From assembly GCA_004195045.1 (NCBI GenBank), contig SGBC01000003.1, forward strand, positions 186,001-250,000: a stretch of DNA of 64,000 nucleotides. Reading direction: 5' to 3'. The notes under the pieces were generated by a model, which did no database searches, was not told the origin of the DNA, and saw nothing but the letters and a program-made list of their open reading frames with translations. Below, piece by piece: positions 1 to 64,000 of the stretch; within the stretch, counting starts at the first letter, position 1; every line of letters starts with the position of its first letter. A program made the translations under genes and the position numbers. The DNA comes from Candidatus Acididesulfobacter guangdongensis. Its GTDB lineage: Bacteria > SZUA-79 > Acidulodesulfobacterales > Acidulodesulfobacteraceae.

Positions 1-1203
1 GGAGCAAGGCAAAAGATAGAAACGGACAGGATAGAGTTTATATCCGGTGTCAGAGGCGGGTTTACAACCGGTTCGCCCATTTCTTTTTTCATTAAAAACA
101 GGGATTATGAAAATTGGAAGGATAGAATGGATATTTGCAAACCTGTTCCGGAGGATATTAAAATACATATTCCGAGACCGGGTCATGCTGATTTTGCAGG
201 TTCCATAAAATACAATCTCGATGATATAAGAAACGTCTTAGAGCGTTCAAGCGCCAGAGAGACGGCTTCCAGGGTTGCGGCAGGCGCTATATGCGAACTT
301 CTTTTAATGGAGTTTGACATACGGTTTTCTTCAGCCGTTTTAAGCATTGGCGGTATAGGATGTACAGATGCAAGTTTAGATAAAAAAGATAATACAAACC
401 GTGCAGACTGCAGAAAAAGCTGCACAGACGATAACAACGATGCGGAAAAAAGTAAAGTTGAAGGAAGAGCAATAATGGACGTCGATGAAGATGCCGCTGA
501 ATTATCCATTGATTTATTTGACGATGAAATTTTACTAAATATCCGTAATTCTGACTTGCGAATGCCTTTTCCGGAGCAGGAACAGAAAGTAAGGAAATTA
601 ATAGACGGGTTAAAAAAAGAAGGCGATACGACTGGCGGTATTATTATGGTACAGGCTAAAAATGTTCCTATAGGTCTCGGGAGTTTTACCCAATGGGATG
701 AAAAATTAGACGCGCATATTGCGATGTCCATGATGAGTATTCAGGCGATAAAAAGCGTGGAAATAGGCGCAGGCACAAAAGCAGGTTATATGCTCGGTTC
801 TGATTTTCAAGATTCTATCTATTGCAGCAGCCGTACCGGTATTAAAAAGTGTTCCGACGAGGGAACAATAAGAAAAAAATATTATAGAAAAACAGATAAT
901 GCGGGAGGTATAGAAGGCGGAATGTCAAACGGCGAGATTATTTCCGTTGAATGCGCAATGAAGCCTATTCCGACACTTATGAAACCGTATTTGGATACTG
1001 TTAATTTGACGACCTGCGAACAGGAAAAAGCTTTTCTTGAGCGAAGTGATGTTTGCGCTGTTCCGGCTGCTTCAATAGTATGCGAATCAGCCCTTGCATT
1101 TACAATATGCCTTTTCTTTCTTAAAAAATTCGGCGGCGACAGCGTTGAAGAAATAAAACGTAATTACGAAGGATATACAGGGCAGATTTTCAAGGAAAAA
1201 TAA
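1..1203 (+). CDS. aroC: Chorismate synthase, 5' end outside the window
   Basis: Converts 5-enolpyruvylshikimate-3-phosphate to chorismate, the last shared step of aromatic amino-acid synthesis, using reduced FMN in the cytosol. The frame is open from base 1 (GARQKIETDRIEF, then GGFTTGSPISF, a family motif), so the ATG at 127 is internal and the true start lies upstream of the window. Further family motifs are RPGHADFAGSIKY and ARETASRVAAGAICELL. About 45 residues rich in Asp, Asn and Lys (near bases 355-490) look like a lineage-specific insert within the fold. The neighbour aroK belongs to the same pathway and starts 45 bp downstream, so the two probably share a transcript. The identification is secure; only the N-terminus is missing. 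Confidence 0.95.
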   Translation, partial: GARQKIETDRIEFISGVRGGFTTGSPISFFIKNRDYENWKDRMDICKPVPEDIKIHIPRPGHADFAGSIKYNLDDIRNVLERSSARETASRVAAGAICELLLMEFDIRFSSAVLSIGGIGCTDASLDKKDNTNRADCRKSCTDDNNDAEKSKVEGRAIMDVDEDAAELSIDLFDDEILLNIRNSDLRMPFPEQEQKVRKLIDGLKKEGDTTGGIIMVQAKNVPIGLGSFTQWDEKLDAHIAMSMMSIQAIKSVEIGAGTKAGYMLGSDFQDSIYCSSRTGIKKCSDEGTIRKKYYRKTDNAGGIEGGMSNGEIISVECAMKPIPTLMKPYLDTVNLTTCEQEKAFLERSDVCAVPAASIVCESALAFTICLFFLKKFGGDSVEEIKRNYEGYTGQIFKEK

Positions 1204-1251
1204 TATATTTTTTTAATTGGACTTATTGGAGCAGGCAAGACCAAAGAATGA
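1204..1251 (+). pseudogene. Ghost duplicate of the aroK P-loop segment
   Basis: Directly after the aroC stop, and in its frame, the DNA reads FLIGLIGAGKTKE and then TGA. This mirrors FLIGFMGAGKTE at the start of aroK exactly 53 bp further on. The two copies differ largely at third codon positions (GGC/GGT, AAG/AAA, ACC/ACT), which suggests both were once under coding selection. The ghost's TGA overlaps the aroK ATG. No ATG, GTG or TTG start is visible for it. It is probably the remnant of an older or paralogous shikimate kinase start. Confidence 0.6.
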
Positions 1252-1802
1252 AGAATAATCTTTTTTTAATTGGATTTATGGGAGCAGGTAAAACTGAAAT
1301 AGGAAAAGTTTTGGCTAAGAAATTAAATTATAATTTTATAGATTCCGACGATATAATAGAAAATAACGAACAGAATACGATTACTGAAATATTTAAGCTA
1401 AAAGGCGAAAATTATTTCAGAAATTTAGAAACCGAGTTTATCAAGAGTTTTGCCGCAAATTGCGCAAACTCTGATTTCGCCGATAATAAAACAGCCAGTA
1501 ATAAAAATGAACATTGCGTGATTGCTACAGGCGGCGGAATGCCATGTTTTAATAGGAATATTAATTTTTTGAAAGACATCGGAACCGTTGTTTATCTTAA
1601 GGCAAGACCGGACACTATTTACTCAAGGATAAAAGAAGAAAAACACAGACCTGTCTTAAATAAAACAGATTTTTCAATATCTGATATTGAAAATTTATTA
1701 AATAAGCGGGAGCCATTTTATACTCAGGCAGATTTAATCATATATACAGACGGAATATCGCCCGAGGGAGCGGCAGATGAAATTAAAATTTTTTTAAAAT
1801 AA
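1248..1802 (+). CDS. aroK: Shikimate kinase
   Basis: Phosphorylates shikimate at O3 using ATP, two steps before the reaction catalysed by the adjacent aroC product. It is 184 residues long, close to the usual size. The Walker A motif GFMGAGKT is at residues 9-16, the shikimate-binding Asp lies in FIDSDD at about 30-35, the Gly-rich ATGGGMP substrate loop is at about 94-100, and the lid arginine lies in EKHRPVL near residue 138. The ATG at 1248 is the only sensible start because the P-loop follows at once. No good Shine-Dalgarno sequence precedes it. The stop of an upstream ghost P-loop overlaps this ATG, so translation could be coupled to it. A short insert around residues 80-90 (SDFADNKTASNKNE) is not typical of the family. 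Confidence 0.93.
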   Translation: MKNNLFLIGFMGAGKTEIGKVLAKKLNYNFIDSDDIIENNEQNTITEIFKLKGENYFRNLETEFIKSFAANCANSDFADNKTASNKNEHCVIATGGGMPCFNRNINFLKDIGTVVYLKARPDTIYSRIKEEKHRPVLNKTDFSISDIENLLNKREPFYTQADLIIYTDGISPEGAADEIKIFLK

Positions 1803-1920
1803 GCGCATATAATACATAAACCTATAGCAGATAGCAAAATAAACATATAATAAATAAATTTATAATTAAATATATAATAAATTAGCATAGTTGATTAAAT
1901 AAAAAAATATAAAATAAATA

Positions 1921-2104
1921 CCTTAATCCTGCAATAGAAAGTTATTTGCTCGGAAAAGGTGTCAGATTAATTTTTTTGCAAATATTTTCTTTGTTAATTG
2001 AACTATTCCATATGCAAAAAAATAAAATCTGACACCTTTTCCTCATATTTTGCTTAACCGAGCAAATAAATGCATAAATATTTTCTATCGCAGGAGGATT
2101 AAGG
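1921..2104. repeat. Nested inverted-repeat element (REP/MITE-like), copy A
   Basis: This element fills most of the 367-bp gap between aroK and the GT41 gene. Four nested arms pair with each other: CCTTAATCCTGC with its partner ending at 2104, TTATTTGCTCGG (1942-1953) with 2058-2069, GGAAAAGGTGTCAGATT (1952-1968) with its exact complement at 2026-2042, and TTTTTTTGCA (1971-1980) with 2013-2022. The whole unit would fold into one long hairpin. The GGTGTCAGATT core recurs at 8054 and 31270, and the outer arm recurs near 40274, so it is a dispersed family. It resembles elements mobilised by REP-associated tyrosine transposases. Confidence 0.75.
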
Positions 2105-2169
2105 AAATACCAAAAAAATAGATAAAATTATTAAAAAAATAAATAAAGGTTGTTCGACGCCTATTTATA

Positions 2170-3957
2170 ATGATGAAAAATTACAGGGCGGCAGCTGTTG
2201 AATATTTCGATAATAAGAATAAGTATAAAGAGGCGGTAGTTGCGCTTTTTGATAGCGGAAATTACGCCGAAGCACAGATTGTTGCCCGCAATATGACAGA
2301 AAAATTTCCAGATTGCGCTTTTGCTTGGAAAGCGCTTGGCGCAATCTTAAAAATGCTCGGCAAAACTCTTGAGTCAATAGGGGCTATGCAGCAAGCAATA
2401 GAATTAGATCCCGCCGATGCTATTATATACAGCAATTTATCGGCTACGCTGCAGGACATAAACAGATATAGGGAAGCGCAGATGTACTGCCTGAAAGCGA
2501 TAGAACTGCAGCCTGACCTTGCCATAGCATATCATAATCTCGGCAGCGTGCTGAATAATCTCGGCAGACCATTGGACGCGCAGGCTGTTTGTCTCAGAGC
2601 TATTCAACTTAAACCTGATTTCGCAGAAGCCTACTACAATTTAGGTAATTCGTTTAATGAAATAGGCGCTCAGCCGGAAGCTCAGCTTTCTTATCTGCGT
2701 GCGATAGAGTTAATGCCGGACAGTTTGCAGGCTTATGACAATATACTTATGGGTATGAATTATAATCCTGATTTCAGCATATCATATTATAAAGAATGGG
2801 CTGAAAAATATGGCACGTTAATAAGTTCTCGCGTTAACCGCAAATTTACAAATCATAATATGCCGAAATCAGGAGATAAACTGAAAGTAGGTTTTGTATC
2901 CGGAGATTTTAGGAATCATGCGGTAGGCCTTTTGCTGGAAAATATGCTTGGCAGTATAAAAAATATAGAACTGTATGCTTACAGCGCGCATAACGCAGAA
3001 GACGAACTGACTTGGAGAATAAAACCTTATTTTAAAAAGTGGACGGCTATTTATGACAAGAACGATGAAGAATCCGCGCATATAATTTATAAAGACGGCA
3101 TTAACATTCTGTTAGATTTATCAGGACATACGAGATTCAACAGGCTGCCTGTTTTTGCGTATAAGCCTGCTCCGGTGCAGGCAAGCTGGCTTGGATATCC
3201 TGCAAGCACCGGAGTAAAAGAAATTGATTATTTTATAGGAGATTATTATACGTCGCCGAAAAGCGAAGAAAGCCATTTCAACGAAAAAATATACAGGTTT
3301 CAAAACTCATGTATATGCCTTGCGCCTCCCTGTGAAGCGCCTAAAGTAGGAATGCTGCCGGCATTGAGGAACCGTTTTATAACATTCGGCTGTTTTAATA
3401 ATCTTGCCAAGATTAACGATGAGGTTATAGCCATATGGTCTGAAATACTCCTGCAAATTCCTGCTGCAAGGCTGTTTCTAAAGACAAAGCAGTTAGGAAA
3501 TAAAAATGTACAGGATATTTTATTTAAAAAATTTAACGACAATGGTGTAGCAGAACCTGCAAAAAGATTAATTTTAGAAGGAGCTTCACCGAGGGCAGAA
3601 CTCCTTGCTTCCTATAATAAAATAGACATAGCACTTGACCCTTTTCCTTATAATGGCGGTGTTACCGGCGCGGAATCGGTATATATGGGTGTGCCGATAT
3701 TAACGCTAAAAGGAGACAGATTTGTATCAAGAGTCGGTGAAAGTATTGCGAATAACGTCGGTTTATCCAAGTTTATAGCGCAAAATAAAGAAGAGTACAT
3801 AAAAAAGGCAAAAGATAACAGCTTAGATATCGCCGAACTTGCAGATTTACGGGCAAATCTCAGGAATATCTCTCTTAGGTCGTCCCTGTTTGACGGCGCA
3901 AGATTTGCTAAAGACTTTGAGAACGCAATGGCTGACATATGGATGAAAAGTTTCTAA
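2170..3957 (+). CDS. TPR-containing GT41-family (SPINDLY/OGT-like) O-glycosyltransferase
   Basis: Probably transfers a sugar such as GlcNAc from a UDP donor to Ser/Thr of a protein. Residues about 15-200 form TPR helices (repeats of the type AYHNLGSVLNNLGRPLDA). From about residue 238 comes the GT41 catalytic half: LKVGFVSGDFRNHAVG at the start, and ASYNKIDIALDPFPYNGG followed by GVPILTL near residues 478-520, which in the family bind the nucleotide sugar. It is 595 residues long. Two ATGs lie in tandem at 2170 and 2173. The gene stands just upstream of flagellin, and in several bacteria such TPR-GT41 enzymes modify flagellin, so flagellin is the likely acceptor; that link is inference. Confidence 0.85.
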   Translation: MMKNYRAAAVEYFDNKNKYKEAVVALFDSGNYAEAQIVARNMTEKFPDCAFAWKALGAILKMLGKTLESIGAMQQAIELDPADAIIYSNLSATLQDINRYREAQMYCLKAIELQPDLAIAYHNLGSVLNNLGRPLDAQAVCLRAIQLKPDFAEAYYNLGNSFNEIGAQPEAQLSYLRAIELMPDSLQAYDNILMGMNYNPDFSISYYKEWAEKYGTLISSRVNRKFTNHNMPKSGDKLKVGFVSGDFRNHAVGLLLENMLGSIKNIELYAYSAHNAEDELTWRIKPYFKKWTAIYDKNDEESAHIIYKDGINILLDLSGHTRFNRLPVFAYKPAPVQASWLGYPASTGVKEIDYFIGDYYTSPKSEESHFNEKIYRFQNSCICLAPPCEAPKVGMLPALRNRFITFGCFNNLAKINDEVIAIWSEILLQIPAARLFLKTKQLGNKNVQDILFKKFNDNGVAEPAKRLILEGASPRAELLASYNKIDIALDPFPYNGGVTGAESVYMGVPILTLKGDRFVSRVGESIANNVGLSKFIAQNKEEYIKKAKDNSLDIAELADLRANLRNISLRSSLFDGARFAKDFENAMADIWMKSF

Positions 3958-4001
3958 TTAACTAATGAAATAATAATTAAATTAAATAAGTTTAAAAAAA
4001 T

Positions 4002-4029
4002 TAAAGTTTTTTTTGGTTAGTGACGATAA
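4002..4029 (+). promoter_or_regulatory. Sigma-28 (FliA)-like flagellar promoter
   Basis: TAAAGTTT at 4002-4009 is followed after 12 bases by GACGATAA at 4022-4029. The sigma-28 consensus is TAAAGTTT, 11 bases, GCCGATAA, so there is one mismatch in the -10 element and one extra spacer base. It lies 117 bp upstream of the flagellin ATG, where a class-3 flagellar promoter is expected. No comparable site was seen upstream of flaG, fliD or fliS. Confidence 0.65.
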
Positions 4030-4050
4030 ATAAATAAGAGAAAAATAAAA

Positions 4051-4138
4051 AGCTGTTAATGTTGACAGCTCAAAATTGAAGCGGTTTAAATTAATTAAAA
4101 GTTTTGCCACGGAAGGCAAAATAATTTATCACGGAGGA
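4051..4138 (+). promoter_or_regulatory. Flagellin mRNA leader with two CsrA-type GGA sites
   Basis: Downstream of the sigma-28-like promoter lies a hairpin at 4051-4070 (AGCTGT/ACAGCT). A second hairpin at 4102-4121 has stem TTTTGCC/GGCAAAA and presents ACGGAA as its six-base loop. A second ACGGAGGA overlaps the Shine-Dalgarno sequence at 4131-4138, just before the ATG at 4146. A loop GGA plus a GGA in the ribosome site is the layout of CsrA control of flagellin (hag) in Bacillus. The geometry is seen directly; regulation by CsrA is inferred. Confidence 0.6.
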
Positions 4139-4145
4139 TAAAAAA

Positions 4146-5051
4146 ATGTACAACGGTCTATTTATCAACTCAAATCAGTCTGCGGTTATCGCAGAAACAA
4201 ACCTTCAAAATACTAATAACCAGTTGGGCCAGTCGTTAAATGAACTTTCCAGCGGTCTTAAAATTACGGGTGCGTGGGTTAATCCAGCAGGCTATGAAAT
4301 AGCTCAGGGATTAAATGCAACAGGTCTGGGTATTTCGCAGGCAACGGCAAACGCCAACAACGGCAATTCTTTAATTAACATCGCGTCGGGCGCATTGTCG
4401 ACGATTCAGGGCATGCTCGGCACTATGCAGACGCTTGCTACCAACGCTGCGAACGGTACTAACAGTACTCAAAATTTGCAGGCGCTTGAAAGCGAATTTT
4501 CTCAGCTTGCTTCAGAAATTACCCAGATAGCGAGTTCTACGTCGTTTAACGGTCTCAATCTTCTGACCGGCGGAAGCGGCAGCACTATCGGTGTAAGTGA
4601 TTTTACATTTCAGATAGGTACCAATTCAGACACTGCTACAAGCCAGATTTCCGTATCTATACAGGGTGTAGCCGCTGGTCTTCTCGGATTGGCATCTTCT
4701 GGCGGTACTATTATTAACTCGTCTTTAAATAATGTAACTCTTGTTGGTTCAACTACCGACAATACTTCTGCGTTAGTCGCTCTTTCCGCTGTTCAGGCTG
4801 CTATAAACCAGGTTTCGGGTATAAGCGGTCAGCTCGGTTCTTATCAGAACAGGGTTACGCAGATTATGGCTAATCTTCAGACGGAAGGCACAAATACTTC
4901 TGCAGCGTACGATAATATTATGGACGTTAATTTTGCTAAGCAGACATCGCAATATACGCTGCTTTCAACATTAGCCCAATCTGGCGAGGCTATGCTTTCC
5001 CAGGCTTCTACTGTCAATCAGGGGCTTTTAAACTTAGTAAGGGCAATATAA
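4146..5051 (+). CDS. fliC: Flagellin (filament protein)
   Basis: Main subunit of the flagellar filament, secreted through the flagellar type III pathway. It is 301 residues long and short in its variable centre. The N-terminal D0/D1 helices include NTNNQLGQSLNELSSGLKI near residues 22-40 and the IASSTSFNGLNLLTG turn near 130-144. The C-terminal D0 helix includes YDNIMDVNFAKQTSQYTLLS and ends SQASTVNQGLLNLVRAI. The extreme N-terminus (MYNGLFINSNQS) differs from the usual MAxxINTN. Many Ser and Thr residues in the middle (about 150-215) are possible O-glycosylation sites for the neighbouring glycosyltransferases. A strong Shine-Dalgarno sequence (GGAGG) precedes the ATG, and the leader carries CsrA-like sites. 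Confidence 0.95.
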   Translation: MYNGLFINSNQSAVIAETNLQNTNNQLGQSLNELSSGLKITGAWVNPAGYEIAQGLNATGLGISQATANANNGNSLINIASGALSTIQGMLGTMQTLATNAANGTNSTQNLQALESEFSQLASEITQIASSTSFNGLNLLTGGSGSTIGVSDFTFQIGTNSDTATSQISVSIQGVAAGLLGLASSGGTIINSSLNNVTLVGSTTDNTSALVALSAVQAAINQVSGISGQLGSYQNRVTQIMANLQTEGTNTSAAYDNIMDVNFAKQTSQYTLLSTLAQSGEAMLSQASTVNQGLLNLVRAI

Positions 5052-5172
5052 AACAGCGACATGACGTCTGAAATGGATGAAACATGGAAATTATTATTAT
5101 GATTGTGCGGTTTTAATTGTTGGTTTTGATATTACAGTGAATATTTTGTATGCTAATAATTAATAGGATGAT

Positions 5173-5197
5173 GCCCGCGGCGTAAAAACCGCGGGGC
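5173..5197 (+). terminator. GC-rich hairpin after flagellin
   Basis: CCCGCGG at 5174-5180 pairs with CCGCGGG at 5189-5195 around an eight-base loop. It is the most stable stem in this AT-rich spacer and lies 120 bp past the flagellin stop. The usual run of T is lacking (TGATTCC follows), so it may be an attenuator or an mRNA 3'-end stabiliser rather than a classical terminator. Confidence 0.45.
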
Positions 5198-5266
5198 TGA
5201 TTCCATAAACAGTGTTTTCATATTTTTTGTTGCAGATAGAAGACACAAAAAGAGGCGGTGTGTGCT

Positions 5267-5722
5267 ATGACTAATATAGCGGACAGTCTAAATTCGATAA
5301 ATGTTCAACAGGGAGGTTTCTCTGGTAACGCCGCTGTTCCTCATGCCGGCGGTTCGCAAAGTGTTGCGGGCGATTTAGCAAAAGTAAATTCTGAGGCTGC
5401 AGGTGCGGTTTTTGTCTCCGCAAACGGAACGCAAAATACCGGCAGCGTCAAGTCTGCAGTGAAAGATACGGCTGTGCCTGTTGTTGAGGCAAATAAAAAT
5501 TTACAGACGGTTCTTAAGGCTGAGATCAAAGAAAGTTTAAATCCTGTTCCTGCGCTTTCAACATTAACCCTTTTTAAATGGGACCCGAAAGCCGGCGGAA
5601 CTGTTATAGATATAGTTAACTCTAAAACCGGAAAGGTCGAGTCGCAGATTCCGTCCGAGGAGTTTATAAAGTACATGATGTCTCATTACCAGAAAGGGGC
5701 ATTGCTGAACGAGAAATTATAA
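5267..5722 (+). CDS. flaG: FlaG family flagellar protein
   Basis: Small flagellar accessory protein that in other bacteria influences filament length; its biochemical role is unclear. The family core is the C-terminal half: ALSTLTLFKWDPKAGGTVID, then IVNSKTGKVESQIPSEEFI, where SxTGxVxxQIPxEE is the hallmark. The N-terminal 70 residues are low in complexity. A GTG lies at 5258, but it falls directly on the AGGCGG ribosome site (5253-5258), so the ATG at 5267 with 8 bases of spacing is the better start. Its position between flagellin and fliD is the usual gene order. Confidence 0.85.
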   Translation: MTNIADSLNSINVQQGGFSGNAAVPHAGGSQSVAGDLAKVNSEAAGAVFVSANGTQNTGSVKSAVKDTAVPVVEANKNLQTVLKAEIKESLNPVPALSTLTLFKWDPKAGGTVIDIVNSKTGKVESQIPSEEFIKYMMSHYQKGALLNEKL

Positions 5723-5889
5723 AAATTGCAGATTATCGGTATTCCATTATAATACTGAATATAAAGTTTATAGGTTTATAGTTAGTTTGATTGTTTTACC
5801 TGTAGTTTTTTTGATGTTTTATTATTTTTATTCTAATTTCATTTATATTATTTATATATTATAAAGATGACGTTAAGGAGGCGATATAA

Positions 5890-7365
5890 ATGTCTGTCCC
5901 TTCATTAAGCAGCAGTGCCGCAAGCAGCGGAAGCACTCCTATTTCATACCCTAATCAGGGGTTAATAGTCGCCGGTACGGGACTGTCTTCCGGAATAGAT
6001 TATACTACCTTGCTCAATGCAATAGATAAGAGTCTTTCAGAGCCTATTACGCTTATGAAAGACCAGGAGTCGCCGTTAAACAATGAATTGAGCGCATGGA
6101 GCACGATAGGTTCAGCTGTGTCTAATTTAAATTCTGCCGCTGCTGCGTTAGGTCAGACTTCGCTGTTTAATACATATTCTGCTACATCAAGCGATTCTTC
6201 GGTTGCAACGGCAACTGCTTCATCGTCGGCGATTCCGGGAACTTATAGTCTAAGCGTCAGCGCTCTTGCTACTCAGGATGTTATGGCTTCTCAGGGAGTT
6301 GCGGCAACTTCAACCGCGGTGTCCAGCTCAGGAGCTACAGGAACTTATGATATAACGGTAAACGGAAAAACAACCGATGTGGCTTTAAATTCTTCCACCG
6401 GCTATACGCTTGCCGATCTTTCTCAAGCAATAAACAATTCAGGTGCCGGAGTCAGCGCATCGATTATAAATAACGGCAGCTCTACCGATCCGTATCAGCT
6501 TGTTCTGACCAGTAATAATACCGGAACGAATAACGATATATCTGTAACTGATCCGACGCTTGCTACGTCTTCTACCGCTACTGCCCTTACTTTTTCAACG
6601 ACGCAAGCAGCTCAAAATGCAGCTTTGACTTACGGCGGAATAAGTATTACGAGCCAGTCAAATACGGTTAATGACGTCATTCCGGGTGTCACATTAAATC
6701 TGGCTTCTACAGGTTCTGCTACTATTACGGTTGGGCTTGATACAAACGCGATAGATTCTGCCGTGAATAATTTTGTATCTTCTTATAATAAACTGCTAAG
6801 CGATGCGTCGGCTCAGCAGACATACAATAAGAGTACTAAATCAACAGGACCGCTCGGCGGTAATCCTGCGCTCGCCAGTCTTGTAAACAGTTTATACAGT
6901 TTTATGGGAAGCGAAGCTCCGGGCATGACAGGCAGCAGCGGACTTCCTTCGACCTACGGAATTACCGAAAACGCAGACGGTTCCGGTCAACTGCAGCTTA
7001 ATGCAACGACATTAAACAGTATGCTGACATCGAATCCTCAGCAGGTTCAGCAATTTTTCAGCGCGCTTGCAAACGGGTCTCCGACAGCCGACGGTGTTTC
7101 CGAAAAAGGAGGAATGACCAATTTTTTAAATTCTTACACAAATCCTGCAAACGGGGTTATTTATTTTGAGCAGCAGCAGATTAATTCGCAGCTTAAAAAC
7201 ATGAACAAGCAGATTGCTTCTCAAACCGCAATGGTGCAGCAGCAGATGGGGATGTATGTAAAACAGTTTGCAGCTTTAGAACAGTACGTCGGAGAGATGA
7301 AAACTACAAGTGCCGCATTGGCAAGCCAGATAGGTCAGATGCCGTCAACAACCACAGGCGGTTAA
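5890..7365 (+). CDS. fliD: Flagellar hook-associated protein 2 (filament cap)
   Basis: Forms the cap at the filament tip under which flagellin subunits fold. It is 491 residues long, typical of the family. The N-terminal signature GLSSGIDYTTLLNAIDKSL lies near residues 31-49 and is followed by a coiled segment (EPITLMKDQESPLNNELSAW). The middle is Ser/Thr-rich and repetitive (about 95-290). The C-terminal D0/D1 coil includes SVAEKGG-like SEKGGMTNFLNSYTNP and the closing helix NKQIASQTAMVQQQMGMYVKQFAALEQ (in part). A strong AAGGAGG ribosome site lies 10 bases before the ATG. It stands between flaG and fliS, the conserved order. Confidence 0.93.
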   Translation: MSVPSLSSSAASSGSTPISYPNQGLIVAGTGLSSGIDYTTLLNAIDKSLSEPITLMKDQESPLNNELSAWSTIGSAVSNLNSAAAALGQTSLFNTYSATSSDSSVATATASSSAIPGTYSLSVSALATQDVMASQGVAATSTAVSSSGATGTYDITVNGKTTDVALNSSTGYTLADLSQAINNSGAGVSASIINNGSSTDPYQLVLTSNNTGTNNDISVTDPTLATSSTATALTFSTTQAAQNAALTYGGISITSQSNTVNDVIPGVTLNLASTGSATITVGLDTNAIDSAVNNFVSSYNKLLSDASAQQTYNKSTKSTGPLGGNPALASLVNSLYSFMGSEAPGMTGSSGLPSTYGITENADGSGQLQLNATTLNSMLTSNPQQVQQFFSALANGSPTADGVSEKGGMTNFLNSYTNPANGVIYFEQQQINSQLKNMNKQIASQTAMVQQQMGMYVKQFAALEQYVGEMKTTSAALASQIGQMPSTTTGG

Positions 7366-7545
7366 TCAAGTTTGAGGGATAAATATTTCAAATTTAAATT
7401 AAATATAGAACAAATTTAAATATGAGATGAATTTAAATACGGAATAAATCTAAATAAAGTGTAGAAGAACCGATGTCGTCTAATATTAAATAAATTATTA
7501 AATAAATGAAAAAAAATGTATTTTTAAAATGGAGCAAAAAAGATT

Positions 7546-8013
7546 ATGCTTAACACTGGTGCGTATCAATATCAAAATGTCGCAGCTTCTACAATAGATA
7601 ACGGAACTGTTATTCTTATGGCATATGAAGGAGCCATTACTTTTATTCAACAGGCAAAAGAAAAACTTGCTCAGAATGATTATGCTGGAAAATCTATTGC
7701 TATATCCAATGCCGTTGCTTTAATAAATGAGTTGAATTTAAATCTTAATATGGAAAAAGGCGGAGAAACCGCAAAAAATCTTAGCAAGCTTTATGTTTTT
7801 TTATCATATCATCTCACTACCGCAAATCTTAAGAAAGATTCTCATAAACTTGATGAATCTTTAGTGGTTTTAGAAAATCTTGTAAACGGCTGGAAAATAA
7901 TTTTAGAGAAAGAAAAACAGCGTGCGGCGGCGTCAGCTAATGCTATACCCGAAAGTTCGGTTGCTAACGATACGGTAAACGCAGCAGTATCATCGGTGTC
8001 AAGCCGCATATAA
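7546..8013 (+). CDS. fliS: Flagellin export chaperone
   Basis: Binds the C-terminal disordered helix of unassembled flagellin in the cytosol and delivers it for export. The opening GAYQYQNVAASTIDNGTVILMAYEG (in part) matches the family, as do AISNAVALINELNLNLN and the helix around LYVFLSYHLTTANLKKD. It is 155 residues long, slightly above the usual 130 because of an Ala/Ser-rich tail from about 130. The ATG follows GGAG at about 10 bases. In Bacillus, FliW and CsrA sense free flagellin; no fliW is in the window. Confidence 0.9.
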   Translation: MLNTGAYQYQNVAASTIDNGTVILMAYEGAITFIQQAKEKLAQNDYAGKSIAISNAVALINELNLNLNMEKGGETAKNLSKLYVFLSYHLTTANLKKDSHKLDESLVVLENLVNGWKIILEKEKQRAAASANAIPESSVANDTVNAAVSSVSSRI

Positions 8014-8107
8014 TACCTTAATCCGCAATAGAAAAGGTTTATGCATTATATAAGGAAAAGGTGTCAGATTTCATTTTTTTCAAAAAAATTAATCTGACAC
8101 CTTTTCC
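8011..8107. repeat. REP/MITE-like inverted repeat, copy B
   Basis: Shorter copy of the element at 1921-2104. It opens with CCTTAATCCGCAATAGAAA and has GGAAAAGGTGTCAGATT at 8054-8070 pairing perfectly with 8091-8107 across a 20-base AT-rich loop. The outer right arm of copy A is missing. Its left edge touches the fliS stop codon, so it may act as the 3' hairpin of the flagellar transcript. Confidence 0.7.
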
Positions 8108-8195
8108 AATATGATTGCAGTTGCATCATAGATAAACAAAATGAATTAGATAAAAATTATATATATCATACATAACTTAATTATATTGTAAATGA

Positions 8196-10127
8196 ATGGG
8201 TAATAGCGCTGTATTTGTTTTTCAGATGAGAAGAATCGGCGATTTTTTTCAGTCGATTCCTTTAATAGACGGTCTGTATGCGAAGACAGGTATAAAAAAA
8301 ATTAATGAAACAGCAAAAAATAAAGAAGAATCGAGAAATAAAGAAGAATTAAGAGAGAAAGAGAAATCAGAAAAAGAAGAAGAAATAGAAAAGAAAGTAA
8401 AAATCGATATATTTGCCGATATTAATATTACGGCTATAAAAGATTTTTTAATCGACGATGTTAAGCTTGTAACATTTAAAGATTTGTTTCCGGCGGAGGA
8501 CGAAGATTATATCCGCCGGAATGATTCAGATTTTTTTAATTTATTTGATAATATAAGATACTGCGTTCTCCCTCTATTTAGTCGGTACGGTCTGGCTGCA
8601 AATCTCAATTATGATATCCTAAGCGGTCTTTTATTGGATTTTTTCGATAATGCAAATAAAAAAGGCTTTATATGTATTAATAAATCCCTTAAAACTTCTG
8701 AAGCGCTTTTGCGCCACGGAGCGGCTAATTATTTTTATAATTCTGTCAAAAACAGAAAACTCAATAAGCTCAATATAATTGATATATTTTCTCTTATAGG
8801 TCTGAATAAGCCTGCTGAATTAAAAATAAATTATGATATTTTAAAATTAAAATTTAACACCGAAAACAAAAATAAAAAAAATAAAAACAATAGAAGCAAG
8901 TTTAGAATCTGCATATCAACAGGCGCTTCGTCAGAAAAAAGATTATGGAGCACAAAAAATTATTCAAGACTTGCAGAACTGCTGCTGAAACATTTTAACT
9001 GCGAAATAACGTTTATAGGCACCAAGGAAGATGTTCCCGCTGCTGCGGCAATTAAAGATTTGCTGTTTTCTCGGTTATCTGACCCCGATAATATAAATAT
9101 TACCGACAATACAGGTAATTTGTACAATAAAGAGAATATTGAAAGGAAAATAATAGATATAACCGGAAAAACCTCATTAAGCGAGCTTATTTATATAATT
9201 AAAGATTTTGACCTTATAATCTCGACAGACACTGGCACGCTTCATATAGCCCAGATTTTACAAGTGCCGGCAGTTTCTATTTTTATCGGCAACGCAAATT
9301 TTTACGAAACTGGTCCTCATTTAAATAAATCTTATGCGATATGCTCTAAGGCAGCTTGTTATCCGTGCTTGGAGCATGACCTGTGCAGATATAATTTTTC
9401 ATGCAAAAATGATATAAAGCCCGAGGATGTATTTTCGCTGGCTGTTATGACGCTGAGAAAAAGCGGTTCTGCAAGAAAAGAGCTTATCTCTAATATCAAG
9501 AAAGGTAATTCTGAGGTTTTTTTCTGCGCCAATGCAGGTTCTATCCATTACTATCCTTTAGTAAAAAAATATATAAATAAAAATGAATTGGCATCTGAAA
9601 TTTTAAAATACTGCTGGATTTATATTCTTTCAGGGTGCGGTGTTGAGCCTGACATTGACAATATTTTGAAAAATTGTAAAAAATATTATAAAATAAGCAC
9701 GGCATTAATAGAAGAATTACAGTCGGATATTTCTTTTGTTATAACCGTTTTTGAAAACGGAAAACTTTCTTTCGCAAGGCTAGTCGGCGGCGGACTGGCA
9801 AATAGTTCGGATAGTCAGGAAAACAGTTCTTACGCTAAGTATTTTGACAGGTTTAAGAAAGCAGTAAAAGAAATAGGACGTAATTATGGATATTTAAAAC
9901 TTGTTACGGATTATTTTATCGATGAGATAGATTTCTATAAAAATTCCGGCTCTAGTTCAGATTCAAACCCATATTCCGGTTCAGGTTCAAGCATAGATGA
10001 AAACCTATATGCAGATTCTGATGCCGGTTCAGACTTTATAGAAAAAACTTTTAACGATATAGTTTTGCTTTTAGACACGGCGGTAGATATTTTAACTCAG
10101 CTTGCCGCTATTGACCGAATAGCTTGA
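8196..10127 (+). CDS. GT9-family (heptosyltransferase-like) glycosyltransferase, extended
   Basis: Probable glycosyltransferase with the ADP-heptose:LPS heptosyltransferase fold. N-terminal FQMRRIGDFFQSIPLIDGLY (residues about 9-28) is the GT9 start motif. The donor-binding half has ISTGASSEKRLWSTKNYSRL near 243-262 and DLIISTDTGTLHIAQILQVP near 340-359, followed by GNANFYETGP. A cysteine cluster (CYPCLEHDLCRYNFSC, about 387-402) may bind metal. The N-terminal half contains a Lys/Glu-rich insert (about 33-68), and about 200 extra C-terminal residues are unrecognised and Ser-rich. At 643 residues it is nearly twice the usual GT9 length. Position after fliS suggests flagellin glycan assembly rather than LPS; that is inference. 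Confidence 0.75.
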   Translation: MGNSAVFVFQMRRIGDFFQSIPLIDGLYAKTGIKKINETAKNKEESRNKEELREKEKSEKEEEIEKKVKIDIFADINITAIKDFLIDDVKLVTFKDLFPAEDEDYIRRNDSDFFNLFDNIRYCVLPLFSRYGLAANLNYDILSGLLLDFFDNANKKGFICINKSLKTSEALLRHGAANYFYNSVKNRKLNKLNIIDIFSLIGLNKPAELKINYDILKLKFNTENKNKKNKNNRSKFRICISTGASSEKRLWSTKNYSRLAELLLKHFNCEITFIGTKEDVPAAAAIKDLLFSRLSDPDNINITDNTGNLYNKENIERKIIDITGKTSLSELIYIIKDFDLIISTDTGTLHIAQILQVPAVSIFIGNANFYETGPHLNKSYAICSKAACYPCLEHDLCRYNFSCKNDIKPEDVFSLAVMTLRKSGSARKELISNIKKGNSEVFFCANAGSIHYYPLVKKYINKNELASEILKYCWIYILSGCGVEPDIDNILKNCKKYYKISTALIEELQSDISFVITVFENGKLSFARLVGGGLANSSDSQENSSYAKYFDRFKKAVKEIGRNYGYLKLVTDYFIDEIDFYKNSGSSSDSNPYSGSGSSIDENLYADSDAGSDFIEKTFNDIVLLLDTAVDILTQLAAIDRIA

Positions 10128-10146
10128 TGCAGTCTAAATATTAACT

Positions 10147-10296
10147 TAGTACTATCTGATACTGCCTGATATATCTGATATTGGTCAGTATTATTTGGTA
10201 CAACTTTGTATTGCTTAATATACCTGATATTAATCGTTATAGTCTGATATTGCTTGATATAACCGAGATTACCTGATATTATTCGGTATTGTATTG
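10147..10296. repeat. Degenerate CTGATATT repeat tract
   Basis: The spacer before the next glycosyltransferase contains about ten imperfect copies of a 10-base motif close to CTGATATTGC (for example CCTGATATATCTGATATTGG). It looks like a decayed tandem repeat and no gene is visible in it. Confidence 0.5.
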
Positions 10297-10357
10297 CTGC
10301 AAAAATTAAGTTAGCGCAATTTGCATAGTATAGGAATAAGTACTGATATATAATAAT

Positions 10358-12469
10358 ATGAGTTTAATAGATATGGATGCTAACAATTGTTTTGAAAAGA
10401 ATGCTGAAATTTTAAAGAAAATCAATCCCGTTTTATTAGAAAAGATTTTAGCTTTTCGTAAAACTTCAGGCATAAATTTAGAACAAAACACAAAACTAAC
10501 ATTTGAACTTCTGCCCGCGAGAACAGGTATGCCGCATGAATGCTGCGGCGGCTCGACTTTTAAAATTAACGGCATAACCGTACATTCAGTGTATGATCCG
10601 GTTGCGGAAGGGAAAAAATGGGCAGCGTCCGTAATTGAAAAGTACGCTAAAAAGCACGAAAAGCCGGAAAATATTATTATATTCGGACTCGGTTTCGGCT
10701 ATCATATAAAAGAGCTTATAAAGCTGCTTGAAAACAGATACGGAGAGATAAATCCGCTTAAAATTTCCGTACTTGAACCGTCCATAGAGTCTCTTAATTT
10801 TATATTGAGCAGCTGCGACTTTTCAGAATTGCTGTATAATAAAATATTGCTTTCCGTGCCTGAAAAGGATATTGTATTCGGCGAAACTGACCGGCAATTA
10901 TTTGAACTTATTTCATATAAAAATATTTTTAAAAACGAATATACCCGCATACATAAGATATTTAACATAAATCAGTTTTTCAGCCCTTCTTCTTTCAGAG
11001 TTCTTATAGCCCAGCCTATGTACGGCGGTTCTTCTACAATAGGAAATTATATATACAGGGCTTTTCTGAATTGCGGATATAACGCCGATATTATGGATTT
11101 TTCCAGATTTTACGATGGGTATAAGTATCTGAACGAATTTACCCAGAACGAAGACCATATTAATTCATTAAGGCAGATGCTTTCAAATCTTATGTCCGAA
11201 GCTCTGCTTTCGGCAGTGATGAACAATCCGCCCGATATGGTACTTTTTATGGCACAGTCGCCTGCGACTGAGAGGGTTATTTTAAGACTTAGGAGTATGG
11301 GAATAATCACGGCATACTGGTTTGTAGAAGATTTCAGAACGCTCACCTACTGGAGCGGCATAGCCAAACATGTCGATTATTTTTTCACAATCCAGAAGGA
11401 TGATTTTTTTAAAGAATTGGAGAATATGGGTCTGCACAATTTTTACTATATACCTCTTGCCTGTCTTCCGTCATTTCATGATAGAATCGCCAAAAATAGC
11501 AATAATGATGCAGATATTAAAGGTGCCGATAAAAACTATAATAAAAATAATACTGCTAATAATAATTACGATAGTGTTAGTTATAATAATAATGATGATG
11601 ATACTATTATAGATAATAATGATGTCAGCAATAAGCGTAATAACAGCAATGATGCAAATGATGCAGATAATAACGTCAATAAATATGACGATGATGAAAA
11701 AAAATACGGCAGCGATGTGAGTTTTGCAGGCGCAGGCTATTTTAACAGGAAAAACGTATTTGCAAAACTTACCGATTTTAATTTTAAAATATGGGGCAAT
11801 GACTGGATAGCCGATATGCCTTTGAGCCTTTTAATACAGGACGGCGGAAAACGTTTTACCGAAGAAGAAGCCGTAAAGATATATAATTATTCAAAGATAA
11901 ATATCAATCTTCATTCATCAATGTGGCACTGGGATATAAATCCCGACGGAGATTTTTTAAATCCGCGCGTTTACGAGATACTTGGCTGCGGCGGATTTCA
12001 GCTCGTTGACAGGCGCAGATATTTAAAAGGTATTTTTGAAGACGGCAAAGACTTAGTAGTATTTGATAGCGTGGAAGATTTAAGAAAAAAAATACGCTAT
12101 TATTTAGATAACGAAGCTGAACGGTCGGCTATCGCCGAACACGGCTACAATACCGTCAGAAAACATCATACTTACGAACGGCGTGTTTCCGAAATAATGA
12201 ATATAATACTCTTAAATTCTTATGATGCTATAAAAAATAAATTAGTATCAAGACGCGAAAATATATTAAAACTTCTTAAGGAAACGGAAAAAGAACCTGA
12301 GCTGCACAGTCTGATTGAGATATTCAGAGACAAGGGCTCAGTTTCTATAGCCGAGCTGGTTGATTATATCAGGAGAGGCAAGGGCAGGCTGTCAAAAACA
12401 GAGTCTATGATTCTTATGCTGTGGTCGCTGAAAGCCCGCGCCGCAAAATTAGATAAAGACCATGATTAA
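10358..12469 (+). CDS. CgeB-like glycosyltransferase with N-terminal Rossmann-like domain
   Basis: Likely a retaining GT-B glycosyltransferase of the CgeB/DUF3880 type. The N-terminal domain (to about residue 205) contains IIIFGLGFGYHIKELIKLLE, a nucleotide-binding-like turn seen in motility-associated proteins. From about 215 a GT-B core begins (RVLIAQPMYGGSSTIGNYIY). The C-terminal CgeB part has INLHSSMWHWDINPDGDFLN and PRVYEILGCGGFQLVD, with the usual Glu-ILGCGG nucleotide-sugar motif near 548-556, then GKDLVVFDSVEDLRKKIRYY. Between them lies an Asn/Asp-rich insert (about 382-448). Such genes commonly follow flagellin loci, so flagellin glycan extension is the best guess. Confidence 0.7.
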   Translation: MSLIDMDANNCFEKNAEILKKINPVLLEKILAFRKTSGINLEQNTKLTFELLPARTGMPHECCGGSTFKINGITVHSVYDPVAEGKKWAASVIEKYAKKHEKPENIIIFGLGFGYHIKELIKLLENRYGEINPLKISVLEPSIESLNFILSSCDFSELLYNKILLSVPEKDIVFGETDRQLFELISYKNIFKNEYTRIHKIFNINQFFSPSSFRVLIAQPMYGGSSTIGNYIYRAFLNCGYNADIMDFSRFYDGYKYLNEFTQNEDHINSLRQMLSNLMSEALLSAVMNNPPDMVLFMAQSPATERVILRLRSMGIITAYWFVEDFRTLTYWSGIAKHVDYFFTIQKDDFFKELENMGLHNFYYIPLACLPSFHDRIAKNSNNDADIKGADKNYNKNNTANNNYDSVSYNNNDDDTIIDNNDVSNKRNNSNDANDADNNVNKYDDDEKKYGSDVSFAGAGYFNRKNVFAKLTDFNFKIWGNDWIADMPLSLLIQDGGKRFTEEEAVKIYNYSKININLHSSMWHWDINPDGDFLNPRVYEILGCGGFQLVDRRRYLKGIFEDGKDLVVFDSVEDLRKKIRYYLDNEAERSAIAEHGYNTVRKHHTYERRVSEIMNIILLNSYDAIKNKLVSRRENILKLLKETEKEPELHSLIEIFRDKGSVSIAELVDYIRRGKGRLSKTESMILMLWSLKARAAKLDKDHD

Positions 12470-12521
12470 AATAAAACACAATGACTGTAAAAAATGACGG
12501 CAAAACAGGATTAAAAGTTTT

Positions 12522-14678
12522 ATGAAAATGAAAAGGATTATAATATTAAATCTCACCAGAATGGGCGATATTATACAGTCAACCGCCTTATTTAAAAAAA
12601 TAAAGTTTTTTTACCCCGAAAGTATTGTCACCCTTATTATTTCGGCTGAATTTTATGAAATAACGCCTTTTCTGTCCTATATAGACGATATAAGGCAGGT
12701 GAAGTTAAAAGGATTAACCGAAATGCTGAAATCTGCAAATTTTGAATTTAATTCTGCTATATATGAAGCCGTTAATGCTATGATTTCGGATGAAATTAAA
12801 AATATAAAATACGACATAGCTATAAATCTTTCGCATGACGAATTCAGCGTCTATTTTCTTTATATGCTGAATTCTAAAAGAAATATCGGTATTTCCATAA
12901 CCCGCGAAGGAAATATAGTTTCTAACGATAAAATGATAGCATACTTGTTTTCTGCTGTCAGAAATAGAAAGGCAAGCGTTTTAAATCTTGTAGATATTTA
13001 TGCAAGATGCCTTGACGGACTGCCTGAAAACAGAAATAAATATTATAAGGCAGACAGAAATGAAATAGCATTATCTTTTAAGAATGAAACTATTGCAGAA
13101 TTCAAAAATAATTTACAAGAATACGGCATAAGACCTGAAGCAGGAGATGTAATAGTATCTTTTGCTATAGGCGCTTCGATGAAGTCAAAGAAATGGCATA
13201 TGGATTATTTTGCTGCGCTTGCCGGTATGCTTTTAAATTACAACGCAAAAATAAAAATAGCGCTGCTGGGCGCCCCTTATGATATAGAAAACGGACTCTA
13301 TATAGAAAAAAAAATTGCCGAAACGGAAACCGGCGAAGAATTTTTAGCAGCCCGAAGACTCATAAATCTTACTGGCAAAACATCTATCGCAGGTTTAGCT
13401 TATACCGTCGGAGCGAGCAAACTCCTTATTACCCACGATACAGGAACAATGCATATAGGTGTCGGTTTAAAAATAGACCTTGTGGTTATTTATACCGGAC
13501 ACGTCGGATTTATGGAAACCGGACCTTACGCCGAAAATATGGCGCTTGTCACGCCGGATATCGGCTGCTTTCCATGCGATTTTCATATTAAATGCATGAA
13601 TCCTGTATGTAAAAATCTTATTAAACCTGAATATATTTTTGATATTGCAAAAACTAAATTAGAAAAGAGTCTTAATAAATTGAATGTTTCTAATGTTCCA
13701 GATGTTCCAGATGTTCAAGATGTTCAAGAAGTTTCAGAAATTTTAGAAGTTTCGGCAGATTTTTCAGATACATCAGGAATACATGATGTTTCAGACGTTG
13801 TTGATGCTAAAGACTATTTTTCAAAATACAAAAAAAGCGGTATAATACCGTACATTTCAAGATTTGATGCGAACGGATTTATCGACTTTTTGCCTGCATC
13901 CGGAGGCAGACTTACGCTTAAAGCTCTAAAACTGAGAATTTTAAAACTTTCGCTTGAATATTTTTATATACAAGATTTTAAACTTAATTCAGACAGGAAA
14001 GACAAAACTGAAGACAGCGGTGATGAAAATAATAACAACGGTAATAAAAAAAGTAACAATACCAACAATACTAACAACAACGATAACAATAATAACAATA
14101 GCAACAATAACAACAATAATAGCGGTTATGATAATAATAACGGCAGTAATAAAAAAAATAATAATAACAACGATAATAATAATGGCGTTTATGGCAAGAA
14201 TAGCGGCGGCATACACCATGAAATAGACCTTTTTATTGATTGTTTCAGCGAATTCACAGACATATATGATTCTTACGGTGCTGAAGGCGGCGTTGACGAT
14301 GAATTTAGCGTCATTGATGATATGCTCTGTTTATGTGTGGAAGGCATGAATGAAGCAAAGAATTTGGTGAATATAGCATTAAACGACCCTCTTAACTTGG
14401 AAAAAATAGATAAAGTCATGACCGTTATGAAATCTATAGATTATAATCTGCAGCATATTTCATCGCCTTATGATGAACTATGCCTTATAAACTATATTCA
14501 TGTTATAAATTTAAACAGTACCGTCAGTTATGATATATTCGGTATGGCTGTGGATTCGTTAAAAAATTATAGCGGTTATAAACACCAGCTGATTATATTC
14601 AAGAAAATATGGTCGCTCTTTTTTGATAAACTTTTAATAAAATATGGAACCAGCAGAACTGGCAAAAAAGAGGAATAA
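12522..14678 (+). CDS. GT9-family (heptosyltransferase-like) glycosyltransferase, second copy
   Basis: Paralogue of the protein at 8196-10127. It starts ILNLTRMGDIIQSTALFKKI (about 8-27), the GT9 opening. IGASMKSKKWHMDYFAALAG lies near 220 and LLITHDTGTMHIGVGLKIDL near 305-324, then VGFMETGPYAENMALV. A Cys set (CFPCDFHIKCMNPVC) matches the one in the first copy. Residues about 385-430 carry Val-Pro-Asp type repeats, and about 495-560 are almost pure Asn with Lys, Asp and Ser. The family core ends before these tracts; the last 150 residues are unrecognised but shared in position with the first copy. It is 718 residues long. Confidence 0.75.
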   Translation: MKMKRIIILNLTRMGDIIQSTALFKKIKFFYPESIVTLIISAEFYEITPFLSYIDDIRQVKLKGLTEMLKSANFEFNSAIYEAVNAMISDEIKNIKYDIAINLSHDEFSVYFLYMLNSKRNIGISITREGNIVSNDKMIAYLFSAVRNRKASVLNLVDIYARCLDGLPENRNKYYKADRNEIALSFKNETIAEFKNNLQEYGIRPEAGDVIVSFAIGASMKSKKWHMDYFAALAGMLLNYNAKIKIALLGAPYDIENGLYIEKKIAETETGEEFLAARRLINLTGKTSIAGLAYTVGASKLLITHDTGTMHIGVGLKIDLVVIYTGHVGFMETGPYAENMALVTPDIGCFPCDFHIKCMNPVCKNLIKPEYIFDIAKTKLEKSLNKLNVSNVPDVPDVQDVQEVSEILEVSADFSDTSGIHDVSDVVDAKDYFSKYKKSGIIPYISRFDANGFIDFLPASGGRLTLKALKLRILKLSLEYFYIQDFKLNSDRKDKTEDSGDENNNNGNKKSNNTNNTNNNDNNNNNSNNNNNNSGYDNNNGSNKKNNNNNDNNNGVYGKNSGGIHHEIDLFIDCFSEFTDIYDSYGAEGGVDDEFSVIDDMLCLCVEGMNEAKNLVNIALNDPLNLEKIDKVMTVMKSIDYNLQHISSPYDELCLINYIHVINLNSTVSYDIFGMAVDSLKNYSGYKHQLIIFKKIWSLFFDKLLIKYGTSRTGKKEE

Positions 14679-14779
14679 ATTTAAAGTTTTTAGATTAAAT
14701 CTATAATTAAATAAATAATAATTAAATAATAATTAAATCTTCTGTAATTTATTTATAGCAAATATTAAGAAGATGTGCA

Positions 14780-14850
14780 GAGATATAATAAGATATAACA
14801 AATATAAATAAGATATACGCAAATATAATAAGATATAATAAGTTAAATAA
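14780..14850. repeat. AT-rich AAGATATAA repeat tract
   Basis: Several imperfect copies of AAGATATAATA and ACAAATATAAAT lie in the 208-bp spacer before the sulfotransferase gene. No gene or clear promoter is seen here. Confidence 0.4.
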
Positions 14851-14886
14851 AACATGGCAGATAGGTTTATTACAAGATTCTGAATT

Positions 14887-15888
14887 ATGAATAATGAACG
14901 CAACGGAACAGAAAAACGCATTATAGCAGTAGTCGGAGTGCCGAGAAGCGGAACGAGCGCTATCACTAAGGGACTTGATGCGCTCGGCATATATATAGGG
15001 AAAGCTCGTTATAGTCCGCCGGATATCGGAAATGAAAAAGGTTTCTTTGAGGATGCCGATATTAATTCGCTTAATTACGGATTGTTAAAAATATTAACAG
15101 GCAAACCGGATAATGCAATTTTAATAAATTTGAAAAACATACCGGATCAAGCTATAAGTATCTTTAAAAGTGCTGCTAAAGATATTCTTAAAGAACGATT
15201 AGGCAATACGGATATTTTTGGTTTTAAAGACCCGTTTATTGCTAAACTGCTGCCAATATGGCAGGAAATCTTCAACGAACTTAAATTGAATGTTTCGTAT
15301 GTTGTTGCCTGCAGAAATCCGAAAAGCTCCGCCCTTTCTATGGTTAAGCGGGGAAATATGGATATTATCATTGCGTATTATATATGGCTGAGCGGTATGG
15401 TTTCTGTTTTAGACTGTATTTTAAACCCTATGTTTATGTCTAGTTCTGACGCTGTTTTCGTTGATTACGACGATATGCTTGAAAACCCTGAGGCGCAGCT
15501 TCTAAAAATTGCATTACGGCTAAAACTTGAAATAGACAATAAAAATAATCCTGCTCTCAAAGAATATACGGCGGATTTTTTAACAAATAGCATGAGGCAT
15601 GCCGCTTTTACTATTGAAGATTTAAGAATTGACAAGAATATACCGCCGAAGGTTGCAGAATTTTATATTTTATTAAGAAAATTATGCTTAGAAGATTTTT
15701 CTATAACAGATTCGAATGTTGCCAGAGAATTTACAAAAATTAAAATATGGCTTAAAGAACTCAGCTCCACTATTTTTTTTATGCAGGCTTCTTATAATAC
15801 CTTGCTTGCCATGAATGAAGTGCTTATTGACAAAGAAAATAAAATAGCGGAGCTTGGCAAAACTATTGACGCTCTCTCAGAAAAATAA
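14887..15888 (+). CDS. Sulfotransferase-like protein
   Basis: Probable PAPS-dependent sulfotransferase. The 5'-phosphosulfate-binding loop is VVGVPRSGTSAITKGLDAL near residues 16-34. A second family feature is SYVVACRNPKSSALSMVKRG near 137-156, where Arg and Ser in the family hold the 3'-phosphate. It is 333 residues long with a coiled tail (DKENKIAELGKTIDAL). It is followed after an A-rich 112-bp spacer by the APS kinase gene cysC, the enzyme that makes PAPS. Inside a flagellar glycosylation cluster this suggests sulfation of a glycan or of flagellin. Acceptor and activity are inferred. Confidence 0.7.
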   Translation: MNNERNGTEKRIIAVVGVPRSGTSAITKGLDALGIYIGKARYSPPDIGNEKGFFEDADINSLNYGLLKILTGKPDNAILINLKNIPDQAISIFKSAAKDILKERLGNTDIFGFKDPFIAKLLPIWQEIFNELKLNVSYVVACRNPKSSALSMVKRGNMDIIIAYYIWLSGMVSVLDCILNPMFMSSSDAVFVDYDDMLENPEAQLLKIALRLKLEIDNKNNPALKEYTADFLTNSMRHAAFTIEDLRIDKNIPPKVAEFYILLRKLCLEDFSITDSNVAREFTKIKIWLKELSSTIFFMQASYNTLLAMNEVLIDKENKIAELGKTIDALSEK

Positions 15889-15999
15889 AAAGAAAGATAA
15901 AAACAAAAAGAAAAATAATAAAGAAAAATAAAAACAAATATAAATATAAAAATTAAGAAAAATAAAAATAAAAATAAAAATGGAAATGGAAAAATAAAG
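15885..15999. repeat. A-rich spacer with AAAAATAAAAA repeats
   Basis: About 115 bp that are almost only A with scattered T, C and G (AAAATAAAAAC-type units) separate the sulfotransferase and APS kinase genes. It encodes nothing recognisable, and the cysC ribosome site within it is poor. Confidence 0.5.
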
Positions 16000-16000
16000 A

Positions 16001-16600
16001 ATGACTTCAAACGTTGTCTGGCAAAAACATATTATAAAGCGGGAAGATAGGGAAAAACTAAACGGACACAGAGGGTTTGTTTTATGGTTTACCGGACTCA
16101 GCGGAAGCGGAAAAAGCACTATCGCCGGTTTGCTGGAAGCAGAACTGCACAAAAAAAAATTTCATACATATCTTATGGACGGCGATAACATTAGACATAG
16201 GCTTAATACTGATTTAGGGTTTTCTGATTTTGACAGAAATGAAAACATCAGAAGAACTGCCGAAATAGCAAGGCTTTTTGCAGATGCAGGACTCATAACT
16301 ATAGTGCCGTTTATTTCGCCTTTCAGGGACGGCAGACAATATGCAAAAGAAATTATCGGAGAAGATGATTTTGTAGAGGTTTTTATAGATGCTCCGCTTT
16401 GCGACTGTGCCGCAAGGGACGCTAAAGGCTGGTATAAAAAGGCGTTTGACGGTGAAATAGATAATTATACAGGGGTAGATTCGCCTTATGAAAAGCCGCT
16501 GTCTGCAGATTTACACATCAAGACGCCGAATATACGTTTTGAAGAAGCCGTGAGAAAAATTATTGATTATATTAAAAAAAATGAGTTGTTAAATTTATAA
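16001..16600 (+). CDS. cysC: Adenylylsulfate (APS) kinase
   Basis: Phosphorylates adenosine 5'-phosphosulfate to PAPS, the activated sulfate donor. It is 199 residues long and complete. Walker A is WFTGLSGSGKSTIAG at about 28-42; DGDNIRHRLNTDLGFSDFDR (about 60-79) is the APS-binding and lid region; PFISPFRDGRQYAKE is near 104-118, and KGWYKKAFDGEIDNYTGVDS with PYEKP follows. No ATP-sulfurylase genes (cysDN or sat) are nearby, so it works on imported APS flux from elsewhere in the genome. The sulfotransferase-like neighbour implies a dedicated PAPS supply for modifying cell-surface or flagellar sugars. Confidence 0.93.
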   Translation: MTSNVVWQKHIIKREDREKLNGHRGFVLWFTGLSGSGKSTIAGLLEAELHKKKFHTYLMDGDNIRHRLNTDLGFSDFDRNENIRRTAEIARLFADAGLITIVPFISPFRDGRQYAKEIIGEDDFVEVFIDAPLCDCAARDAKGWYKKAFDGEIDNYTGVDSPYEKPLSADLHIKTPNIRFEEAVRKIIDYIKKNELLNL

Positions 16601-16751
16601 TTTATATTATAATTGATATGTTCAATTTTAGTCAAATTAGTTAAAAAACTTTATTGATATTTATTTATAGTTATTATTTATTTAGTTATTGATATTTATT
16701 TATATTATAGTTATTAATTGATTTATATTTATTTATATTCGGAGGAGTCAA

Positions 16752-17369
16752 ATGCAGCTTTTAGTCGATGATAATCAGGTACAGATATTACCTCAGTGGA
16801 AGACTATGAATGATATTTTATACGGCAGCATTAAAGATATTTTACCTGAAGGCAGACTGATTAAGAAAATAGACGTTAACGGAAACGATTACAGCGAACT
16901 TATGGCAGATTCGGAAAAATCAAAAGCCGTGATTATATCGAACGGCGATAATATAAAAATTACAACCATGAGCCATAAAGAAATGCTTGACGGGTCAATA
17001 AATTCTGTGATACTTTTTTTTAACGAATTTAAAAAAGGTATCGATAAAACAGCAGACAGCATAAGGTGGGGCAATTATTCCGGAGGATTTACCGATTTTG
17101 CCAGCTATCTCACAGGATTAAGTGTTTTTGTTCAGATAATGGATAAGATTGCTCAATTTGCAAAGCTTGATTATAGCAATATTACTTACAAAGGAAAATC
17201 TATACAATCTCATTTTAGCGATTTAGAAAAAGTGCTGTCGTCTATCATGTCAACGCAGAAAGATGCCGATTATACGCTGCTAACCGATATAATAGAATTT
17301 GAATTAAAACCGGATATTGATGTATGGCTAGGCATAATGGAAGAAATGAAGAAAAATATAAAACTTTAA
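16752..17369 (+). CDS. Uncharacterised protein in the flagellar glycosylation cluster
   Basis: I do not recognise this 205-residue protein. It has no signal peptide or membrane segment and starts MQLLVDDNQVQILPQWKTMN. The first 80 residues look like a small beta-rich domain, and the rest is mainly helical (FNEFKKGIDKTADSIRWGNY, then a region ending EFELKPDIDVWLGIMEEM). A good ribosome site (GGAGGA) lies 7 bases before the ATG, so it is really expressed. Its place between cysC and a giant glycosyltransferase suggests a flagellar or glycosylation accessory role, for instance as a chaperone or regulator. This is inferred from context only. Confidence 0.6.
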   Translation: MQLLVDDNQVQILPQWKTMNDILYGSIKDILPEGRLIKKIDVNGNDYSELMADSEKSKAVIISNGDNIKITTMSHKEMLDGSINSVILFFNEFKKGIDKTADSIRWGNYSGGFTDFASYLTGLSVFVQIMDKIAQFAKLDYSNITYKGKSIQSHFSDLEKVLSSIMSTQKDADYTLLTDIIEFELKPDIDVWLGIMEEMKKNIKL

Positions 17370-17458
17370 CGGTATTTTTATTTTATGATAGATATATATA
17401 AAACTAAAATAAAAATACAGAGCAATATTGTCACGTATTGCTGCATAAAAAAGTTTTA

Positions 17459-20400
17459 ATGTCTATGAAACCCGTAAATATAGCAAATGAGAATGAAATA
17501 AACGAATTAATTCTTCATATAAACGAAAAATTAATTAACGAAGAGATTTTTGAGTTTTTTATCGTAAAAAATTATCTTCGTCTTCCATCATTGGAAGAAA
17601 AACTTTTCGCAAATAATTTTTTAATTTCAGCATTAGCCGAATACCATGATTATATAAAAATAATTGTAAGAAAATTGTTCGATTTAACTTCCATATCCGA
17701 TAGTTTGAGCAGTTTAATATCAGATACGGATAAAGACAGCAAAAAAACTCTAAGCGCAGGTCCAAACTTAAATCTGTGTCCAAATTTAAATCAAAATATA
17801 GTTATAGATTTAGATATAAAAGCTCAATCGTTGGCGTTTGGCAACTTGAAAGATTTTCGTCTGCTTACAAAAATTCTGTCTCTTTTCCCAGATTCTTCCC
17901 TTAAAAAACTGACGATAAACGACATTAACTTTCAGCTTACTTATAAAAATCTTGAAGAATTATTTTTTGAATCTTTCAGGGTCATATCATGCGGGTCTTC
18001 GTTCTATATTAACTACAAAGAAGAAATTTTTTCGGAACGTTTGCTTAAGGGATATCTTGAATATGCCGGATTCATTGATGTGTATCCGGCGTCAGCCCCT
18101 GGCGAATATGAATACGGTAAAATTAAAATATCTGCAAAAAAGGAGTCTTTATCTGATTTATCAAAAAAACCTAAAAAAGTTTTATTAAATATAGAATCTG
18201 AAAAACCGGAAAATTTAATAAAATATTCTGTTTTTATAAGAGATTTGCACAATAAATATAACAACTGGGATTTATACTTAGTGTCTGATGAATGGAAATT
18301 TTATGATGAAAATATCTATTTAAAATATTGTTCGGATAAGCTGCCGCCCAACGAAAAATTTGATTACGGCGTTTATCTTGACGATTCTGAAAATAACTTT
18401 GCATCAGATGTAGATTATCCTTTGAAACCGCTAAACAGCAGAAAAGCAGATGTTTTTTTCTCTCGGGAAAATTTTGAAAATGTTAGTATGTTTCTGAAAT
18501 CACACGGCATAAGACCGGATGACTTATTTTGTATTTTAGACACGGCTTTCATATGCAGTAATGATAGTAACGGCAGCGTTAGTAATAAAAGCAATGTTCA
18601 CGATGAGGACAGCATCGCCGGTAACAATAATTATAATAGCGGCAGCGGTAAAAGCTGTGCTATCAGCTGGACAGACCGCGACATCAGCGGCAATTATGCC
18701 AAAGACGCATTAGAATTTTTTAATAGAATGCTTTCGGTTTATTTTCCGTATATATACAAAATTGGTTTTAAAATTCTATTTTTAGAAGATGATTTTAATA
18801 TACTCTCATTGAAAGATAAAGCGCTGCTGATGCAGCTCGCTTCATATTATGCCGGCGGCGGATTCAATTATTTTCTTGCTGATTCTCTGAGCGTTTCTTC
18901 CAATAATATAAGTTTAGATAAAATCAATTATAAAATACCGCATAATAATGCAAAAGATGATAGCGTTGGTGATGCCGGTGATAATAATAATTACGATGTA
19001 TCTATAATTATACCGGTCTATAATAATTTTAAATACACAAAACAGTGTGTTTTTTCAATATTCAGAAATCATCCGCTGGTAAATTTTGAGATAATTATCG
19101 TTGATAACGGCTCTACGGATGAAACCAGAGAATTTTTCAAAAGTTTTCAGGAGCTCGAAAATTTCAAAATTATATCCAATAAAGAAAATCTAGGTTTTGC
19201 AAAAGCTTCTAATCTTGGGGCGAGCTTATCAAAAGCGCCATATATACTTTTTTTAAATAACGACACGGTTGTTTCCAAAGGAGCAATAGACGAGCTGTAT
19301 TGCTCTCTAACAGCAGAAGATGCAAAATCTTCCGGCGTAGCGGCTTCCGGTCCGCTGCTTTTATATCCTGACAGAAAAATTCAGTCTGCGGGAATAATGT
19401 TTGAACGCCGCCTCATTCCAAATGTTTTGTCAGGAGTCGATGTAACCGGATGTAAGAATTCAGATGCTAAGAATATAATATATCTGCGAAATTTTAACGC
19501 CCTTACGGCAGCATGTTTGTTAGTTAAAAAAGATATATTTTATGATGTCGGCGGTTTTGATGAGAATTATATTAACGGATACGAAGACGTAGATTTATGT
19601 CTTAAATTAAGGGAAGCAGGCAATAAGTTAATATTTAATCCTAAAAGTATAGTTTTTCATTTTGAAAAAAAAACGTATGGAAGAAACAAATATGATATCG
19701 ATAACATTAACCGTTTTCACAGAAAATGGAAGCATAAATATAAAGCCGATGATTATATATTTGCAAAAATGGATAATTTGCTTTACATGGAACAATCAGA
19801 GAGCAATGACAGCACTTTGCCTAACAAAATTATCCCGCTTACAGTTATAAAGCTGACAGAAAATAAAATAGACGACCTTATTGCCGAGAAAAATTATAAC
19901 GAAGCAATAAAACTTTCCGACCACTTATTGACTATAGATAAATATAATATTAAAAACCGTAAAAAAAACGAAGAGATAAAGCTTGAAATAATAAAAACAA
20001 AGAATAAAAAATCGGAATCAGAAAAACATATTAATCTGTTATTAGAAGAAAAAGAAAGAATGCTTTTTTCGTATCGTACGATTATCAATAACATTATTAA
20101 ATCCAATAAGGACGTCAAAATATCGTTAGACCAGAATGAAATTTATAAGATATGGATTAAATATAATGAACCTTCTGAAATTGAACTTGAGCGGCAAACG
20201 ACGTTTAAATTTAAATACAGTCCTAAAATAAGCGTTATTATGCCTGTCTATAACACTCCTGAAGAATATTTAAGGAAAGCAATAGAGTCTGTTATTAATC
20301 AGACTTATCAAAACTGGGAGCTGTGTATTGCAGATGACGCTTCTGCAAAGCCGTATATAAAAGAAATATTAAAATATTATCAGGAACAGGATAAAAACGG

Positions 20401-21865
20401 AAGAATAAAAATTGCGTACAGAACCGAAAACGGTCATATTTCAAAAGCATCCAACAGTGCTTTGTCTATAGCAACCGGAGATTATATCGCATTATTGGAC
20501 CATGACGATGAGCTTGCAGAATTTGCGTTATTTGAAGTTGTTAAAGAAATAAACGAGCATCCCGATGCAAAATTGCTTTACAGCGATGAAGATAAACTGT
20601 ATATTGACGGCAGCAGGTTTATGCCTTATTTTAAATCCGACTGGAATCCCGACCTTTTTTTATCTCAGAATTTTATAAGCCATTTAGGCATTTACAAAAA
20701 GTCTGTAATTGATGAAATAAATGGCTTTAGAGAAGGATATGAAGGTTCTCAAGATTACGATTTAGCACTTCGGTTTATTGAAAAAATTAAATATAACGAA
20801 ATAAGGCATATTCCAAGGATTCTATACCACTGGAGAATGGTAGAAGGTTCAACGGCTATTACAACAAGCAGTAAATCTTATGCTATTATTGCGGCGAGAA
20901 AAGCCGTACAGGATCATTTAGATAGATTAAATATTAAAGCAAAAGTAGTTGAAGCGCCAATGATATTGGATTACAATCGTGTGATTTACGATATAGCAGG
21001 AAATCCTTTAATCAGTTTGATAATTATTACTCATAACGGCTTTCAATTAGTTAAAGACCTTATTGAAAGCATATTTGAAAAAACTTCATATAAAAATTTT
21101 GAGATTATATTAATTAACCGTGATAGCGATGAGTTACAAACATTGGAATATTTAAAATTATTAAAAGAGCATGAAAAAATTAAAGTTTTTGCTTACAATA
21201 AACCTTTTAATTATTCTAAAGTCGTTAATTTGGCGGTAAAATACGCAGGTGGCGAAGTTCTGGTTGTTTTAAATGATGATATGAAGATAATTAACGATGA
21301 TTGGTTAAGAGAGCTTGCTTCTAATGCATTACGTTCTGAGGCTGGGGTTGTCGGAGCCAAACTTTTGTATCTCGACGATACAATTCAGCATGCCGGAGTA
21401 ATAATCGGATCAGACAGAGAAAAAAACTCTATCGCAGTTCACTCTCATCAATTGATAAATAAAGATGCTTCCGGCTATTTCGGAAGAGCGCAGCTATTAC
21501 AGAATTATTCGGCGGTTACCGGCGCCTGCATGGCTCTGAGAACGGATATATATGAAAAAGCAGGCGGAATGGATGAGAATTTAGCCGTAGCATATAATGA
21601 TGTAGATTTTTGCCTGAAAGTTATGCAACTTGGGTACTATAATGTATATACGCCTTACGCGATGCTTTATCATTATGAAAGCAGAACCAGAGGCTACGAA
21701 GATACTGAAGAAAAACAGGTTAGATTTAAAAAAGAGAAAAATTATTTGAAAGCAAAATGGGGTAAATTGTTGGAGCATGATTTTGCATATAATATAAATC
21801 TGAGTTTTCCGGATAATTTATTTTCAATAAAACTACCTGGTGAATTACAAGGAATTTTAAACTGA
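17459..21865 (+). CDS. Giant glycosyltransferase with three GT2 domains
   Basis: A protein of about 1,468 residues. Three GT2 (GT-A) modules are seen: DVSIIIPVYNNFKYTKQCVF near residue 513 with DNGSTDE and FLNNDT as donor motifs; KISVIMPVYNTPEEYLRKAI near 923 with ADDAS and LLDHDDE; and LISLIIITHNGFQLVKDLIE near 1182 with VVLNDDM. The first and third also carry the GGFDENY or GGMDENL acceptor motif. The N-terminal 500 residues hold a methyltransferase-like or decayed module and a Ser/Asn-rich insert (about 368-410). A TTG at 17438 is in frame, but the ATG at 17459 is more likely. Each module could add a different sugar to one flagellar or surface glycan. Confidence 0.8.
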   Translation: MSMKPVNIANENEINELILHINEKLINEEIFEFFIVKNYLRLPSLEEKLFANNFLISALAEYHDYIKIIVRKLFDLTSISDSLSSLISDTDKDSKKTLSAGPNLNLCPNLNQNIVIDLDIKAQSLAFGNLKDFRLLTKILSLFPDSSLKKLTINDINFQLTYKNLEELFFESFRVISCGSSFYINYKEEIFSERLLKGYLEYAGFIDVYPASAPGEYEYGKIKISAKKESLSDLSKKPKKVLLNIESEKPENLIKYSVFIRDLHNKYNNWDLYLVSDEWKFYDENIYLKYCSDKLPPNEKFDYGVYLDDSENNFASDVDYPLKPLNSRKADVFFSRENFENVSMFLKSHGIRPDDLFCILDTAFICSNDSNGSVSNKSNVHDEDSIAGNNNYNSGSGKSCAISWTDRDISGNYAKDALEFFNRMLSVYFPYIYKIGFKILFLEDDFNILSLKDKALLMQLASYYAGGGFNYFLADSLSVSSNNISLDKINYKIPHNNAKDDSVGDAGDNNNYDVSIIIPVYNNFKYTKQCVFSIFRNHPLVNFEIIIVDNGSTDETREFFKSFQELENFKIISNKENLGFAKASNLGASLSKAPYILFLNNDTVVSKGAIDELYCSLTAEDAKSSGVAASGPLLLYPDRKIQSAGIMFERRLIPNVLSGVDVTGCKNSDAKNIIYLRNFNALTAACLLVKKDIFYDVGGFDENYINGYEDVDLCLKLREAGNKLIFNPKSIVFHFEKKTYGRNKYDIDNINRFHRKWKHKYKADDYIFAKMDNLLYMEQSESNDSTLPNKIIPLTVIKLTENKIDDLIAEKNYNEAIKLSDHLLTIDKYNIKNRKKNEEIKLEIIKTKNKKSESEKHINLLLEEKERMLFSYRTIINNIIKSNKDVKISLDQNEIYKIWIKYNEPSEIELERQTTFKFKYSPKISVIMPVYNTPEEYLRKAIESVINQTYQNWELCIADDASAKPYIKEILKYYQEQDKNGRIKIAYRTENGHISKASNSALSIATGDYIALLDHDDELAEFALFEVVKEINEHPDAKLLYSDEDKLYIDGSRFMPYFKSDWNPDLFLSQNFISHLGIYKKSVIDEINGFREGYEGSQDYDLALRFIEKIKYNEIRHIPRILYHWRMVEGSTAITTSSKSYAIIAARKAVQDHLDRLNIKAKVVEAPMILDYNRVIYDIAGNPLISLIIITHNGFQLVKDLIESIFEKTSYKNFEIILINRDSDELQTLEYLKLLKEHEKIKVFAYNKPFNYSKVVNLAVKYAGGEVLVVLNDDMKIINDDWLRELASNALRSEAGVVGAKLLYLDDTIQHAGVIIGSDREKNSIAVHSHQLINKDASGYFGRAQLLQNYSAVTGACMALRTDIYEKAGGMDENLAVAYNDVDFCLKVMQLGYYNVYTPYAMLYHYESRTRGYEDTEEKQVRFKKEKNYLKAKWGKLLEHDFAYNINLSFPDNLFSIKLPGELQGILN

Positions 21866-21897
21866 AAAATATAATGATTTATTGCTATTGAATTATT

Positions 21898-22053
21898 ATG
21901 AAGCTTCGTGAATCCGCTCTTGCTCATTACTATTGTAAAGGTGAGTGTTTGGAAATAGGTGGTTCGGCACATAATCCATTTGGATTGAACACAAAAATGT
22001 TGATTTTACTAAAGATATAACTATTTTTAAAAAGGAAGAAATAAAACTATAAT
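21898..22053 (+). pseudogene. 5' fragment of a SAM-dependent methyltransferase, frameshifted and cut by an IS
   Basis: The ATG at 21898 begins MKLRESALAHYYCKGECLEI, then GGSAHNPFGLNT, the Gly-rich SAM-binding start of a sugar-cluster methyltransferase (LEIG-x-x-HNPF). After NTK the frame breaks in a run of five A. Restoring one A gives NVDFTKDITIFKKEEIKL until a stop at 22051-22053. The rest of the gene is absent and the IS3-family relic starts there. An intact version was probably part of the glycosylation cluster before the insertion. Confidence 0.6.
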
Positions 22054-22257
22054 GAACCCATAAATTAAGACAGCTTTTTTAAAATTGAACTTCCGCATTA
22101 CAATAATTATAAAAATCTGTTAAAATTTATTATTATTAGCTAATAAGAAAAATAATAAAAAAGATTAAAAAATTAGCATATTAAAATTAGCAAATTAAAA
22201 ATAATAAATTTAACTATAATTAAAATAATAATTATAATTAAAAATAGGAGCGTTATA

Positions 22258-22550
22258 ATGAGTACAAGCCATAGGAAGTTTTCTCCTGATTTTAAGGATA
22301 AGGTCGTCTTAGAACTATTGGAATCTTAGCAGGACGACTAATGAAATAGCCGTTCAATACAAAATACTGCCTAAAAGCGTTCAGGTGTGGAGGCGCGTTT
22401 TTTAACCGCCTGCGGCGGTTCACCAGTTTTTTGAGAATGCTTCCGCCATTTATGAAGATTCCGTGTCTTCTAAGAAATACAAAGACGAACTAAAAGAAAA
22501 AGAAGAAAAAATAGAAAACTTAGAAAAAACTTTAGGCAGAACTGTAATGG
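22258..22550 (+). pseudogene. IS3-family OrfA, frameshifted
   Basis: ATG at 22258 gives MSTSHRKFSPDFKDKVVLEL and then a premature stop. In the next frame NEIAVQYKILPKSVQVWRR continues the Tnp_1 helix-turn-helix. After a palindromic insert at about 22401-22430 the leucine-zipper part resumes (QFFENASAIYEDSVSSKKYK, then KEEKIENLEKTLGRT). Conceptually joined, it is a full-length OrfA of about 95 residues. Confidence 0.65.
22401..22435. repeat. Small palindromic insert in orfA
   Basis: AACCGCC and GGCGGTT face each other across TGC (22406-22422), inside the coding sequence between VWRR and QFFENAS. GTTTTTT occurs at both edges, which looks like a duplicated target or a slipped copy. Confidence 0.5.
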
Positions 22551-22593
22551 GAAGTATAAAAGCCAAATGCCTTTATGTGGCTGCAAAAAAAAG

Positions 22594-22709
22594 TAGGTAT
22601 AAAAGCCAACGGCTTGGCTTTTATGTTGGGCTTGACTGACAAATTAAGCGTGAGCTGCGCTGCCCTTCGGGTGCAGGACCCGACATAAACGGCATGCGTT
22701 TATACCATT
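22594..22709. repeat. Palindromic insert (about 115 bp) upstream of orfB
   Basis: GGTATAAA near 22597 and TTTATACC at about 22699-22706 form the outer arms, and TTTATGTTGGG resembles the complement of CCCGACATAAA inside them. An inner perfect hairpin is ATAAAAGCC/GGCTTTTAT (22599-22624). The insert separates the OrfA/OrfB junction from the preserved orfB reading frame. It has the form of a MITE. Confidence 0.5.
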
Positions 22710-23343
22710 GTCTATTACAAGGCAGTGCCAGTTGTTACAGTTAAATAGAACTACAATCTATTATGAACATACTGAAAGATTCTTAAATCAAATTATATTA
22801 AACAGGTTAGATGAAATATATACGGAATTTCCGTATTACGGATACCGCCGCATGTATCATACTTTAATTGAGGAAGGCAAAGACGTCAATCCTAAGCAAA
22901 TATTAAGTTATATGAAAATACCGGGTATTAAAGCGCTGTATCCGGCAAAGAAGAAAAACACTTCAATGCCTAACGCAAATCATGAAAAGTATCCGTATCT
23001 TCTAAAAGGTCGTAAGGTAACCAAGCCTAATCAAGTCTGGGCGTCAGACATCACTTATATCCGCCTTAATCACGGTTTTGTTTATCTATTATCAGGCACC
23101 GTAATAGACCTTTATACACGCAGCACGCAGTATTATGTCATGGAGCCTATCTCCTATTATGGACGAAAGGCTTACTATGAATGTATTAAATGACGCTATA
23201 TATAAATACGGAAAGCCTGAAATATTTAATTCAGACCAGGGTTCGCAATATACGGCTCAGAATTTCATTAATATTTTATTAAATCACAATATATCTATTT
23301 CAATGGATTCTAAAGGTCGTGCGATAGACAACATATTTATCAT

Positions 23344-23392
23344 ATCTTCACCTGCGAGTTTTGAAAAGCATGACTTTTCAGCAGGCGAAGAT
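23344..23392. repeat. Compound hairpin inserted in frame in orfB
   Basis: ATCTTCACCTGC (23344-23355) pairs with GCAGGCGAAGAT (23381-23392) with one mismatch, and GAAAAG/CTTTTC form an inner stem. The insertion keeps the reading frame open. Confidence 0.55.
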
Positions 23393-23572
23393 GGGTTCTG
23401 GCGTACTATTAAATGGGACAATATCTATCCTTCGGGCTATGAAACGCTAAAAGAAGCAAGAGCCGGCATCGACGCTTTTATGTATAAATACAACAATCAC
23501 AGGCTGCATTCGTCTTTAGGATATAAACCGCCGCTAAAAGTTTATAATAAATATTTTGAAAAAGCGGCGTAT

Positions 23573-23601
23573 AATTTAAAAAGGGTACCCCTTTTTAAAT
23601 T
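23573..23601. terminator. Perfect 13-bp inverted repeat at the orfB end
   Basis: AATTTAAAAAGGG at 23573-23585 is followed by TAC and its perfect complement at 23589-23601. It overlaps the last codons of orfB (VPLFKLY). With five A before and five T after the GC core, it could terminate transcription in both directions. Confidence 0.6.
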
Positions 23602-23739
23602 ATACTAATAAAAATAAATGATAATTAATAATTAAAATGATAATGAAAAAGAATTAAAAAAAGGAAGTAAGAAAATAAAAAATCGGTCTCGTATATTAAT
23701 ATTTTTTATATTAAATTTAATTATTTTTGTTATAATTTA

Positions 23740-23890
23740 GGGCATATCTAATTTGTCTGAGTCGCTCTATAACGGCAGACTGATGTCAAGTCAGATAGCC
23801 CAACCAAAAACTTGGATAGTAACTGAGTCTTAAAAGACTGTATGAAACGAGATGAAGTTTATTTGGGCAAATTAATTTAAATCTATCAAG
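23740..23890 (+). ncRNA. Putative IS110 bridge RNA region
   Basis: In IS110 elements with the transposase downstream, the left non-coding end encodes a structured bridge RNA with target- and donor-binding loops. Here 23740-23890 is non-coding and much less AT-biased than its flanks. It shows short stems: CTGA/TCAG around 23781-23796 and AGTCTT/AAGACT around 23827-23840. The ribosome site CGGAGG near 23891 closes the region. The role is inferred from family and position. Confidence 0.45.
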
Positions 23891-23901
23891 CGGAGGAAAA
23901 A

Positions 23902-24912
23902 ATGAACATCATTAGGAATAGATGTTTCAAAATTAACGCTTTCGTGTTTTGACGGCAAAAATTATTTTGAGATTCAAAATAACAAGAAGAGCGTTACCGC
24001 TTTTGCAATTAAGGTGGCAAAAAAAGATGCCGGATTCATTTATGAAGCGACAGGTCATTATCCTTTAGTTTTAGATTTAGAATGTATTAATAACGGAAAT
24101 ACCTGTTTATAAAGTAAATCCGAGAGATTCTAAACATTTTTCCAAGGCGATTAAACACAGAAATAAAACGGATATATTGGATTCTAAAATGCTCTGGGAT
24201 ATACAGAAGATAGCCAAAGAAGATGATTACAAGATATTAGAATTAAATAAGCTAAATCAAAAATTGGAAGAATTTATGTCTTATTACTATTTTCTGCAAA
24301 AACAGATAGTGGAGTTAAAAAACAGGCTTGAGAGCCAAATATTAAGAAGCAATAAATGGATTATAAAAGAACTTGCGAAAGAGCTTAAAACTACAGAAAA
24401 AAAGCAGGATAAAGTTATAGAAAAAATGCTTGAAACGATTCATAAAGACAAGGAACTTTCCGAATGTTTTAAATGCGTTAAATCTGTTAGCGGCATAGGC
24501 AATAAAAGTTCTCTTCTCAACTATGTTTTTTCTTAACTATCCCGATACTAATAAAAAAGAACTGACTGCATTAGCCGGACTTGATCCGGTTGAAACAACA
24601 TCGGGAACTTCAGTCAGGAAGAAAACAAAGATATTTAAAAGAGGTTCTGTTATTTTACGCATGATGTTTTTTATGCCGGTTCTTTCAATGATATATAGAA
24701 ATACTCCTTTTAAGATTTTATATAACCGTATAGTTGAAAGAGGAAAGGAAAAGAAAGTAGCCGTTATAGCTATTATGAGAAAAATTATTATAATAGCCCA
24801 TACGTTATTTACTAAAAATCAGGTTTTTGATAAATCAAAATATTTGGCTGTCACAGGAGTAAAATTTAATAGAATCTTAAAAATTTTGCTTGACTTTAAT
24901 ATAGCAACTTGA
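23902..24912 (+). pseudogene. IS110-family transposase, three frameshifts
   Basis: Joining frames gives a complete IS110 transposase. GIDVSKLTLSCFDGKNYFEI is the first Asp motif of the RuvC-like DEDD domain; GFIYEATGHYPLVLDLE contains the Glu; PVYKVNPRDSKHFSKAIKHR and KTDILDSKMLWDIQ carry the last Asps. After a coiled middle, SVSGIGNKSSLLNYVF and LTALAGLDPVETTSGTS form the transposase_20 domain with its catalytic Ser region. Breaks lie just after the start (about 23911), near 24100 and at a T run near 24525. Each is a single-base shift in or near a short A or T run. Confidence 0.8.
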
Positions 24913-24997
24913 CAAATGGGTGCAGTATAAATTAATGCATAAAAAAATAAAAAATAATTGATAAACCTAAATATGAAAAATTTTAATTGCAAATAGC

Positions 24998-26227
24998 ATG
25001 ACTATAAAATGCAGATTTTGCGGAAACAATTTAAAAAATGAATTTATAGATTTAGTAAATTCTCCGCCATCTAATTCTTTTTTAAGCGAAGAACAGTTAA
25101 ACGAACCTGAAATATTTTATCCGCTTAAGCTTTTTGTATGCGATAAATGTTTTCTTGTTCAGATTGACGAATATAAGAAATCCGATGAAATATTTAACTC
25201 TGATTATGCTTATTTCTCTTCTTTTTCACAAAGTTGGTTGGAACACTCAAAGAAATATGTAGAAATGATTGTAAAAAGATTAGGACTTAATGAGTCGTCC
25301 CTTGTTGCCGAAATAGCTTCTAACGATGGATACCTCCTTCAATACTTTAAACAAATGGGTATACAATGTTACGGTATAGAACCAACAATTAATACATCTT
25401 TAGTATCAAAACAAAAAGGTATAGATGTTGTAGAAAAATTTTTCGATGCTTCTTTAGCAACACATCTTGCTGCCGAAGGAAAACGAGTAGATTTATTATT
25501 GGGTAATAATGTTTTAGCACATGTTCCAAATATAAACGATTTTGTAATAGGACTTAAGAAGTTGATTAAGGATAATGGAACTATTACTATGGAGTTTCCG
25601 CATATTTTAAATTTGATAGAACAAAACCAGTTTGACACAATATATCATGAGCATTTTTCATATTTTTCATTCTATACTGTAAATAAAATATTTAAAAAAC
25701 ATGGATTAAATATTTTTGACGTTGAAGAACTATCTACGCATGGAGGGTCATTAAGAATATATGCAACGCATGAAGAATTTAATATTTTGGCGTCTGATTC
25801 GGTGAAATTATTATTGAAAAAAGAAGAAAAATTTGGTATTACTAATATTACTACTTATTCCTCTTTTTCTGAAAAAGTAGAAAAAGTAAAAAATAATCTT
25901 TTAGAGTTTTTAATTTCAGCAAAAAAAGAGGGAAAGATGGTTGTCGGATATGGAGCTGCTGCCAAAGGAAATACATTGCTTAATTATTGCGGAATTAAAA
26001 AAGACCTTATATCTTTTGTAGTTGATAAGTCTCCTTATAAACAAGGTAAGTTTCTTCCCGCAAGTCATATACCTGTTTTAAATGAAGGTTTTTTAAAAAA
26101 AGAAAAGCCTGACTATATTTTAATTATTCCTTGGAATATAAAAAGCGAAATAATAAAACAGCTTTCATATATACGTAGATGGGGCGGAAAGTTTGTTTTA
26201 GCCATTCCATATTTGGAAATTTTATAA
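24998..26227 (+). CDS. Sugar C-methyltransferase (TylC3/CloU type)
   Basis: Probable SAM-dependent C-methyltransferase acting on an NDP-4-keto-6-deoxysugar. Residues about 4-55 form the zinc-binding domain (CRFCGNN, then CDKCFLVQ). The SAM-binding core is VAEIASNDGYLLQYFKQMGI near 101-120 and LLGNNVLAHVPNINDFV near 167-183; YHEHFSYFSF near 216-225 contains the catalytic-site His-Glu-His. The C-terminal half ends with VVGYGAAAKGNTLLNYCGI, a hallmark of this family. It is 409 residues long, the normal size. With rfbF and rfbG nearby, the substrate is probably a CDP-4-keto-deoxysugar that becomes a branched 3-C-methyl sugar; the product is inferred. Confidence 0.85.
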   Translation: MTIKCRFCGNNLKNEFIDLVNSPPSNSFLSEEQLNEPEIFYPLKLFVCDKCFLVQIDEYKKSDEIFNSDYAYFSSFSQSWLEHSKKYVEMIVKRLGLNESSLVAEIASNDGYLLQYFKQMGIQCYGIEPTINTSLVSKQKGIDVVEKFFDASLATHLAAEGKRVDLLLGNNVLAHVPNINDFVIGLKKLIKDNGTITMEFPHILNLIEQNQFDTIYHEHFSYFSFYTVNKIFKKHGLNIFDVEELSTHGGSLRIYATHEEFNILASDSVKLLLKKEEKFGITNITTYSSFSEKVEKVKNNLLEFLISAKKEGKMVVGYGAAAKGNTLLNYCGIKKDLISFVVDKSPYKQGKFLPASHIPVLNEGFLKKEKPDYILIIPWNIKSEIIKQLSYIRRWGGKFVLAIPYLEIL

Positions 26228-26316
26228 AACTAAACTCGCCGTTATAGGTTGTTGATATTGTTTATTGCATAAAATATTTTAACAGTTAAAGTATTATTTG
26301 TGATTTATTATAATTT

Positions 26317-27516
26317 ATGTTTAATAAAATTATTTTTGACATTTCAGGTGTTTGTAATGCAAAATGTCCATATTGTGTTACAGGTTTGTTAAATTTAAAT
26401 AAACTAAATATTAACGATACTAAAAATTCTTTTATTAAAGTAGAAAATTTTGAAAAAGCTCTTGATTATTTAATAATAAATAAAATATTTAATGTAGAAT
26501 ATGGCTCTATTGATTTGTATAATTGGGGTGAACCACTTATTCATCCAGAATTCGATAGTATAGTTAACATATTAAATAATCACAAAATAAAGTTCAGTAT
26601 TTCTACTAATGCCTCAAAGTTTCCCAAATTAGCACAGTCAACATCTATGGAAAATCTTTTGGAATTGCGATTTTCTATGAGCGGATTTTCTCAATCGTCT
26701 TATGATAAAATTCATCAATTTAATTTTAATTTAATAAAAAATAACATAATTAAAATAATAGAAAGATTTAAACAGGCTGGGCACAAAGGAACCCCTATAA
26801 TTAATTATCACATTTATCAGTTTAACATTGCAGAATATAATCAAGCATTAAATTTTGCAAAAAATTACAATATAAATATCTGGCCATATTACGCTTATAT
26901 AAATCATTATGAACTTGCTAAAGATTATATAGATAACTCATTGGACAGAAAAATATTAAAAAAAGCATCAAAAGATTTAATGCTTTTTTACGTAGATGAG
27001 CTTATTTCAAAAAAACCCATCAATTATTCATGTCCTCAGTTCAACATGCTAACTATAGATGAAAATTGTAATGTTTTAACTTGCTGTGTTATTCCAAAGG
27101 GTTGCCAAAGTTATTCTGTAGGTAATTTGTTTGATCTAAGTTTGGAAAAAATATATAAATTAAAGACTTCTCAGAAAGAATGTGTAAATTGTCAAAAATT
27201 GAATTTTGATTTTTGGGCACATAACGTTACAACATGTGAAAGTTTGCCTTCTTTTATAAGGTTACCTGAAAAATTGCATGAATTATTCAAAAGTAACAAA
27301 CAATACGAAACAGCATGGCTTATATTATCTTCTATATATTATAGAAGGCAAGATTTACAAAATGTTTTTCCTATGTCATTAAGTTTTGATATTAGGTTTT
27401 ATTATAATTTATTACTATGGGCAATAAATGCAATAATTTATTACGAAGATGGCGATAAATCTATATTAGAGCCATATATTAAAGAATACACATTAATGCT
27501 TCAAGCTATTACTTGA
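26317..27516 (+). CDS. Radical SAM/SPASM protein
   Basis: The CxxxCxxC cluster motif is CNAKCPYC at residues about 12-19, binding the 4Fe-4S cluster that cleaves SAM. YNWGEPLIHPEF near 68-79 is the GEP-type motif. A SPASM-like C-terminal Cys set follows: CPQFNMLTIDENCNVLTCC near 235-253, and CVNCQKLNFDFW near 288. It is 399 residues long. Such proteins in surface-sugar clusters are usually uncharacterised; possible roles are modification of a sugar or of a peptide. The last 80 residues are not part of the known domains. The base composition is more AT-rich than the rfb genes, suggesting separate acquisition. Confidence 0.8.
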   Translation: MFNKIIFDISGVCNAKCPYCVTGLLNLNKLNINDTKNSFIKVENFEKALDYLIINKIFNVEYGSIDLYNWGEPLIHPEFDSIVNILNNHKIKFSISTNASKFPKLAQSTSMENLLELRFSMSGFSQSSYDKIHQFNFNLIKNNIIKIIERFKQAGHKGTPIINYHIYQFNIAEYNQALNFAKNYNINIWPYYAYINHYELAKDYIDNSLDRKILKKASKDLMLFYVDELISKKPINYSCPQFNMLTIDENCNVLTCCVIPKGCQSYSVGNLFDLSLEKIYKLKTSQKECVNCQKLNFDFWAHNVTTCESLPSFIRLPEKLHELFKSNKQYETAWLILSSIYYRRQDLQNVFPMSLSFDIRFYYNLLLWAINAIIYYEDGDKSILEPYIKEYTLMLQAIT

Positions 27517-27537
27517 AATAACTATTTTTGCAAATTT

Positions 27538-28395
27538 TTAATTTTTAGAGCAACATAATTTAAGTTTAGAATTATCCCCCCAAAAAGCCATTGGTTCATA
27601 ATCAAGATAAGGATAATAACCTAAATTTAACTCAATATCGACACCTTTTTCTTTTATATAATTTTCAATAAGATTTCTTATCGATATAGGTTTACCGCTA
27701 CAGCAATTTATAATGCCGGTTATTTTGTTTTGGAAAGCTGTTTTAACGATATATTCTGCTAATTTTTCTACCGAAATATAATCTCTTAGCTGTTCCCCAC
27801 CAGACATATTAAAAATATTTTCGTTATTTTTGATTGCCGCATCTAACTGTGACAAAAGACTTTTAGGCGATTGTCCTTTGCCGTGAATATAAAAAAGTCT
27901 TAACCATTTTAAATTGAAATTTATTGTTTTTTGGAGTTCCTGCAAAAATCTTCTTAAACTGTCTTTGGCAACTCCATATGGAGTTACAGGATTAGTTTCA
28001 GCCTCTTCTACCAATTGCCCATTTTTAAGCCCATATTCTAAGCATGTACCGGTAATAGTCAAATCTTTAAGTCCGCCTAATACCATATCTCTGATGAAGA
28101 AATAATTTTTATAGAGGTTTTGCTCGATATGTAGCATATTTTTATAATCAGGCAGCCCGTCCCATGCCAGATGTATCATCATATCTGGTCTTTGGAGTCT
28201 GTTGTAAACATCAGAATTTGCTTGCGATATATCAAACTCTATTGTTTTTACTTTTTTATCGTTAAACCAACGGAATTTTTGTGCTTTCTCTATACTTCTA
28301 GTTGTTGCTATAATACTTATATCATAATGTTTGCAAAGGTTATCCATTATATGCGAGCCGATAAATCCGGTAGAGCCGACTATAAGAACTTTCAT
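27538..28395 (-). CDS. NAD-dependent sugar-nucleotide epimerase/dehydratase (SDR)
   Basis: Extended short-chain dehydrogenase of 285 residues. The NAD-binding motif is LIVGSTGFIGSHIMDNL at residues 3-19. The catalytic Tyr and Lys are in PYGVAKDSLRRF near 133-144. Substrate-side residues such as GGEQLRDYISVEKLAEYIVK follow near 199-218. Its start overlaps the stop of the upstream rfbC-like gene by four bases (ATGA), so the two are translationally coupled. With the C-methyltransferase and the CDP-glucose enzymes it probably performs 4-keto reduction, the final step of a CDP-deoxysugar. It is somewhat shorter than typical 4-reductases (about 300). Confidence 0.8.
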   Translation of the reverse strand: MKVLIVGSTGFIGSHIMDNLCKHYDISIIATTRSIEKAQKFRWFNDKKVKTIEFDISQANSDVYNRLQRPDMMIHLAWDGLPDYKNMLHIEQNLYKNYFFIRDMVLGGLKDLTITGTCLEYGLKNGQLVEEAETNPVTPYGVAKDSLRRFLQELQKTINFNLKWLRLFYIHGKGQSPKSLLSQLDAAIKNNENIFNMSGGEQLRDYISVEKLAEYIVKTAFQNKITGIINCCSGKPISIRNLIENYIKEKGVDIELNLGYYPYLDYEPMAFWGDNSKLKLCCSKN

Positions 28396-28952
28396 AAGTC
28401 TACACCTTTGAAATCATGTGATATAAATTTATGGTTTTTATCTCTTTCAGAAACTTGAGTAACGTTTAACGGCCATTGTATATTTAGCATTGGATCTTTA
28501 CAATTAATGCCTGATTCGTATTCTTTGTTGTAAAAATTTGTGTGTAAATATAAAAGTTCTACATCATTTTCCATTGCTTGAAAGCCATGGGCAAAGCCTT
28601 CAGGTATTAAAAATATTTTTCTTGACTTGCTATCAAGAATTTCGCTGTGCCATTGCAAAAATGTAGGTGAATTTTTTCGTATATCCACGGCAACATCATA
28701 AATTATTCCCTTTAGACAGATTATTATTTTAACTTCCTGAAATGGAGGATGTTGAAAATGAAGGCCTCTTATGGTTCCTTTTTGTTTCGTGAATGAACGG
28801 TTAATATTGCAAAGCGGCTTTTTAAGCCCAACCTCTTTAAATTCTTCAATGCAATACAACCTTTCAAAGTATCCCCTGCTATCTGTTTTTGGTTTTGGAG
28901 TAATTAAATATAATCCTTTCAATTTTGTGGCAGTATAAATAAAATTATTCAT
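28392..28952 (-). CDS. dTDP-4-dehydrorhamnose 3,5-epimerase-like (RfbC family)
   Basis: Cupin-fold sugar-nucleotide epimerase of 186 residues. Motifs are GLYLITPKPKTDSRGYFERL near 14-33; SFTKQKGTIRGLHFQHPPFQ near 53-72 with the catalytic His in RGLHFQ; KGIIYDVAVDIRKNSPTFLQ near 86-105; and IPEGFAHGFQAMENDVELLY near 126-145. In a cluster starting with CDP-glucose it most likely acts on the CDP-4-keto-6-deoxysugar before or after C-methylation. Whether it epimerises at C3, C5 or both cannot be read from sequence. It is coupled to the downstream reductase by a four-base overlap. Confidence 0.85.
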   Translation of the reverse strand: MNNFIYTATKLKGLYLITPKPKTDSRGYFERLYCIEEFKEVGLKKPLCNINRSFTKQKGTIRGLHFQHPPFQEVKIIICLKGIIYDVAVDIRKNSPTFLQWHSEILDSKSRKIFLIPEGFAHGFQAMENDVELLYLHTNFYNKEYESGINCKDPMLNIQWPLNVTQVSERDKNHKFISHDFKGVDL

Positions 28953-29104
28953 ATGAAAATTTAGATGCTATATGAAAACCATTCCATTCGTCGTTATATA
29001 AAGGGGTTCCAATCAAATATATCGATTAATTCTTTTTCCGTATAAGCTATTTCTATTTTGTTGTAAATAGTTTCAGCATTTGATTCTTTAGTCTGCTTTT
29101 TCAT
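28945..29104 (-). pseudogene. Deleted gene between rfbF and the rfbC-like gene
   Basis: Right after rfbF, with its own ribosome site (TGGAGA, 7 bases before the ATG at 29104), an open frame of 36 codons starts MKKQTKESNAETIYNKIEIA and stops at 28994. In another frame the DNA then reads PLYNDEWNGFHIASKFSYE and stops at 28945, overlapping the ATG of the rfbC-like gene. That is the pattern of the start and end of one operon gene whose middle was deleted. The original function is not recognisable. Confidence 0.5.
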
Positions 29105-29116
29105 GTACAATCTCCA

Positions 29117-29902
29117 CTAATCCTCTCCATCCCACACCTTCCATGCGGCGTTGCCGGTTTCCCACATCTGGTTTAACTGAGACTTGTCTCTCTGGGTATC
29201 CATGCACTTCCAAAAGCCTTTATGCTTATATGCAAGGAGATTGCCGTCTTTAGTGATTTTTTCCAAGGGTTCCCGCTCGAATATCGTCATATCGTTTTTA
29301 ATATAGTCTATTATTTTGGGTTCGGCTACAAAAAAACCTCCGTTAATCCATGCATTATCGCCCTTAGGTTTTTCCAAAAATTTTAATATGCTTGAGGTAT
29401 CGGGATCAATGTCAAGAGAACCAAAGCGTCCTTCCGGCTGGACGGCCGTCATAGTCAGCAGCTTTTTATGTTTTTTGTGAAATTTCAGGAGCTTTCCGAT
29501 GTTTACGTCGGATACGCCGTCGCCGTAGGTAAGAAAGAACGGTTTATCGCCAATGTAATTTTTTACCCTTTTTATTCTTCCGCCGGTCTGTGTGTTTAAA
29601 CCTGTATCCACTAGAGTAATTTTCCAAGGTTCGGCTTTGCAGTTGTGGACGTCGATAGAGTTATCGGATAAATTTATCGTAATGTCGGACTGATATAAAA
29701 AGTAGTTTGCAAAATATTCCCTTATCATATTGCCTTTATATCCGAGGCATATAATAAACTCGTTAAAACCGTAGATTGAATATATTTTCATTATATGCCA
29801 GAGTATAGGCTTGCCGCCTATTTTGACCATAGGTTTCGGACGCATTTCGGTTTCTTCCGACAGCCTCGTTCCGAGTCCGCCCGCGAGAATCACGACTTTC
29901 AT
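29117..29902 (-). CDS. rfbF: Glucose-1-phosphate cytidylyltransferase
   Basis: Makes CDP-glucose from CTP and glucose-1-phosphate, the entry to CDP-deoxysugars. It is 261 residues long, the usual length. The nucleotide-binding start is LAGGLGTRLSEETEMRPKPM at about 6-25, then VKIGGKPILWHIMKIYS. FFLTYGDGVSDVNIGKLLKF near 120-139 includes the metal-binding Asp, and INGGFFVAEPKIIDYI near 187-202 is the sugar-binding part; WKCMDTQRDKSQLNQMWETG is diagnostic of RfbF. It is divergent from rfbG across a 166-bp AT-rich spacer that must hold both promoters. Confidence 0.95.
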   Translation of the reverse strand: MKVVILAGGLGTRLSEETEMRPKPMVKIGGKPILWHIMKIYSIYGFNEFIICLGYKGNMIREYFANYFLYQSDITINLSDNSIDVHNCKAEPWKITLVDTGLNTQTGGRIKRVKNYIGDKPFFLTYGDGVSDVNIGKLLKFHKKHKKLLTMTAVQPEGRFGSLDIDPDTSSILKFLEKPKGDNAWINGGFFVAEPKIIDYIKNDMTIFEREPLEKITKDGNLLAYKHKGFWKCMDTQRDKSQLNQMWETGNAAWKVWDGED

Positions 29903-30068
29903 ATATAATTTATCGGTTATATATTGATTTAAATTAAATTTTTAGTTAAATAATTAAAAGATTATGCAATATAAATATGATATAATTTTTTTAAATTAAA
30001 AACAAAATTTATTTTATTATTGCAAAATATAATGTGATAGACAATTAAATATTTAAAGGGGCGTATAA

Positions 30069-31226
30069 TTGAAAGATATCAAAAATAATAATAATTTTAA
30101 CGGTTTTAACGGTTATTTCAGAAACAGAAAAGTCTTAATCACAGGACATACAGGCTTCAAGGGTTCGTGGCTTTCTATATGGCTTATGAGGCTCGGTGCC
30201 GGAGCTGCAGGCTATGCCCTTGACCCTTATACCGATAGAGACAATTTTGTTCTTGCAAATCTGTCCAAAAAGATGACCGATATAAGAGGGGACATAAGGG
30301 ATTTTAAAAAGCTGAATTCCATTATAGAAGGGTATAAACCGGAAATAATATTTCATCTTGCGGCTCAGCCGTTAGTGAGGTTATCCTACGATATTCCGAG
30401 AGAAACTATCGAAACAAACGTTATGGGAACGGCAAACGTTCTCGAGTCTTTCAGGATGTCGGAAAGCGCAAATATCCTCATAGTTATAACTTCCGATAAG
30501 TGCTACGAAAATAAAGAAAATATTTGCGGTTATCGTGAAACCGACCCTATGGGAGGCTACGATCCTTACAGCGCAAGCAAAGGAGCGGCGGAGTTGATTT
30601 CTTCCGCATATATGAGATCGTTTTTTAATCCAGAAGATTTTAACAGGCACGGCAAAGCAATGGCAACCGTCAGAGCCGGAAACGTTATTGGCGGAGGAGA
30701 CTGGGCGCAGGACAGACTTATTCCCGACTGCATAAGGGCATTGGAAGAAGGCAAGCCTGTCGAAGTCAGAAATCCCGATGCCGTAAGACCATGGCAGCAT
30801 GTTCTTGAGCCGCTATACGGCTATTTGCTTCTTGCTTCCGTGATAAACGAGGACCCATCAAAATATTCCGGCGCATGGAACTTCGGACCGTCGGCGGATG
30901 CGGCGGATTCTGCTATAACCGTTAAAGAATTAGTCGAGAAAGTAATTAAATATTACGGCAAAGGGGTTTGGAAGGATGTTTCCAAAAGAGGAAGTAGAGA
31001 AAGTTCCGCTTTCGATGCCAAAAGCGAAAGTGAACCGCACAAACACGAAGCCAAGCTGTTAAATTTGAATATAAATAAAGCCGTTTCCGTTCTCGGCTGG
31101 AAGCCGAAATTAAATGCGGACGAAGCCGTAAAATTGACCGTGGATTACTATAAAAGATGCAAAGAGAGTAATGAAAATGCTTATGAAATATGCAGCGAAC
31201 AGATTAGAATGTTTACCGACAAGTAA
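30069..31226 (+). CDS. rfbG: CDP-glucose 4,6-dehydratase
   Basis: Converts CDP-glucose, the product of the divergent rfbF, to CDP-4-keto-6-deoxyglucose. SDR fold: VLITGHTGFKGSWLSIWLMR near residues 23-42, with GHTGFKGSWL characteristic of RfbG; the catalytic YxxxK is in DPYSASKGAAELISSAYMRS near 167-186. VRAGNVIGGGDWAQDRLIPD near 204-223 and WQHVLEPLYGYLLLA near 244-258 are also family motifs. It is 385 residues long including a short Asn-rich N-terminus (IKNNNNFNGFNG). The start is TTG, chosen because AAGGGG lies 8 bases upstream and no ATG precedes the Rossmann motif. Confidence 0.95.
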   Translation: MKDIKNNNNFNGFNGYFRNRKVLITGHTGFKGSWLSIWLMRLGAGAAGYALDPYTDRDNFVLANLSKKMTDIRGDIRDFKKLNSIIEGYKPEIIFHLAAQPLVRLSYDIPRETIETNVMGTANVLESFRMSESANILIVITSDKCYENKENICGYRETDPMGGYDPYSASKGAAELISSAYMRSFFNPEDFNRHGKAMATVRAGNVIGGGDWAQDRLIPDCIRALEEGKPVEVRNPDAVRPWQHVLEPLYGYLLLASVINEDPSKYSGAWNFGPSADAADSAITVKELVEKVIKYYGKGVWKDVSKRGSRESSAFDAKSESEPHKHEAKLLNLNINKAVSVLGWKPKLNADEAVKLTVDYYKRCKESNENAYEICSEQIRMFTDK

Positions 31227-31548
31227 AATATGGCGGAAAATTAATTTTAGGGTTGCAAAAACTAATAAAGGTGTCAGATTTATTTATCTCCTCACTCCCG
31301 ACTGCGTTTGCTGTTTACTCAGCGGAAAAATTATATAACGTAGAGCGTTTAGACTACTTTATAGATAAAATATTTATTCGTGCCCTTTATGACATAATGC
31401 ACATAGAATATTCAACATAGTTGCCTTTATAGATCCAAATTTATCCATTTTTTTCATGCTTTATGATATAATAACTAAAAGTTAATATTTAAATCAAAAA
31501 TTAATAGTTAAAACCAATAAAAATAGTTTATAAAGGTTATTATATAAC
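31227..31548. other. Intergenic region with a REP-core fragment
   Basis: These 322 bp hold no gene. AAAGGTGTCAGATTTATTTA at about 31268 is one half of the REP/MITE core seen at 1952 and 8054, without its partner arm. The rest is AT-rich sequence without visible structure. Confidence 0.5.
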
Positions 31549-32196
31549 ATGAGCACAAATCCTTCTTTTTTATACAATAAAGTTGACAGGCTCGAAGAAG
31601 CCCTTATAAGGCTTGCAGATGCCCAGACAAAAACTCAGGCGGAATTATCCGAATTCAAGGAAGAGATGCGATTTAATCTTGAGAAATATGAAGAAAGAAG
31701 CCGCCGTGATCTTGAAGCCTATCGCGAAGAAAGCCGCAACGAGCAAAGAAAACTTAATCAGGAACTTGGAAGAATATCTAATAAGATGGGAACTATAGTC
31801 GAAGACTTAATCTATCCAGCAACAAGACCCCTAATCAGCCGTTATTTTAGCGAAGATATAGAAAATATAGATATATATTCCAATATATCCAAGAGAAACA
31901 ATAAAAACGAAAGGGATGAATTTGATATAATAGCTTCTACTTCAGATAAAGTATTTCTTATAGAAGTTAAATCAACTATGAAGGATTCCTATATTAAATA
32001 TTTTAAAGATAAACTAACCAGATTTCCTGATTTTTTTCCCGAATATAAAGACATGTGTCTTATTCCTATTATGGCTTCTTTGACAATGCTACCCAATACC
32101 GTTCATCAGCTTACAAAAAATAACATATATGCCATGGCATACCGCGAATGGGACTATATGGATATCCTTAATTTCGACAGTGATTTAGGTAAATAG
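31549..32196 (+). CDS. Coiled-coil protein with PD-(D/E)XK nuclease-like domain (DUF3782 type)
   Basis: A protein of 215 residues. The first 85 form a charged coiled coil (VDRLEEALIRLADAQTKTQA, then EERSRRDLEAYREESRNEQR). The C-terminal half looks like a PD-(D/E)XK fold: EFDIIASTSDKVFLIEVKST near 123-142 gives the Asp and the ExK of the active site. These proteins are abundant in archaea and some bacteria, often in several copies, and their target is not known. No partner gene lies beside it. The intact frame in a region full of wrecks suggests it is maintained. Confidence 0.65.
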   Translation: MSTNPSFLYNKVDRLEEALIRLADAQTKTQAELSEFKEEMRFNLEKYEERSRRDLEAYREESRNEQRKLNQELGRISNKMGTIVEDLIYPATRPLISRYFSEDIENIDIYSNISKRNNKNERDEFDIIASTSDKVFLIEVKSTMKDSYIKYFKDKLTRFPDFFPEYKDMCLIPIMASLTMLPNTVHQLTKNNIYAMAYREWDYMDILNFDSDLGK

Positions 32197-32218
32197 GGGC
32201 AGCATGTATTTTGCAATC

Positions 32219-32271
32219 AAAAAATCCCCAATTTTGCAAAATAAATTTCCCAATATACGTAGGGATTTTTT
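32219..32271 (+). terminator. Candidate terminator after the coiled-coil nuclease gene
   Basis: AAAAAATCCC (32219-32228) and GGGATTTTTT (32262-32271) are perfect inverted repeats. The loop is long (33 bases), so stability is uncertain, but the distal T run fits a terminator. Confidence 0.35.
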
Positions 32272-32425
32272 ATTGGTTTTTTAATGTTATTTTTAGCATT
32301 TAATTTATAATTAATTTGTTTGTTGCAATTATTTTTAAATATTACAAATACCGAACGAAAACTAAATAAAACGCTGAACGAAAATATTTGCAATATGATA
32401 TAATATTAAAAAGCAATTTAACTAT

Positions 32426-32685
32426 ATGTCAAAATACGAAAAGTTATTAATCCAAATCCTGAAAGGCGATTCAGATTCCAATGTATCTTTTGAAGACATT
32501 TGCAGCCTTGTAAAAAAAATTGGGTTTCGAGGAACGCATAAAAGGCAGCCACCATGTTTTCAGAAAACAAGGTATTATAAAAAATTAATCTACAGAGCGA
32601 CGGAAGCAAGGCAAAAATATACCAGGTTCGCCAGGTCAGGGATATAATTTTAAAATATAATTTGGGAGGAAGTTTTGATGTATAA
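32426..32685 (+). pseudogene. hicA: HicA toxin, two frameshifts
   Basis: HicA is a small double-stranded-RNA-binding-fold toxin that cleaves mRNA. Three frames in succession give a complete protein: MSKYEKLLIQILKGDSDSNV to KKIGF in the first, EERIKGSHHVFRKQGII in the second (with the catalytic His in GSHHVF), and INLQSDGSKAKIYQVRQVRD in the third, ending at 32685. The breaks lie near 32529 and in the A run near 32582. As it stands the first frame runs on to 32647 without the His motif, so no active toxin can be made. Its end overlaps hicB by 8 bases, the normal hicAB layout. Confidence 0.75.
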
Positions 32686-32890
32686 ATACGAAATTATTAT
32701 TTACTGGGATAACAAGGACAATATTTACATTGCCGATGTTCCAGAATTGCCAGGCTGCGTCGCTCACGGCAAAACATATAACGATGCTCTTGATAACGTT
32801 AATAAAGCTATAGAATTATGGATAAATACCGCTAAGGAATTTGACGACCCGATACCCGAACCAAAGGGATATCGGCTTATGTACGCGTGA
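32678..32890 (+). CDS. hicB: HicB-family antitoxin
   Basis: Neutralises HicA by binding it. It is 70 residues long with the HicB RNase H-like fold: YEIIIYWDNKDNIYIADVPE, then LPGCVAHGKTYNDALDNVNK and AIELWINTAKEFDDPIPEP, all near family consensus. The ATG at 32678 has a good GGGAGG ribosome site 8 bases upstream, better than the TTG at 32675. It lacks the C-terminal DNA-binding domain that some HicB proteins have. Its toxin partner upstream is dead, so it is an orphan antitoxin that could still protect against other HicA toxins. Confidence 0.85.
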   Translation: MYKYEIIIYWDNKDNIYIADVPELPGCVAHGKTYNDALDNVNKAIELWINTAKEFDDPIPEPKGYRLMYA

Positions 32891-33380
32891 TCATATTATC
32901 CAAGGATAGGTTTTTATAAAAAAACTTTATCTGATTTATTTTATCTCAGCTTTCAAGAAACGACTTCGACAGGTTTAACTCAATGCTTAAAAGATTAAGT
33001 AAACATCTAAACGCTGAAATAAAGTCATTCTTAGTATGCTATATATTTGCTCCTGAAGTTGAAAGATACGGCCAGATGTATTTTGTAATCAAAATAACCT
33101 CGCTTTTGAAATTTAATTTTACCCTCCTGCTGGGGAATTTTATATCGTTAAATTAAATTAATTTTTCTTTGCCGACGCCGATTTAAAATTAAATAAAACG
33201 ACGGCAAAAACTAAACTTTTTTGACCGGAACATTTCCGCTATCACCTCCTATTCATTCCATTTAACCATCTGAAGGTCCTCCGCTGAGATTTGCGGATTG
33301 GGGGGGGGAGGTGTGTGTGGGCTCAATATAAAAAAGTAAGCGAATAAAGCTAAAAAAATATTTATTGTTTGTATCTCTGG
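32891..33380. other. Intergenic region without recognisable genes
   Basis: About 490 bp. CAGATGTATTTTGTAATCAA at about 33073 repeats, with small changes, a sequence near 32201. A run of nine G lies at 33301-33309. TGCCGACG near 33168 and CGACGGCA near 33200 could pair. I see no convincing coding fragment. Confidence 0.4.
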
Positions 33381-33381
33381 A

Positions 33382-33550
33382 ATGTACAGACAGATAGGTA
33401 AAATTCAAGAAACTTTACAAAACCCAGACATAGTTGTAAAATCTAAAATAGATATAGATGTTGAACTTTTTTTACAAAAACTGTATAAATACTCCAGTCG
33501 GAGAGAAATATTTATAAAATGTATTATATATAAGATTAGAAGATATTAAT
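33382..33550 (+). pseudogene. Possible fragment of a PBECR-like nuclease domain gene
   Basis: From 33382 one frame reads MYRQIGKIQETLQNPDIVVK and then SKIDIDVELF; after a one-base shift it continues NTPVGEKYL. The pattern (tL-x-nPD-I-V, then TPVGEKYL) resembles barnase/EndoU/RelE-like phage-associated nucleases. It is short and broken, so the assignment is tentative. Confidence 0.3.
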
Positions 33551-33567
33551 TATATAAGAAGAGAAGT

Positions 33568-33818
33568 ATGAGCCCGACGATTTTAAGGATTATAGGTTCT
33601 TTTTTTTCGAGAGAAGAAGACCGAATGCGTATACATGTTATGTGCCAAAACGGCGAGGCTAAATTCTGGCTCAGCCCAAAAATAGAATTACTAAAAATTA
33701 TGAATTATCTAAATCTCAAATTAATGAAATTAAAAATATAATAGAGTTAATTTATGATAAATTCAAAGATGCATGGAAAAATCACAAGTATGACGGCCGA
33801 CGAGATAATACATTATGA
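33568..33818 (+). pseudogene. DUF4160 protein, frameshifted
   Basis: ATG at 33568 gives MSPTILRIIGSFFSREEDRM and then RIHVMCQNGEAKFWLSPKIE, the conserved DUF4160 core (H-V-x-x-x-x-G-E-A-K-F-W-L). A single-base loss after IEL switches frame to KNYELSKSQINEIKNIIELI and YDKFKDAWKNHK, the family's helical end. DUF4160 genes are often paired with DUF2442 and are thought to be toxin-antitoxin-like; no DUF2442 gene is seen here. Confidence 0.6.
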
Positions 33819-33880
33819 GATATGATAAAGTTCTGGTCGATACATTGTCGGTTTAGATAGACTATGTTTTATAAAGAAAA
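33789..33880 (+). pseudogene. Ghost of a vapB-vapC junction
   Basis: TATGACGGCCGACGAGATAA and the following 70 bp match, with small indels and substitutions, the junction of the intact vapBC pair at 35222-35310, including GATAAAGTTCTGGTCGATAC. The reading frame is broken and only the vapB end and the first PIN-domain codons remain. It is a decayed duplicate located 1.4 kb from the functional copy. Confidence 0.75.
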
Positions 33881-34008
33881 TATATGGGATCCAGCTATTG
33901 CATATACGAGGGTATTTCAGGCGGAAGTTACGCAATGCATCATGTCCCTTTTTCCTAAACCTATGTTTACCCGCATAAATAACTATATTCATTTGAGGAA
34001 ATTAAACT

Positions 34009-34788
34009 ATGGAAATTACTAATTCCGACCTTGTTATTCTTGAAAAATCGAAAAATGTTTTAGAAAATCCAGATTTTATAATGCAGGTTATTGATAAATT
34101 GGGGCAACCCATCGACAGTTTAATGAAACGGTTGCCTGATAATTATCGGGACTTAGTCGGCGAAGCAATACAAAAAGCACTCTTAGCGTCTTTAAAGGTT
34201 GCAATGGGTACCATGGACTTAAATAATAAAGAAACTTCATCTTTTTGGCATAAAATTGCGACTACAGGATTGGGTGCTATCGGGGGAGTTTTTGGTTTGC
34301 CTGGTTTTCTTGTCGAATTTCCAATTTCTACAACTGTTATGATGAGGTCAATATTAGATATAGCAAATTCATGCGGAGAAGATTTAACAAAACATGAAGT
34401 ACAGTTAGAATGTTTACTAATATTTGCTTTAGGTGGCGGCAACTATCAAAACAATAATGCTAACTGTTCTAATTATTTTTCAAAAAGGTTCGCTCTTGCA
34501 TCTTCAGTTAGATTAGCCGCTCAATATATTGCTGAGAATACGGTTATAGATGAATCAGCACCTGTTATCGTCCGTTTAATCGCTAGTATTGCAGAATTTT
34601 TTGGGGTAGATGTTACAATAGATGCTGCAGCTTCCGCTGTTCCAATAATTGGAGCAATTGGCGGAGGTACTATAAATTATTTATTTATCGATCAGTTTCA
34701 AAAATTAGCGGGGGCACATTTTACTATAAAAAAGTTAGAGCGGATATATGGGGTTGATTATATTTATAAAAAATACAATAGTATTTAA
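34009..34788 (+). CDS. EcsC family protein
   Basis: A protein of 259 residues. Family signature LGAIGGVFGLPGFLVEFPIS lies near residues 84-103 and is followed by TTVMMRSILDIANSCGEDLT and LECLLIFALGG; a Gly-rich hydrophobic hairpin, AAASAVPIIGAIGGGTINYL, lies near 206-225. These hydrophobic stretches suggest membrane association without a signal peptide. The EcsC family is named after a Bacillus operon with an ABC transporter, but its molecular function is unknown, and no transporter is beside it here. GAGG upstream of the ATG is a plausible ribosome site. It is a single intact gene among relics. Confidence 0.8.
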   Translation: MEITNSDLVILEKSKNVLENPDFIMQVIDKLGQPIDSLMKRLPDNYRDLVGEAIQKALLASLKVAMGTMDLNNKETSSFWHKIATTGLGAIGGVFGLPGFLVEFPISTTVMMRSILDIANSCGEDLTKHEVQLECLLIFALGGGNYQNNNANCSNYFSKRFALASSVRLAAQYIAENTVIDESAPVIVRLIASIAEFFGVDVTIDAAASAVPIIGAIGGGTINYLFIDQFQKLAGAHFTIKKLERIYGVDYIYKKYNSI

Positions 34789-34986
34789 TTTACTTATAGC
34801 ATTGATATATAAAACTTCATTTATATAATATTAATGTGCATGATGCCGATGATATTTTTTAATATTTTCGGCGAAACTAAAAAACAAATTAAATTATTTT
34901 AGAGATAAATATACCATGTTAGGTGGGTGAAAATAAACGCAATTTGCCTGGTGAATTTATATTAGCATTAACTCAAACAGCTTGAT

Positions 34987-35032
34987 TTTGCATAAAAATT
35001 ATATTAAAATTTATGTATATAATTTGCATAAA
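34987..35032 (+). promoter_or_regulatory. Probable vapBC promoter/operator
   Basis: TTTGCATAAA occurs twice in direct order (34987-34996 and 35023-35032), and TTTATG at 35010-35015 faces CATAAA to form an interrupted palindrome. It overlaps TATAAT-like sequence 30-75 bp upstream of vapB. VapB antitoxins usually bind such repeats to repress their own operon. Confidence 0.45.
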
Positions 35033-35060
35033 TTTAATAATATATTAATGAGGTATGTAT

Positions 35061-35258
35061 ATGCGCACCACAATCACAATAGATAAAGATATAATTGATG
35101 TTCTTCTTGAAGAAACGCATGTGAAAAGCAAGACCTCTGCTGTTAGAATAGCAATTGATTCTTATCTCAAAAAAAAGAAAGCGGAAAAAATAAAATCTAT
35201 GAAAGGTAAAGTTGATTTTGATATGACGGCCGACGAGATAAGACATTATGAAAGATGA
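35061..35258 (+). CDS. vapB: VapB-type antitoxin
   Basis: Ribbon-helix-helix antitoxin of 65 residues that binds the adjacent VapC and represses the operon. MRTTITIDKDIIDVLLEETH is the N-terminal DNA-binding strand and first helix, SKTSAVRIAIDSYLKKKKAE the second part; the C-terminal tail (KGKVDFDMTADEIRHYER) would wrap the toxin. The ATG at 35061 with GAGG 7 bases upstream is preferred over the ATG at 35055. Its end overlaps vapC by 11 bases, typical of coupled toxin-antitoxin genes. Confidence 0.85.
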   Translation: MRTTITIDKDIIDVLLEETHVKSKTSAVRIAIDSYLKKKKAEKIKSMKGKVDFDMTADEIRHYER

Positions 35259-35661
35259 CGATAAAGTTCTGGTCGATACATCGGTTTGGATAGACTATTT
35301 TAAAGGACAAAGCGATTACATTGCAACCCTTATAGATGCTATCATTACTGAAAATAATATTTACGTTCCAAAAGTTGTCATTGCTGAACTTATACAGGGT
35401 TGCAAGTCTGAAAAAGAATTATCAATAATAGAAGATTTTTTAGATGCATTTTTTATCATAGACAGTTCTGAAAACACTTGGATAAATGCTGGTAACTTAT
35501 CGTTTTTAATGAAAAAGCGCGGTAAAACAGTAAATTTGATCGATTGCTATATAGCAGTTATCGCTAATGAAAATGATTGCAAAATTTTAACGCTTGATAA
35601 ACATTTCAATGAGATAAAAAACTTTTTAAAAATTAGAGTGGATGGAATATGTAATAGGTAG
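35248..35661 (+). CDS. vapC: VapC-type PIN-domain toxin
   Basis: PIN-domain ribonuclease of 137 residues. Acidic active-site residues are visible in VLVDTSVWIDYFKG (Asp 9 and later Asp), VVIAELIQGC (Glu near 48), and NLIDCYIAVIANENDC (Asp near 101 and downstream). LIDCYIA is typical of VapC. Toxins of this family cleave tRNA or rRNA loops. The frame is intact and overlaps vapB, so the pair is probably functional. A decayed copy of its 5' end lies at 33789-33880. Confidence 0.88.
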   Translation: MKDDDKVLVDTSVWIDYFKGQSDYIATLIDAIITENNIYVPKVVIAELIQGCKSEKELSIIEDFLDAFFIIDSSENTWINAGNLSFLMKKRGKTVNLIDCYIAVIANENDCKILTLDKHFNEIKNFLKIRVDGICNR

Positions 35662-36177
35662 AAATTGTAATTAAAAGGGATATGCATTGCCGTTTTTTTA
35701 AAAAACTTTTTAAAAAAAATAGAAAAAAAATTAAGGATATTCTAATTTCTAGATATATTTATAGAAACCGGTAAAAACGATAACATTCTCCAATCTAAAA
35801 TAAAGTTTCTCGTTGAACTTGAAAAAAGAATTGGCGAACAAAAAAATTGCGTTATAATCTGTCGCCCCATTTTTCATAAGTGTATTGCGGGATATGCAAT
35901 TTTTTTTGAATGCATAATATAATAAATATAATAAATATAATAAATATAATAAATAATAAAAGAAAAGTTTGAAGCAATTTTATATAAAGCAAACTTTATA
36001 TAACGCAAACTATGATATAATTAAAAAAATAGATTGATTAATTAAATAACGCAAATTATTTTAAGTAGAAATTAAATCTTGCTTAGTTAATAGTTAATTA
36101 TAATTAGAAAAATTTATTAATGAAATAACGGCATAGTATAATTTTAATTTAAATATTTAAAAAGGAGACGCTATATT
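35662..36177. other. Intergenic region with AT repeats and a coding remnant
   Basis: After vapC come poly-A/T stretches, the nucleotidyltransferase-like remnant at 35758-35922, a tandem run of about five AATATAATAA units (35915-35960), and AT-rich sequence leading to the GGAGAC ribosome site of the next gene. Confidence 0.45.
35758..35922 (+). pseudogene. Fragment of a nucleotidyltransferase-like (MNT) gene
   Basis: One frame reads FIETGKNDNILQSKIKFLVE and LEKRIGEQKNCVII. Lys-Ile-Lys-Phe-Leu-Val-Glu-Leu-Glu followed by IGEQK and VII resembles the segment between catalytic strands in minimal nucleotidyltransferases of MNT/HEPN toxin-antitoxin pairs. The catalytic GSxD motif is absent, so only a fragment remains. 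Tentative. Confidence 0.35.
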
Positions 36178-36705
36178 ATGCGTGACACAAAAAGATGGAA
36201 TCCGGCTAACATCAAAAAACATGAAGCAACCGACGAATCTGATTCTTATAAGAGTGCGCTATCATACAAAGATATGTCAATATGCAAAAAATGTCACAAT
36301 ATTTATCATAATAAAAGATGGGTTCACGACGATGAACTTTATAATTCTATGTTGAAGAATAAAGAAGAAATAAATTATGTAATTTGTCCGGCATGTTTAA
36401 AAATAGAAACAAAATTTTACAATGGCGTAGTAGAGTTAAGCGGCAGTTTTCTGTTTGAGCATAAAGACGATATTTTAAATCTCGTAAAAAATACCGTAGA
36501 AAGAGCTGATTACATAGACCCATTGGAAAAGATTGAAAATATTGAAGAAGATGATGAAAAAAAAATTATAACAATATACACTACAAGCGAAGATCTTGCT
36601 CAAAGAATAGGGAAAAATATAGAAAAAGCATACCGGGGAGATATAGAATATTCATTCTCTGAAAGGGAGCTGTTTTTGAGAGTTTATTGGAAAAGAGACC
36701 TATAA
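36178..36705 (+). CDS. BCAM0308-type zinc-ribbon protein
   Basis: A protein of 175 residues with a zinc ribbon: CKKCHNIYHNKRW near residues 38-50 and VICPACLKIETKFYNGVVEL near 70-89. The second half is an alpha-beta domain (IITIYTTSEDLAQRIGKNIE, then YSFSERELFLRVYWKR). The ribbon plus following domain resembles the start of the ribosome-export factor NMD3 and is known in bacteria as the BCAM0308 family, of unknown function. An AAAGGAG ribosome site lies 8 bases upstream. It precedes a broken CBS/HPP gene, and in other genomes such proteins often occur beside stress-related CBS-domain genes. Confidence 0.7.
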   Translation: MRDTKRWNPANIKKHEATDESDSYKSALSYKDMSICKKCHNIYHNKRWVHDDELYNSMLKNKEEINYVICPACLKIETKFYNGVVELSGSFLFEHKDDILNLVKNTVERADYIDPLEKIENIEEDDEKKIITIYTTSEDLAQRIGKNIEKAYRGDIEYSFSERELFLRVYWKRDL

Positions 36706-36729
36706 GATTTATAATAAGGTATTTTATTT

Positions 36730-37381
36730 ATGAAAGAAAATAACAATATGCCGGAAATATCGGACGAAGATATTAAGGCCGCATTTAAAGAAGTAAATAC
36801 ATATGTAGATATTTCCATAGAAGATTTTAAGGAAATCTATCTGCATGCATTAAGGCATGCAAAAAATAGACTGCTTAATATTTCCATTGACAGCGTTATG
36901 ACTAAAGACATAATTTCTGTCACTGAAGATCGTCGGTATTTTTGCAATTTCTTACCTCTCGGCAAAATATTTTATTCCCATTTTTGATATTATGTTGGTT
37001 ATCGGTTCCTTTGGCGCTTCCGCTGTTCTGATTTATGCAGCTATAAAAAGCCCTTTAGCTCAGCCGAGAAATCTTATAGGAGGACATGTTCTTTCTGCTT
37101 TAGTGGGTGTGGCATGCTATAAATTTTTCGGTGAGGACATTATACTTGCTTCTGCTCTTGCAGTATCTTTAGCCATTATGGTAATGCTTGCGACTAAAAC
37201 CCTTCATCCTCCAGGCGGAGCTACGGCACTTATTGCTGTGATCGGAGGCCGCGCAATATATCGACTGGGGTTTCTTTATGCTTTAATTCCTATTGGCCTC
37301 GGTGCGGTAATTTTATTGATTATTGCGCTTTTAGTAAATAACCTTGCCGGAAACAGAAAATATCCGGAGTATTGGTTTTAA
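36730..37381 (+). pseudogene. CBS-domain start fused out of frame to an HPP membrane protein
   Basis: The first frame (from 36730) reads MPEISDEDIKAAFKEVNTYV and ends in VMTKDIISVTED, the start of a CBS domain. From about 36932 another frame gives IVGIFAISYLSAKYFIPIFD and continues through MLVIGSFGASAVLIYAAIKS, SPLAQPRNLIGGH and TLHPPGGATAL, an HPP-family four-helix membrane protein, to 37381. HPP proteins are implicated in nitrite transport or stress. The CBS part is cut after one beta-alpha unit and the HPP start is missing. A deletion between two adjacent genes, with loss of frame, explains this best. An internal ATG at 36992 could still give a truncated HPP protein. Confidence 0.65.
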
Positions 37382-37493
37382 AATAATTTATCAATCAGAA
37401 AATAGAAAAATAATTAAGTTAGAAACTAGATAAATTAAGTAAATTAGTTAAATTTGGGATAGGCACTATTTCTTTATCAAAAAATAATTAATA

Positions 37494-37614
37494 TAGTTTT
37501 GTTTAATTTAATTTAATTTAATTTAATTTAGTTTTGTTTAATTTAGTTTAGTTTAGCTTAATTTAGTTTAGTTTAATTTATTTTAATGTTATCTTATTTA
37601 GTTTAATTTAATTT
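37494..37614. repeat. TTTAATTTAG pentamer repeat tract
   Basis: About 120 bp consist of TTTAA and TTTAG pentamers in varying order (for example TTTAATTTAATTTAGTTTTG). It lies directly upstream of the FAD-oxidoreductase gene and ends just before its TGGGGGT ribosome site, so changes in repeat number could alter promoter spacing. Confidence 0.6.
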
Positions 37615-37627
37615 TGGGGGTCTATTC

Positions 37628-39229
37628 ATGGATATAGCAGATAATAATATTAATTTGGCTGAAAATGAAAATGTTAACATAAATAACATAAATAACATAA
37701 ATAACATAAATAACATAAATAACGAAAATAACGAAATAATTACTGACGTTCTTATTGTCGGCGGAGGACCTGCCGGTATGATGACCGGTATTACGGCAGC
37801 ACAATTTTGTCCGGGTAAAAAAGTTTTAGTGGTTCGTAAAGAATCCGATGCTGTTATACCATGCGGTATTCCTTACATATTTGGAACGCTTGGAGGCACC
37901 GACGAAGATATGGCCGGAAGATTGCCTTTAATTGCCGCTGGGGGAGAAATTTTAATAGGAAATATTGTTGAAATAGATAAAGTTAGACAAATAGCATATA
38001 TGGAATATATTAATCAAGATTATAATAGTGAAGACGAACAAAATGAAAATATAGCAGCAGGAGCAGATGACAAAATTTCAGCGCAGGTATTAACAGAAAA
38101 TATAAATAAACAACAACAATCGACAAAAACTAAAGATAGTAATTTAGTTTCAATTAAGTTTAACAGACTGGTGCTTGCAACTGGAGGCAAAAATTTTATT
38201 CCTCCTATTAAAGGTACTGATCTTGAAGGCGTGTTCAGTATCCAGAAAGACTATAACTATTTAGAGAATCTTTTTACTAATCTTATTCCAAAAGTAAAAA
38301 AACTTGCTATTATAGGAGGCGGTTTTATAGGGGTTGAATTTGCCGATGAAATAAGAAAGCTGGGTATTGAAGTGCATATTGTTGAAATGCTGCCGCATTT
38401 AATGCAGGTTTCGTTTGACTTAGATGTTTGCGCAAAGGTAGAAGAAATTTTGAAATCGCGCGGCATAACCGTACATACAGGCTGTCAGGTTGAAGAAATA
38501 ATATCTGATCCGTCAGAAAAAAAAGTTGCAGGACTGCGCATAAAAGACAAAGAAGATATTAAAGCCGATGCTGTTTTAATAGCAATAGGCGTGAAACCAA
38601 ATGTAGAACTTGCAAAAAAAATTGGATTGACATTATCAAGATCAGGAGGAGTATGGGTTGACGCTTTTCAGAGAAGCAGAGAGGATGATAAAATATTTGC
38701 CGTAGGCGATTGTGCTCATAAGCAGGATTTTTTTACAAGAAAAGCTAATCATGCTATGATTGCATCGCAGGCTGCAGCAGAAGGCAGAATTGCAGGTATG
38801 AATCTTTATAGCTTGCGTTTATCACGTTACAATGCGGGTTCTGTTTCCGTATATTCAAGCGAAATAGACGGGCTTGCTTTCGGAGTAGCGGGTTTAACGC
38901 AAGTGCAGGCAGCCGCTGAAGGTTTTGATATATTGATCGGTGAATCGCGACTTCCGGATCATCATCCTGCTTCAATGCCGAATACTACGGAGATATATTG
39001 CCGCTTAATATTTTCTAAAGAATCCATGCAGCTTTTGGGAGGTCAGATTACCGGCGGGCAGACTACCGGCGAACTTGTAAATACGATAGGTTTGGCTATT
39101 CAGATGCACGCTACAGCCACTGATATCGCAACAATGCAGTTCGGCAGCCAGCCAAGATTGACGCCCTCTCTGCATCCTATGGTAGCTGCAACTGGGGATG
39201 CTTTAAGAAAAAATGTACAAATAGTATAA
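37628..39229 (+). CDS. FAD-dependent pyridine nucleotide-disulfide oxidoreductase
   Basis: Two-dinucleotide-binding flavoprotein of 533 residues. After a low-complexity Asn/Ile N-terminus comes the FAD site DVLIVGGGPAGMMTGITAAQ near 39-58. IPCGIPYIFG near 77-86 places a Cys where CoA-disulfide reductase and NADH oxidase carry their redox Cys. The NAD site is LAIIGGGFIGVEFADEIRKL near 228-247, and IFAVGDCAHKQDFFTRKANH near 356-375 is the second FAD motif, followed by a dimerisation domain. The length excess over the usual 450 comes from the N-terminal repeat and an Asn/Gln-rich loop (about 134-172). Likely substrate is CoA disulfide, polysulfide or oxygen; the sequence does not decide. Confidence 0.8.
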   Translation: MDIADNNINLAENENVNINNINNINNINNINNENNEIITDVLIVGGGPAGMMTGITAAQFCPGKKVLVVRKESDAVIPCGIPYIFGTLGGTDEDMAGRLPLIAAGGEILIGNIVEIDKVRQIAYMEYINQDYNSEDEQNENIAAGADDKISAQVLTENINKQQQSTKTKDSNLVSIKFNRLVLATGGKNFIPPIKGTDLEGVFSIQKDYNYLENLFTNLIPKVKKLAIIGGGFIGVEFADEIRKLGIEVHIVEMLPHLMQVSFDLDVCAKVEEILKSRGITVHTGCQVEEIISDPSEKKVAGLRIKDKEDIKADAVLIAIGVKPNVELAKKIGLTLSRSGGVWVDAFQRSREDDKIFAVGDCAHKQDFFTRKANHAMIASQAAAEGRIAGMNLYSLRLSRYNAGSVSVYSSEIDGLAFGVAGLTQVQAAAEGFDILIGESRLPDHHPASMPNTTEIYCRLIFSKESMQLLGGQITGGQTTGELVNTIGLAIQMHATATDIATMQFGSQPRLTPSLHPMVAATGDALRKNVQIV

Positions 39230-39289
39230 AGTTTTACGAAAAAAATATGGCAATACTTGAACAAATTTTCCTTATCGTGAGTCCGACAA

Positions 39290-39875
39290 AATAAACAAGT
39301 AAACTGCCGGCATTGCAATCATAAAAGTATTGTCAAACATATTAGAAACAAAAATAGAGCTAAGCACGGCAACGCTCATAAGACCCACCACCGTTTCATT
39401 TTCACAAAACTTCTTTAGAATATAACCGAATATTGCAAATAAAAATGAAAATCACAATATAAATCCCAATAAACCTATCTGTATTAAAACGGCAACATAA
39501 CCGTTGTCCACAGTAAACCTTTTTGATCCTAAAAAATTGCCGTAGCCATTATATTAAATAAAATTTTTTCATGTTATGTTTCCATTTTTTATTTATGAAT
39601 TTCCACATTTTAAAGCCTATTCTATTCTATTCTATTCTATACAATACTCTTATATAATAGCCACACATAAACAACGATGAATATACGCACAAAGATAATC
39701 AAAATAACGGTGTTATTCTAGAATAAAAGCACCGGAACGACGCTAAAAGATCTTAGCATCTACAAAGTCAAATATGCCTTAAGAAAATAAGTGGCTAAAA
39801 GCGCAGAAATCAACACCGCTAAAAGCCTTATTTTTGGATTCACTTTCTTTTTTAGGCCATTGTTAAAAACCTATT
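39290..39875 (-). pseudogene. Decayed O-antigen ligase/polymerase-like membrane protein
   Basis: On the minus strand, 39545 to 39290 reads GYGNFLGSKRFTVDNGYVAV and LIQIGLLGFIL, a stop, and then FAIFGYILKKFCENETVVGL and MSVAVLSSIFVSNMFDNTFM. G-x-G-x-F (20 residues) DNGY is the family signature of Wzy/WaaL proteins. Further upstream (39875-39740) KKVNPKIRLLAVLISALLAT and further hydrophobic residues are an earlier membrane segment. Stops and gaps interrupt it throughout. Confidence 0.6.
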
Positions 39876-40261
39876 TTGAGAATTTAAACTTTCTTTGTTG
39901 ATTTCCATTGGTGTTGTCTTTCTTTAATGTTATTTGGACATAACTATTTTATAGGAGGCGCACCTTTTTTACCAGATAGAATTTACACAAGATATTTTAC
40001 ACTACCAATAAAACCGCCAATAAGGCTTATTTATATTTATTTAGTTATAACCTTAACTTTATTTAATGTCAAACGTTTTTTTAAAACCCGTTTTTGCAAT
40101 ACTTAATAATGGCTATTAACGATAAGTGAAACTATCGGTTAACAGGACGGCTGGCAAAAAAAGCATCGTTGGTTTTATACTGAAAAAGTTACGCAGTGAT
40201 GTTTATTATATATACCTTCCCGGATTTTCAAAGATTATTAAAGAATTCGGATTAAAATAGA

Positions 40262-40302
40262 ATGTAGTAGACAACTTTCTATTGCAGGGTTAAGGTGTTG
40301 TT
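40262..40302. repeat. Isolated arm of the REP/MITE family
   Basis: AACTTTCTATTGCAGGGTTA (from about 40275) matches the complement of the outer arm CCTTAATCCTGCAATAGAAA of copy A, with one mismatch. The partner arm and the GGTGTCAGATT core are not seen. Confidence 0.5.
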
Positions 40303-40413
40303 TTAAAGTTGACATTTTATTTTAGTATGATATAAAATTAAATAATACTTAAATTTATAAGTATTATTAAGATTATATTATATAGATTATATTAAAGGGA
40401 GATGAAAAGGCTT

Positions 40414-40671
40414 ATGCCAAAAATAATAGAAAAGACAACTGTTACCAGTAAAGGTCAGATAACTATTCCAAAAAAATATAGAGATATGTTAAAATTAAAA
40501 TCTAAAGATACCGTTACTTTTAGAATAAAACAAGGTTTAATAGAGGTCATACCGTTTACTTCAAATATAGTTCAGTATTTCGGAAAGGTAACACCAAAAG
40601 AAAGACCTGAGGAATTTAAAAAAATAAGGAAGGAGTTTGAGGAAAGTGTCGCTGGGGGAATAAAAAAATAA
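40414..40671 (+). CDS. AbrB/MazE-type antitoxin
   Basis: Swapped-hairpin DNA-binding antitoxin of about 85 residues. KTTVTSKGQITIPKKYRDML and KLKSKDTVTFRIKQGLIEVI are the AbrB fold's hallmark. The C-terminal part (RPEEFKKIRKEFEESVAGGI) should bind the toxin. An ATG also lies at 40402, but GGGAGA touches it; the ATG at 40414 has better spacing. The PIN-domain gene starts 4 bp after the stop, so the two form one operon. Such AbrB-PIN pairs are a common VapBC variant. Confidence 0.82.
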   Translation: MPKIIEKTTVTSKGQITIPKKYRDMLKLKSKDTVTFRIKQGLIEVIPFTSNIVQYFGKVTPKERPEEFKKIRKEFEESVAGGIKK

Positions 40672-40675
40672 TATT

Positions 40676-41077
40676 ATGCGTTTTATAGACACGAATATTT
40701 TTCTTCGTTACCTCACTAACGACGACGCCAAAAAGGCTAAAAAGGTTTTTTTGCTTTTAAAAAAAGTAGAAGATGGCAAAGAAAAGGTAACGACAAGCCC
40801 TCTAGTTATTTTTGAATTAATTTTTATACTTGATAAGTTTTATAAAGTTTCAAGAAAAGATATCGGAGAAATGACGACAGCCATTATCAATCTTGACGGA
40901 TTGGTTGTTGAATTTAAAGATGCTTTTATATTTGCTCTTAAATTATTTGCAGAAAAAAATATACCTTTTGCCGATGCCTTTAATGCTTCAATTATGAAAT
41001 CAAAAGGCATAACTGAAATTTATAGTTATGATACCGATTTTGACAAAATAGACAAAATAGAAACAATAGAACCGTAA
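40676..41077 (+). CDS. PIN-domain toxin (VapC type)
   Basis: PIN ribonuclease of 133 residues, partner of the upstream AbrB-type antitoxin. RFIDTNIFLRYLTNDD (residues 2-17) contains the first catalytic Asp; TTSPLVIFELIFILDKFYKV contains the Glu; IPFADAFNASIMKSKG (Asp near 103) and SYDTDFDKIDKIE (Asp near 123) the others. The frame is intact and the fold is complete. It is unrelated in detail to the VapC at 35248-35661. A transposase-less IS end follows 80 bp downstream. Confidence 0.85.
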   Translation: MRFIDTNIFLRYLTNDDAKKAKKVFLLLKKVEDGKEKVTTSPLVIFELIFILDKFYKVSRKDIGEMTTAIINLDGLVVEFKDAFIFALKLFAEKNIPFADAFNASIMKSKGITEIYSYDTDFDKIDKIETIEP

Positions 41078-41159
41078 GTTTTAGATAAATATCCCTTGTT
41101 ACGTTATTATGCAAAGAAAAACGGACCAGCTTATAAATCTTTTTAAGAGCAACTGTGTA

Positions 41160-41446
41160 TTCCGTTCTTATTGGACGCCGTTTACGGGAACTACTGGACA
41201 CCCTTTATGTTTCTAACTGGACGCTTATCTCAGAGTTAATTCTTATTATTTTTTCATATAATACTATTCATCTTTAGTCAATAAATTATTGATAACTTGA
41301 TAAAATAAATCAATTTAATTAATTTAATAAAAAAAGTTTATTTAATAAAAAAAATTAATAAAAAAACCAACCCTTTTTTATTAAATAAATATCAAATTAA
41401 TTACGAAAAGGGTGTCCAGTAATTTCCGTAATGGGTGTTCAGTTAA
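41160..41446. mobile_element. Transposase-less element with IS21-like ends
   Basis: The left end (41160-41210) and right end (41404-41446) are inverted copies of about 42 bp. The left contains ATTGGACGCC, TTACGGGAAC and TACTGGACACCCTTTA; the right contains AAAGGGTGTCCAGTA, TTCCGTAA and GGGTGTTCAGTTA. Repeated TGGACACC units at each end are typical of IS21-family elements. Only 190 bp of AT-rich DNA lies between, so this is a MITE-like internal deletion derivative. It cuts off the 5' part of a chemotaxis receptor gene. Confidence 0.6.
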
Positions 41447-42128
41447 AAATGTAAACCGTGTTAAGTTGGATGCGGAATATACAGTTTCGCAGACCGTCTT
41501 GCATATGTCGCAATCCGTGAAAGATATTTCCGAAAAATTAAACGTTTTAAGTTCCAAAAGTATAGAAATAAGCAAAATTTCAGAAAAATCCGAAAACATC
41601 CTGAAAAAAGTTAAAGTCGGAGCACATATCGAAAAAATTGCGGAATTAGCGGAGGAAGCTGTTGGCGAAATAGTTAAAATAATAGAGGATTCGATTAAAA
41701 ACGGCGAGGTTTCGTCTTACGACCTGTGGGACAGAAATTATGCTCCGGTCGCAAATACTAATCCCCAGAAATATAAAACAAAATTTACCGATTTTGTAAA
41801 AAGACGGATTCAGCCGATAGAAGATAAATACCTCGGAAAGGACCACAGTTTTAAATATTTTTTGCTGATTGACGCGAACGGATATGCGGCGGCGCATAAT
41901 TCTATATACGATAAGCCGCTTACGGGCGATTACGCAAAGGATATAACCGGCAACAGGTCGATGAGGATATTCAATGACCCGGTCGGTCTTGCGGTAGCAA
42001 GAAACACAGATAACCTTATAGTTCAGACTTATCCAAGAGATACTGGAGAAGTAATAAGCGACGTCGGCGTTCCTATGTTTATTGACGGTAAACACTGGGG
42101 CTGAATATGGGTCGGCTACGGTGTATAG
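41447..42128 (+). pseudogene. C-terminal part of a methyl-accepting chemotaxis protein
   Basis: The IS21-like end fuses into this frame (nominal GTG start at 41412). SQTVLHMSQSVKDISEKLNV and ISKISEKSENILKKV are the end of an MCP signalling coil. The rest is a C-terminal sensor domain (YFLLIDANGYAAAHNSIYDK, then DITGNRSMRIFNDPVGLAVA) that ends VPMFIDGKHWG. A TGA then stops the frame at 42102-42104 and IWVGYGV follows to TAG at 42126. Related receptors end HWGxIRVGY, so the TGA replaces one codon within the conserved end. With its transmembrane and methylation parts gone, it cannot work as a receptor. Confidence 0.7.
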
Positions 42129-42215
42129 CCTAAACTTAGAAACTGAAAGGAAAATATATATGATGTAGGCGGATTTTTACATATCAACTTTTAATTAATT
42201 CATGGAGGTAGATTT

Positions 42216-42760
42216 ATGGAAATAAAATTAGCTAACCCTGCTCCGCTGGGACTTTCAGGATTTGCTCTAACGACGTTTTTACTTAGCATGATTAACATCG
42301 GGTGGTTTACCGGCGCAAATATGCCCATGGTTCTTGGATGTGCGTTTGCATTCGGCGGTGCGGCGCAGTTTGCCGCCGGACTTATGGAAATGCCGAGGGG
42401 TAACAGTTTCGGCATGACCGCGTTTTGCGGTTACGGAGCGTTCTGGTGGAGTTTTGCATTATTTGTTTTATTCTTTTCAAAAGGAGTAACGGGAGCTTTT
42501 ATCGGCTGGTATCTTTTCTTGTGGGGTTTATTTACCACTTTTATGTGGGTTGCGTCTTTAAAAAAAGCCAAGGCGCTTATGCTTATTTTTTTATTTCTTA
42601 CGGCGACTTTTTATCTGCTTGCGGTCGGCTTCTGGACGGGAATTGCTATGATACCGTCATAGGCGGATATTTCGGTCTTATTACCGCCGTGCTGGCGTTT
42701 TATCTGGCGACGGCTGAAAGCAATAACGAATCGTGGGAACGTACGGTTATACCCGTATAA
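42216..42760 (+). pseudogene. SatP/YaaH (GPR1/FUN34) acetate-type transporter, one frameshift
   Basis: Six-helix membrane protein for acetate or succinate. NPAPLGLSGFALTTFLLSMI (residues 6-25) is the family's NPAPLGL signature, followed by MPMVLGCAFAFGGAAQFAAG and FWWSFALFVLFFSKG. The frame stops at 42660-42662 after WTGIAMIPS, but in the next frame VIGGYFGLITAVLAFYLATA and ESNNESWERTVIPV complete the last helix to 42760. A single missing base near 42645 explains this. It may be a real mutation or a sequence error. A GGAGG ribosome site precedes the ATG. hypC lies 180 bp downstream. Confidence 0.75.
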
Positions 42761-42938
42761 ATAGTAAAAAATAAACCGCCGTCCATGCTTAAAAAAATAA
42801 TTTTAATACATGGACGGGGTGATAAGCTGAAAACTGAAAACCTAAATTGCAACACATTATAATTGATTTAATTTTGCGTTGGTAATACAATAAATTAAAT
42901 CAAAAATACAATAAAATAAATAAAGGTTTAAAATCAAA

Positions 42939-43172
42939 ATGTGCCTTGCGATTCCATCTAAAGTTATAGAAATAAAAAACGATAATACCGTCATTGTAGA
43001 TACTATGGGTTCTAAAAGGCTCGTTTCTACGATGCTTTTAGAAGAGCAGGTCAAGATGGGCGATTATCTGCTTATTCACGTCGGTTACGCAATGCAAAAA
43101 ATAGATGAAGAAGAAGCGCTGGAAAGCCTTAACCTATTCAGGGAAATCGAAAGCAAAATTGCAGGACGGTAA
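42939..43172 (+). CDS. hypC: Hydrogenase maturation chaperone HypC
   Basis: Carries the iron with its CO and CN ligands from HypD to the large subunit of [NiFe]-hydrogenase. It is 77 residues long, the usual size. MCLAIPSKVIEIKNDNTVIV: the N-terminal Met-Cys is the hallmark, Cys2 binding the iron. LLEEQVKMGDYLLIHVGYAM and QKIDEEEALESL complete the OB-like fold and C-terminal helix. In most genomes hypD follows directly; here a 14.4-kb integrated element lies between hypC and hypD (58329). hypA and hypB are not in the window. Confidence 0.93.
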   Translation: MCLAIPSKVIEIKNDNTVIVDTMGSKRLVSTMLLEEQVKMGDYLLIHVGYAMQKIDEEEALESLNLFREIESKIAGR

Positions 43173-43421
43173 AGAAATATAAATTATTTAAAATAATTTA
43201 GTTTTTACAAAATAAGCACGATTATTACCTATAATTTGTCATCTATTCCTCTGAACTTGCACCAGTAAATATTGCCTCTTTTGAATATATTCATAAGTAA
43301 AAAAGTGTATCTGTTTTTGTATCTAAAATTTACATAATTTTACATAAATTTATCACTTTTTAACATTTAAGGCAAGACATTTTTTAATGGTGAAATAGGC
43401 TTGAAAGGCTTAAAATCGCTT

Positions 43422-43480
43422 GTTTTAACTGGTGGAGCTGATCGGAGTCGAACCGACGACATCTTGCATGCCATGCAAGC
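43422..43480 (-). repeat. Left attachment site with a partial tRNA-Ala (attL)
   Basis: These 59 bp are identical to 57750-57808. They contain the tRNA's anticodon-stem 3' half, T arm, acceptor 3' strand and CCA (43430-43480), and 8 bp downstream of it. Identity breaks at 43481, where the intact tRNA would continue into its 5' half. It is the scar made by site-specific recombination. Confidence 0.9.
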
Positions 43481-43536
43481 TATTACAACTAATAACTTAT
43501 TAATATTATTAAGTTATTTTCTTTATAAAAAATGCT

Positions 43537-43557
43537 ATGGGACAAATTTGAGACAAA
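43537..43557. repeat. Candidate integrase arm-binding site, left
   Basis: ATGGGACAAATTTG followed by AGACAAA here is matched by ATGGGACAAATTTGGGACAA at 57644-57664, in the same orientation, one near each end of the island. Repeats of this kind at both ends commonly bind the N-terminal domain of a tyrosine integrase. Confidence 0.45.
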
Positions 43558-43561
43558 AGGG

Positions 43562-43870
43562 CTATTTTGGGCAGTTATTTTCTTTGCCGGTAGAATGAAA
43601 AATAATATCAAATAACCTTTCGTTTGTTTTATTCATATAGTTCACTTTTTCGGAAAGGGCAGTAATCTTTATATCTATTTTTTCGTCGTTGTCGTCTATT
43701 TTGTTTTTAAGCGAATCTATCTTGATGTCCATAGCTTCTATTCTTGTATTAGTAGAATTTATCTTTTCTTCAAGAATATCCTGTTTGTTTATGATTTTAC
43801 TTAAATTCGGGACGATTAGTTCCTGAATGACTTTTCTTATAGCGTTTTCTTTAATACTCTCAGCGGACAT
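43562..43870 (-). CDS. Small coiled-coil protein
   Basis: A protein of 102 residues predicted to be almost entirely coiled coil: ILEEKINSTNTRIEAMDIKI and DSLKNKIDDNDEKIDIKITA have heptad patterning. There is no signal peptide or membrane segment. A GGAG ribosome site lies 7 bases upstream of the ATG, after three direct copies of AGTAATTAAA (43881-43910). It is the first gene inside the left end of the island and points toward attL. Short coiled-coil proteins in such places are often accessory to DNA processing, but I cannot name a function. Confidence 0.6.
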   Translation of the reverse strand: MSAESIKENAIRKVIQELIVPNLSKIINKQDILEEKINSTNTRIEAMDIKIDSLKNKIDDNDEKIDIKITALSEKVNYMNKTNERLFDIIFHSTGKENNCPK

Positions 43871-43926
43871 TTAAAGCTCCAGTAATTAAAAGTAATTAAA
43901 AGTAATTAAATTAATAGACAATGTTA

Positions 43927-44202
43927 TTATACCAAAGTTTTTAAAAAAGAAAAATAAAATGAATGAAATAAAATAATTATATTTATTTTCTCTTCTATTC
44001 TCTTTTGGTCGTCTTGGCTTAATTTGGCGATTTTATTAGCCTGCGTCTTAGGTATTTGTTTAGCCTTAATGGCTTCTTTGGCTTCAGAGCAGATATTGTT
44101 ATCTCGGTCAAGCCCTTCGTAAACTACGCTTTTTTTCTTACCTGTTTTAATAACTGTGTCGTCAACAAAAGACGGCAACGTCATTCCAGAATCTGGAACC
44201 AC
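43927..44202 (-). pseudogene. Fragment of a ParB-like partition protein
   Basis: Ninety-one codons from a GTG at 44202. SFVDDTVIKTGKKKSVVYEG and LDRDNNICSEAKEAIKAKQI, then QANKIAKLSQDDQKRIEEKI, resemble the part of ParB/RepB-type proteins after the nuclease-like domain (tgxxxSxVxxxL and the A-K-L-s-x-x-x-Q motif). The N-terminal ParB domain is absent, and the last 15 residues are hydrophobic and unrelated. It is therefore a truncated remnant. The GTG start lies inside a 41-bp palindrome. Confidence 0.5.
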
Positions 44203-44211
44203 GTTGCCGTC
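44171..44211. repeat. Near-perfect 41-bp palindrome
   Basis: GACGGCAACGT at 44171-44181 mirrors ACGTTGCCGTC at 44201-44211, and TTCCAGA at 44184-44190 mirrors TCTGGAA at 44192-44198, all centred on 44191, with only two mismatched pairs. It overlaps the start of the ParB-like fragment. It could be a protein-binding site for partition or regulation, or a strong hairpin. Confidence 0.65.
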
Positions 44212-44362
44212 TAAAGTTATCTAAAGGGATTAGTTTTAAGATTAAAACCCTGCTTTAAATTCCTAAAAAAGTATCGGTTACTTGTTATAATATTATTTTG
44301 ACGAGTAAAAATATTTTAACAAAATAATTGCAATATTGCAAAAAATTTGTTAAAATAACCGT

Positions 44363-44710
44363 ATGAAATGTAAAATTGAAAATTGTGATAAAGAAATATT
44401 AGCAAGCGGATATTGCTCTATGCACTATGCCAGAAATCGCCGGACAGGTGATCCTAATATAATACAAAAACGCGGAAGGAAGAAAAATAAATTTAGAGAA
44501 TTTACATTGCAATCTTTTTCAGATAAGTCTAAAAGAACGGTTGATAAATTATTAAGATTTTATAGAATTGCTTCTGAAATCGGTATTTCTGAATCGGAAA
44601 AAGAAAAATTAACGAAGCAAGCGGTTCGTTCAAACGGAACGTTTAGCTTTGAAAAACTTAATCAAATAGCAGACTTATTATTAATTAAATCTTGGATTAA
44701 GAAAGATTAA
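44363..44710 (+). CDS. Phage/plasmid-type Cys-rich zinc-binding protein
   Basis: A protein of 115 residues. CKIENCDKEILASGYCSMHY and ARNRRTGDP (residues 3-31) form the C-x4-C, C-x2-H motif common in small phage and plasmid proteins, where it resembles the metal knuckle of some homing-type HNH proteins. The rest is basic, then helical (KSKRTVDKLLRFYRIASEIG). It has no recognisable catalytic motif, so a DNA-binding role is the fair guess. Downstream, GC-rich and repeat-containing non-coding DNA follows. Confidence 0.6.
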   Translation: MKCKIENCDKEILASGYCSMHYARNRRTGDPNIIQKRGRKKNKFREFTLQSFSDKSKRTVDKLLRFYRIASEIGISESEKEKLTKQAVRSNGTFSFEKLNQIADLLLIKSWIKKD

Positions 44711-45198
44711 TGGTTTTCTATCTACCCATTCCCGATTTCTTGGGGGTATAAGTGGGTAGCTTTGTCGCCAAAGCGAACCCCCCTTAATAATGCACTTAAA
44801 AGTTTTTGCGCCGTAGTCCCGCTCTTTTTTCGCCGGAGTTATTAAGCCGTAGGCGTGATAACGGAGTAAGAAAAAACAGGGACGAAGCAAGCAAAAACCA
44901 CCCTAAAATGACACTCTGCATGACACTATAAGCAAATTTTGCCGGATACGGCAAGTGTAGGTTCTGTTTGTATTTGACGGGTTTTTTAGTCAAATACAAA
45001 CAGAACCGTATAAGATAAAATAAAAAATATTTTAAAAAAAGTTCTTGACATTTCTGGGGGGGGGGTGCTTTAATTTACGTAGGTTAAATTAAAATATTAT
45101 AAACATAATTTATTTATTATTTAATTTATTAATCAAAAATCAGACTGGCATACGAGCATACCATAGCTGACTTTAAATAAAAATAGCGGTTAATATTA
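44711..45198. other. Non-coding region with a large inverted repeat
   Basis: These 488 bp hold no gene. They contain the perfect 19-bp inverted repeat at 44960-45007, a run of ten or more G near 45055-45066, and a short stem CCGGATACGG-like stretch near 44942. The concentration of structure suggests a transfer or replication site. Confidence 0.5.
44960..45007. repeat. Perfect 19-bp inverted repeat
   Basis: GGTTCTGTTTGTATTTGAC (44960-44978) and its exact complement (44989-45007) enclose GGGTTTTTTA. It is the most perfect long stem in the island. Candidate roles are an oriT-type recognition site, an origin hairpin, or a bidirectional terminator. Confidence 0.65.
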
Positions 45199-45726
45199 AT
45201 GGCGAATAAATCAAAATTAAAAATATTTATATTTATCTTTATCCTTTTTTCCGCAAATACAGCATACGCCTTTGGCATTCTGAATCCGCCATATAACCAG
45301 TCAGATTCAAACTTCAATAAACTTGCTATGCGGGTTTACAACTCAAACAGTCCTTATATTTACACACATGGAGCTTATAACTATGATGCTATACCTATTA
45401 CGACTACTATGTCCGGCTGCAAGCTAATAAGCATAATAAGGCGAACGCAGGGCTTTCCTAAACCGGCATACTGGGCGATTGAAAATTATAAGATATGTGG
45501 CGGCAATATTGCGGAAGTTAAAAATACCAATATGGCAGGTTGGAATAATTTGCCGAGGGGAATAAAGCCGGTTATAAAGAATACTATAGTTCAAGCCCGT
45601 CAATTCGGCAAAGCAAGTGCTAATTATTACGGATATAGGATTATCGCAAATACTGGAGCTTATATAGGAACTGTATTCGTGTATGTGCTAAATGGAATAA
45701 AGTTAGAAGCCGCAATGAAGTTTTAG
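45199..45726 (+). CDS. Secreted protein of unknown function
   Basis: A protein of 175 residues with a Sec signal peptide: KSKLKIFIFIFILFSANTAY ends in AYA, with cleavage likely near residue 24. The mature part is rich in Asn, Tyr and Gly, has two Cys (SGCKLISII and YKICGGN) that could form a disulfide, and shows no domain I recognise. It stands upstream of a secreted TPR-type protein and another small secreted protein, forming a group of three exported island proteins. Confidence 0.6.
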   Translation: MANKSKLKIFIFIFILFSANTAYAFGILNPPYNQSDSNFNKLAMRVYNSNSPYIYTHGAYNYDAIPITTTMSGCKLISIIRRTQGFPKPAYWAIENYKICGGNIAEVKNTNMAGWNNLPRGIKPVIKNTIVQARQFGKASANYYGYRIIANTGAYIGTVFVYVLNGIKLEAAMKF

Positions 45727-45779
45727 GATAATTAAATTAAAAATTATTAAAAATAGTAATAATATAAAAAGGAGTGATT

Positions 45780-46703
45780 ATGATTAAAAAAATTTTACTA
45801 TTTGCCGTATTCCTTATGTTTATTTTTGTTGTTAAGTCTTACGCTTCACGTAATTCTATTACTCAATGTTTTAATCATCTTAGAGGACAGTCTTATAGAA
45901 CTGCAAAAAGATATGGGCTCAGAGCTGTAAAAAAACATTCTCATAGTTTTCATGCTCATTTATGTTTAGGGGAGGCTTATTATAAACTTGGAATTTATCC
46001 ACCCGCAATTAACTCTTTTAAAAAAGCTATTTCTTTTACAAACAAAAAAAATAGATTAATGATTGTTTATAACTGGATAGGCAGGATATATTCTAATATT
46101 GGAGATAAAAAAAATGCACTCTTATATTATAATAGGTCGCTTACGCTTGAAAGAAAACTCAAAAATGTAAACAATGAAAGTGCTAATTTAAATAATAAAA
46201 TAGCTGTTACATATCGTAAAAAAGATAATTATCAAAAAGCGCTTTATTATGATGAAAAATCTTTAGCCTTAGCAAGAACCAAAAAAGACAAAGCTAATTC
46301 ATATGGCAATATAGGTACGGACTATTTTGATATGAATAATTATATTGAAACTATAAAATTTATTAAAAAGGCGTTAATTTTGGACGAAAATATAGACAAT
46401 CATTATGAAACTGGTGAATATTTTTTAAAGCTTGGAAGTGCATATACATACATAAACAACTATTCTAAAGCCAAAAATTATATAATTAAAGGTATAAATA
46501 TAGAAAAAAGGATTGGCAATAAATTGATGATAGGTGCTGGACACCTTTTTTTAGGATTCCGTTATCTAAAGAAAGGGAACAACTTAAATAATGCGATGAT
46601 ATCTTTTGAAAAAGCTTACAAGTTTTTTAAAGAAGCGGGTGCCAATAAGGACGCGTCTTCTTGCCTTAATATAGTAAACAAAATAAAAAAAAAATTATAT
46701 TAA
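45780..46703 (+). CDS. Exported TPR-repeat protein
   Basis: A protein of 307 residues. The start MIKKILLFAVFLMFIFVVKS and YAS form a signal peptide. The rest consists of TPR helices: AHLCLGEAYYKLGIYPPAIN, IVYNWIGRIYSNIGDKKNAL, ANSYGNIGTDYFDMNNYIET and GAGHLFLGFRYLKKGNNLNN. TPR arrays bind other proteins, here in the periplasm or outside the cell. The ATG at 45780 follows GGAG by 5 bases; the GTG at 45774 is too close to that site. Confidence 0.75.
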   Translation: MIKKILLFAVFLMFIFVVKSYASRNSITQCFNHLRGQSYRTAKRYGLRAVKKHSHSFHAHLCLGEAYYKLGIYPPAINSFKKAISFTNKKNRLMIVYNWIGRIYSNIGDKKNALLYYNRSLTLERKLKNVNNESANLNNKIAVTYRKKDNYQKALYYDEKSLALARTKKDKANSYGNIGTDYFDMNNYIETIKFIKKALILDENIDNHYETGEYFLKLGSAYTYINNYSKAKNYIIKGINIEKRIGNKLMIGAGHLFLGFRYLKKGNNLNNAMISFEKAYKFFKEAGANKDASSCLNIVNKIKKKLY

Positions 46704-46782
46704 ACAAAAAAATTATATTTTGATTTGAAGGCGGTTAGCGAATATGATTTAGCAAATAAAGGCAATAATTAATTAGTTTTAT

Positions 46783-46823
46783 TTTACCCCCCGCTCTCGC
46801 TACTATGTGCGAGTGGGGGGTAA
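46783..46823. terminator. Strong hairpin after the TPR gene
   Basis: TTACCCCCCGCTCTCGC pairs with GCGAGTGGGGGGTAA across TACTATGT, with a small bulge. With A/T-rich flanks on both sides it could end transcription in either direction. It lies 80 bp after the TPR-gene stop. Confidence 0.6.
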
Positions 46824-46945
46824 ATGATATAAAGATATAAAGTCACATTTATTTCCTCCATATTGCGACGTTAAATTATTTTTTAGATGACGCATGCATT
46901 AACAGGCTACTACTTTGTTTAATCTAATTTATTAAAAGAGAAAAA

Positions 46946-47341
46946 ATGAAAAAAATCTTATTAATTATTTTTGCTTTATCTATTATTTTAAGTCCCGCTT
47001 TAGGTTATGCAAAAAAAACAATGAACGGACCGATAGAAATTTATGGCCGCACTACCTTAAGAGATGTTCATGTAATTTCAAATTCGTACGGATTCATAGT
47101 GCACGGCAAATTGATTTTAATCGATTCTAAGATTTCTGCTCCGGTGGGAGCAAAGGTTTACGGCTTCGGGTCTGTTTATTTGCAAAACGATTATTTTAAT
47201 TGCGAACTTGGAGTTAAATATGCGCAAGCTCCCATAGGCGATGTTATGATTAACAACACATTTACCGGCAGGATTTCCAATGCATCGGATTTTTCTTCGA
47301 GAATGCCTGGGACGGGCTCGCCGTTTCCTTTTATGCCTTAA
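46946..47341 (+). CDS. Small secreted beta-type protein
   Basis: A protein of 131 residues with a clear signal peptide (KKILLIIFALSIILSPALGY, then AK). The mature part (IEIYGRTTLRDVHVISNSYG, HGKLILIDSKISAPVGAKVY, GSVYLQNDYFNCELG) has the alternating pattern of a right-handed beta-helix of polymer-like or pectate-lyase-like proteins, but it is too short for a full enzyme. No catalytic residues are recognised. It may be a surface protein of the island. A hairpin terminator follows. Confidence 0.6.
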   Translation: MKKILLIIFALSIILSPALGYAKKTMNGPIEIYGRTTLRDVHVISNSYGFIVHGKLILIDSKISAPVGAKVYGFGSVYLQNDYFNCELGVKYAQAPIGDVMINNTFTGRISNASDFSSRMPGTGSPFPFMP

Positions 47342-47395
47342 CGAATAGAAATGCAAAAATATTGTCAAAAATAAAGATATCTTATTTATTTATTC

Positions 47396-47434
47396 TCCTA
47401 CTCCCGCATGATTTAGCGGGGTAGGATTTTTATT
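47396..47434 (+). terminator. Rho-independent terminator
   Basis: TCCTACTCCCGC (47396-47407) pairs with GCGGGGTAGGA (47416-47426), one bulged base, and is followed by TTTTTATTTT. It ends the transcript of the small secreted protein gene. Confidence 0.75.
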
Positions 47435-48422
47435 TTAGAGTTAAGCAAACGTTAAAAATGAAAAATATTTTAATTTATTTTAATTTTCCTCTTGACAACT
47501 TTTAAATATCTGGTATCCTATAAATATATCTATGATTTTTTCTCAATTTTTATCGCTCTCTGAGCTGAAAAAAAAATTGACTACCGGCAATGCACATAAT
47601 TTTTTGGGATTATGTTTATTAAATTTTATTTAATAATTAGCTAACAGCCGGAAAATTTAACCAAAAAAGCACAATAAGCCTTTGGATCCAAACCCAAAGA
47701 AACTTTGACTTTTTCTCTCGGAACATTTAAAGTCTATTGAAATTTAAGTTAAATAATTAAGCCAGTTTCATTTCAGGGATTATTTAACTTCACTAATTAT
47801 GCGATAGCTTTATTCTTTATTTTTTATCGCATACTACTATAATATTTTATTATTTATTTATTAATTGCACTGCAAAAGCAGAAACGAGCAAGATAAAAAA
47901 ATTAATAAAATATATCTTTTAAAAAAATCCTTTAAATTAAATTTAAACTTATTTTTATTGCCTGTTTCAGGTGTAGGAATACTTTTATTTTTCTTGGATT
48001 ATCGCTTTTTGCGGTTTGCTTCATGTCGCCGCCTACTCGCAAATCTCACAACTTTTATATTGCCACACCTCCCGCAAGCTACGCTTGCGCTTGAGAAAGA
48101 TTTGCATCCTAACGCCCGTGCTACATCCGGGAAAATCGAGATTCAAAACATATCATATATAGTAAAACTGCATTACCCAGTTAATGCGGTCATTCCTTAG
48201 TTTCACAATCCCATTTTTTTTCTGTTAAAGCTCTCATGGGCTTTTTTTAATTTGTGCTGCTTCACCTATGCGCCGTTTATGCGCTCATTTCTCAGAGTTG
48301 AGAAAAAATAAACAAAAGGACAACGACCTTTTAAAAAAATGTTCCGTCTTAACTTTTTTCCGAAGAGTATCTCGGAAAATGACGCTATAGTCTTGTCTAA
48401 AACTTAAATTTGGAGGTTTAAA
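47435..48422. other. Long non-coding region upstream of the recombinase gene
   Basis: Nearly 1 kb without a convincing gene. A possible 111-codon frame from TTG 47865 has no ribosome site and no family resemblance. GC-richer patches near 48010-48140 (CGCAAGCTACGCTTGCG is a palindrome) and a hairpin AAAGC/GCTTT with T run near 48222-48247 are visible. It may hold regulatory RNA or origin functions. A GGAGG ribosome site at 48411 belongs to the recombinase. Confidence 0.45.
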
Positions 48423-49343
48423 ATGAGAGGAACGGTATCTTGGCAAGTTACGGAAATTTTCAAGGAAATAAAATATATAGGAGAGTCTAAACATTCTGCT
48501 AAAGAATCTGCCCGCCTTTCAGGCGCGCACGGTTCTCACGAAATCGCCGAAAAAACAGGAATATACGGAATAACGACTATGGATAATTATCGTGATTCCG
48601 TAGCCGGATTTGCTAATTGGGCAAAGGAAAATTTTGGATTAAAAGACCTTACAAAAACAGAAAGCAAGCACGTTATAAGCTATCTTGAAAGCAGGATAAA
48701 AGCAGATGTGGCGCATAAAACATTTCAGCTCGACAAAGCCTCATTAAATAAATTTGAAACAGCCCTGAATGCTTATTCTAAGTCGCATAATTTAAACCGG
48801 ACATATAATTTTGCCTTGAACGAAACCTTTAAATCAGAGCATAAATCTTTACAGCATGCAGACATTCGGGCTTACGACAAAGGAACCGTAGATAAACTTT
48901 TAAATAATATTCAGGACAAAGCAACAAGCCTTGCCGTCCGGTGCGCTTTGTCGGCAGGTTTAAGAAAATCTGAAATTCTTAAATTATCGGAAAGTAATTT
49001 AAAAGAAAATAATAAGATTGAAATTTTGGGCGGAAAAGGAGGCAAAGACAGGGTTGTATCTATGATACACGATAAGTCTTTAATTTCAGATATTAAAGCA
49101 TTTTTGAAAGAAAATAGTTTATCGAAATTCGGGGACGCCGTTTCCGGCTCAAAAATAAATTATGAAATCAGGGCGGTTTTAGGCGATAGCGGGTCAATTC
49201 ACGCTCTAAGACATAATTATGCGATTGATTGCATAAATACATTTGAAAAAGCCGGCTATTCGCGCGTTGAAGCCATTCACGCAACGAGCCTTGAACTCGG
49301 ACATAACAGAAACGAAATAATCGAAGGGGTGTATTCAAAATGA
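48423..49343 (+). CDS. Tyrosine recombinase (XerC/phage-integrase family)
   Basis: A protein of 306 residues. The C-terminal catalytic domain has ALSAGLRKSEILKLSESNLK (first Arg), HALRHNYAIDC (His-x-x-Arg), LELGHNRNEIIEGVYSK (His and the nucleophilic Tyr near residue 304). The N-terminal part contains a SAM-like domain (NYRDSVAGFANWAKENFGL). It differs from the tRNA-proximal integrase and sits in an operon with plasmid maintenance genes, so it may resolve plasmid multimers or catalyse another recombination. The next gene overlaps its stop by four bases. Confidence 0.8.
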   Translation: MRGTVSWQVTEIFKEIKYIGESKHSAKESARLSGAHGSHEIAEKTGIYGITTMDNYRDSVAGFANWAKENFGLKDLTKTESKHVISYLESRIKADVAHKTFQLDKASLNKFETALNAYSKSHNLNRTYNFALNETFKSEHKSLQHADIRAYDKGTVDKLLNNIQDKATSLAVRCALSAGLRKSEILKLSESNLKENNKIEILGGKGGKDRVVSMIHDKSLISDIKAFLKENSLSKFGDAVSGSKINYEIRAVLGDSGSIHALRHNYAIDCINTFEKAGYSRVEAIHATSLELGHNRNEIIEGVYSK

Positions 49344-49780
49344 TAAACACGGAAAAATTGGAGAAAATCTTAAAAAAGAAAAAAGATAAAATCCCGGCGC
49401 TTTTGGAAGTCCTGCGCCTTACCGGCAAGCTCTGCATTATCGATGACGACGTCTTAGATAATGCCATCAATACGGCTATTGACAAGGTTTTAAATTTATT
49501 AAAATTGCAATCACAAAGCAAAAGGACTACCGGATATATCCTAACTGCCGGCGATTATAAAAGTTTGGGTATTTTTGAAAATCATCTTAAAAAACTCCGC
49601 CGAAAATCTAAAGAATCGCCGCGGCTGGAAAGTTTAATAAAGCTCATGCCTAAGCTTTATCTAATAAAACAGGAACGGAATTTGAATTTTGCAGAATTAA
49701 AAAAGTATGCAGAAAAAAAATACAAAATAAATTGCTCCCGAACGTATTTCTTAAAAATATACAAAAAAATTAATAATTAA
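49340..49780 (+). CDS. Uncharacterised basic protein coupled to the recombinase
   Basis: A protein of 146 residues, very rich in Lys, with no domain I recognise. The start overlaps the recombinase stop (ATGA), so translation is coupled. The second half (FAELKKYAEKKYKINCSRTY) resembles the KfrA- or TraK-like pattern of a helix-turn-helix near the C-terminus and could bind DNA, which is a guess. The tight coupling implies it works with the recombinase, for instance as an accessory or directionality factor. Confidence 0.6.
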   Translation: MINTEKLEKILKKKKDKIPALLEVLRLTGKLCIIDDDVLDNAINTAIDKVLNLLKLQSQSKRTTGYILTAGDYKSLGIFENHLKKLRRKSKESPRLESLIKLMPKLYLIKQERNLNFAELKKYAEKKYKINCSRTYFLKIYKKINN

Positions 49781-49830
49781 TTTTTCAGTATCTCAAAAAA
49801 AACCGTATATATAAAATATACGGAGAAAAA

Positions 49831-50109
49831 ATGACAGAACTTAAATATCTAACTTTAAAAGAAACGGCGGAAATTATATCAGTCAGCCCGCGAACGCTCG
49901 CAAATTTGGCAACATCAGGTCAGATTACAGCCTATCGCCTTCCGTCCTCTTGCGGAAAAAAATCACGCTATCGGTTTAAATTATCGGACATTGAATCGTT
50001 TATGGACAGAAACAAACTATTGGCCGTAAATGTCATTACAAAAAATGTGTTTAAAAATAATAAAGCCCGAATAGATCTTGTAAAAGTTAAAAAGGCTTTA
50101 TCTATATAA
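49831..50109 (+). CDS. Excisionase-like helix-turn-helix protein
   Basis: A protein of 92 residues. LTLKETAEIISVSPRTLANL and the wing YRFKLSDIESFMDRNKL are the MerR-like winged-helix of the excisionase (HTH_17) family, which in integrating elements bends DNA to direct excision. Similar proteins also regulate plasmid replication genes, and this gene stands directly upstream of the Rep_3 initiator. A TACGGAG ribosome site lies upstream. The role in excision is likely but not proved. Confidence 0.75.
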   Translation: MTELKYLTLKETAEIISVSPRTLANLATSGQITAYRLPSSCGKKSRYRFKLSDIESFMDRNKLLAVNVITKNVFKNNKARIDLVKVKKALSI

Positions 50110-50127
50110 ATTAAAGGTTGCTAAAAA

Positions 50128-51105
50128 ATGAAAATAATAAATCTGATAGGAGAAGAAAAAAGAAACGAATTCGACGGATTAGATTACATCAGAGAAGATA
50201 ACAAAAACTTGCTTGTTAAAAAAGACAACAAATTAGTTTTTACCAAATGCAATTTAAGCTTAGTTCAAATGAAAATTATTCTCGTATGTCTTGGATTTAT
50301 TTTTAAAGACGACATATCATTTAAACCTTTACGACTGCCAGCTAAAAAATTTCTTAATATTATAGGCGTCGGCAAAGAAAATTCAAATTATTTAAACAAA
50401 GAATTTAAAGCAATTCTTTCCAAACCTATAGAGACCATAGAAGAAGACTGCTGGACGATTTATAGCTGGTTTACGAAAGCAAGCTGTAAAAAGGGCATTG
50501 TCGAAATAAGTCTAAATCCAGAACTTGACCCCTTATTATTAAATTTACGTAAAAATTTCACAGCATATCCTGTAAATCACATAATTCAAATGAACAGCAA
50601 ATACAATATTAGATTATATGAAATTTTTACGTCGGTATTGGGCGGAAATTTAAATTTCCGCTGGCGCGTCGGAATAGATGAATTTAAAAAACTTTTAAGT
50701 ATCGAAAATAAAAAATTTAAAGAAATTAACCAGATGATTTTAAATAAAATAAATATGACCGGAACCGATTTAGAAATAGAAGAAATTGGATTAATAAAAC
50801 AATCCAAAAAGGTTGTAAAACTTGTATTCAATATAGTAAGAAAACAATCCAAAATTAGAAGCGATGTTAAAAAAATATTATTTGACGCAAAAAATAAAAG
50901 ATTCGCTATCTCTGATAACCTAATTAAGCGCTACCAAGAAGAATACAAAGAAATCAACATCTACGAAGAAATCAAGAAAATGGAAAATTGGGCCGTAAGA
51001 AAAAGTGACTATAAAAATTTAACGCAAAAGGATTGGACGGAATTTATCGGAGAATGGCTGAAAAGAAAAGCATACGGGGGATATTTTGAAGACTTTTATT
51101 CTTAA
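50128..51105 (+). CDS. rep: Plasmid replication initiator (Rep_3 family)
   Basis: A protein of 325 residues. The Rep_3/RepA winged-helix fold is shown by LSLVQMKIILVCLGFIF, KPLRLPAKKFLNIIGV and HIIQMNSKYNIRLYEIFTSV near residues 150-169, the last being a hallmark, followed by RWRVGIDEFKKLLSIENK. Such proteins bind iterons and open the origin. Four 22-bp repeats start 3 bp after the stop, which is the usual place for Rep_3 iterons. It shows that the island descends from, or still is, an autonomous plasmid. Confidence 0.9.
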   Translation: MKIINLIGEEKRNEFDGLDYIREDNKNLLVKKDNKLVFTKCNLSLVQMKIILVCLGFIFKDDISFKPLRLPAKKFLNIIGVGKENSNYLNKEFKAILSKPIETIEEDCWTIYSWFTKASCKKGIVEISLNPELDPLLLNLRKNFTAYPVNHIIQMNSKYNIRLYEIFTSVLGGNLNFRWRVGIDEFKKLLSIENKKFKEINQMILNKINMTGTDLEIEEIGLIKQSKKVVKLVFNIVRKQSKIRSDVKKILFDAKNKRFAISDNLIKRYQEEYKEINIYEEIKKMENWAVRKSDYKNLTQKDWTEFIGEWLKRKAYGGYFEDFYS

Positions 51106-51108
51106 TTA

Positions 51109-51205
51109 CATTATAAAACTTGCCTATAGACATTATAAAACTTGCCTATAGACATTAATTACATTATAAAACTTGCCTAAAGGCATTATAAAACTTGCTT
51201 TCGGC
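51109..51205. repeat. oriV: Iterons, probable replication origin
   Basis: CATTATAAAACTTGCCTA or a close variant starts at 51109, 51131, 51162 and 51184 (spacing 22, 31 and 22 bp). The fourth copy ends CTTTCGG. The copies are direct, contiguous, 22 bp in period and adjacent to the rep gene. This is the structure of a Rep_3-controlled origin. Confidence 0.82.
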
Positions 51206-51352
51206 GCCAGATTCAGTAGTAAATTCAACACCTTGCCAATGCCTATAAAGTATTAAATCAAAAGTAGAATAAAGTATAAGGATTAAATAGAAGGTACGGC
51301 AAAAATAGTATTGTCACACCCCCCAAATACAAAGGCGGAGAAAAAAAATCTT

Positions 51353-52225
51353 ATGAAAATGGAAAAATCAACTCAACAACTAAATTTGTATCCGCCGGAA
51401 ACGCGGTTTATTATTAAAATGAAAAACTTCTCGACCGGCGATGTTAAAATTCTTAATGATATTAACTTATCCGAATATGAAAAATCTTTAAAATATCTTA
51501 AATATTTAAACGCAAACGGCTATAACGTCTTTCTCTCCGCCTGTAAGGCGGGGGGCGTGTATATATTACTTGATGATATTAAAAAGCCGGCTATAGATAA
51601 ATTATTCACGGACGGTTTTGAACCGTTTTATTTTTTACAGACAAGTCCTGATAATTTTCAGGCTATTATAAAGTTATCGGATAGCCCGCTTGATAAGGAT
51701 ATACAAACTTTTGCAAGCAAACAGCTTGCTGAAACATACAACGCCGATCCAAACTCTGCGGATATTGGTCATTTTTTTAGATTGGCGGGATTTACAAACC
51801 GAAAGCAGAAATACAGCAAGAACGGACTATTCCCGTTCGTAAAACTCTATGCTGGAACCGGCAATACATGCACTAAAGGCGAATCCTACGTCGAAAGAAT
51901 TTTAACCGGCATAGATAACGGTTTTATCGAATTGTTGCCTAAAAAGCATATAACCACGCCCCCCGCTAAGCTGGGAGAAAGAAAAACGCTTGTTTCGGGG
52001 TGCGGCGCATATATTGAAAAGGTCTATAAAAGTGGAAATAAAGACGGAGATTTATCGGCTTTGGATTTTAAGGCGGCACGATATGCTTTGAGAAAAGGTT
52101 TTAAACCAGACGATGTAATTAATGCTATTAAATTATTCAGTCCTAAACTTGAAAGCAGAAAAAGTGGACATATTGACGATTATATTAGTAGAACCGTAAA
52201 AAATGCTTTGTATAATGCGATTTAA
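51353..52225 (+). CDS. RepB-type plasmid primase
   Basis: A protein of about 290 residues resembling the primase domain of RSF1010 RepB' and related plasmid/phage primases. LNANGYNVFLSACKAGGVYI, LLDDIKKPAIDKL and FYFLQTSPDNFQAIIKLSDS are the family's core (catalytic Asp-Asp and the TSPxNxQ motif). ADIGHFFRLAGFTNRKQKYS is the substrate-binding part. The ATG at 51353 with GGCGGAG upstream is preferred over a TTG at 51311. It would prime replication at the nearby iteron origin. The C-terminus has an added helical domain (ARYALRKGFKPDDVINAIKL). Confidence 0.75.
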   Translation: MKMEKSTQQLNLYPPETRFIIKMKNFSTGDVKILNDINLSEYEKSLKYLKYLNANGYNVFLSACKAGGVYILLDDIKKPAIDKLFTDGFEPFYFLQTSPDNFQAIIKLSDSPLDKDIQTFASKQLAETYNADPNSADIGHFFRLAGFTNRKQKYSKNGLFPFVKLYAGTGNTCTKGESYVERILTGIDNGFIELLPKKHITTPPAKLGERKTLVSGCGAYIEKVYKSGNKDGDLSALDFKAARYALRKGFKPDDVINAIKLFSPKLESRKSGHIDDYISRTVKNALYNAI

Positions 52226-52270
52226 GGCTCGGAAAAAGACAAACAGGTATAAAAACCATTAACCTTTTTA

Positions 52271-52332
52271 TTTCTTGCCCCAAACATCGTCAACGGCTTT
52301 TTTCAGCGTCTCCGGCACTAAATAGCTATACC
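52271..52332 (-). pseudogene. Copy of the integrase gene tail
   Basis: These 62 bp match the 3' end of the integrase gene at 56582-56643 with about five substitutions and encode the same last residues (VPETLKKAVDDVWGKK) on the minus strand. The copies are in direct order and flank the methyltransferase-endonuclease-ATPase cassette. Confidence 0.75.
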
Positions 52333-52334
52333 CA

Positions 52335-52403
52335 TAAACGACATATTTTTCTGCTGAAAACGACATGCTTTTTCAATACGCGCAGAAAAATATGTCGTTT
52401 ATA
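52335..52403. repeat. Perfect 21-bp inverted repeat
   Basis: ATAAACGACATATTTTTCTGC (21 bp at 52335-52355, last base beyond the copy shown as C) mirrors 52383-52403 perfectly across a 27-base loop. It starts 2 bp after the integrase-tail copy, at the left edge of the defence cassette. It could be a terminator, a recombination site, or a control site of the restriction-modification operon. Confidence 0.65.
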
Positions 52404-52481
52404 TGTCATCTTAGCCGTTCTATTCCCTGATGTATCCTCTATAAAACAGATAACATTCTTTTGGAAATAATATATAAATCC

Positions 52482-52509
52482 TTGCATAATTGCCGACAAT
52501 TGGTATAAT
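52482..52509 (+). promoter_or_regulatory. Sigma-70-like promoter of the restriction-modification operon
   Basis: TTGCAT (52482-52487), a 16-base spacer, and a perfect TATAAT (52504-52509). It lies 70 bp upstream of the likely methyltransferase start. Confidence 0.55.
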
Positions 52510-52577
52510 ATTAAAAATATATCAGGATTCTTCATCTTATGTTTTTAATATTAAATATTTTTAAATTTTATAAAAAT

Positions 52578-53336
52578 ATGGAATTCCCGACGGATTTTAT
52601 AAATAAGATTATATGCGGAGATACTATCGATGTAATGAAACAAATCCCCGATAAGTCCATTGATTTAGTTATTACATCACCGCCTTATAATTTAAAGAAC
52701 TCTACCGGCAACGGTATGAAAAATAGCAAAACCGGAAAATGGGCAAATGCTGCCCTGCAAAAAGGATATTCGCACCATGACGACTGTATGCCTCACGATA
52801 AATACGTAAAATGGCAAAGAAATTGTCTAACGCAGATGATGAGAATATTATCCGAAGACGGCGCGATTTTTTATAATCATAAATGGCGGGTGCAAGCCGG
52901 ACTTTTACAGGATAGACAAGATATAGTTAGCGGCTTTCCAGTCCGGCAAATTATTATCTGGAAAAGAAAAGGGGGATTTAATTTTAACCCCGGTTATTTC
53001 TTGCCGACTTATGAAGTTATTTATTTAATAGCTAAGCCTAAATTCAAACTATCTAAAAAAGCAAATGCTTATGGCGATGTCTGGGAATTCACTCAAGAAA
53101 TGAAAAACTATCACCCTGCCGCTTTTCCTATTAGTCTAATTGACAGGATAGTTTCATCGACTAACGCAAAAACTATCTTGGATCCTTTTATGGGTTCGGG
53201 AACGACCGCAATTTCGGCAATAAATTTTGATAGGAACTATATAGGGATTGATAATTCCCCCGAATACTGCAATATGGCCGAAGAACGAATTAAATCATAT
53301 CTGCGACAAGGAAAATTATTATTTAATTATGATTGA
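52578..53336 (+). CDS. DNA methyltransferase (beta class, N4-cytosine or N6-adenine)
   Basis: Modifies a base to protect host DNA from the neighbouring endonuclease. Catalytic motif IV is LVITSPPYNLKNS near residue 35, and the SAM-binding motif I is TILDPFMGSGTTAISAINFD near 195; IV before I defines the beta class. SPPY is common in N4-cytosine enzymes. GDVWEFTQEMKNYHPAAFPI is a family motif before I. An upstream in-frame ATG (52539) would add a hydrophobic 13-residue leader, so the ATG at 52578 (MEFPTDFINKIICGD) is preferred. The endonuclease gene overlaps the end by 8 bases. Confidence 0.85.
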   Translation: MEFPTDFINKIICGDTIDVMKQIPDKSIDLVITSPPYNLKNSTGNGMKNSKTGKWANAALQKGYSHHDDCMPHDKYVKWQRNCLTQMMRILSEDGAIFYNHKWRVQAGLLQDRQDIVSGFPVRQIIIWKRKGGFNFNPGYFLPTYEVIYLIAKPKFKLSKKANAYGDVWEFTQEMKNYHPAAFPISLIDRIVSSTNAKTILDPFMGSGTTAISAINFDRNYIGIDNSPEYCNMAEERIKSYLRQGKLLFNYD

Positions 53337-54123
53337 ACCTATAATTTATACAAAGCCGAAATTAATCGAAAAATTAAAAGAAATTTCTGCATCGGGATGG
53401 ATCCAGAATGCCAGAAAAGGTAATCACGGCGGAATCGGCAATACGTTAGAAGACTTGCTTGGTATTAAAGAAAACAATTTGCCTATACCGAATGCGGCGG
53501 AATGGGAATTAAAATCTCAACGCATTAACTCATCATCCTTAACCACTTTGTTTCATATTGAACCTTCACCGCGTGCAATTCGTTTTGTTCCTCAAATTTT
53601 ATTGCCAAAATACGGTTGGGCGCATGGAGAATCTGGCAAAAAATATCCTGAGGGCGAAATGAGTTTTCGGCAGACTATCCATGGGCTATCTCGAAGCGAT
53701 CGCGGTTTTATGGTTGTTATTGACAGGAAGGAAAGAAAAGTTTTAATTTCTTTTGATTCAAAAGCCGTTGATGCAAGACATTCCGAATGGTTAAAATCGG
53801 TAGAGGATAGGATTGGATTAGAAGAATTAGAACCGCAACCATATTGGGGTTTTGATGATTTAGAACATAAAGCAGGAACTAAACTACTAAATTGTTTTTA
53901 TGTGCAAGCGGAAGTTAAAACTGATAAGAAAAAAGAGTTTTATTGGTATTCAAAGGTTATGATGTTAGAAAAATTCAATTTTGAAGGATTTTTAAACCAA
54001 ATCGAAAATGCGAACGTTTTAGTAGATTTCGATGCCCGTACGGGACATAATCACGGAACTAAATTCAGGATGAGACAAGACAAATTGCCTTTGTTATATA
54101 AAAAAACAACGGTAATTATTTAA
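53329..54123 (+). CDS. MvaI/BcnI-family restriction endonuclease
   Basis: Type II endonuclease of 264 residues. IGNTLEDLLGIKENNLPIPN followed by AAEWELKSQR is the family core: the active site of MvaI and BcnI holds a Glu-x-Lys after the Asn-Leu-Glu-Asp segment. SSLTTLFHIEPSPR and LVDFDARTGHNHGTKFRMRQ are also conserved. Known members act as monomers on CCWGG or CCSGG, so a five-base C-rich target is expected, but the specificity cannot be read. It overlaps the methyltransferase gene by 8 bases, so both are made together. Confidence 0.82.
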   Translation: MIEPIIYTKPKLIEKLKEISASGWIQNARKGNHGGIGNTLEDLLGIKENNLPIPNAAEWELKSQRINSSSLTTLFHIEPSPRAIRFVPQILLPKYGWAHGESGKKYPEGEMSFRQTIHGLSRSDRGFMVVIDRKERKVLISFDSKAVDARHSEWLKSVEDRIGLEELEPQPYWGFDDLEHKAGTKLLNCFYVQAEVKTDKKKEFYWYSKVMMLEKFNFEGFLNQIENANVLVDFDARTGHNHGTKFRMRQDKLPLLYKKTTVII

Positions 54124-54207
54124 GTTAGGATATTACCGTTTTGAATTGTTTTTAATTAAAAATTAAACTAGTGTTCGATTAAACGCAATGCGCAGTAAAG
54201 TAATGTT

Positions 54208-56382
54208 ATGGAAAAAATACAGCTAAAACTAAAAAATTGCTATGGAATTAAGAAGTTAGAAAAAGAATTTGATTTTTCGGGTGACAACACATCGCATCAC
54301 AATACATACGCAATTTATGCTCCAAACGGGGTCATGAAAACTTCATTTGCAAAAACGTTCCAAGACTTGAGTTTCGGATCAAATTCAGAGGATATAGTAT
54401 TTCCTGAAAGAGAAACAATTCGTGAAATCAAGAAAGAAGATGGAAGCGATTTGGTTAAAGAGGAAATTTTTGTTATAGAAGCATATAATGAGGCGTTTAC
54501 ATCAGAAAAAATGTCCACTCTTTTAGTAAATAAGGAATTGAAAAATAAATATGACAAAATTTATTTAGGAATTGACGAAGAAAAAGAAAGGTTGCTGAGA
54601 GAATTAAAAAATTTATCAGGACTTAGGAACAATATAGAGAAAGAAATTTCTAAAACTTTTACAAGTGAAGACAATAGACTGTTTGATTCTCTCGGAAGAG
54701 TAGAAAAAGAAGTTATGGACTATTCAGAGCCTATATATTCTGAGATTAGTTATAAAGAAATTTTTAATGAAAAGGTTTTAAATTTTTTAAACACTAAGGA
54801 TTTTAAAGAAAAAATTAAACGGTATATTGAAAAATATGATGAATTAATTATTGATTCAAAATATTTTAAAAAAGGTGTTTTTAATCATAATAATGCGTCA
54901 GCTATCGCAAAAAGTCTAATGGATAATGGATTTTTTGAAGCAAAGCATTCAGTTTCTTTAAATACAAAAGAAAGTAAGAACGAAATTCACACCAAAGAAG
55001 AACTTGAAAAAGTCATAGATGAAGAAAAAACCGCCATTTTAACTAACCCTGATTTAGTGAAAGTTTTTGATGAGTTAGACGGCAAACTAAAAGCAAATAA
55101 AGAGCTACGCGACTTTAGAGATTATTTATTAAATAACCTTAAAATTCTGCCAGAGTTAAAAAATCTTGATAACTTCAGGCAAAAATTGTGGGTATCATAT
55201 TTCAAAAGCCAAAAAAGCCTATATGAGAATTTCTTGAAAGTGTATAACGATGGAAAAAGTGGGTTAGATAAGATAATAGAACAAGCTAAAATAGAGGAAA
55301 CGCAATGGAGAAGTGTAATAGATATCTTTAATAAAAGGTTTTTTGTCCCATTTATGCTTACTATGAGAAATCAGGATGATGTTATTTTAAAAAGAGATGT
55401 CCCCAGTATTGGCTTCGTATTTAAAGACTCAATCAGTGAAACTTCCATAGAGAAATCAGAGCTACTCCAAGTATTAAGTAACGGAGAGAAGCGAGCTTTA
55501 TATATTTTAAATATAATTTTTGAAGTTAGAGCAAGAAAGGATGGAAATCTGGAGACACTATTTATTGTTGATGATATAGCAGATTCTTTCGATTATAAAA
55601 ACAAATATGCAATCATTGAATATTTGAAAGACATTTCAGAAGAAACAAATTTTAAGCAGATAATTCTGACCCATAATTTTGACTTTTTCAGGACTGTTCA
55701 AAGCAGGTTTGTTCCATATGATAATTGTTTAATGGTTGAAAAGACGGCTGAAGAAATAAAAATTACAAAAGCAGAGTATATAAAAAATCCATTTAAACAC
55801 TGGATGGAGCATTTAGATGATGATAAAAAACTTATAGCGTCAATTCCGTTTGTAAGAAATCTTATTGAATACACTAAAGGCGATGCTGATCCTGATTATT
55901 TGAAATTAACATCACTGCTACACGCTAAATCAGATTCTGACTCCGTTCTTAAAAGTGATCTGAAAAATATTTACCGTAATGTCTTTCCTAATCTAAAGTC
56001 AACTAAGTTAATTTTGACAAATGAGAGCGAAAATATTACAGAACTTATTTTTAATATATCAGATGCCTGTTTAATAGCGCCTGAAAGTATAAATTTAGAA
56101 AATAAAGTTGTTCTCGCTATTGCCATCAGGCTAAGAGCAGAAAAGTTTATGTTAGACAAGATAAATGGCAAAAGCGAAGCAGCAGAAAATCAAACGAGGA
56201 AGCTTTTTGAGAGATTTAAGGTTAAATTTCGCACTGAACAAGAGAATATCAAAATACTAGAACGAGTGATCCTTATGACCCCAGAAAATATTCATTTTAA
56301 TTCATTTATGTATGAACCAATTTTAGATATGTCTGATGAACATTTGAAAACATTATATTGCGATATAAAAAAATTGAAATAA
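54208..56382 (+). CDS. SMC-like AAA ATPase, probable defence protein
   Basis: A protein of 724 residues with an ABC/SMC-type ATPase split by a coiled coil. Walker A region AIYAPNGVMKTSFAKTFQDL lies near residues 35-54. ABC signature VLSNGEKRALYILNIIFEVR is near 421-440, Walker B TLFIVDDIADSFD near 450-462, and the switch His in IILTHNFDFFRTVQSRF near 488-504. The middle (about 115-380) is largely helical. No HNH, TOPRIM or other effector motif is seen, so it is not a typical OLD, RloC or PARIS protein. Its position in a restriction-modification cassette suggests anti-phage work; the mechanism is unknown. Confidence 0.75.
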   Translation: MEKIQLKLKNCYGIKKLEKEFDFSGDNTSHHNTYAIYAPNGVMKTSFAKTFQDLSFGSNSEDIVFPERETIREIKKEDGSDLVKEEIFVIEAYNEAFTSEKMSTLLVNKELKNKYDKIYLGIDEEKERLLRELKNLSGLRNNIEKEISKTFTSEDNRLFDSLGRVEKEVMDYSEPIYSEISYKEIFNEKVLNFLNTKDFKEKIKRYIEKYDELIIDSKYFKKGVFNHNNASAIAKSLMDNGFFEAKHSVSLNTKESKNEIHTKEELEKVIDEEKTAILTNPDLVKVFDELDGKLKANKELRDFRDYLLNNLKILPELKNLDNFRQKLWVSYFKSQKSLYENFLKVYNDGKSGLDKIIEQAKIEETQWRSVIDIFNKRFFVPFMLTMRNQDDVILKRDVPSIGFVFKDSISETSIEKSELLQVLSNGEKRALYILNIIFEVRARKDGNLETLFIVDDIADSFDYKNKYAIIEYLKDISEETNFKQIILTHNFDFFRTVQSRFVPYDNCLMVEKTAEEIKITKAEYIKNPFKHWMEHLDDDKKLIASIPFVRNLIEYTKGDADPDYLKLTSLLHAKSDSDSVLKSDLKNIYRNVFPNLKSTKLILTNESENITELIFNISDACLIAPESINLENKVVLAIAIRLRAEKFMLDKINGKSEAAENQTRKLFERFKVKFRTEQENIKILERVILMTPENIHFNSFMYEPILDMSDEHLKTLYCDIKKLK

Positions 56383-56550
56383 AAAATTGTTAGACCACAC
56401 TATCCCTTCAAAGGAATAAAAATTGATAAAGACAGAAAAATTTTAGCTAAGACCGAACCGAAAGCACATTCTTATAAAAATAGAAAGGTAAATGCCCTTT
56501 TGGTGGAAGTCATTGCTATAATAACGAAAGAGTATTTTTTAAAAAACTAA
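56383..56550 (+). other. In-frame open extension after the ATPase stop
   Basis: Immediately after the ATPase TAA the same frame stays open for 55 codons (IVRPHYPFKGIKIDKDRKIL, then AKTEPKAHSYKNRKVNALLV) to a TAA at 56548. It has no start codon of its own near the beginning. It may be the tail of a former neighbouring gene or of a once longer ATPase. Confidence 0.35.
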
Positions 56551-56579
56551 TTAAATGCAAGGCAATATAAAAACACCAA

Positions 56580-57626
56580 TTATTTCTTCCCCCAAACGTC
56601 GTCAACGGCTTTTTTCAAGGTCTCCGGCACTAAATGGCTATACCTTTTCGTCATCTGGGTTGTCCGGTGTCCTAACAGCTCCCCCGTAATATAAAGGCTC
56701 GTCCCGTTCTTTACCATTTTACTTGCGAATACGTGCCTTAAATCGTGGATATGCATATCTTTAATTCCGGCGTTTTTGCAGGCGGTTATAAAAGACTTTC
56801 TAAAATTGCCGATTTTAACTCCATTTTTGTTAAAGACATACGAACAGTCGTCTTTCTTTTCAATGCCGGTTAAAAGCTCTTTTAAGGGCTTTGATATAGG
56901 AATATATCTGTCGTATTTAGTTTTAGTAGCTTTAATTGCGATAATGTTATTTTGAAGATCAACATTGTCCCATTTTAAGTTTAATGCTTCGCCTTTACGA
57001 CAACCGGTGTAAATTAAAAAGGTTATTAAATCTCTTGTAAGTTTATTAGTAGCGCCGGCGATGAGCTTGTCGATATCAGAGTCGGATAAAGTTTTAAGGC
57101 GGGATAATTCGTTAAGTTTTTTAATGCCGGTTGCGGGGTTCTTTTCAAGATAACCTTTTTTAATGCAGAAAGCAAAGAAATTGTATAATGTAGCAATTTC
57201 AATATTGATAAGCCGGTATGATATTTCCGAGTCCCTTTTGTCTTTGTTTTTTGGTAATGACATTGTTTCAATTTTACGCTTTAGCTGATAGGTTTCTATG
57301 AAATCCGTCGTTATAATTTTTATAGACTTGTCTGTAAATACCGGCAAAAAGTGCTTTGCAACGTGTTGCCTTAATTTTACCGTTTCTATGCTTACCGCTT
57401 GCGATTTTAAGTATTGTTCCCATAAATCCTGAAAAGTATAATTGTTGGCGTAATTAACGACTGTCGGCAAGTCATGCTTTTGCCTGAGTATATCGCTCTT
57501 TATCGTGCTGGCTATCTTTTCGGCAAGGTTTTTATCGGTCGTTTTGGTCGTTCCTTTGTATCGGACGCCGTCAATCATCATATCGTAATAGTAATATTTA
57601 CCGCGCAGCCTGATATTCTCTGACAT
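56580..57626 (-). CDS. int: Tyrosine integrase of the island
   Basis: Site-specific recombinase of 348 residues that integrates the island into tRNA-Ala, which lies 130 bp from its start codon. Catalytic residues: Arg in FLIYTGCRKGEALNLKW near 203-219, His-x-x-Arg in MHIHDLRHVFASKMV, His in GELLGHRTTQM, and Tyr in TKRYSHLVPETL. The N-terminal arm-binding start (MSENIRLRGKYYYYDMMIDG) and the core-binding domain (YTFQDLWEQYLKSQAV) are present. All elements of an active enzyme are intact. A partial copy of its 3' end lies at 52271-52332. Confidence 0.93.
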   Translation of the reverse strand: MSENIRLRGKYYYYDMMIDGVRYKGTTKTTDKNLAEKIASTIKSDILRQKHDLPTVVNYANNYTFQDLWEQYLKSQAVSIETVKLRQHVAKHFLPVFTDKSIKIITTDFIETYQLKRKIETMSLPKNKDKRDSEISYRLINIEIATLYNFFAFCIKKGYLEKNPATGIKKLNELSRLKTLSDSDIDKLIAGATNKLTRDLITFLIYTGCRKGEALNLKWDNVDLQNNIIAIKATKTKYDRYIPISKPLKELLTGIEKKDDCSYVFNKNGVKIGNFRKSFITACKNAGIKDMHIHDLRHVFASKMVKNGTSLYITGELLGHRTTQMTKRYSHLVPETLKKAVDDVWGKK

Positions 57627-57643
57627 TTTTACTCTCCTTAAAA

Positions 57644-57664
57644 ATGGGACAAATTTGGGACAAT
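57644..57664. repeat. Candidate integrase arm-binding site, right
   Basis: ATGGGACAAATTTGGGACAA, with an extra GGGACAA sub-repeat, matches 43537-43557. It overlaps the integrase promoter region, so binding could also regulate int. Confidence 0.45.
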
Positions 57665-57757
57665 ATTTTACTAAATTTGACCTTATTTTACCATTTTCAA
57701 GGATATTGTCAAGAGAAAGTATATTGCTTGAAAGTGCTTATTTACTGCGGTTTTAAC

Positions 57758-57833
57758 TGGTGGAGCTGATCGGAGTCGAACCGACGACATCTTGCATGCC
57801 ATGCAAGCACTCTGCCAACTGAGTTACAGCCCC
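57758..57833 (-). tRNA. tRNA-Ala (anticodon GGC)
   Basis: A 76-nt cloverleaf on the minus strand with encoded CCA. The acceptor stem GGGGCTG/CAGCTCC contains the G3-U70 pair that identifies alanine tRNAs. The anticodon stem CTTGC/GCAAG encloses ATGGCAT, giving anticodon GGC, and the T loop is TTCGACT. Its 3' 51 bases are duplicated at 43430-43480, because the island recombined here; the gene remains complete on the integrase side. Confidence 0.97.
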
Positions 57834-58328
57834 ATAAACGAAGTGCAGATAAAATATATTGGCAACACTAACTTAACTTACATTATAAATACCGCTAAGC
57901 AAAAATCAATTATATTATATCCGCAATCTTAAAACAAAAATGAGATATTATACTTTATTTACTTTATTTACTTTATTTACTTTATTTAATTTAATAATAT
58001 ATCTATAATAATAATGATAAATAATAATGATAGATGATATAATTATTAAAATATATATAATATAATAAATAAAATACTATATAAATAACAGCAAGTATAT
58101 TTAATAAAATTTAGTAAATATATTCTATAATTTATAGTAAATAGCATACAAATGTCAAGTGTTTTTTTATTTAAGATAAAATAGCATAGAATACAATGAG
58201 ATAAAATTATACAGATAGAATGGAATTACATAAAATTACATAAAAATAAAATAAAATTAAATTCAGTAAAATAATTAATCTAAATTAAGACGTTACTGAA
58301 TACTATTGTTAAATTTTCACTTTTTACT
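57834..58328. other. AT-rich intergenic region before hypD
   Basis: These 495 bp contain no gene. Five copies of a 9-bp unit, ACTTTATTT, run from about 57953 to 57990, followed by ATAAT-rich sequence. No clear promoter or ribosome site for hypD is visible. Confidence 0.5.
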
Positions 58329-59450
58329 ATGTTTGATATTTATAACGATTTTAAAGAAAAAGAAAACGTATTAAAATTGGTTTCACTTATAGACGAAGAG
58401 GTAGGCAGTTATAACAGAAAATTTAAAATAATGGAAGTGTGCGGCGGACATACACATTCTATTATGAAATACGGCCTTAATAAAATGCTTAGCCGCAGCG
58501 TAGATTTTATACACGGACCCGGATGTCCGGTCTGTGTGATGCCTGTCTCCAGAATTGATATTGCAATATACTTGAGTAGATTAGAAAACGTCATATTAAC
58601 AACGTATGGCGATATGATGCGTGTTCCAGGCAGCAAAAGTTCGCTTATTAAAGAAAGGGGAAACGGCGCAGATATAAGAATGGTCTATTCGCCTTTAGAT
58701 ATTATTAAATTAGCTCAAGAAAATAAAAATAAAAAAATAATTTTTTACGCTATAGGATTTGAAACAACAGCTCCTATGACGGCAGCTTTAATAGAACAGA
58801 TTAAAGCGCACGGCATTAAAAATATTTATTTTTATATAAACCATGTTTTAGTACCTCCGCCTATTGAAGCAATTCTCGATTTATGCGATTCCGAAATAGA
58901 CGGTTTTGTGGGCCCAGGTCATGTCAGTGTTATAACGGGTGTCGAAATATATAACAATATTGCTGTTAAATATAAAAAACCTGTTGTAGTTTCTGGATTT
59001 GAACCGTTTGATATTCTCATGTCTGTATTAATGATTGCAAAACAAATAAATAGAAGATTTTCGAAAATTGAAATAGGATATACGCGCGCTGTTAAACAAA
59101 ATGGCAATAAAAAAGCTCAGGAACTTGTTAATAAATATTTTGAAATCAGAGATAGTTTTGAATGGAGAGGATTAGGCTATATTCCTAAAAGTGCCTTAAA
59201 ATTAAAAGAAGAATTTAAAGATATTGATGCAGAAAGTTTATTTAGGGATTATATTTTTGATAATCTTGCTAACAATAAAGTAGTTGAGAATCAAGTTTGC
59301 AAATGTGGCGATATATTAAAAGGCAAACTCAAACCTAATGAATGTCCGCTTTTCAAAAAATTATGCACCCCGGATAATCCTATAGGAGCGTGTATGGTGT
59401 CGCATGAAGGAGCGTGCGCTGCTTATTTTAAATATTTTGATGATTTCTAA
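58329..59450 (+). CDS. hypD: Hydrogenase maturation protein HypD
   Basis: Iron-sulfur scaffold on which, with HypC, the Fe(CN)2CO unit of [NiFe]-hydrogenase is built. It is 373 residues long, as usual. KIMEVCGGHTHSIMKYGL near residues 34-51 and FIHGPGCPVCVMPVSRIDIA near 62-81 carry the conserved Cys for iron and cluster; IGFETTAPMTAALIEQI near 149-165 and GFVGPGHVSVITGV are family motifs. The C-terminal Cys group (CKCGDILKGKLKPNECPLFK, then CTPDNPIGACMVSHEGACAA) holds the 4Fe-4S cluster. It normally follows hypC, now 15 kb away across the island. Confidence 0.96.
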   Translation: MFDIYNDFKEKENVLKLVSLIDEEVGSYNRKFKIMEVCGGHTHSIMKYGLNKMLSRSVDFIHGPGCPVCVMPVSRIDIAIYLSRLENVILTTYGDMMRVPGSKSSLIKERGNGADIRMVYSPLDIIKLAQENKNKKIIFYAIGFETTAPMTAALIEQIKAHGIKNIYFYINHVLVPPPIEAILDLCDSEIDGFVGPGHVSVITGVEIYNNIAVKYKKPVVVSGFEPFDILMSVLMIAKQINRRFSKIEIGYTRAVKQNGNKKAQELVNKYFEIRDSFEWRGLGYIPKSALKLKEEFKDIDAESLFRDYIFDNLANNKVVENQVCKCGDILKGKLKPNECPLFKKLCTPDNPIGACMVSHEGACAAYFKYFDDF

Positions 59451-59723
59451 TCAATGGGTATTTGCCTATTGTATTTATTATAATATTTATTAAAGTTATT
59501 ATAGTTATATACTATATCAGATATCTATATCAGGTGTTATATATTATTTATTATATCAGATTAGGATCAGCCGATATATAAATTATACGAACCGCATTAA
59601 ACAGTAAATATGAATCTCCTATATTAAATAAAAATAATGATTCGATAATAATTAAATAATAATAGTAATAAACAACAACAATAATAATATAATAAACAAT
59701 AATCATAATAATAAATAATAATA
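59451..59723. other. AT-rich spacer downstream of hypD
   Basis: No gene is visible. The sequence changes from mixed AT-rich DNA into (AAT/AAC)n trinucleotides from about 59640, leading into the 42-bp tandem repeat. Confidence 0.4.
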
Positions 59724-59891
59724 ATGAACAACAACAATAGCAATAAACAACAATAATAAACAATAATGAACAACAACAATAGCAATAAACAACAATAATA
59801 AACAATAATGAACAACAACAATAGCAATAAACAACAATAATAAACAATAATGGACAACAACAATAGCAATAAACAACAATAATAAATAATA
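59724..59891. repeat. Four 42-bp tandem repeats upstream of hypE, each a mini-ORF
   Basis: ATG codons recur at 59724, 59766, 59808 and 59850, exactly 42 bp apart. Each unit reads ATG-AAC-AAC-AAC-AAT-AGC-AAT-AAA-CAA-CAA-TAA (peptide MNNNNSNKQQ; the last copy begins MD). The array ends 18 bp before the hypE ATG. No ribosome site is visible for any unit. It could be a variable-number tandem repeat affecting hypE expression, or a neutral microsatellite. Confidence 0.75.
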
Positions 59892-59908
59892 ATGATTCAA
59901 TAATAATA

Positions 59909-60928
59909 ATGAACAATAATAATTTTGAGAAAATTCTTATTTCACACGGCGGCGGCGGAAAAGAAACATCTGAATTAATAAAAGATATATTATTTAAGCA
60001 CATTTCAAACGATATATTACTGAAAATGGAAGATGCTGCTATTATATCGTCAAACGGTTCAAAAAAAATTGCCTTTACAACAGATAGTTTTACTGTTACA
60101 CCTTTATTTTTTAATGGAGGTGATATAGGTAAGTTGTCTGTTGCCGGAACGGTAAACGATTTATCCGTTATGGGTGCGAAGCCGCTATTTTTAAGTTTAA
60201 GTTTAATTATAGAAGAGGGGTTTTTAATAAGCGATCTGGAAAAAATTATTTTATCTATAAAAGATGAATTGAAAATGTCCGGCGCTAAAATTGTCACCGG
60301 AGATACAAAAGTTGTACCAAAAGGCAAGGTAGACGGTATTTTTATAAATACATCAGGGATAGGCGAAGTAATTTATGAAAATTTATCTGCCTCTAATATT
60401 GATAACGGCGATGTTATAATAGTTTCGGGAGAAATCGGCGACCACGGAGCCGCTATAATGTCTTTAAGGGAAGGGATAGATATCGACACCGGAATAAAAA
60501 GCGATTGTACAAGTTTGTGGAGTATGATAGATGATGTTTTGAAAAATGGATTTAATGTTAAGGCAATAAGGGACGCTACAAGAGGAGGATTAGCAGCAGT
60601 TCTTAATGAATGGGCTGAAAGCTCTAATGTCAATATTTTTATAGATGAGGAAACAATACCTGTTAAGGATAATGTCAGAGGATTTTGTGAATTCATAGGA
60701 TTAGAGCCCTATCAATTTGCATGTGAAGGCAGGGTTGTTTTTGCAGTAAGCAATAACGATGCTGAAAAGCTGCTAAAAGTTCTCATATCTAATCCGTTAG
60801 GGGAAAAATCGCAAATAATAGGTCGTGCTTATCGCAATTTCAGTAAAAAAGTTATTATTAAAAATATCTATGGAATCTCAAGATTCTTGGATGTTCCATC
60901 GGGAGAGCTTCTTCCGCGTATCTGTTGA
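59909..60928 (+). CDS. hypE: Hydrogenase maturation protein HypE
   Basis: Dehydrates the carbamoylated C-terminal Cys, made by HypF, to a thiocyanate that donates CN to iron. It is 339 residues long. ILISHGGGGKETSELIKDIL near residues 9-28 and KIAFTTDSFTVTPLFFNGGD near 51-70 are the AIR-synthase-like ATP-binding parts; AIRDATRGGLAAVLNEWAES near 219-238 is conserved; it ends SGELLPRIC, the essential PRIC tail with the carrier Cys. The start MNNNNFEKILISHGG follows four Asn-codon repeats. It lies between hypD and hypF in the normal order. Confidence 0.96.
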   Translation: MNNNNFEKILISHGGGGKETSELIKDILFKHISNDILLKMEDAAIISSNGSKKIAFTTDSFTVTPLFFNGGDIGKLSVAGTVNDLSVMGAKPLFLSLSLIIEEGFLISDLEKIILSIKDELKMSGAKIVTGDTKVVPKGKVDGIFINTSGIGEVIYENLSASNIDNGDVIIVSGEIGDHGAAIMSLREGIDIDTGIKSDCTSLWSMIDDVLKNGFNVKAIRDATRGGLAAVLNEWAESSNVNIFIDEETIPVKDNVRGFCEFIGLEPYQFACEGRVVFAVSNNDAEKLLKVLISNPLGEKSQIIGRAYRNFSKKVIIKNIYGISRFLDVPSGELLPRIC

Positions 60929-61025
60929 AATAATAATAAAAATAAAAAGATTTTGATTATCAATAATATAATAATCTAACAATCTAATAATCTAATTGTC
61001 AGTTATTAATGAATTTAGCTTTAAA

Positions 61026-61060
61026 GAGGGGTCAATTTTAAATGACGAAAAGGGTCAATT
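61026..61060. repeat. Possible IS21-type end fragment
   Basis: AGGGGTCAATTTTAAATGAC and AAAAGGGTCAATT form two spaced GGGTCAATT units, a layout seen at ends of IS21-family elements. No matching other end or transposase is near. Confidence 0.4.
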
Positions 61061-61241
61061 CTATTTTACGATTTACAGCATTATTGTATATATTTCTTGA
61101 TATATATTCCTGACGCATTGTATTTATATGTATATCTGACGCATTATATTTTATATTTTATATTCTATATTTTTCATGTTATATCTGAACAGGGTATAAT
61201 ATAAAACGAAAAGTTTTAATTTTAATATTTTTTAATTTTTA

Positions 61242-61397
61242 TTAACCCAACTTCACCATAATTATCAGCAACAGATTGATATTGCTATATTTATGGGGCA
61301 ATAAAAATGTCTATGGGGACTACAAAATAAAAAATAAAATCTAATAATATCAATAGGTTATAATTTTAGAATAATGAAAGTGGTGAAGTTGGGTTAA
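61242..61397. repeat. MITE-like element with 17-bp perfect terminal repeats
   Basis: TTAACCCAACTTCACCA (61242-61258) and its exact complement (61381-61397) flank 122 bp of AT-rich DNA with no gene. The right end lies 5 bp before the hypF ATG, so the element supplies, or displaced, the hypF promoter and ribosome site. A copy elsewhere would confirm mobility. Confidence 0.6.
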
Positions 61398-61402
61398 ATT
61401 AA

Positions 61403-64000
61403 ATGATTAAACGGGTAGTAATAAATATAACTGGAATTGTCCAGGGTGTCGGATTTAGGCCTTTTATATATAGGCTTTCTCAAAAGTATTCTATAAACGG
61501 ATATGTAATTAATAATATTTCCGGTGTCAAAATAGAAGCTGAAGCAGATGAGAAGAAATTAAACGATTTTATTAACGATATTTATGTCAAAAAACCTTCG
61601 CTGGCGGTAATTTATGACATTGATTATATTTATGAAGAGCCTTCGGGATTTAATAATTTTTCAATACTTGAATCAACGAATGGTATAGATGATGCAGTAA
61701 ATGCAGATACTTATGAAGATAGAGATAAAAATAAAGTTGCAGGTTCAGGCGTATATTTAAATTTGGATATGAATCATTGCAATAATGAGTCGTCTTGCGG
61801 AACATATCTGAAACCTAATATTCAAAAGACAGTTCAACGCAGAAAAGCAGCTGTTTCGCCCGATGTTGCTACATGCGATAATTGTATATCGGAACTTTTA
61901 AACCCTGCAGACAGGAGATTTCTATACCCTTTTATAAATTGCACAGATTGCGGACCTAGATTTACTATAACAAAAAAATTGCCGTATGACAGAGCTAATA
62001 CTACAATGAATCAGTTTGAAATGTGCAATGAATGTCAAGATGAATACGCAGACCCTTCCAACAGAAGATTTCATGCTCAACCCAATGCGTGTTTTAATTG
62101 CGGACCGGAAATTGGATTTATCGATAAAAACGGCAAACAATATTATAACGATATTTTTAATAAAGTTGCAACCCTGATAAAAAAAGGCGGTATAGTCGCC
62201 GTTAAAGGTATCGGGGGGTTTCATATAATGTGCGATGCCGCAAACGAGAATGCGGTGAATAGATTAAGGATAATAAAAAATCGCCCTGAAAAACCGTTTG
62301 CAGTTATGTTCAAAAACATTTCAGAGGTCTTAAAATATGCTGAGGCCACTGAATATGAAATTAATTTATTAAACTCAAAAGAAAGACCGATTGTGCTGCT
62401 TAAATATCACGGAGGTCTTGCAAAAAATATAAATTGCACCCTTACCGCTATAGGCGCATTTTTGCCTTATACCCCTATTCAGCATATAATTTTTTCAATT
62501 GTAAATATACCCATAATAGCAACATCTGGAAATATTTCAGATGAACCGATAATATCAGATGATGATGAAGCCTTGTTAAAATTGGGCTCGTCTGTAGACG
62601 GTCTATTGATTCACAAAAGACAGATATACCGAAAATGCGATGATTCAGTCATCAAAATAGTTGCCGTCAATAATTATGGCTACGGTAATAACTATAATAA
62701 AAATAATAACAATAATAAAAATAATAACTATAATAAAAATAATAACAATAATAACTATAATAACGGTAATAACTATAATAACAATAATAACGATAATAAC
62801 AACAGTATTACAGATGACAAATTAAATATATTAAATATAACAGTAAGGCGCTCTCGCGGATTTGTTCCTGCTGCAATTAATGTTCCATGCAGACTAAAAA
62901 GAAATATAATTGCAGTCGGTTCAAATTTAAAGAATACGTTTGCTTACGGCATAAAAGACGATGATAAAATTATTTTAAGTCCGCATATAGGGGATTTAAC
63001 AAATATAAATTCATACGATTACTTTTGCGAATGTATTAAAGAAACAATAAAATTTTATGATTTAAAACCTGATGCTATCGTCAGCGATATGCATCCGGGA
63101 TATGAAAGTACGAAATTTGCAGAAGGATTTGCTAAGAAATTTGGCATTGCGCATATCAAACTTCAGCATCATAAAGCGCATATAATTTCTTGTATGGCAG
63201 AAAATTTATTATCTTTAAAACAAGATATTCTCGGAATTTCATGGGACGGAACAGGTTACGGAGAAGACCGGACAATATGGGGAGGGGAGTTTTTTGAGGG
63301 TAATTATTTAAATCTTGAACATATCGGAAATTTTAAAAAATTTAAACTCATAGGAAGCGAAATGGCTATTAAACAGCCGCAAAGAATTTTTTTAAGCCTT
63401 ATATTTGAAATATTAGGCGAAAAAATTATTGATATGTACGGCAATAATGATAATATTAAAAAGGCAATAATTGAAGAGATTACAGGTTTTGCTTCAGAAG
63501 AAATTCGCAAATTATATCATATATGGAAAAATGATATTAATTCTCCTGAAACTTCATCTGTAGGAAGGTTATTTGATGCCGTAGCATGTATGTGCGGTTT
63601 TAAAGGGAAAATTACATATGAAGGGGAGGCTGCTATATATTTAGAAAATTTAGCGTTATCGTCATTAGAGCCGGTATCGGAGTATTCGAAGTATTTATCG
63701 GTTTCTGATTCAGGCGAAACAGGCGAATTTTTAGAAAATGAATATACTAAAAATAAAAAAAGCGGCGGGTATCAAGATAATTATAAATATAACTATAAGA
63801 AGTACAATTATAATAAGTACAATTATAAGTATAATTATAACATCGTCTATGCTAATGATACACTTACTGATAAAATTAATATTAAAAATACAGATACTGC
63901 TAATTTTATAATTGATTGGAGTCCTATAATTTTAAACATTTTTGATGAACTGATTGAATTAAAAAAAAAATCAAATAAAAATATTTTTGAATCATATAAT
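61403..64000 (+). CDS. hypF: Carbamoyltransferase HypF, 3' end outside the window
   Basis: Makes the carbamoyl group for HypE from carbamoyl phosphate and ATP. The frame is open from the ATG at 61403 to the end of the window (866 codons). GIVQGVGFRPFIYRLSQKYS near residues 10-29 is the acylphosphatase domain. Two zinc fingers, CDNCISELLNPADRRFLYPF with CTDCG and CNECQDEYADPSNRRFHAQP with CFNCG, follow near 160-235. The YrdC-like domain includes GGFHIMCDAANENAVNRLRI, and the Kae1-like domain begins near 485 (IAVGSNLKNTFAYGIKDDD). An Asn-rich insert of about 45 residues (near 427-472) splits the YrdC part just before VRRSRGFVPAAI, and a second Lys/Tyr/Asn tract lies near 785-815. HypF tolerates these, because the domains are otherwise intact. 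Confidence 0.93.
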   Translation, partial: MIKRVVINITGIVQGVGFRPFIYRLSQKYSINGYVINNISGVKIEAEADEKKLNDFINDIYVKKPSLAVIYDIDYIYEEPSGFNNFSILESTNGIDDAVNADTYEDRDKNKVAGSGVYLNLDMNHCNNESSCGTYLKPNIQKTVQRRKAAVSPDVATCDNCISELLNPADRRFLYPFINCTDCGPRFTITKKLPYDRANTTMNQFEMCNECQDEYADPSNRRFHAQPNACFNCGPEIGFIDKNGKQYYNDIFNKVATLIKKGGIVAVKGIGGFHIMCDAANENAVNRLRIIKNRPEKPFAVMFKNISEVLKYAEATEYEINLLNSKERPIVLLKYHGGLAKNINCTLTAIGAFLPYTPIQHIIFSIVNIPIIATSGNISDEPIISDDDEALLKLGSSVDGLLIHKRQIYRKCDDSVIKIVAVNNYGYGNNYNKNNNNNKNNNYNKNNNNNNYNNGNNYNNNNNDNNNSITDDKLNILNITVRRSRGFVPAAINVPCRLKRNIIAVGSNLKNTFAYGIKDDDKIILSPHIGDLTNINSYDYFCECIKETIKFYDLKPDAIVSDMHPGYESTKFAEGFAKKFGIAHIKLQHHKAHIISCMAENLLSLKQDILGISWDGTGYGEDRTIWGGEFFEGNYLNLEHIGNFKKFKLIGSEMAIKQPQRIFLSLIFEILGEKIIDMYGNNDNIKKAIIEEITGFASEEIRKLYHIWKNDINSPETSSVGRLFDAVACMCGFKGKITYEGEAAIYLENLALSSLEPVSEYSKYLSVSDSGETGEFLENEYTKNKKSGGYQDNYKYNYKKYNYNKYNYKYNYNIVYANDTLTDKINIKNTDTANFIIDWSPIILNIFDELIELKKKSNKNIFESYN

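Follow-up and report, generated by a model that had tools for sequence, protein, structure and literature searches.

A predicted glycan-sulfation cassette in the flagellin operon of Candidatus Acididesulfobacter guangdongensis

The flagellin operon of Candidatus Acididesulfobacter guangdongensis holds, among its glycosyltransferase genes, a divergent sulfotransferase gene (SULT) next to a gene for APS kinase, and it is likely that this cassette, one gene supplying PAPS and the other using it, serves to sulfate the O-glycan of flagellin in the cytoplasm before export. From the gene content and its inheritance the filament of this bacterium probably bears sulfated sugars. The stretch of DNA analysed (the window) comprises 64,000 nucleotides of contig SGBC01000003.1, and the genome it belongs to spans 2.22 Mb in 5 contigs and is 99% complete; statements about the whole genome are based on profile searches.

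The flagellar operon and the sulfotransferase gene

The original prediction placed a sulfotransferase-like gene and an APS kinase together in a set of flagellin and glycosyltransferase genes, and this arrangement is borne out. Both reading frames are intact, their identities follow from profiles and motifs, and they lie on the same strand 112 bp apart, with flagellin, FlaG, FliD and FliS upstream and glycosyltransferases of the GT9, DUF3880/GT1, GT9 and triple GT2 kinds around them. On the + strand the order is as follows.

2170..3957, +, TPR and GT41 (O-GlcNAc-transferase-like) protein upstream of flagellin (PF13844 E=9e-50, TPRs)
4146..5051, +, flagellin, 301 aa (NF009444 E=4e-47)
5258..5722, +, FlaG (PF03646 E=2e-6)
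5890..7365, +, FliD filament cap (NF005955 E=3.5e-58)
7546..8013, +, FliS flagellin chaperone (TIGR00208, above cut-off)
8196..10127, +, GT9 (heptosyltransferase-type) glycosyltransferase a, conserved in the operon (PF01075 E=1e-18)
10358..12469, +, DUF3880 and GT1-like glycosyltransferase (PF13524 E=2e-35, PF12996 E=2e-8)
12522..14678, +, GT9 glycosyltransferase b with an Asn-rich low-complexity stretch (PF01075 E=3e-17; repeats)
14887..15888, +, SULT, predicted sulfotransferase, 333 aa (intact ORF; motifs, sub-threshold Pfam, fold matches, dN/dS)
16001..16600, +, predicted PAPS-making APS kinase, 199 aa (TIGR00455 and NF003013 above cut-off; solved homologs; sole genome copy)
16752..17369, +, U205, conserved flagellar-operon protein of no Pfam or NCBIfam family, with a helical C-terminal half
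17438..21865, +, triple GT2 glycosyltransferase (PF00535 E=2.5e-74, 3 stretches)

The glycosyltransferases adjoin, and are conserved with, the flagellin, FliD and FliS genes, as in a flagellin glycosylation island, and presumably act on flagellin. The DUF3880/GT1 protein gives a weak match to the Maf N-terminal family (PF20157 E=0.009), under the cut-off. U205 occurs in flagellar operons of the family with or without SULT and evolves with the core glycosyltransferases; a fold search returned only non-significant helical-bundle matches, including a FliS-type chaperone at E ~0.3, and so it is given no named function, though it could possibly be a flagellar chaperone or a glycosylation cofactor. 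AT-rich degenerate tandem repeats fill the spaces around the pair (14703-14850, 15881-15998 and 16650-16739), unlike in most relatives, which have almost no gap from SULT to APS kinase. Tandem repeats of Asn codons (AAT/AAC) lie inside or overlap coding regions at 14043-14119, 59645-59923 and 62686-62802, touching GT9b, the start region of HypE, and HypF, and in one of them a 42-bp unit is repeated 4.2 times with 97% identity. Downstream, at 22708-24912, IS3-like and IS110-like transposase fragments (recognised by eye from ORFs) stand between the flagellar operon and rfb-type sugar genes.

SULT is treated here as a divergent member of the PAPS-dependent sulfotransferase superfamily, on motifs plus predicted fold. 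Its matches to PF00685 (E=6e-4, 19.6 bits) and PF13469 (E=9e-4, 20 bits) lie under the curated cut-offs of 22 and 27 bits, such cut-offs being recognition thresholds and not biochemical features; PF13469 is matched at E<=1e-3 by 17 of 20 SULT homologs (best 7e-7), and one ortholog attains the Pfam cut-off when its neighbours are in frame. A 5'-PSB loop near the N-terminus (G17-V-x-R20-S-G-T-S24) and a 3'-PB motif (C142-R143-N-P145...S151) are each invariant in all 20 homologs, and SULT also has K114-D-P. The structural model is of low confidence (pLDDT 56) and the TM scores of its Foldseek matches in the PDB are 0.32-0.41; the matches to this model with E<=1e-3 are all (12/12) PAPS-dependent sulfotransferases. 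Searches of the PDB by phmmer and by profile gave no sequence match, no NCBIfam model matches SULT, and a scan of viral contigs yielded weak partial matches only. The gene is under purifying selection (dN/dS ~0.17-0.24). By inspection SULT has no signal peptide, and with a moderately hydrophobic stretch at residues 160-178 it may associate with the membrane.

Inheritance of the pair and the likely acceptor

Relatives of SULT were found only in the window's own family among the 61 genomes searched, and stretches of up to 20 kb, or reaching to the contig end, were read around them. Every full-length SULT gene lies in a recognisable flagellar operon, whole or as far as the contig extends, and each fetched locus with a full-length SULT and enough flank shows the fliC-flaG-fliD-fliS-GT linkage. 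Complete pairs are on the same strand in 19 of 19 loci, the window included, with gaps of -23 to 136 bp. Such a unit is present in 19 of the 20 family flagellar operons that have SULT and are readable past it, the exception (L050) being from a genome with other APS kinases. Four flagellar operons readable past the slot lack SULT (L069 in G002, L070 in G012, L073 in G025 and L068 in G009); no APS kinase is present at the first three, and in L068 all that is left is a remnant that begins at model position 17 and is missing the P-loop. The association, 19/20 with SULT against 0/4 without, has a nominal Fisher p=5e-4, uncorrected for relatedness and with several loci sharing one genome.

An intact APS kinase is found in 18 of 30 family genomes and is absent from the other 12, and all 18 that have it also carry a sulfotransferase gene, which is the flagellar SULT in 16 and another type in two (G002 and G027), and so APS kinase is not a housekeeping enzyme in this family. 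In G002 and G027 the different sulfotransferase is in a polysaccharide cluster that also holds an APS kinase of a second type, and in G002 these genes also adjoin one for a CysQ-like phosphatase. For one more APS kinase (L063) the sequence read around it shows no sulfotransferase, and the same genome has flagellar pairs. The recurrence of the pair at one position of the operon throughout the family, together with purifying selection, argues against a chance arrangement. The pair has the character of a cassette, since it precedes U205 in the window's closest relatives and follows U205 in most others. Among the core operon proteins (GT9, GT1 and U205) pairwise distances correlate with one another at 0.90-0.94, and those of SULT correlate at only 0.5-0.6 with any operon protein, the SULT types in the family being ~50% and ~41% identical to that of the window; this would fit a stable operon in which sulfotransferase types have been exchanged or duplicated. 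Flagellin length (~300 vs ~360 aa) was considered as a trait tracking the cassette and rejected, as G006 and G016 combine long flagellins with the cassette.

Other genes are seen at or near the slot. In a sister species a Fic/AMPylation protein gene (L069:16116-17219) occupies the place of the sulfation pair, between GT9b and U205. In G009 the flagellar operon is closely followed by a gene for a TPR-sulfotransferase fusion (L068:321-1985, - strand; PF13469 E=3e-41), and no intact APS kinase was found in that genome. This may be a sulfotransferase with no source of PAPS, or the MAG may be incomplete. PF13469 matches in long ORFs also occur in G005, G013, G023, G025 and G028.

It could be argued that the pair sulfates some other surface glycan, such as an LPS O-antigen, a capsule or an exopolysaccharide, its place next to flagellar genes being incidental. 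An rfb-type cluster does lie downstream in the window (25.0-31.2 kb), and nine relatives have a second APS kinase, accompanied in several cases by a sulfotransferase, in a polysaccharide cluster of typical make-up. Yet it is to fliC-flaG-fliD-fliS-GT9-GT-GT9-U205 that the pair is linked in the family, the genes downstream being variable; the polysaccharide clusters bring their own APS kinase and sulfotransferase; and the IS-like fragments part the operon of the pair from the rfb genes. We regard this alternative as unlikely, while giving it some weight, and prefer a flagellar glycan as the target. The second sulfation module of several relatives, at L065:6288-18001 with matching loci L064, L066, L067, L077 and L078, is a polysaccharide cluster with genes for a GDP-mannose dehydratase, an epimerase, an APS kinase, a flippase, a PF13469 sulfotransferase and an asparagine-synthase-like protein.

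That the acceptor would be a sugar is suggested by loci outside the family, where a SULT profile run over 386 genomes found matches in 14 genomes. Among the ten of these loci that were read, six have a SULT-type domain N-terminal to GT2 (sometimes also GT1) in a single polypeptide, two have a GT2 protein as the next gene, and one has a CysN/APS-kinase fusion two genes away. One protein (L115) joins a sulfotransferase to three GT2 domains, parts of the same kinds as those lying a few genes apart in the window operon. Fusion to family-2 glycosyltransferases therefore favours a sugar acceptor. Within ~7 kb of these outside-family genes no flagellin like that of the window was seen, and so the flagellar link is lineage-specific.

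The best fold matches of SULT include tyrosylprotein sulfotransferases, and sulfation of tyrosines, of flagellin or of another protein, might be proposed instead. These matches report only the shared PAPS-binding core, however, and the five flagellin tyrosines (2, 50, 233, 255 and 270) all lie outside the Ser/Thr-rich middle of the protein (residues 141-210, 34% Ser/Thr and zero Tyr). With the SULT-type domain fused to GT2 glycosyltransferases elsewhere, a tyrosine target seems very improbable and sulfation of a sugar is the reading we retain.

Likely source and use of PAPS

By sequence the kinase gene encodes an APS kinase (CysC). The protein scores 238 bits against TIGR00455 (E=4.6e-71, cut-off 138.7) and 271 bits against NF003013 (cut-off 163), and has the P-loop, DGDN, FISPFR and TGxxxPYExP motifs. 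Among solved structures it is closest to APS kinases from plants, fungi and human; it aligns full-length to plant and fungal enzymes (3uie, 1d6j), with the APS-contact stretch (DGDNIR..GFS..DR.ENIRR..FISPFR) aligned to that of solved APS kinases. The gene is under purifying selection (dN/dS ~0.08-0.12). Glycan clusters can hold look-alikes of APS kinase, as does the capsule locus of Campylobacter jejuni, where Cj1415 belongs to the capsular phosphoramidate pathway, but the window kinase passes both profiles above, fails NF004041, and is partnered by a sulfotransferase and not by phosphoramidate genes, so that a pair unconnected with sulfation is scarcely credible.

Sulfur metabolism elsewhere in the genome offers this kinase little other employment. 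The genome has exactly one APS kinase, the window copy, and a single ATP sulfurylase, whose gene lies with aprBA and qmo-like genes on a different contig. As the original prediction stated, no sulfate-assimilation genes adjoin the pair: cysDN, cysH and sulfite reductase genes are all missing beside it, so that this is not an assimilatory sulfate reduction cluster. Genome-wide, neither a sulfite reductase of the NIR_SIR family nor a free-standing PAPS reductase of the CysH type was detected, and reductive assimilation is thus an unlikely use of PAPS. The presence of sat-aprBA and qmo-like genes with no detected NIR_SIR suggests that APS is used in sulfite oxidation and not in sulfate reduction. 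The sole PAPS_reduct domain in the genome forms the C-terminus of an 862-aa phosphodiesterase/sulfatase-like fusion (L039:8000-10588, - strand; ~248.0-250.6 kb of contig C1 of G000). This fusion adjoins an NTP_transferase gene, shows TPPAH where sulfatases have the signature C/S-x-P-S-R, and carries CC and CxxC motifs in its PAPS-reductase-type domain.

No other sulfotransferase passing PF13469 or PF00685 was found in the genome and, with no evident reductive use, PAPS has one evident customer, the neighbouring SULT; since SULT is itself below those cut-offs, a second divergent sulfotransferase could be missed. The product of CysC normally goes to CysH, and with an ATP sulfurylase in the genome the kinase might be held to serve ordinary sulfate assimilation or PAPS storage, its linkage to SULT being incidental, but with the reductive enzymes not found here and 12 of 30 family genomes managing without an intact APS kinase this can be set aside as extremely improbable. 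The pairing, the linkage to the operon, the sole APS kinase and the fusions to glycosyltransferases agree, and so support the original idea of a module within the flagellin glycosylation operon that is dedicated to glycan sulfation and of which the sulfated glycan would be the predicted product.

In the pathway we envisage, ATP sulfurylase (Sat), encoded elsewhere, would make APS, which the operon kinase would phosphorylate to PAPS. SULT would then use PAPS as donor and place its sulfuryl group on a hydroxyl of a sugar chain, either already bound to flagellin or still a precursor, which the neighbouring GT9, DUF3880/GT1 and GT2 enzymes would build on flagellin Ser/Thr residues. This would take place in the cytoplasm, before the export of FliS-bound flagellin, and would give the filament a negatively charged surface. 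A CysQ-type PAP phosphatase was not found in the genome, and PAP may instead be cleared by an NrnA-like phosphatase, a weak candidate that scores below its cut-off.

Known systems and significance

PAPS-dependent sulfotransferases are known in bacteria, with rhizobial NodH and LpsS acting on Nod factor and LPS. Xanthomonas RaxST acts on a peptide tyrosine (PMC4216712). All of these use PAPS to modify secreted or surface molecules, as proposed here, and differ in substrate and gene context. Closer in make-up is the Campylobacter jejuni HS:19 cluster of cysD, cysN, a transporter, cysC, a sulphotransferase and a glycosyltransferase, whose predicted target is the capsule or LOS (PMC8743553). Like the window cassette it brings together APS kinase, sulfotransferase and glycosyltransferase for predicted surface-glycan sulfation, but it has its own ATP sulfurylase and a transporter and adjoins the capsule locus instead of lying in a flagellin operon (PMC8743553). 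Flagellin O-glycosylation islands, as in Aeromonas (PMC9290775) and Clostridioides difficile type B (PMC5207246), share with the window operon glycosyltransferases modifying flagellin, whereas the modifications described for them are nonulosonic acids, methylation or other sugars (PMC9290775, PMC5207246). In the open-access literature we found neither a sulfotransferase/APS kinase pair in a bacterial flagellin O-glycosylation island nor a report of sulfated bacterial flagellin.

The nearest functional parallel is archaeal. In Halobacterium salinarum the sulfotransferases Agl30 (VNG1056C) and Agl31 (VNG1057C) act on the N-glycan of archaellin and S-layer proteins, and effects on motility were tested; the resemblance is that sulfotransferases, one of them cytosolic, act on the glycan of swimming-filament glycoproteins (PMC11980604). 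The differences are that this is an archaeon with an N-linked tetrasaccharide on an archaellum, which is type IV pilus-like and not a bacterial flagellum, and that an APS-kinase pair inside an archaellin operon is neither tested nor reported in the accessible portion of that report (PMC11980604). On balance we lean towards the view that the O-glycan of a bacterial flagellum is sulfated here by a dedicated cassette in the flagellin operon, which would make this flagellum the bacterial equivalent of the haloarchaeal archaellum with its sulfated glycan.

Transcripts of fliC and fliD rank with the most abundant of Ca. Acidulodesulfobacterales (PMC6776010). A flagellin glycosylation operon with a predicted built-in sulfation cassette offers a simple marker, cysC beside a sulfotransferase in a fliC operon, by which further cases may be found. 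Haloarchaea are known to have sulfated swimming filaments and, if the reading given here is true, motility filaments came to be sulfated in both domains. This reading would also mean that an organism with ATP sulfurylase and no evident reductive use of PAPS keeps an APS kinase solely for surface decoration.

Follow-up and report, generated by a model that had tools for sequence, protein, structure and literature searches.

A 14.3-kb mobile element with a plasmid-type replication module occupies a tRNA-Ala gene upstream of the hyp operon in an acid-mine bacterium

In Candidatus Acididesulfobacter guangdongensis, hypC lies on one side of a large island and hypDEF on the other, raising the question of what this island is and whether it has split the hyp operon, as an initial annotation proposed. 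We addressed both points in the 64,000-nucleotide window around it (G000:C3:186001-250000, from a 2.2-Mb genome in five contigs), the features of which are collected in Table 1. Our analysis confirms the element together with its borders and its tRNA target. The direct repeat of 59 bp said to contain the 3′ part of tRNA-Ala(GGC) is indeed identical at both positions, its copies starting 14328 bp apart; both borders carry the tRNA 3′ end in the same orientation and the intact tRNA lies on the int side. A 25-nt 3′ segment of this tRNA occurs at only two sites in the 2.2-Mb genome, both of them the att repeats (none for a reversed control). Upon removal of positions 43481-57808 in silico, aragorn called a complete tRNA-Ala(GGC), and found no tRNA in the joined circle ends of the island. 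Among relatives, the same tRNA-Ala is found both without an element (G001) and with related integrase genes upstream of hypC (G006 and G002). The island is a 14.3-kb mobile element in the tRNA-Ala gene of this acid-mine bacterium, with an intact plasmid-type replication module.

Table 1. Positions of the element, its neighbours and the hyp genes in the window
Feature	Position	Strand	Remark
Foreign block p41412-acetate transporter-hypC	41483..43229	+	
hypC	42939..43172	+	sole copy in genome, xenologous
Truncated integrase start MNIFKRGNIYWCKFRGIDDKL then stop, GATACA arm repeats	43230..43421	-	fused to attL
attL, distal attachment repeat	43422..43480	-	copy of tRNA-Ala 3′ part + 8 nt
Arm-type tandem repeat, second copy, inside distal end	43537..43556	-	same orientation, 19/20 nt
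Cargo region	43562..47341	.	coiled-coil ORF (-), HNH-like ORF, secreted 175-aa, TPR and 131-aa proteins
xer, second tyrosine recombinase, Xer-like	48423..49343	+	conserved backbone gene
g49340, conserved xer partner	49340..49780	+	146 aa, no known domain
Excisionase-like HTH_17 protein	49831..50109	+	
rep, Rep_3-type initiator	50128..51105	+	Rep3_N 2e-27
Iterons ACATTATAAAACTTGCCTATAG	51107..51198	.	22-bp period, directly after rep
RepB-type primase	51311..52225	+	Pfam
3′-end remnant of a second int gene	52268..52332	-	65 bp
Hairpin inserted in int remnant	52334..52402	.	69 bp, perfect arms; absent from G006 copy (L110)
Type II DNA methyltransferase	52539..53336	+	Pfam, defence search
MvaI/BcnI-family restriction endonuclease	53329..54123	+	Pfam, defence search
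ATPase, candidate defence family PDC-S46	54208..56382	+	PADLOC
int, three-domain tyrosine integrase	56580..57626	-	catalytic residues invariant in 21 relatives
Tandem repeat TTGTCCCAAATTTGTCCCA before int	57644..57663	-	predicted integrase arm/autoregulatory sites
Family signature CGCAGTAAATAAG	57737..57749	-	8 nt past tRNA 3′ end
attR, tRNA-side attachment repeat	57750..57808	-	within intact tRNA gene
Complete tRNA-Ala(GGC), integration target	57758..57833	-	also rebuilt on joining flanks
Deletion junction, ~775 bp	58175..58176	.	native 81-aa ORF and hypC removed
hypD, hypE, hypF, native	58329..64000	+	starts 58329, 59909, 61403; hypF runs off window

Pfam searches supported the gene content first claimed for the island, namely integrase, Rep3_N, RepB_primase, N6/N4 methylase, MvaI/BcnI nuclease and excisionase-like HTH. 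An initiator domain and iterons, the features of a Rep_3 iteron replicon, are both present and, together with the repeat and the rebuilt tRNA, bear out the description of a plasmid-like replicon placed site-specifically in tRNA-Ala. We consider it very probable that the island is a site-specific integrative element with a Rep_3/iteron plasmid module, located upstream of the hyp operon and beside an older, decayed element.

The catalytic residues of the integrase (R210, K235, H294, R297, H320 and Y329) are invariant across 21 relatives, and the best fold match to its structure model is lambda integrase, the catalytic half of the model being of low confidence. Residues 1-50 were modelled as the beta-beta-beta-alpha fold (pLDDT about 75-89) that forms the arm-binding domain of tyrosine integrases such as lambda Int and Tn916 Int (PMC8138268). 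Int thus combines the catalytic R-K-H-R-H-Y set with a modelled N-terminal beta-beta-beta-alpha domain, as found in tyrosine integrases of the arm-binding type. Autoregulation is known for tRNA-associated integrases, and an overlap of the tandem-repeat sites with the integrase promoter would fit this behaviour (PMC2951348).

The gene order xer-g49340-HTH-[rep]-primase-cargo-int-tRNA recurs, with gaps, in G028 (at tRNA-Lys), G016 (at tRNA-Ala), G004 and G013. Relatives of xer (64-71% identity) have g49340 adjoining, and g49340 is itself 49-79% identical in related elements, where it is paired with the Xer-like gene. Primase relatives were found in 11 of 30 family genomes, our own included. The rep gene has a single close relative in these 30 genomes (48%, in G028) and the plasmid module is therefore not typical of the element family. 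The G028 element has the same Rep_3 layout as the window, with 22-bp iterons of a different sequence after rep; the corresponding slot is taken by DUF3987 proteins in two genomes (G004, G016) and by a DnaB-like helicase in G018. On a reading of these few elements, the replication slot would appear to be exchangeable. Identities to plasmid records were low (at most about 32% for rep, and about 27-32% for int among the best matches listed). None of the contigs tested for circularity had overlapping ends, and they gave no sign of an episome.

The methyltransferase and the matching nuclease beside it form a type II restriction-modification pair of the MvaI/BcnI kind, and the 724-aa ATPase next to them is the PADLOC candidate PDC-S46 (E 7e-280). 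The pair is 92-95% identical to one at tRNA-Leu in G006, where the same int 3′ remnant abuts the same methyltransferase. The remnant is 96.5% like the window int, compared to only 73% for the int resident at that tRNA-Leu. Because the int remnant borders the methyltransferase in both genomes, the cassette appears to have moved together with a piece of int, and the sequences suggest that the restriction-modification/ATPase cargo arrived by recombination between elements. The hairpin inserted in the remnant was considered as a high-copy repeat, and was not found to be one. Further into the cargo, the secreted 175-aa protein (45199) recurs in related elements and contigs. One such contig of the same genome (G000:C5; L125, 11,986 bp) encodes DNA methylases and an HTH regulator and has two loci similar to the secreted protein. 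It is not an excised copy of the island: int, rep and xer are missing from it, and the two have nothing in common beyond the gene for the secreted protein and a partial match to the methyltransferase.

Could the island instead be a decayed, immobile fusion of at least two elements, its replication genes mere fossils? The int remnant and inserted hairpin within it (52268-52402), the remains of an older element abutting it and the broken state of many relatives would be consistent with such an origin, but nine genes (int, xer, g49340, the HTH gene and those for rep, primase, methyltransferase, nuclease and ATPase) keep full-length open frames, the 59-bp repeat has the same sequence in both copies and neither arm-type repeat has been lost, which makes this explanation unlikely, if still a serious one. 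We give considerably less credit to a phage origin, as a prophage or as a satellite relying on Rep_3 to replicate during phage growth. Integration in a tRNA gene, an integrase and defence cargo are all common in satellites, but the island proteins included no recognised capsid, packaging or phage regulatory product, rep, int and xer have no relatives in IMG/VR, and the best phage records reach about 28% over the integrase. Structural, packaging and capsid-remodelling functions were likewise not recognised in the island, a lack that minimal satellites may share.

To return to the integrative element and its place in the hyp locus, hypC is indeed on one side of it and hypDEF on the other, and joining the flanks in silico confirmed that its removal would leave hypC about 0.8 kb before hypD, with the tRNA between them. 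The further claims that the island splits the operon and that excision would restore gene order were contradicted by comparison with relatives. In four genomes of the same genus (G001, G002, G005 and G006), a tRNA-Ala on the minus strand is followed by an unbroken hypC-hypD-hypE, with hypC directly before hypD, and this holds with or without an island at the tRNA. Island-free relatives with hypC close to hypD, which the initial annotation had itself named as grounds for abandoning its proposal, do exist. In G001, hypC is preceded by an 81-aa ORF and ends 190 bp before hypD. The window can be aligned with G001 on either side of the tRNA. The match is close between the tRNA and 58175 and resumes at 58176, continuing into hypD; a clean, separate deletion of about 775 bp has removed the native hypC, with the 81-aa ORF, at this junction.

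The hypC of the window is foreign. Its DNA is 83-87% identical to that of genus g6 vs. 71-73% to that of its own genus, and in trees it groups with g6; hypD is 80-97% identical to its own genus and groups there (100/100 support). The idea that it is the native gene relocated to the left of the island is ruled out by this grouping with another genus. The block of which it forms part is colinear with chromosomes of g6, ending 25 bp short of the g6 hypD, and includes an acetate transporter with no close relative elsewhere in the genus. On its left the block meets 104 bp (41380-41483) also present next to an integrase fragment on contig C4, probably an insertion-sequence end. Carriage by an older element, insertion-sequence capture and plain recombination are candidate routes by which the foreign hypC may have arrived.

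The right end of the foreign block adjoins a segment (43230-43421) with GATACA-N6-GATACA arm repeats and a 21-codon integrase start, which mark it by sequence as the tRNA-proximal remnant of an earlier element in this tRNA-Ala. The window hypC lies on the far side of this truncated integrase relative to attL. The G016 element, at the same tRNA, also has a truncated integrase start with arm repeats just outside its distal att site (L113:251-495), and both are debris of tandem accretion. The present island thus did not split the ancestral operon, since hypC is foreign, the native hypC was deleted and the debris of an older element lies between. Insertion into a contiguous hypC-tRNA-hypDEF array that excision would restore, although suggested by the position of hypC and hypDEF on opposite sides and by their approach to within about 0.8 kb on joining the flanks, is highly improbable given the tRNA upstream of hypC-hypD-hypE in four congeners, the origin of the window hypC in another genus, the separate loss of the native gene and the truncated integrase between hypC and attL, which together with the tRNA would part hypC from hypD even without the island.

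On these comparisons, the element lies upstream of the hyp operon without splitting it, and its excision would not restore the ancestral operon. The locus likely acquired, in turn, an older element in tRNA-Ala and the foreign block; decay and the disappearance of the native hypC would have followed, with the present element inserting last, although we infer the order of these steps. It illustrates how a single tRNA can come to collect a foreign maturation gene, the debris of an old element and a new one, and how a comparative test corrected a tempting story of a split operon. Low-complexity tandem repeats with 42-bp and 9/36-bp units were also noted before hypE (59645-59923) and inside hypF (62686-62802); similar repeats occur in the hyp regions of congeners.

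We propose the following scheme for the element, its boundaries, gene content and empty-site geometry being read directly from the DNA. Recombination by the integrase would join attP to the tRNA-Ala(GGC) 3′ end; the element brings an identical 3′ sequence with it and so leaves the tRNA gene whole, and the 59-bp duplicate marks its far end. The N-terminal domain of int is predicted to recognise the TTGTCCCA tandem repeats inside both ends and the core-binding domain the tRNA core, with the excisionase-like HTH protein presumably steering excision. Once excised, the circle could be replicated by Rep_3, the iterons and the primase. The restriction-modification pair and PDC-S46 ATPase are taken as defence or addiction cargo. 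At this locus, the element integrated beside an earlier one, now decayed, in this tRNA (tandem accretion), and a separate deletion removed the native hypC from between the tRNA and hypD.

Is this element one of a kind? Integrases more than 55% identical to int are present in most genomes of the bacterial family, often in many copies, and their genes adjoin a tRNA 3′ end, usually at a distance of 120-190 nt. We gathered 45 int-tRNA junctions (that of G002 entered twice), covering 19 tRNA genes counted by anticodon. An exact copy of the 13-mer signature CGCAGTAWWTAAG follows the tRNA at a distance of 7-9 nt in 23/45 elements. The genome studied here has five exact matches (vs. none for a reversed control), four of them located 8 nt beyond a tRNA (Val-TAC, Arg-CCT, Arg-TCT and Ala-GGC). 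In most elements, int is immediately preceded by a tandem pair of 10-12 nt period, its sequence differing between elements.

The three integrase domains behave differently with respect to these sites. Residues 1-55 are 82% identical between integrases with the same tandem pair and 42% identical otherwise, and remain at only 43% where the tRNA is the same and the pairs differ. For the core-binding domain, identity is 59% between elements that share the tRNA but not the pair, vs. 49%, and for the catalytic domain it is 82% regardless of pair or tRNA. Shuffling the motif labels never reproduced the N-domain pairing (0/500), a count that is not a formal probability because the motif classes were set by eye and the rows are related. 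At fourfold sites, all three domains are more alike between integrases that share an arm class, which could reflect either recombinational domain swapping or fast divergence of the core-binding domain. On balance, though by no great measure, we favour the view that these are small tRNA-integrating elements of one bacterial family (Ca. Acididesulfobacter and relatives), in which a single integrase architecture serves about 19 tRNA genes with target and regulation modular, the N-terminal domain being paired with an element-specific arm repeat, the core-binding domain following the tRNA, the catalytic domain staying the same, and the replication slot that separates HTH from primase changing its gene (Rep_3 with iterons, DUF3987 or DnaB-like).

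An integrating element with a plasmid initiator is not, as first supposed, unprecedented, since Rep_3 genes are listed for the integrative elements SGI1 and BcenGI2 (PMC5704250). The island resembles these IMEs in combining site-specific integration with a theta-type Rep_3 initiator, in tandem accretion and, as regards some of them, in its type II restriction-modification cargo. It differs in having a backbone of a RepB-type primase and a Xer-like gene, and no relaxase, a mark of an IME, was recognised among the island proteins tested. Tycheposons of Prochlorococcus (PMC10872708) are likewise tRNA-anchored, with a tyrosine recombinase, variable cargo and several tRNA genes per element type. 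Compared by description, our elements belong to another bacterial order, use about 19 tRNA genes, and have an arm-binding integrase and a plasmid Rep_3 or DUF3987/DnaB-like replication slot. In lambda Int and Tn916 Int (PMC8138268), the three-domain architecture is the same as in the window int; the subfamily of the latter (>55% identity) was found, within the sets searched, only in one bacterial family, and it pairs N-domain and arm repeat strongly across many tRNA targets.

AICEs such as pSAM2 are tRNA-integrated elements of actinomycetes that keep plasmid-type replication and encode their own FtsK-like transfer protein. The island shares both tRNA integration and plasmid-type replication with them. 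Its initiator is different, and no FtsK-like transfer protein or conjugation gene, as would be expected of an AICE or ICE, was recognised in it.

The element family is large and apparently undescribed, and the description of the order Acidulodesulfobacterales (PMC6776010) makes no mention of integrases, mobile elements or plasmids. Rep genes in integrative elements, accretion and multi-tRNA families are known; the member family and its clear domain-to-site pairing are new. A series of integrases in which the DNA-reading domains vary and the catalytic domain hardly does makes a change of tRNA target directly testable, and arm-repeat pairing and core pairing can be separated in swap assays. Finally, many MAG contigs with a family integrase (L093-L102) start within about 80 bp of the tRNA, which could reflect branching of the assembly graph where populations contain a mixture of occupied and empty sites.
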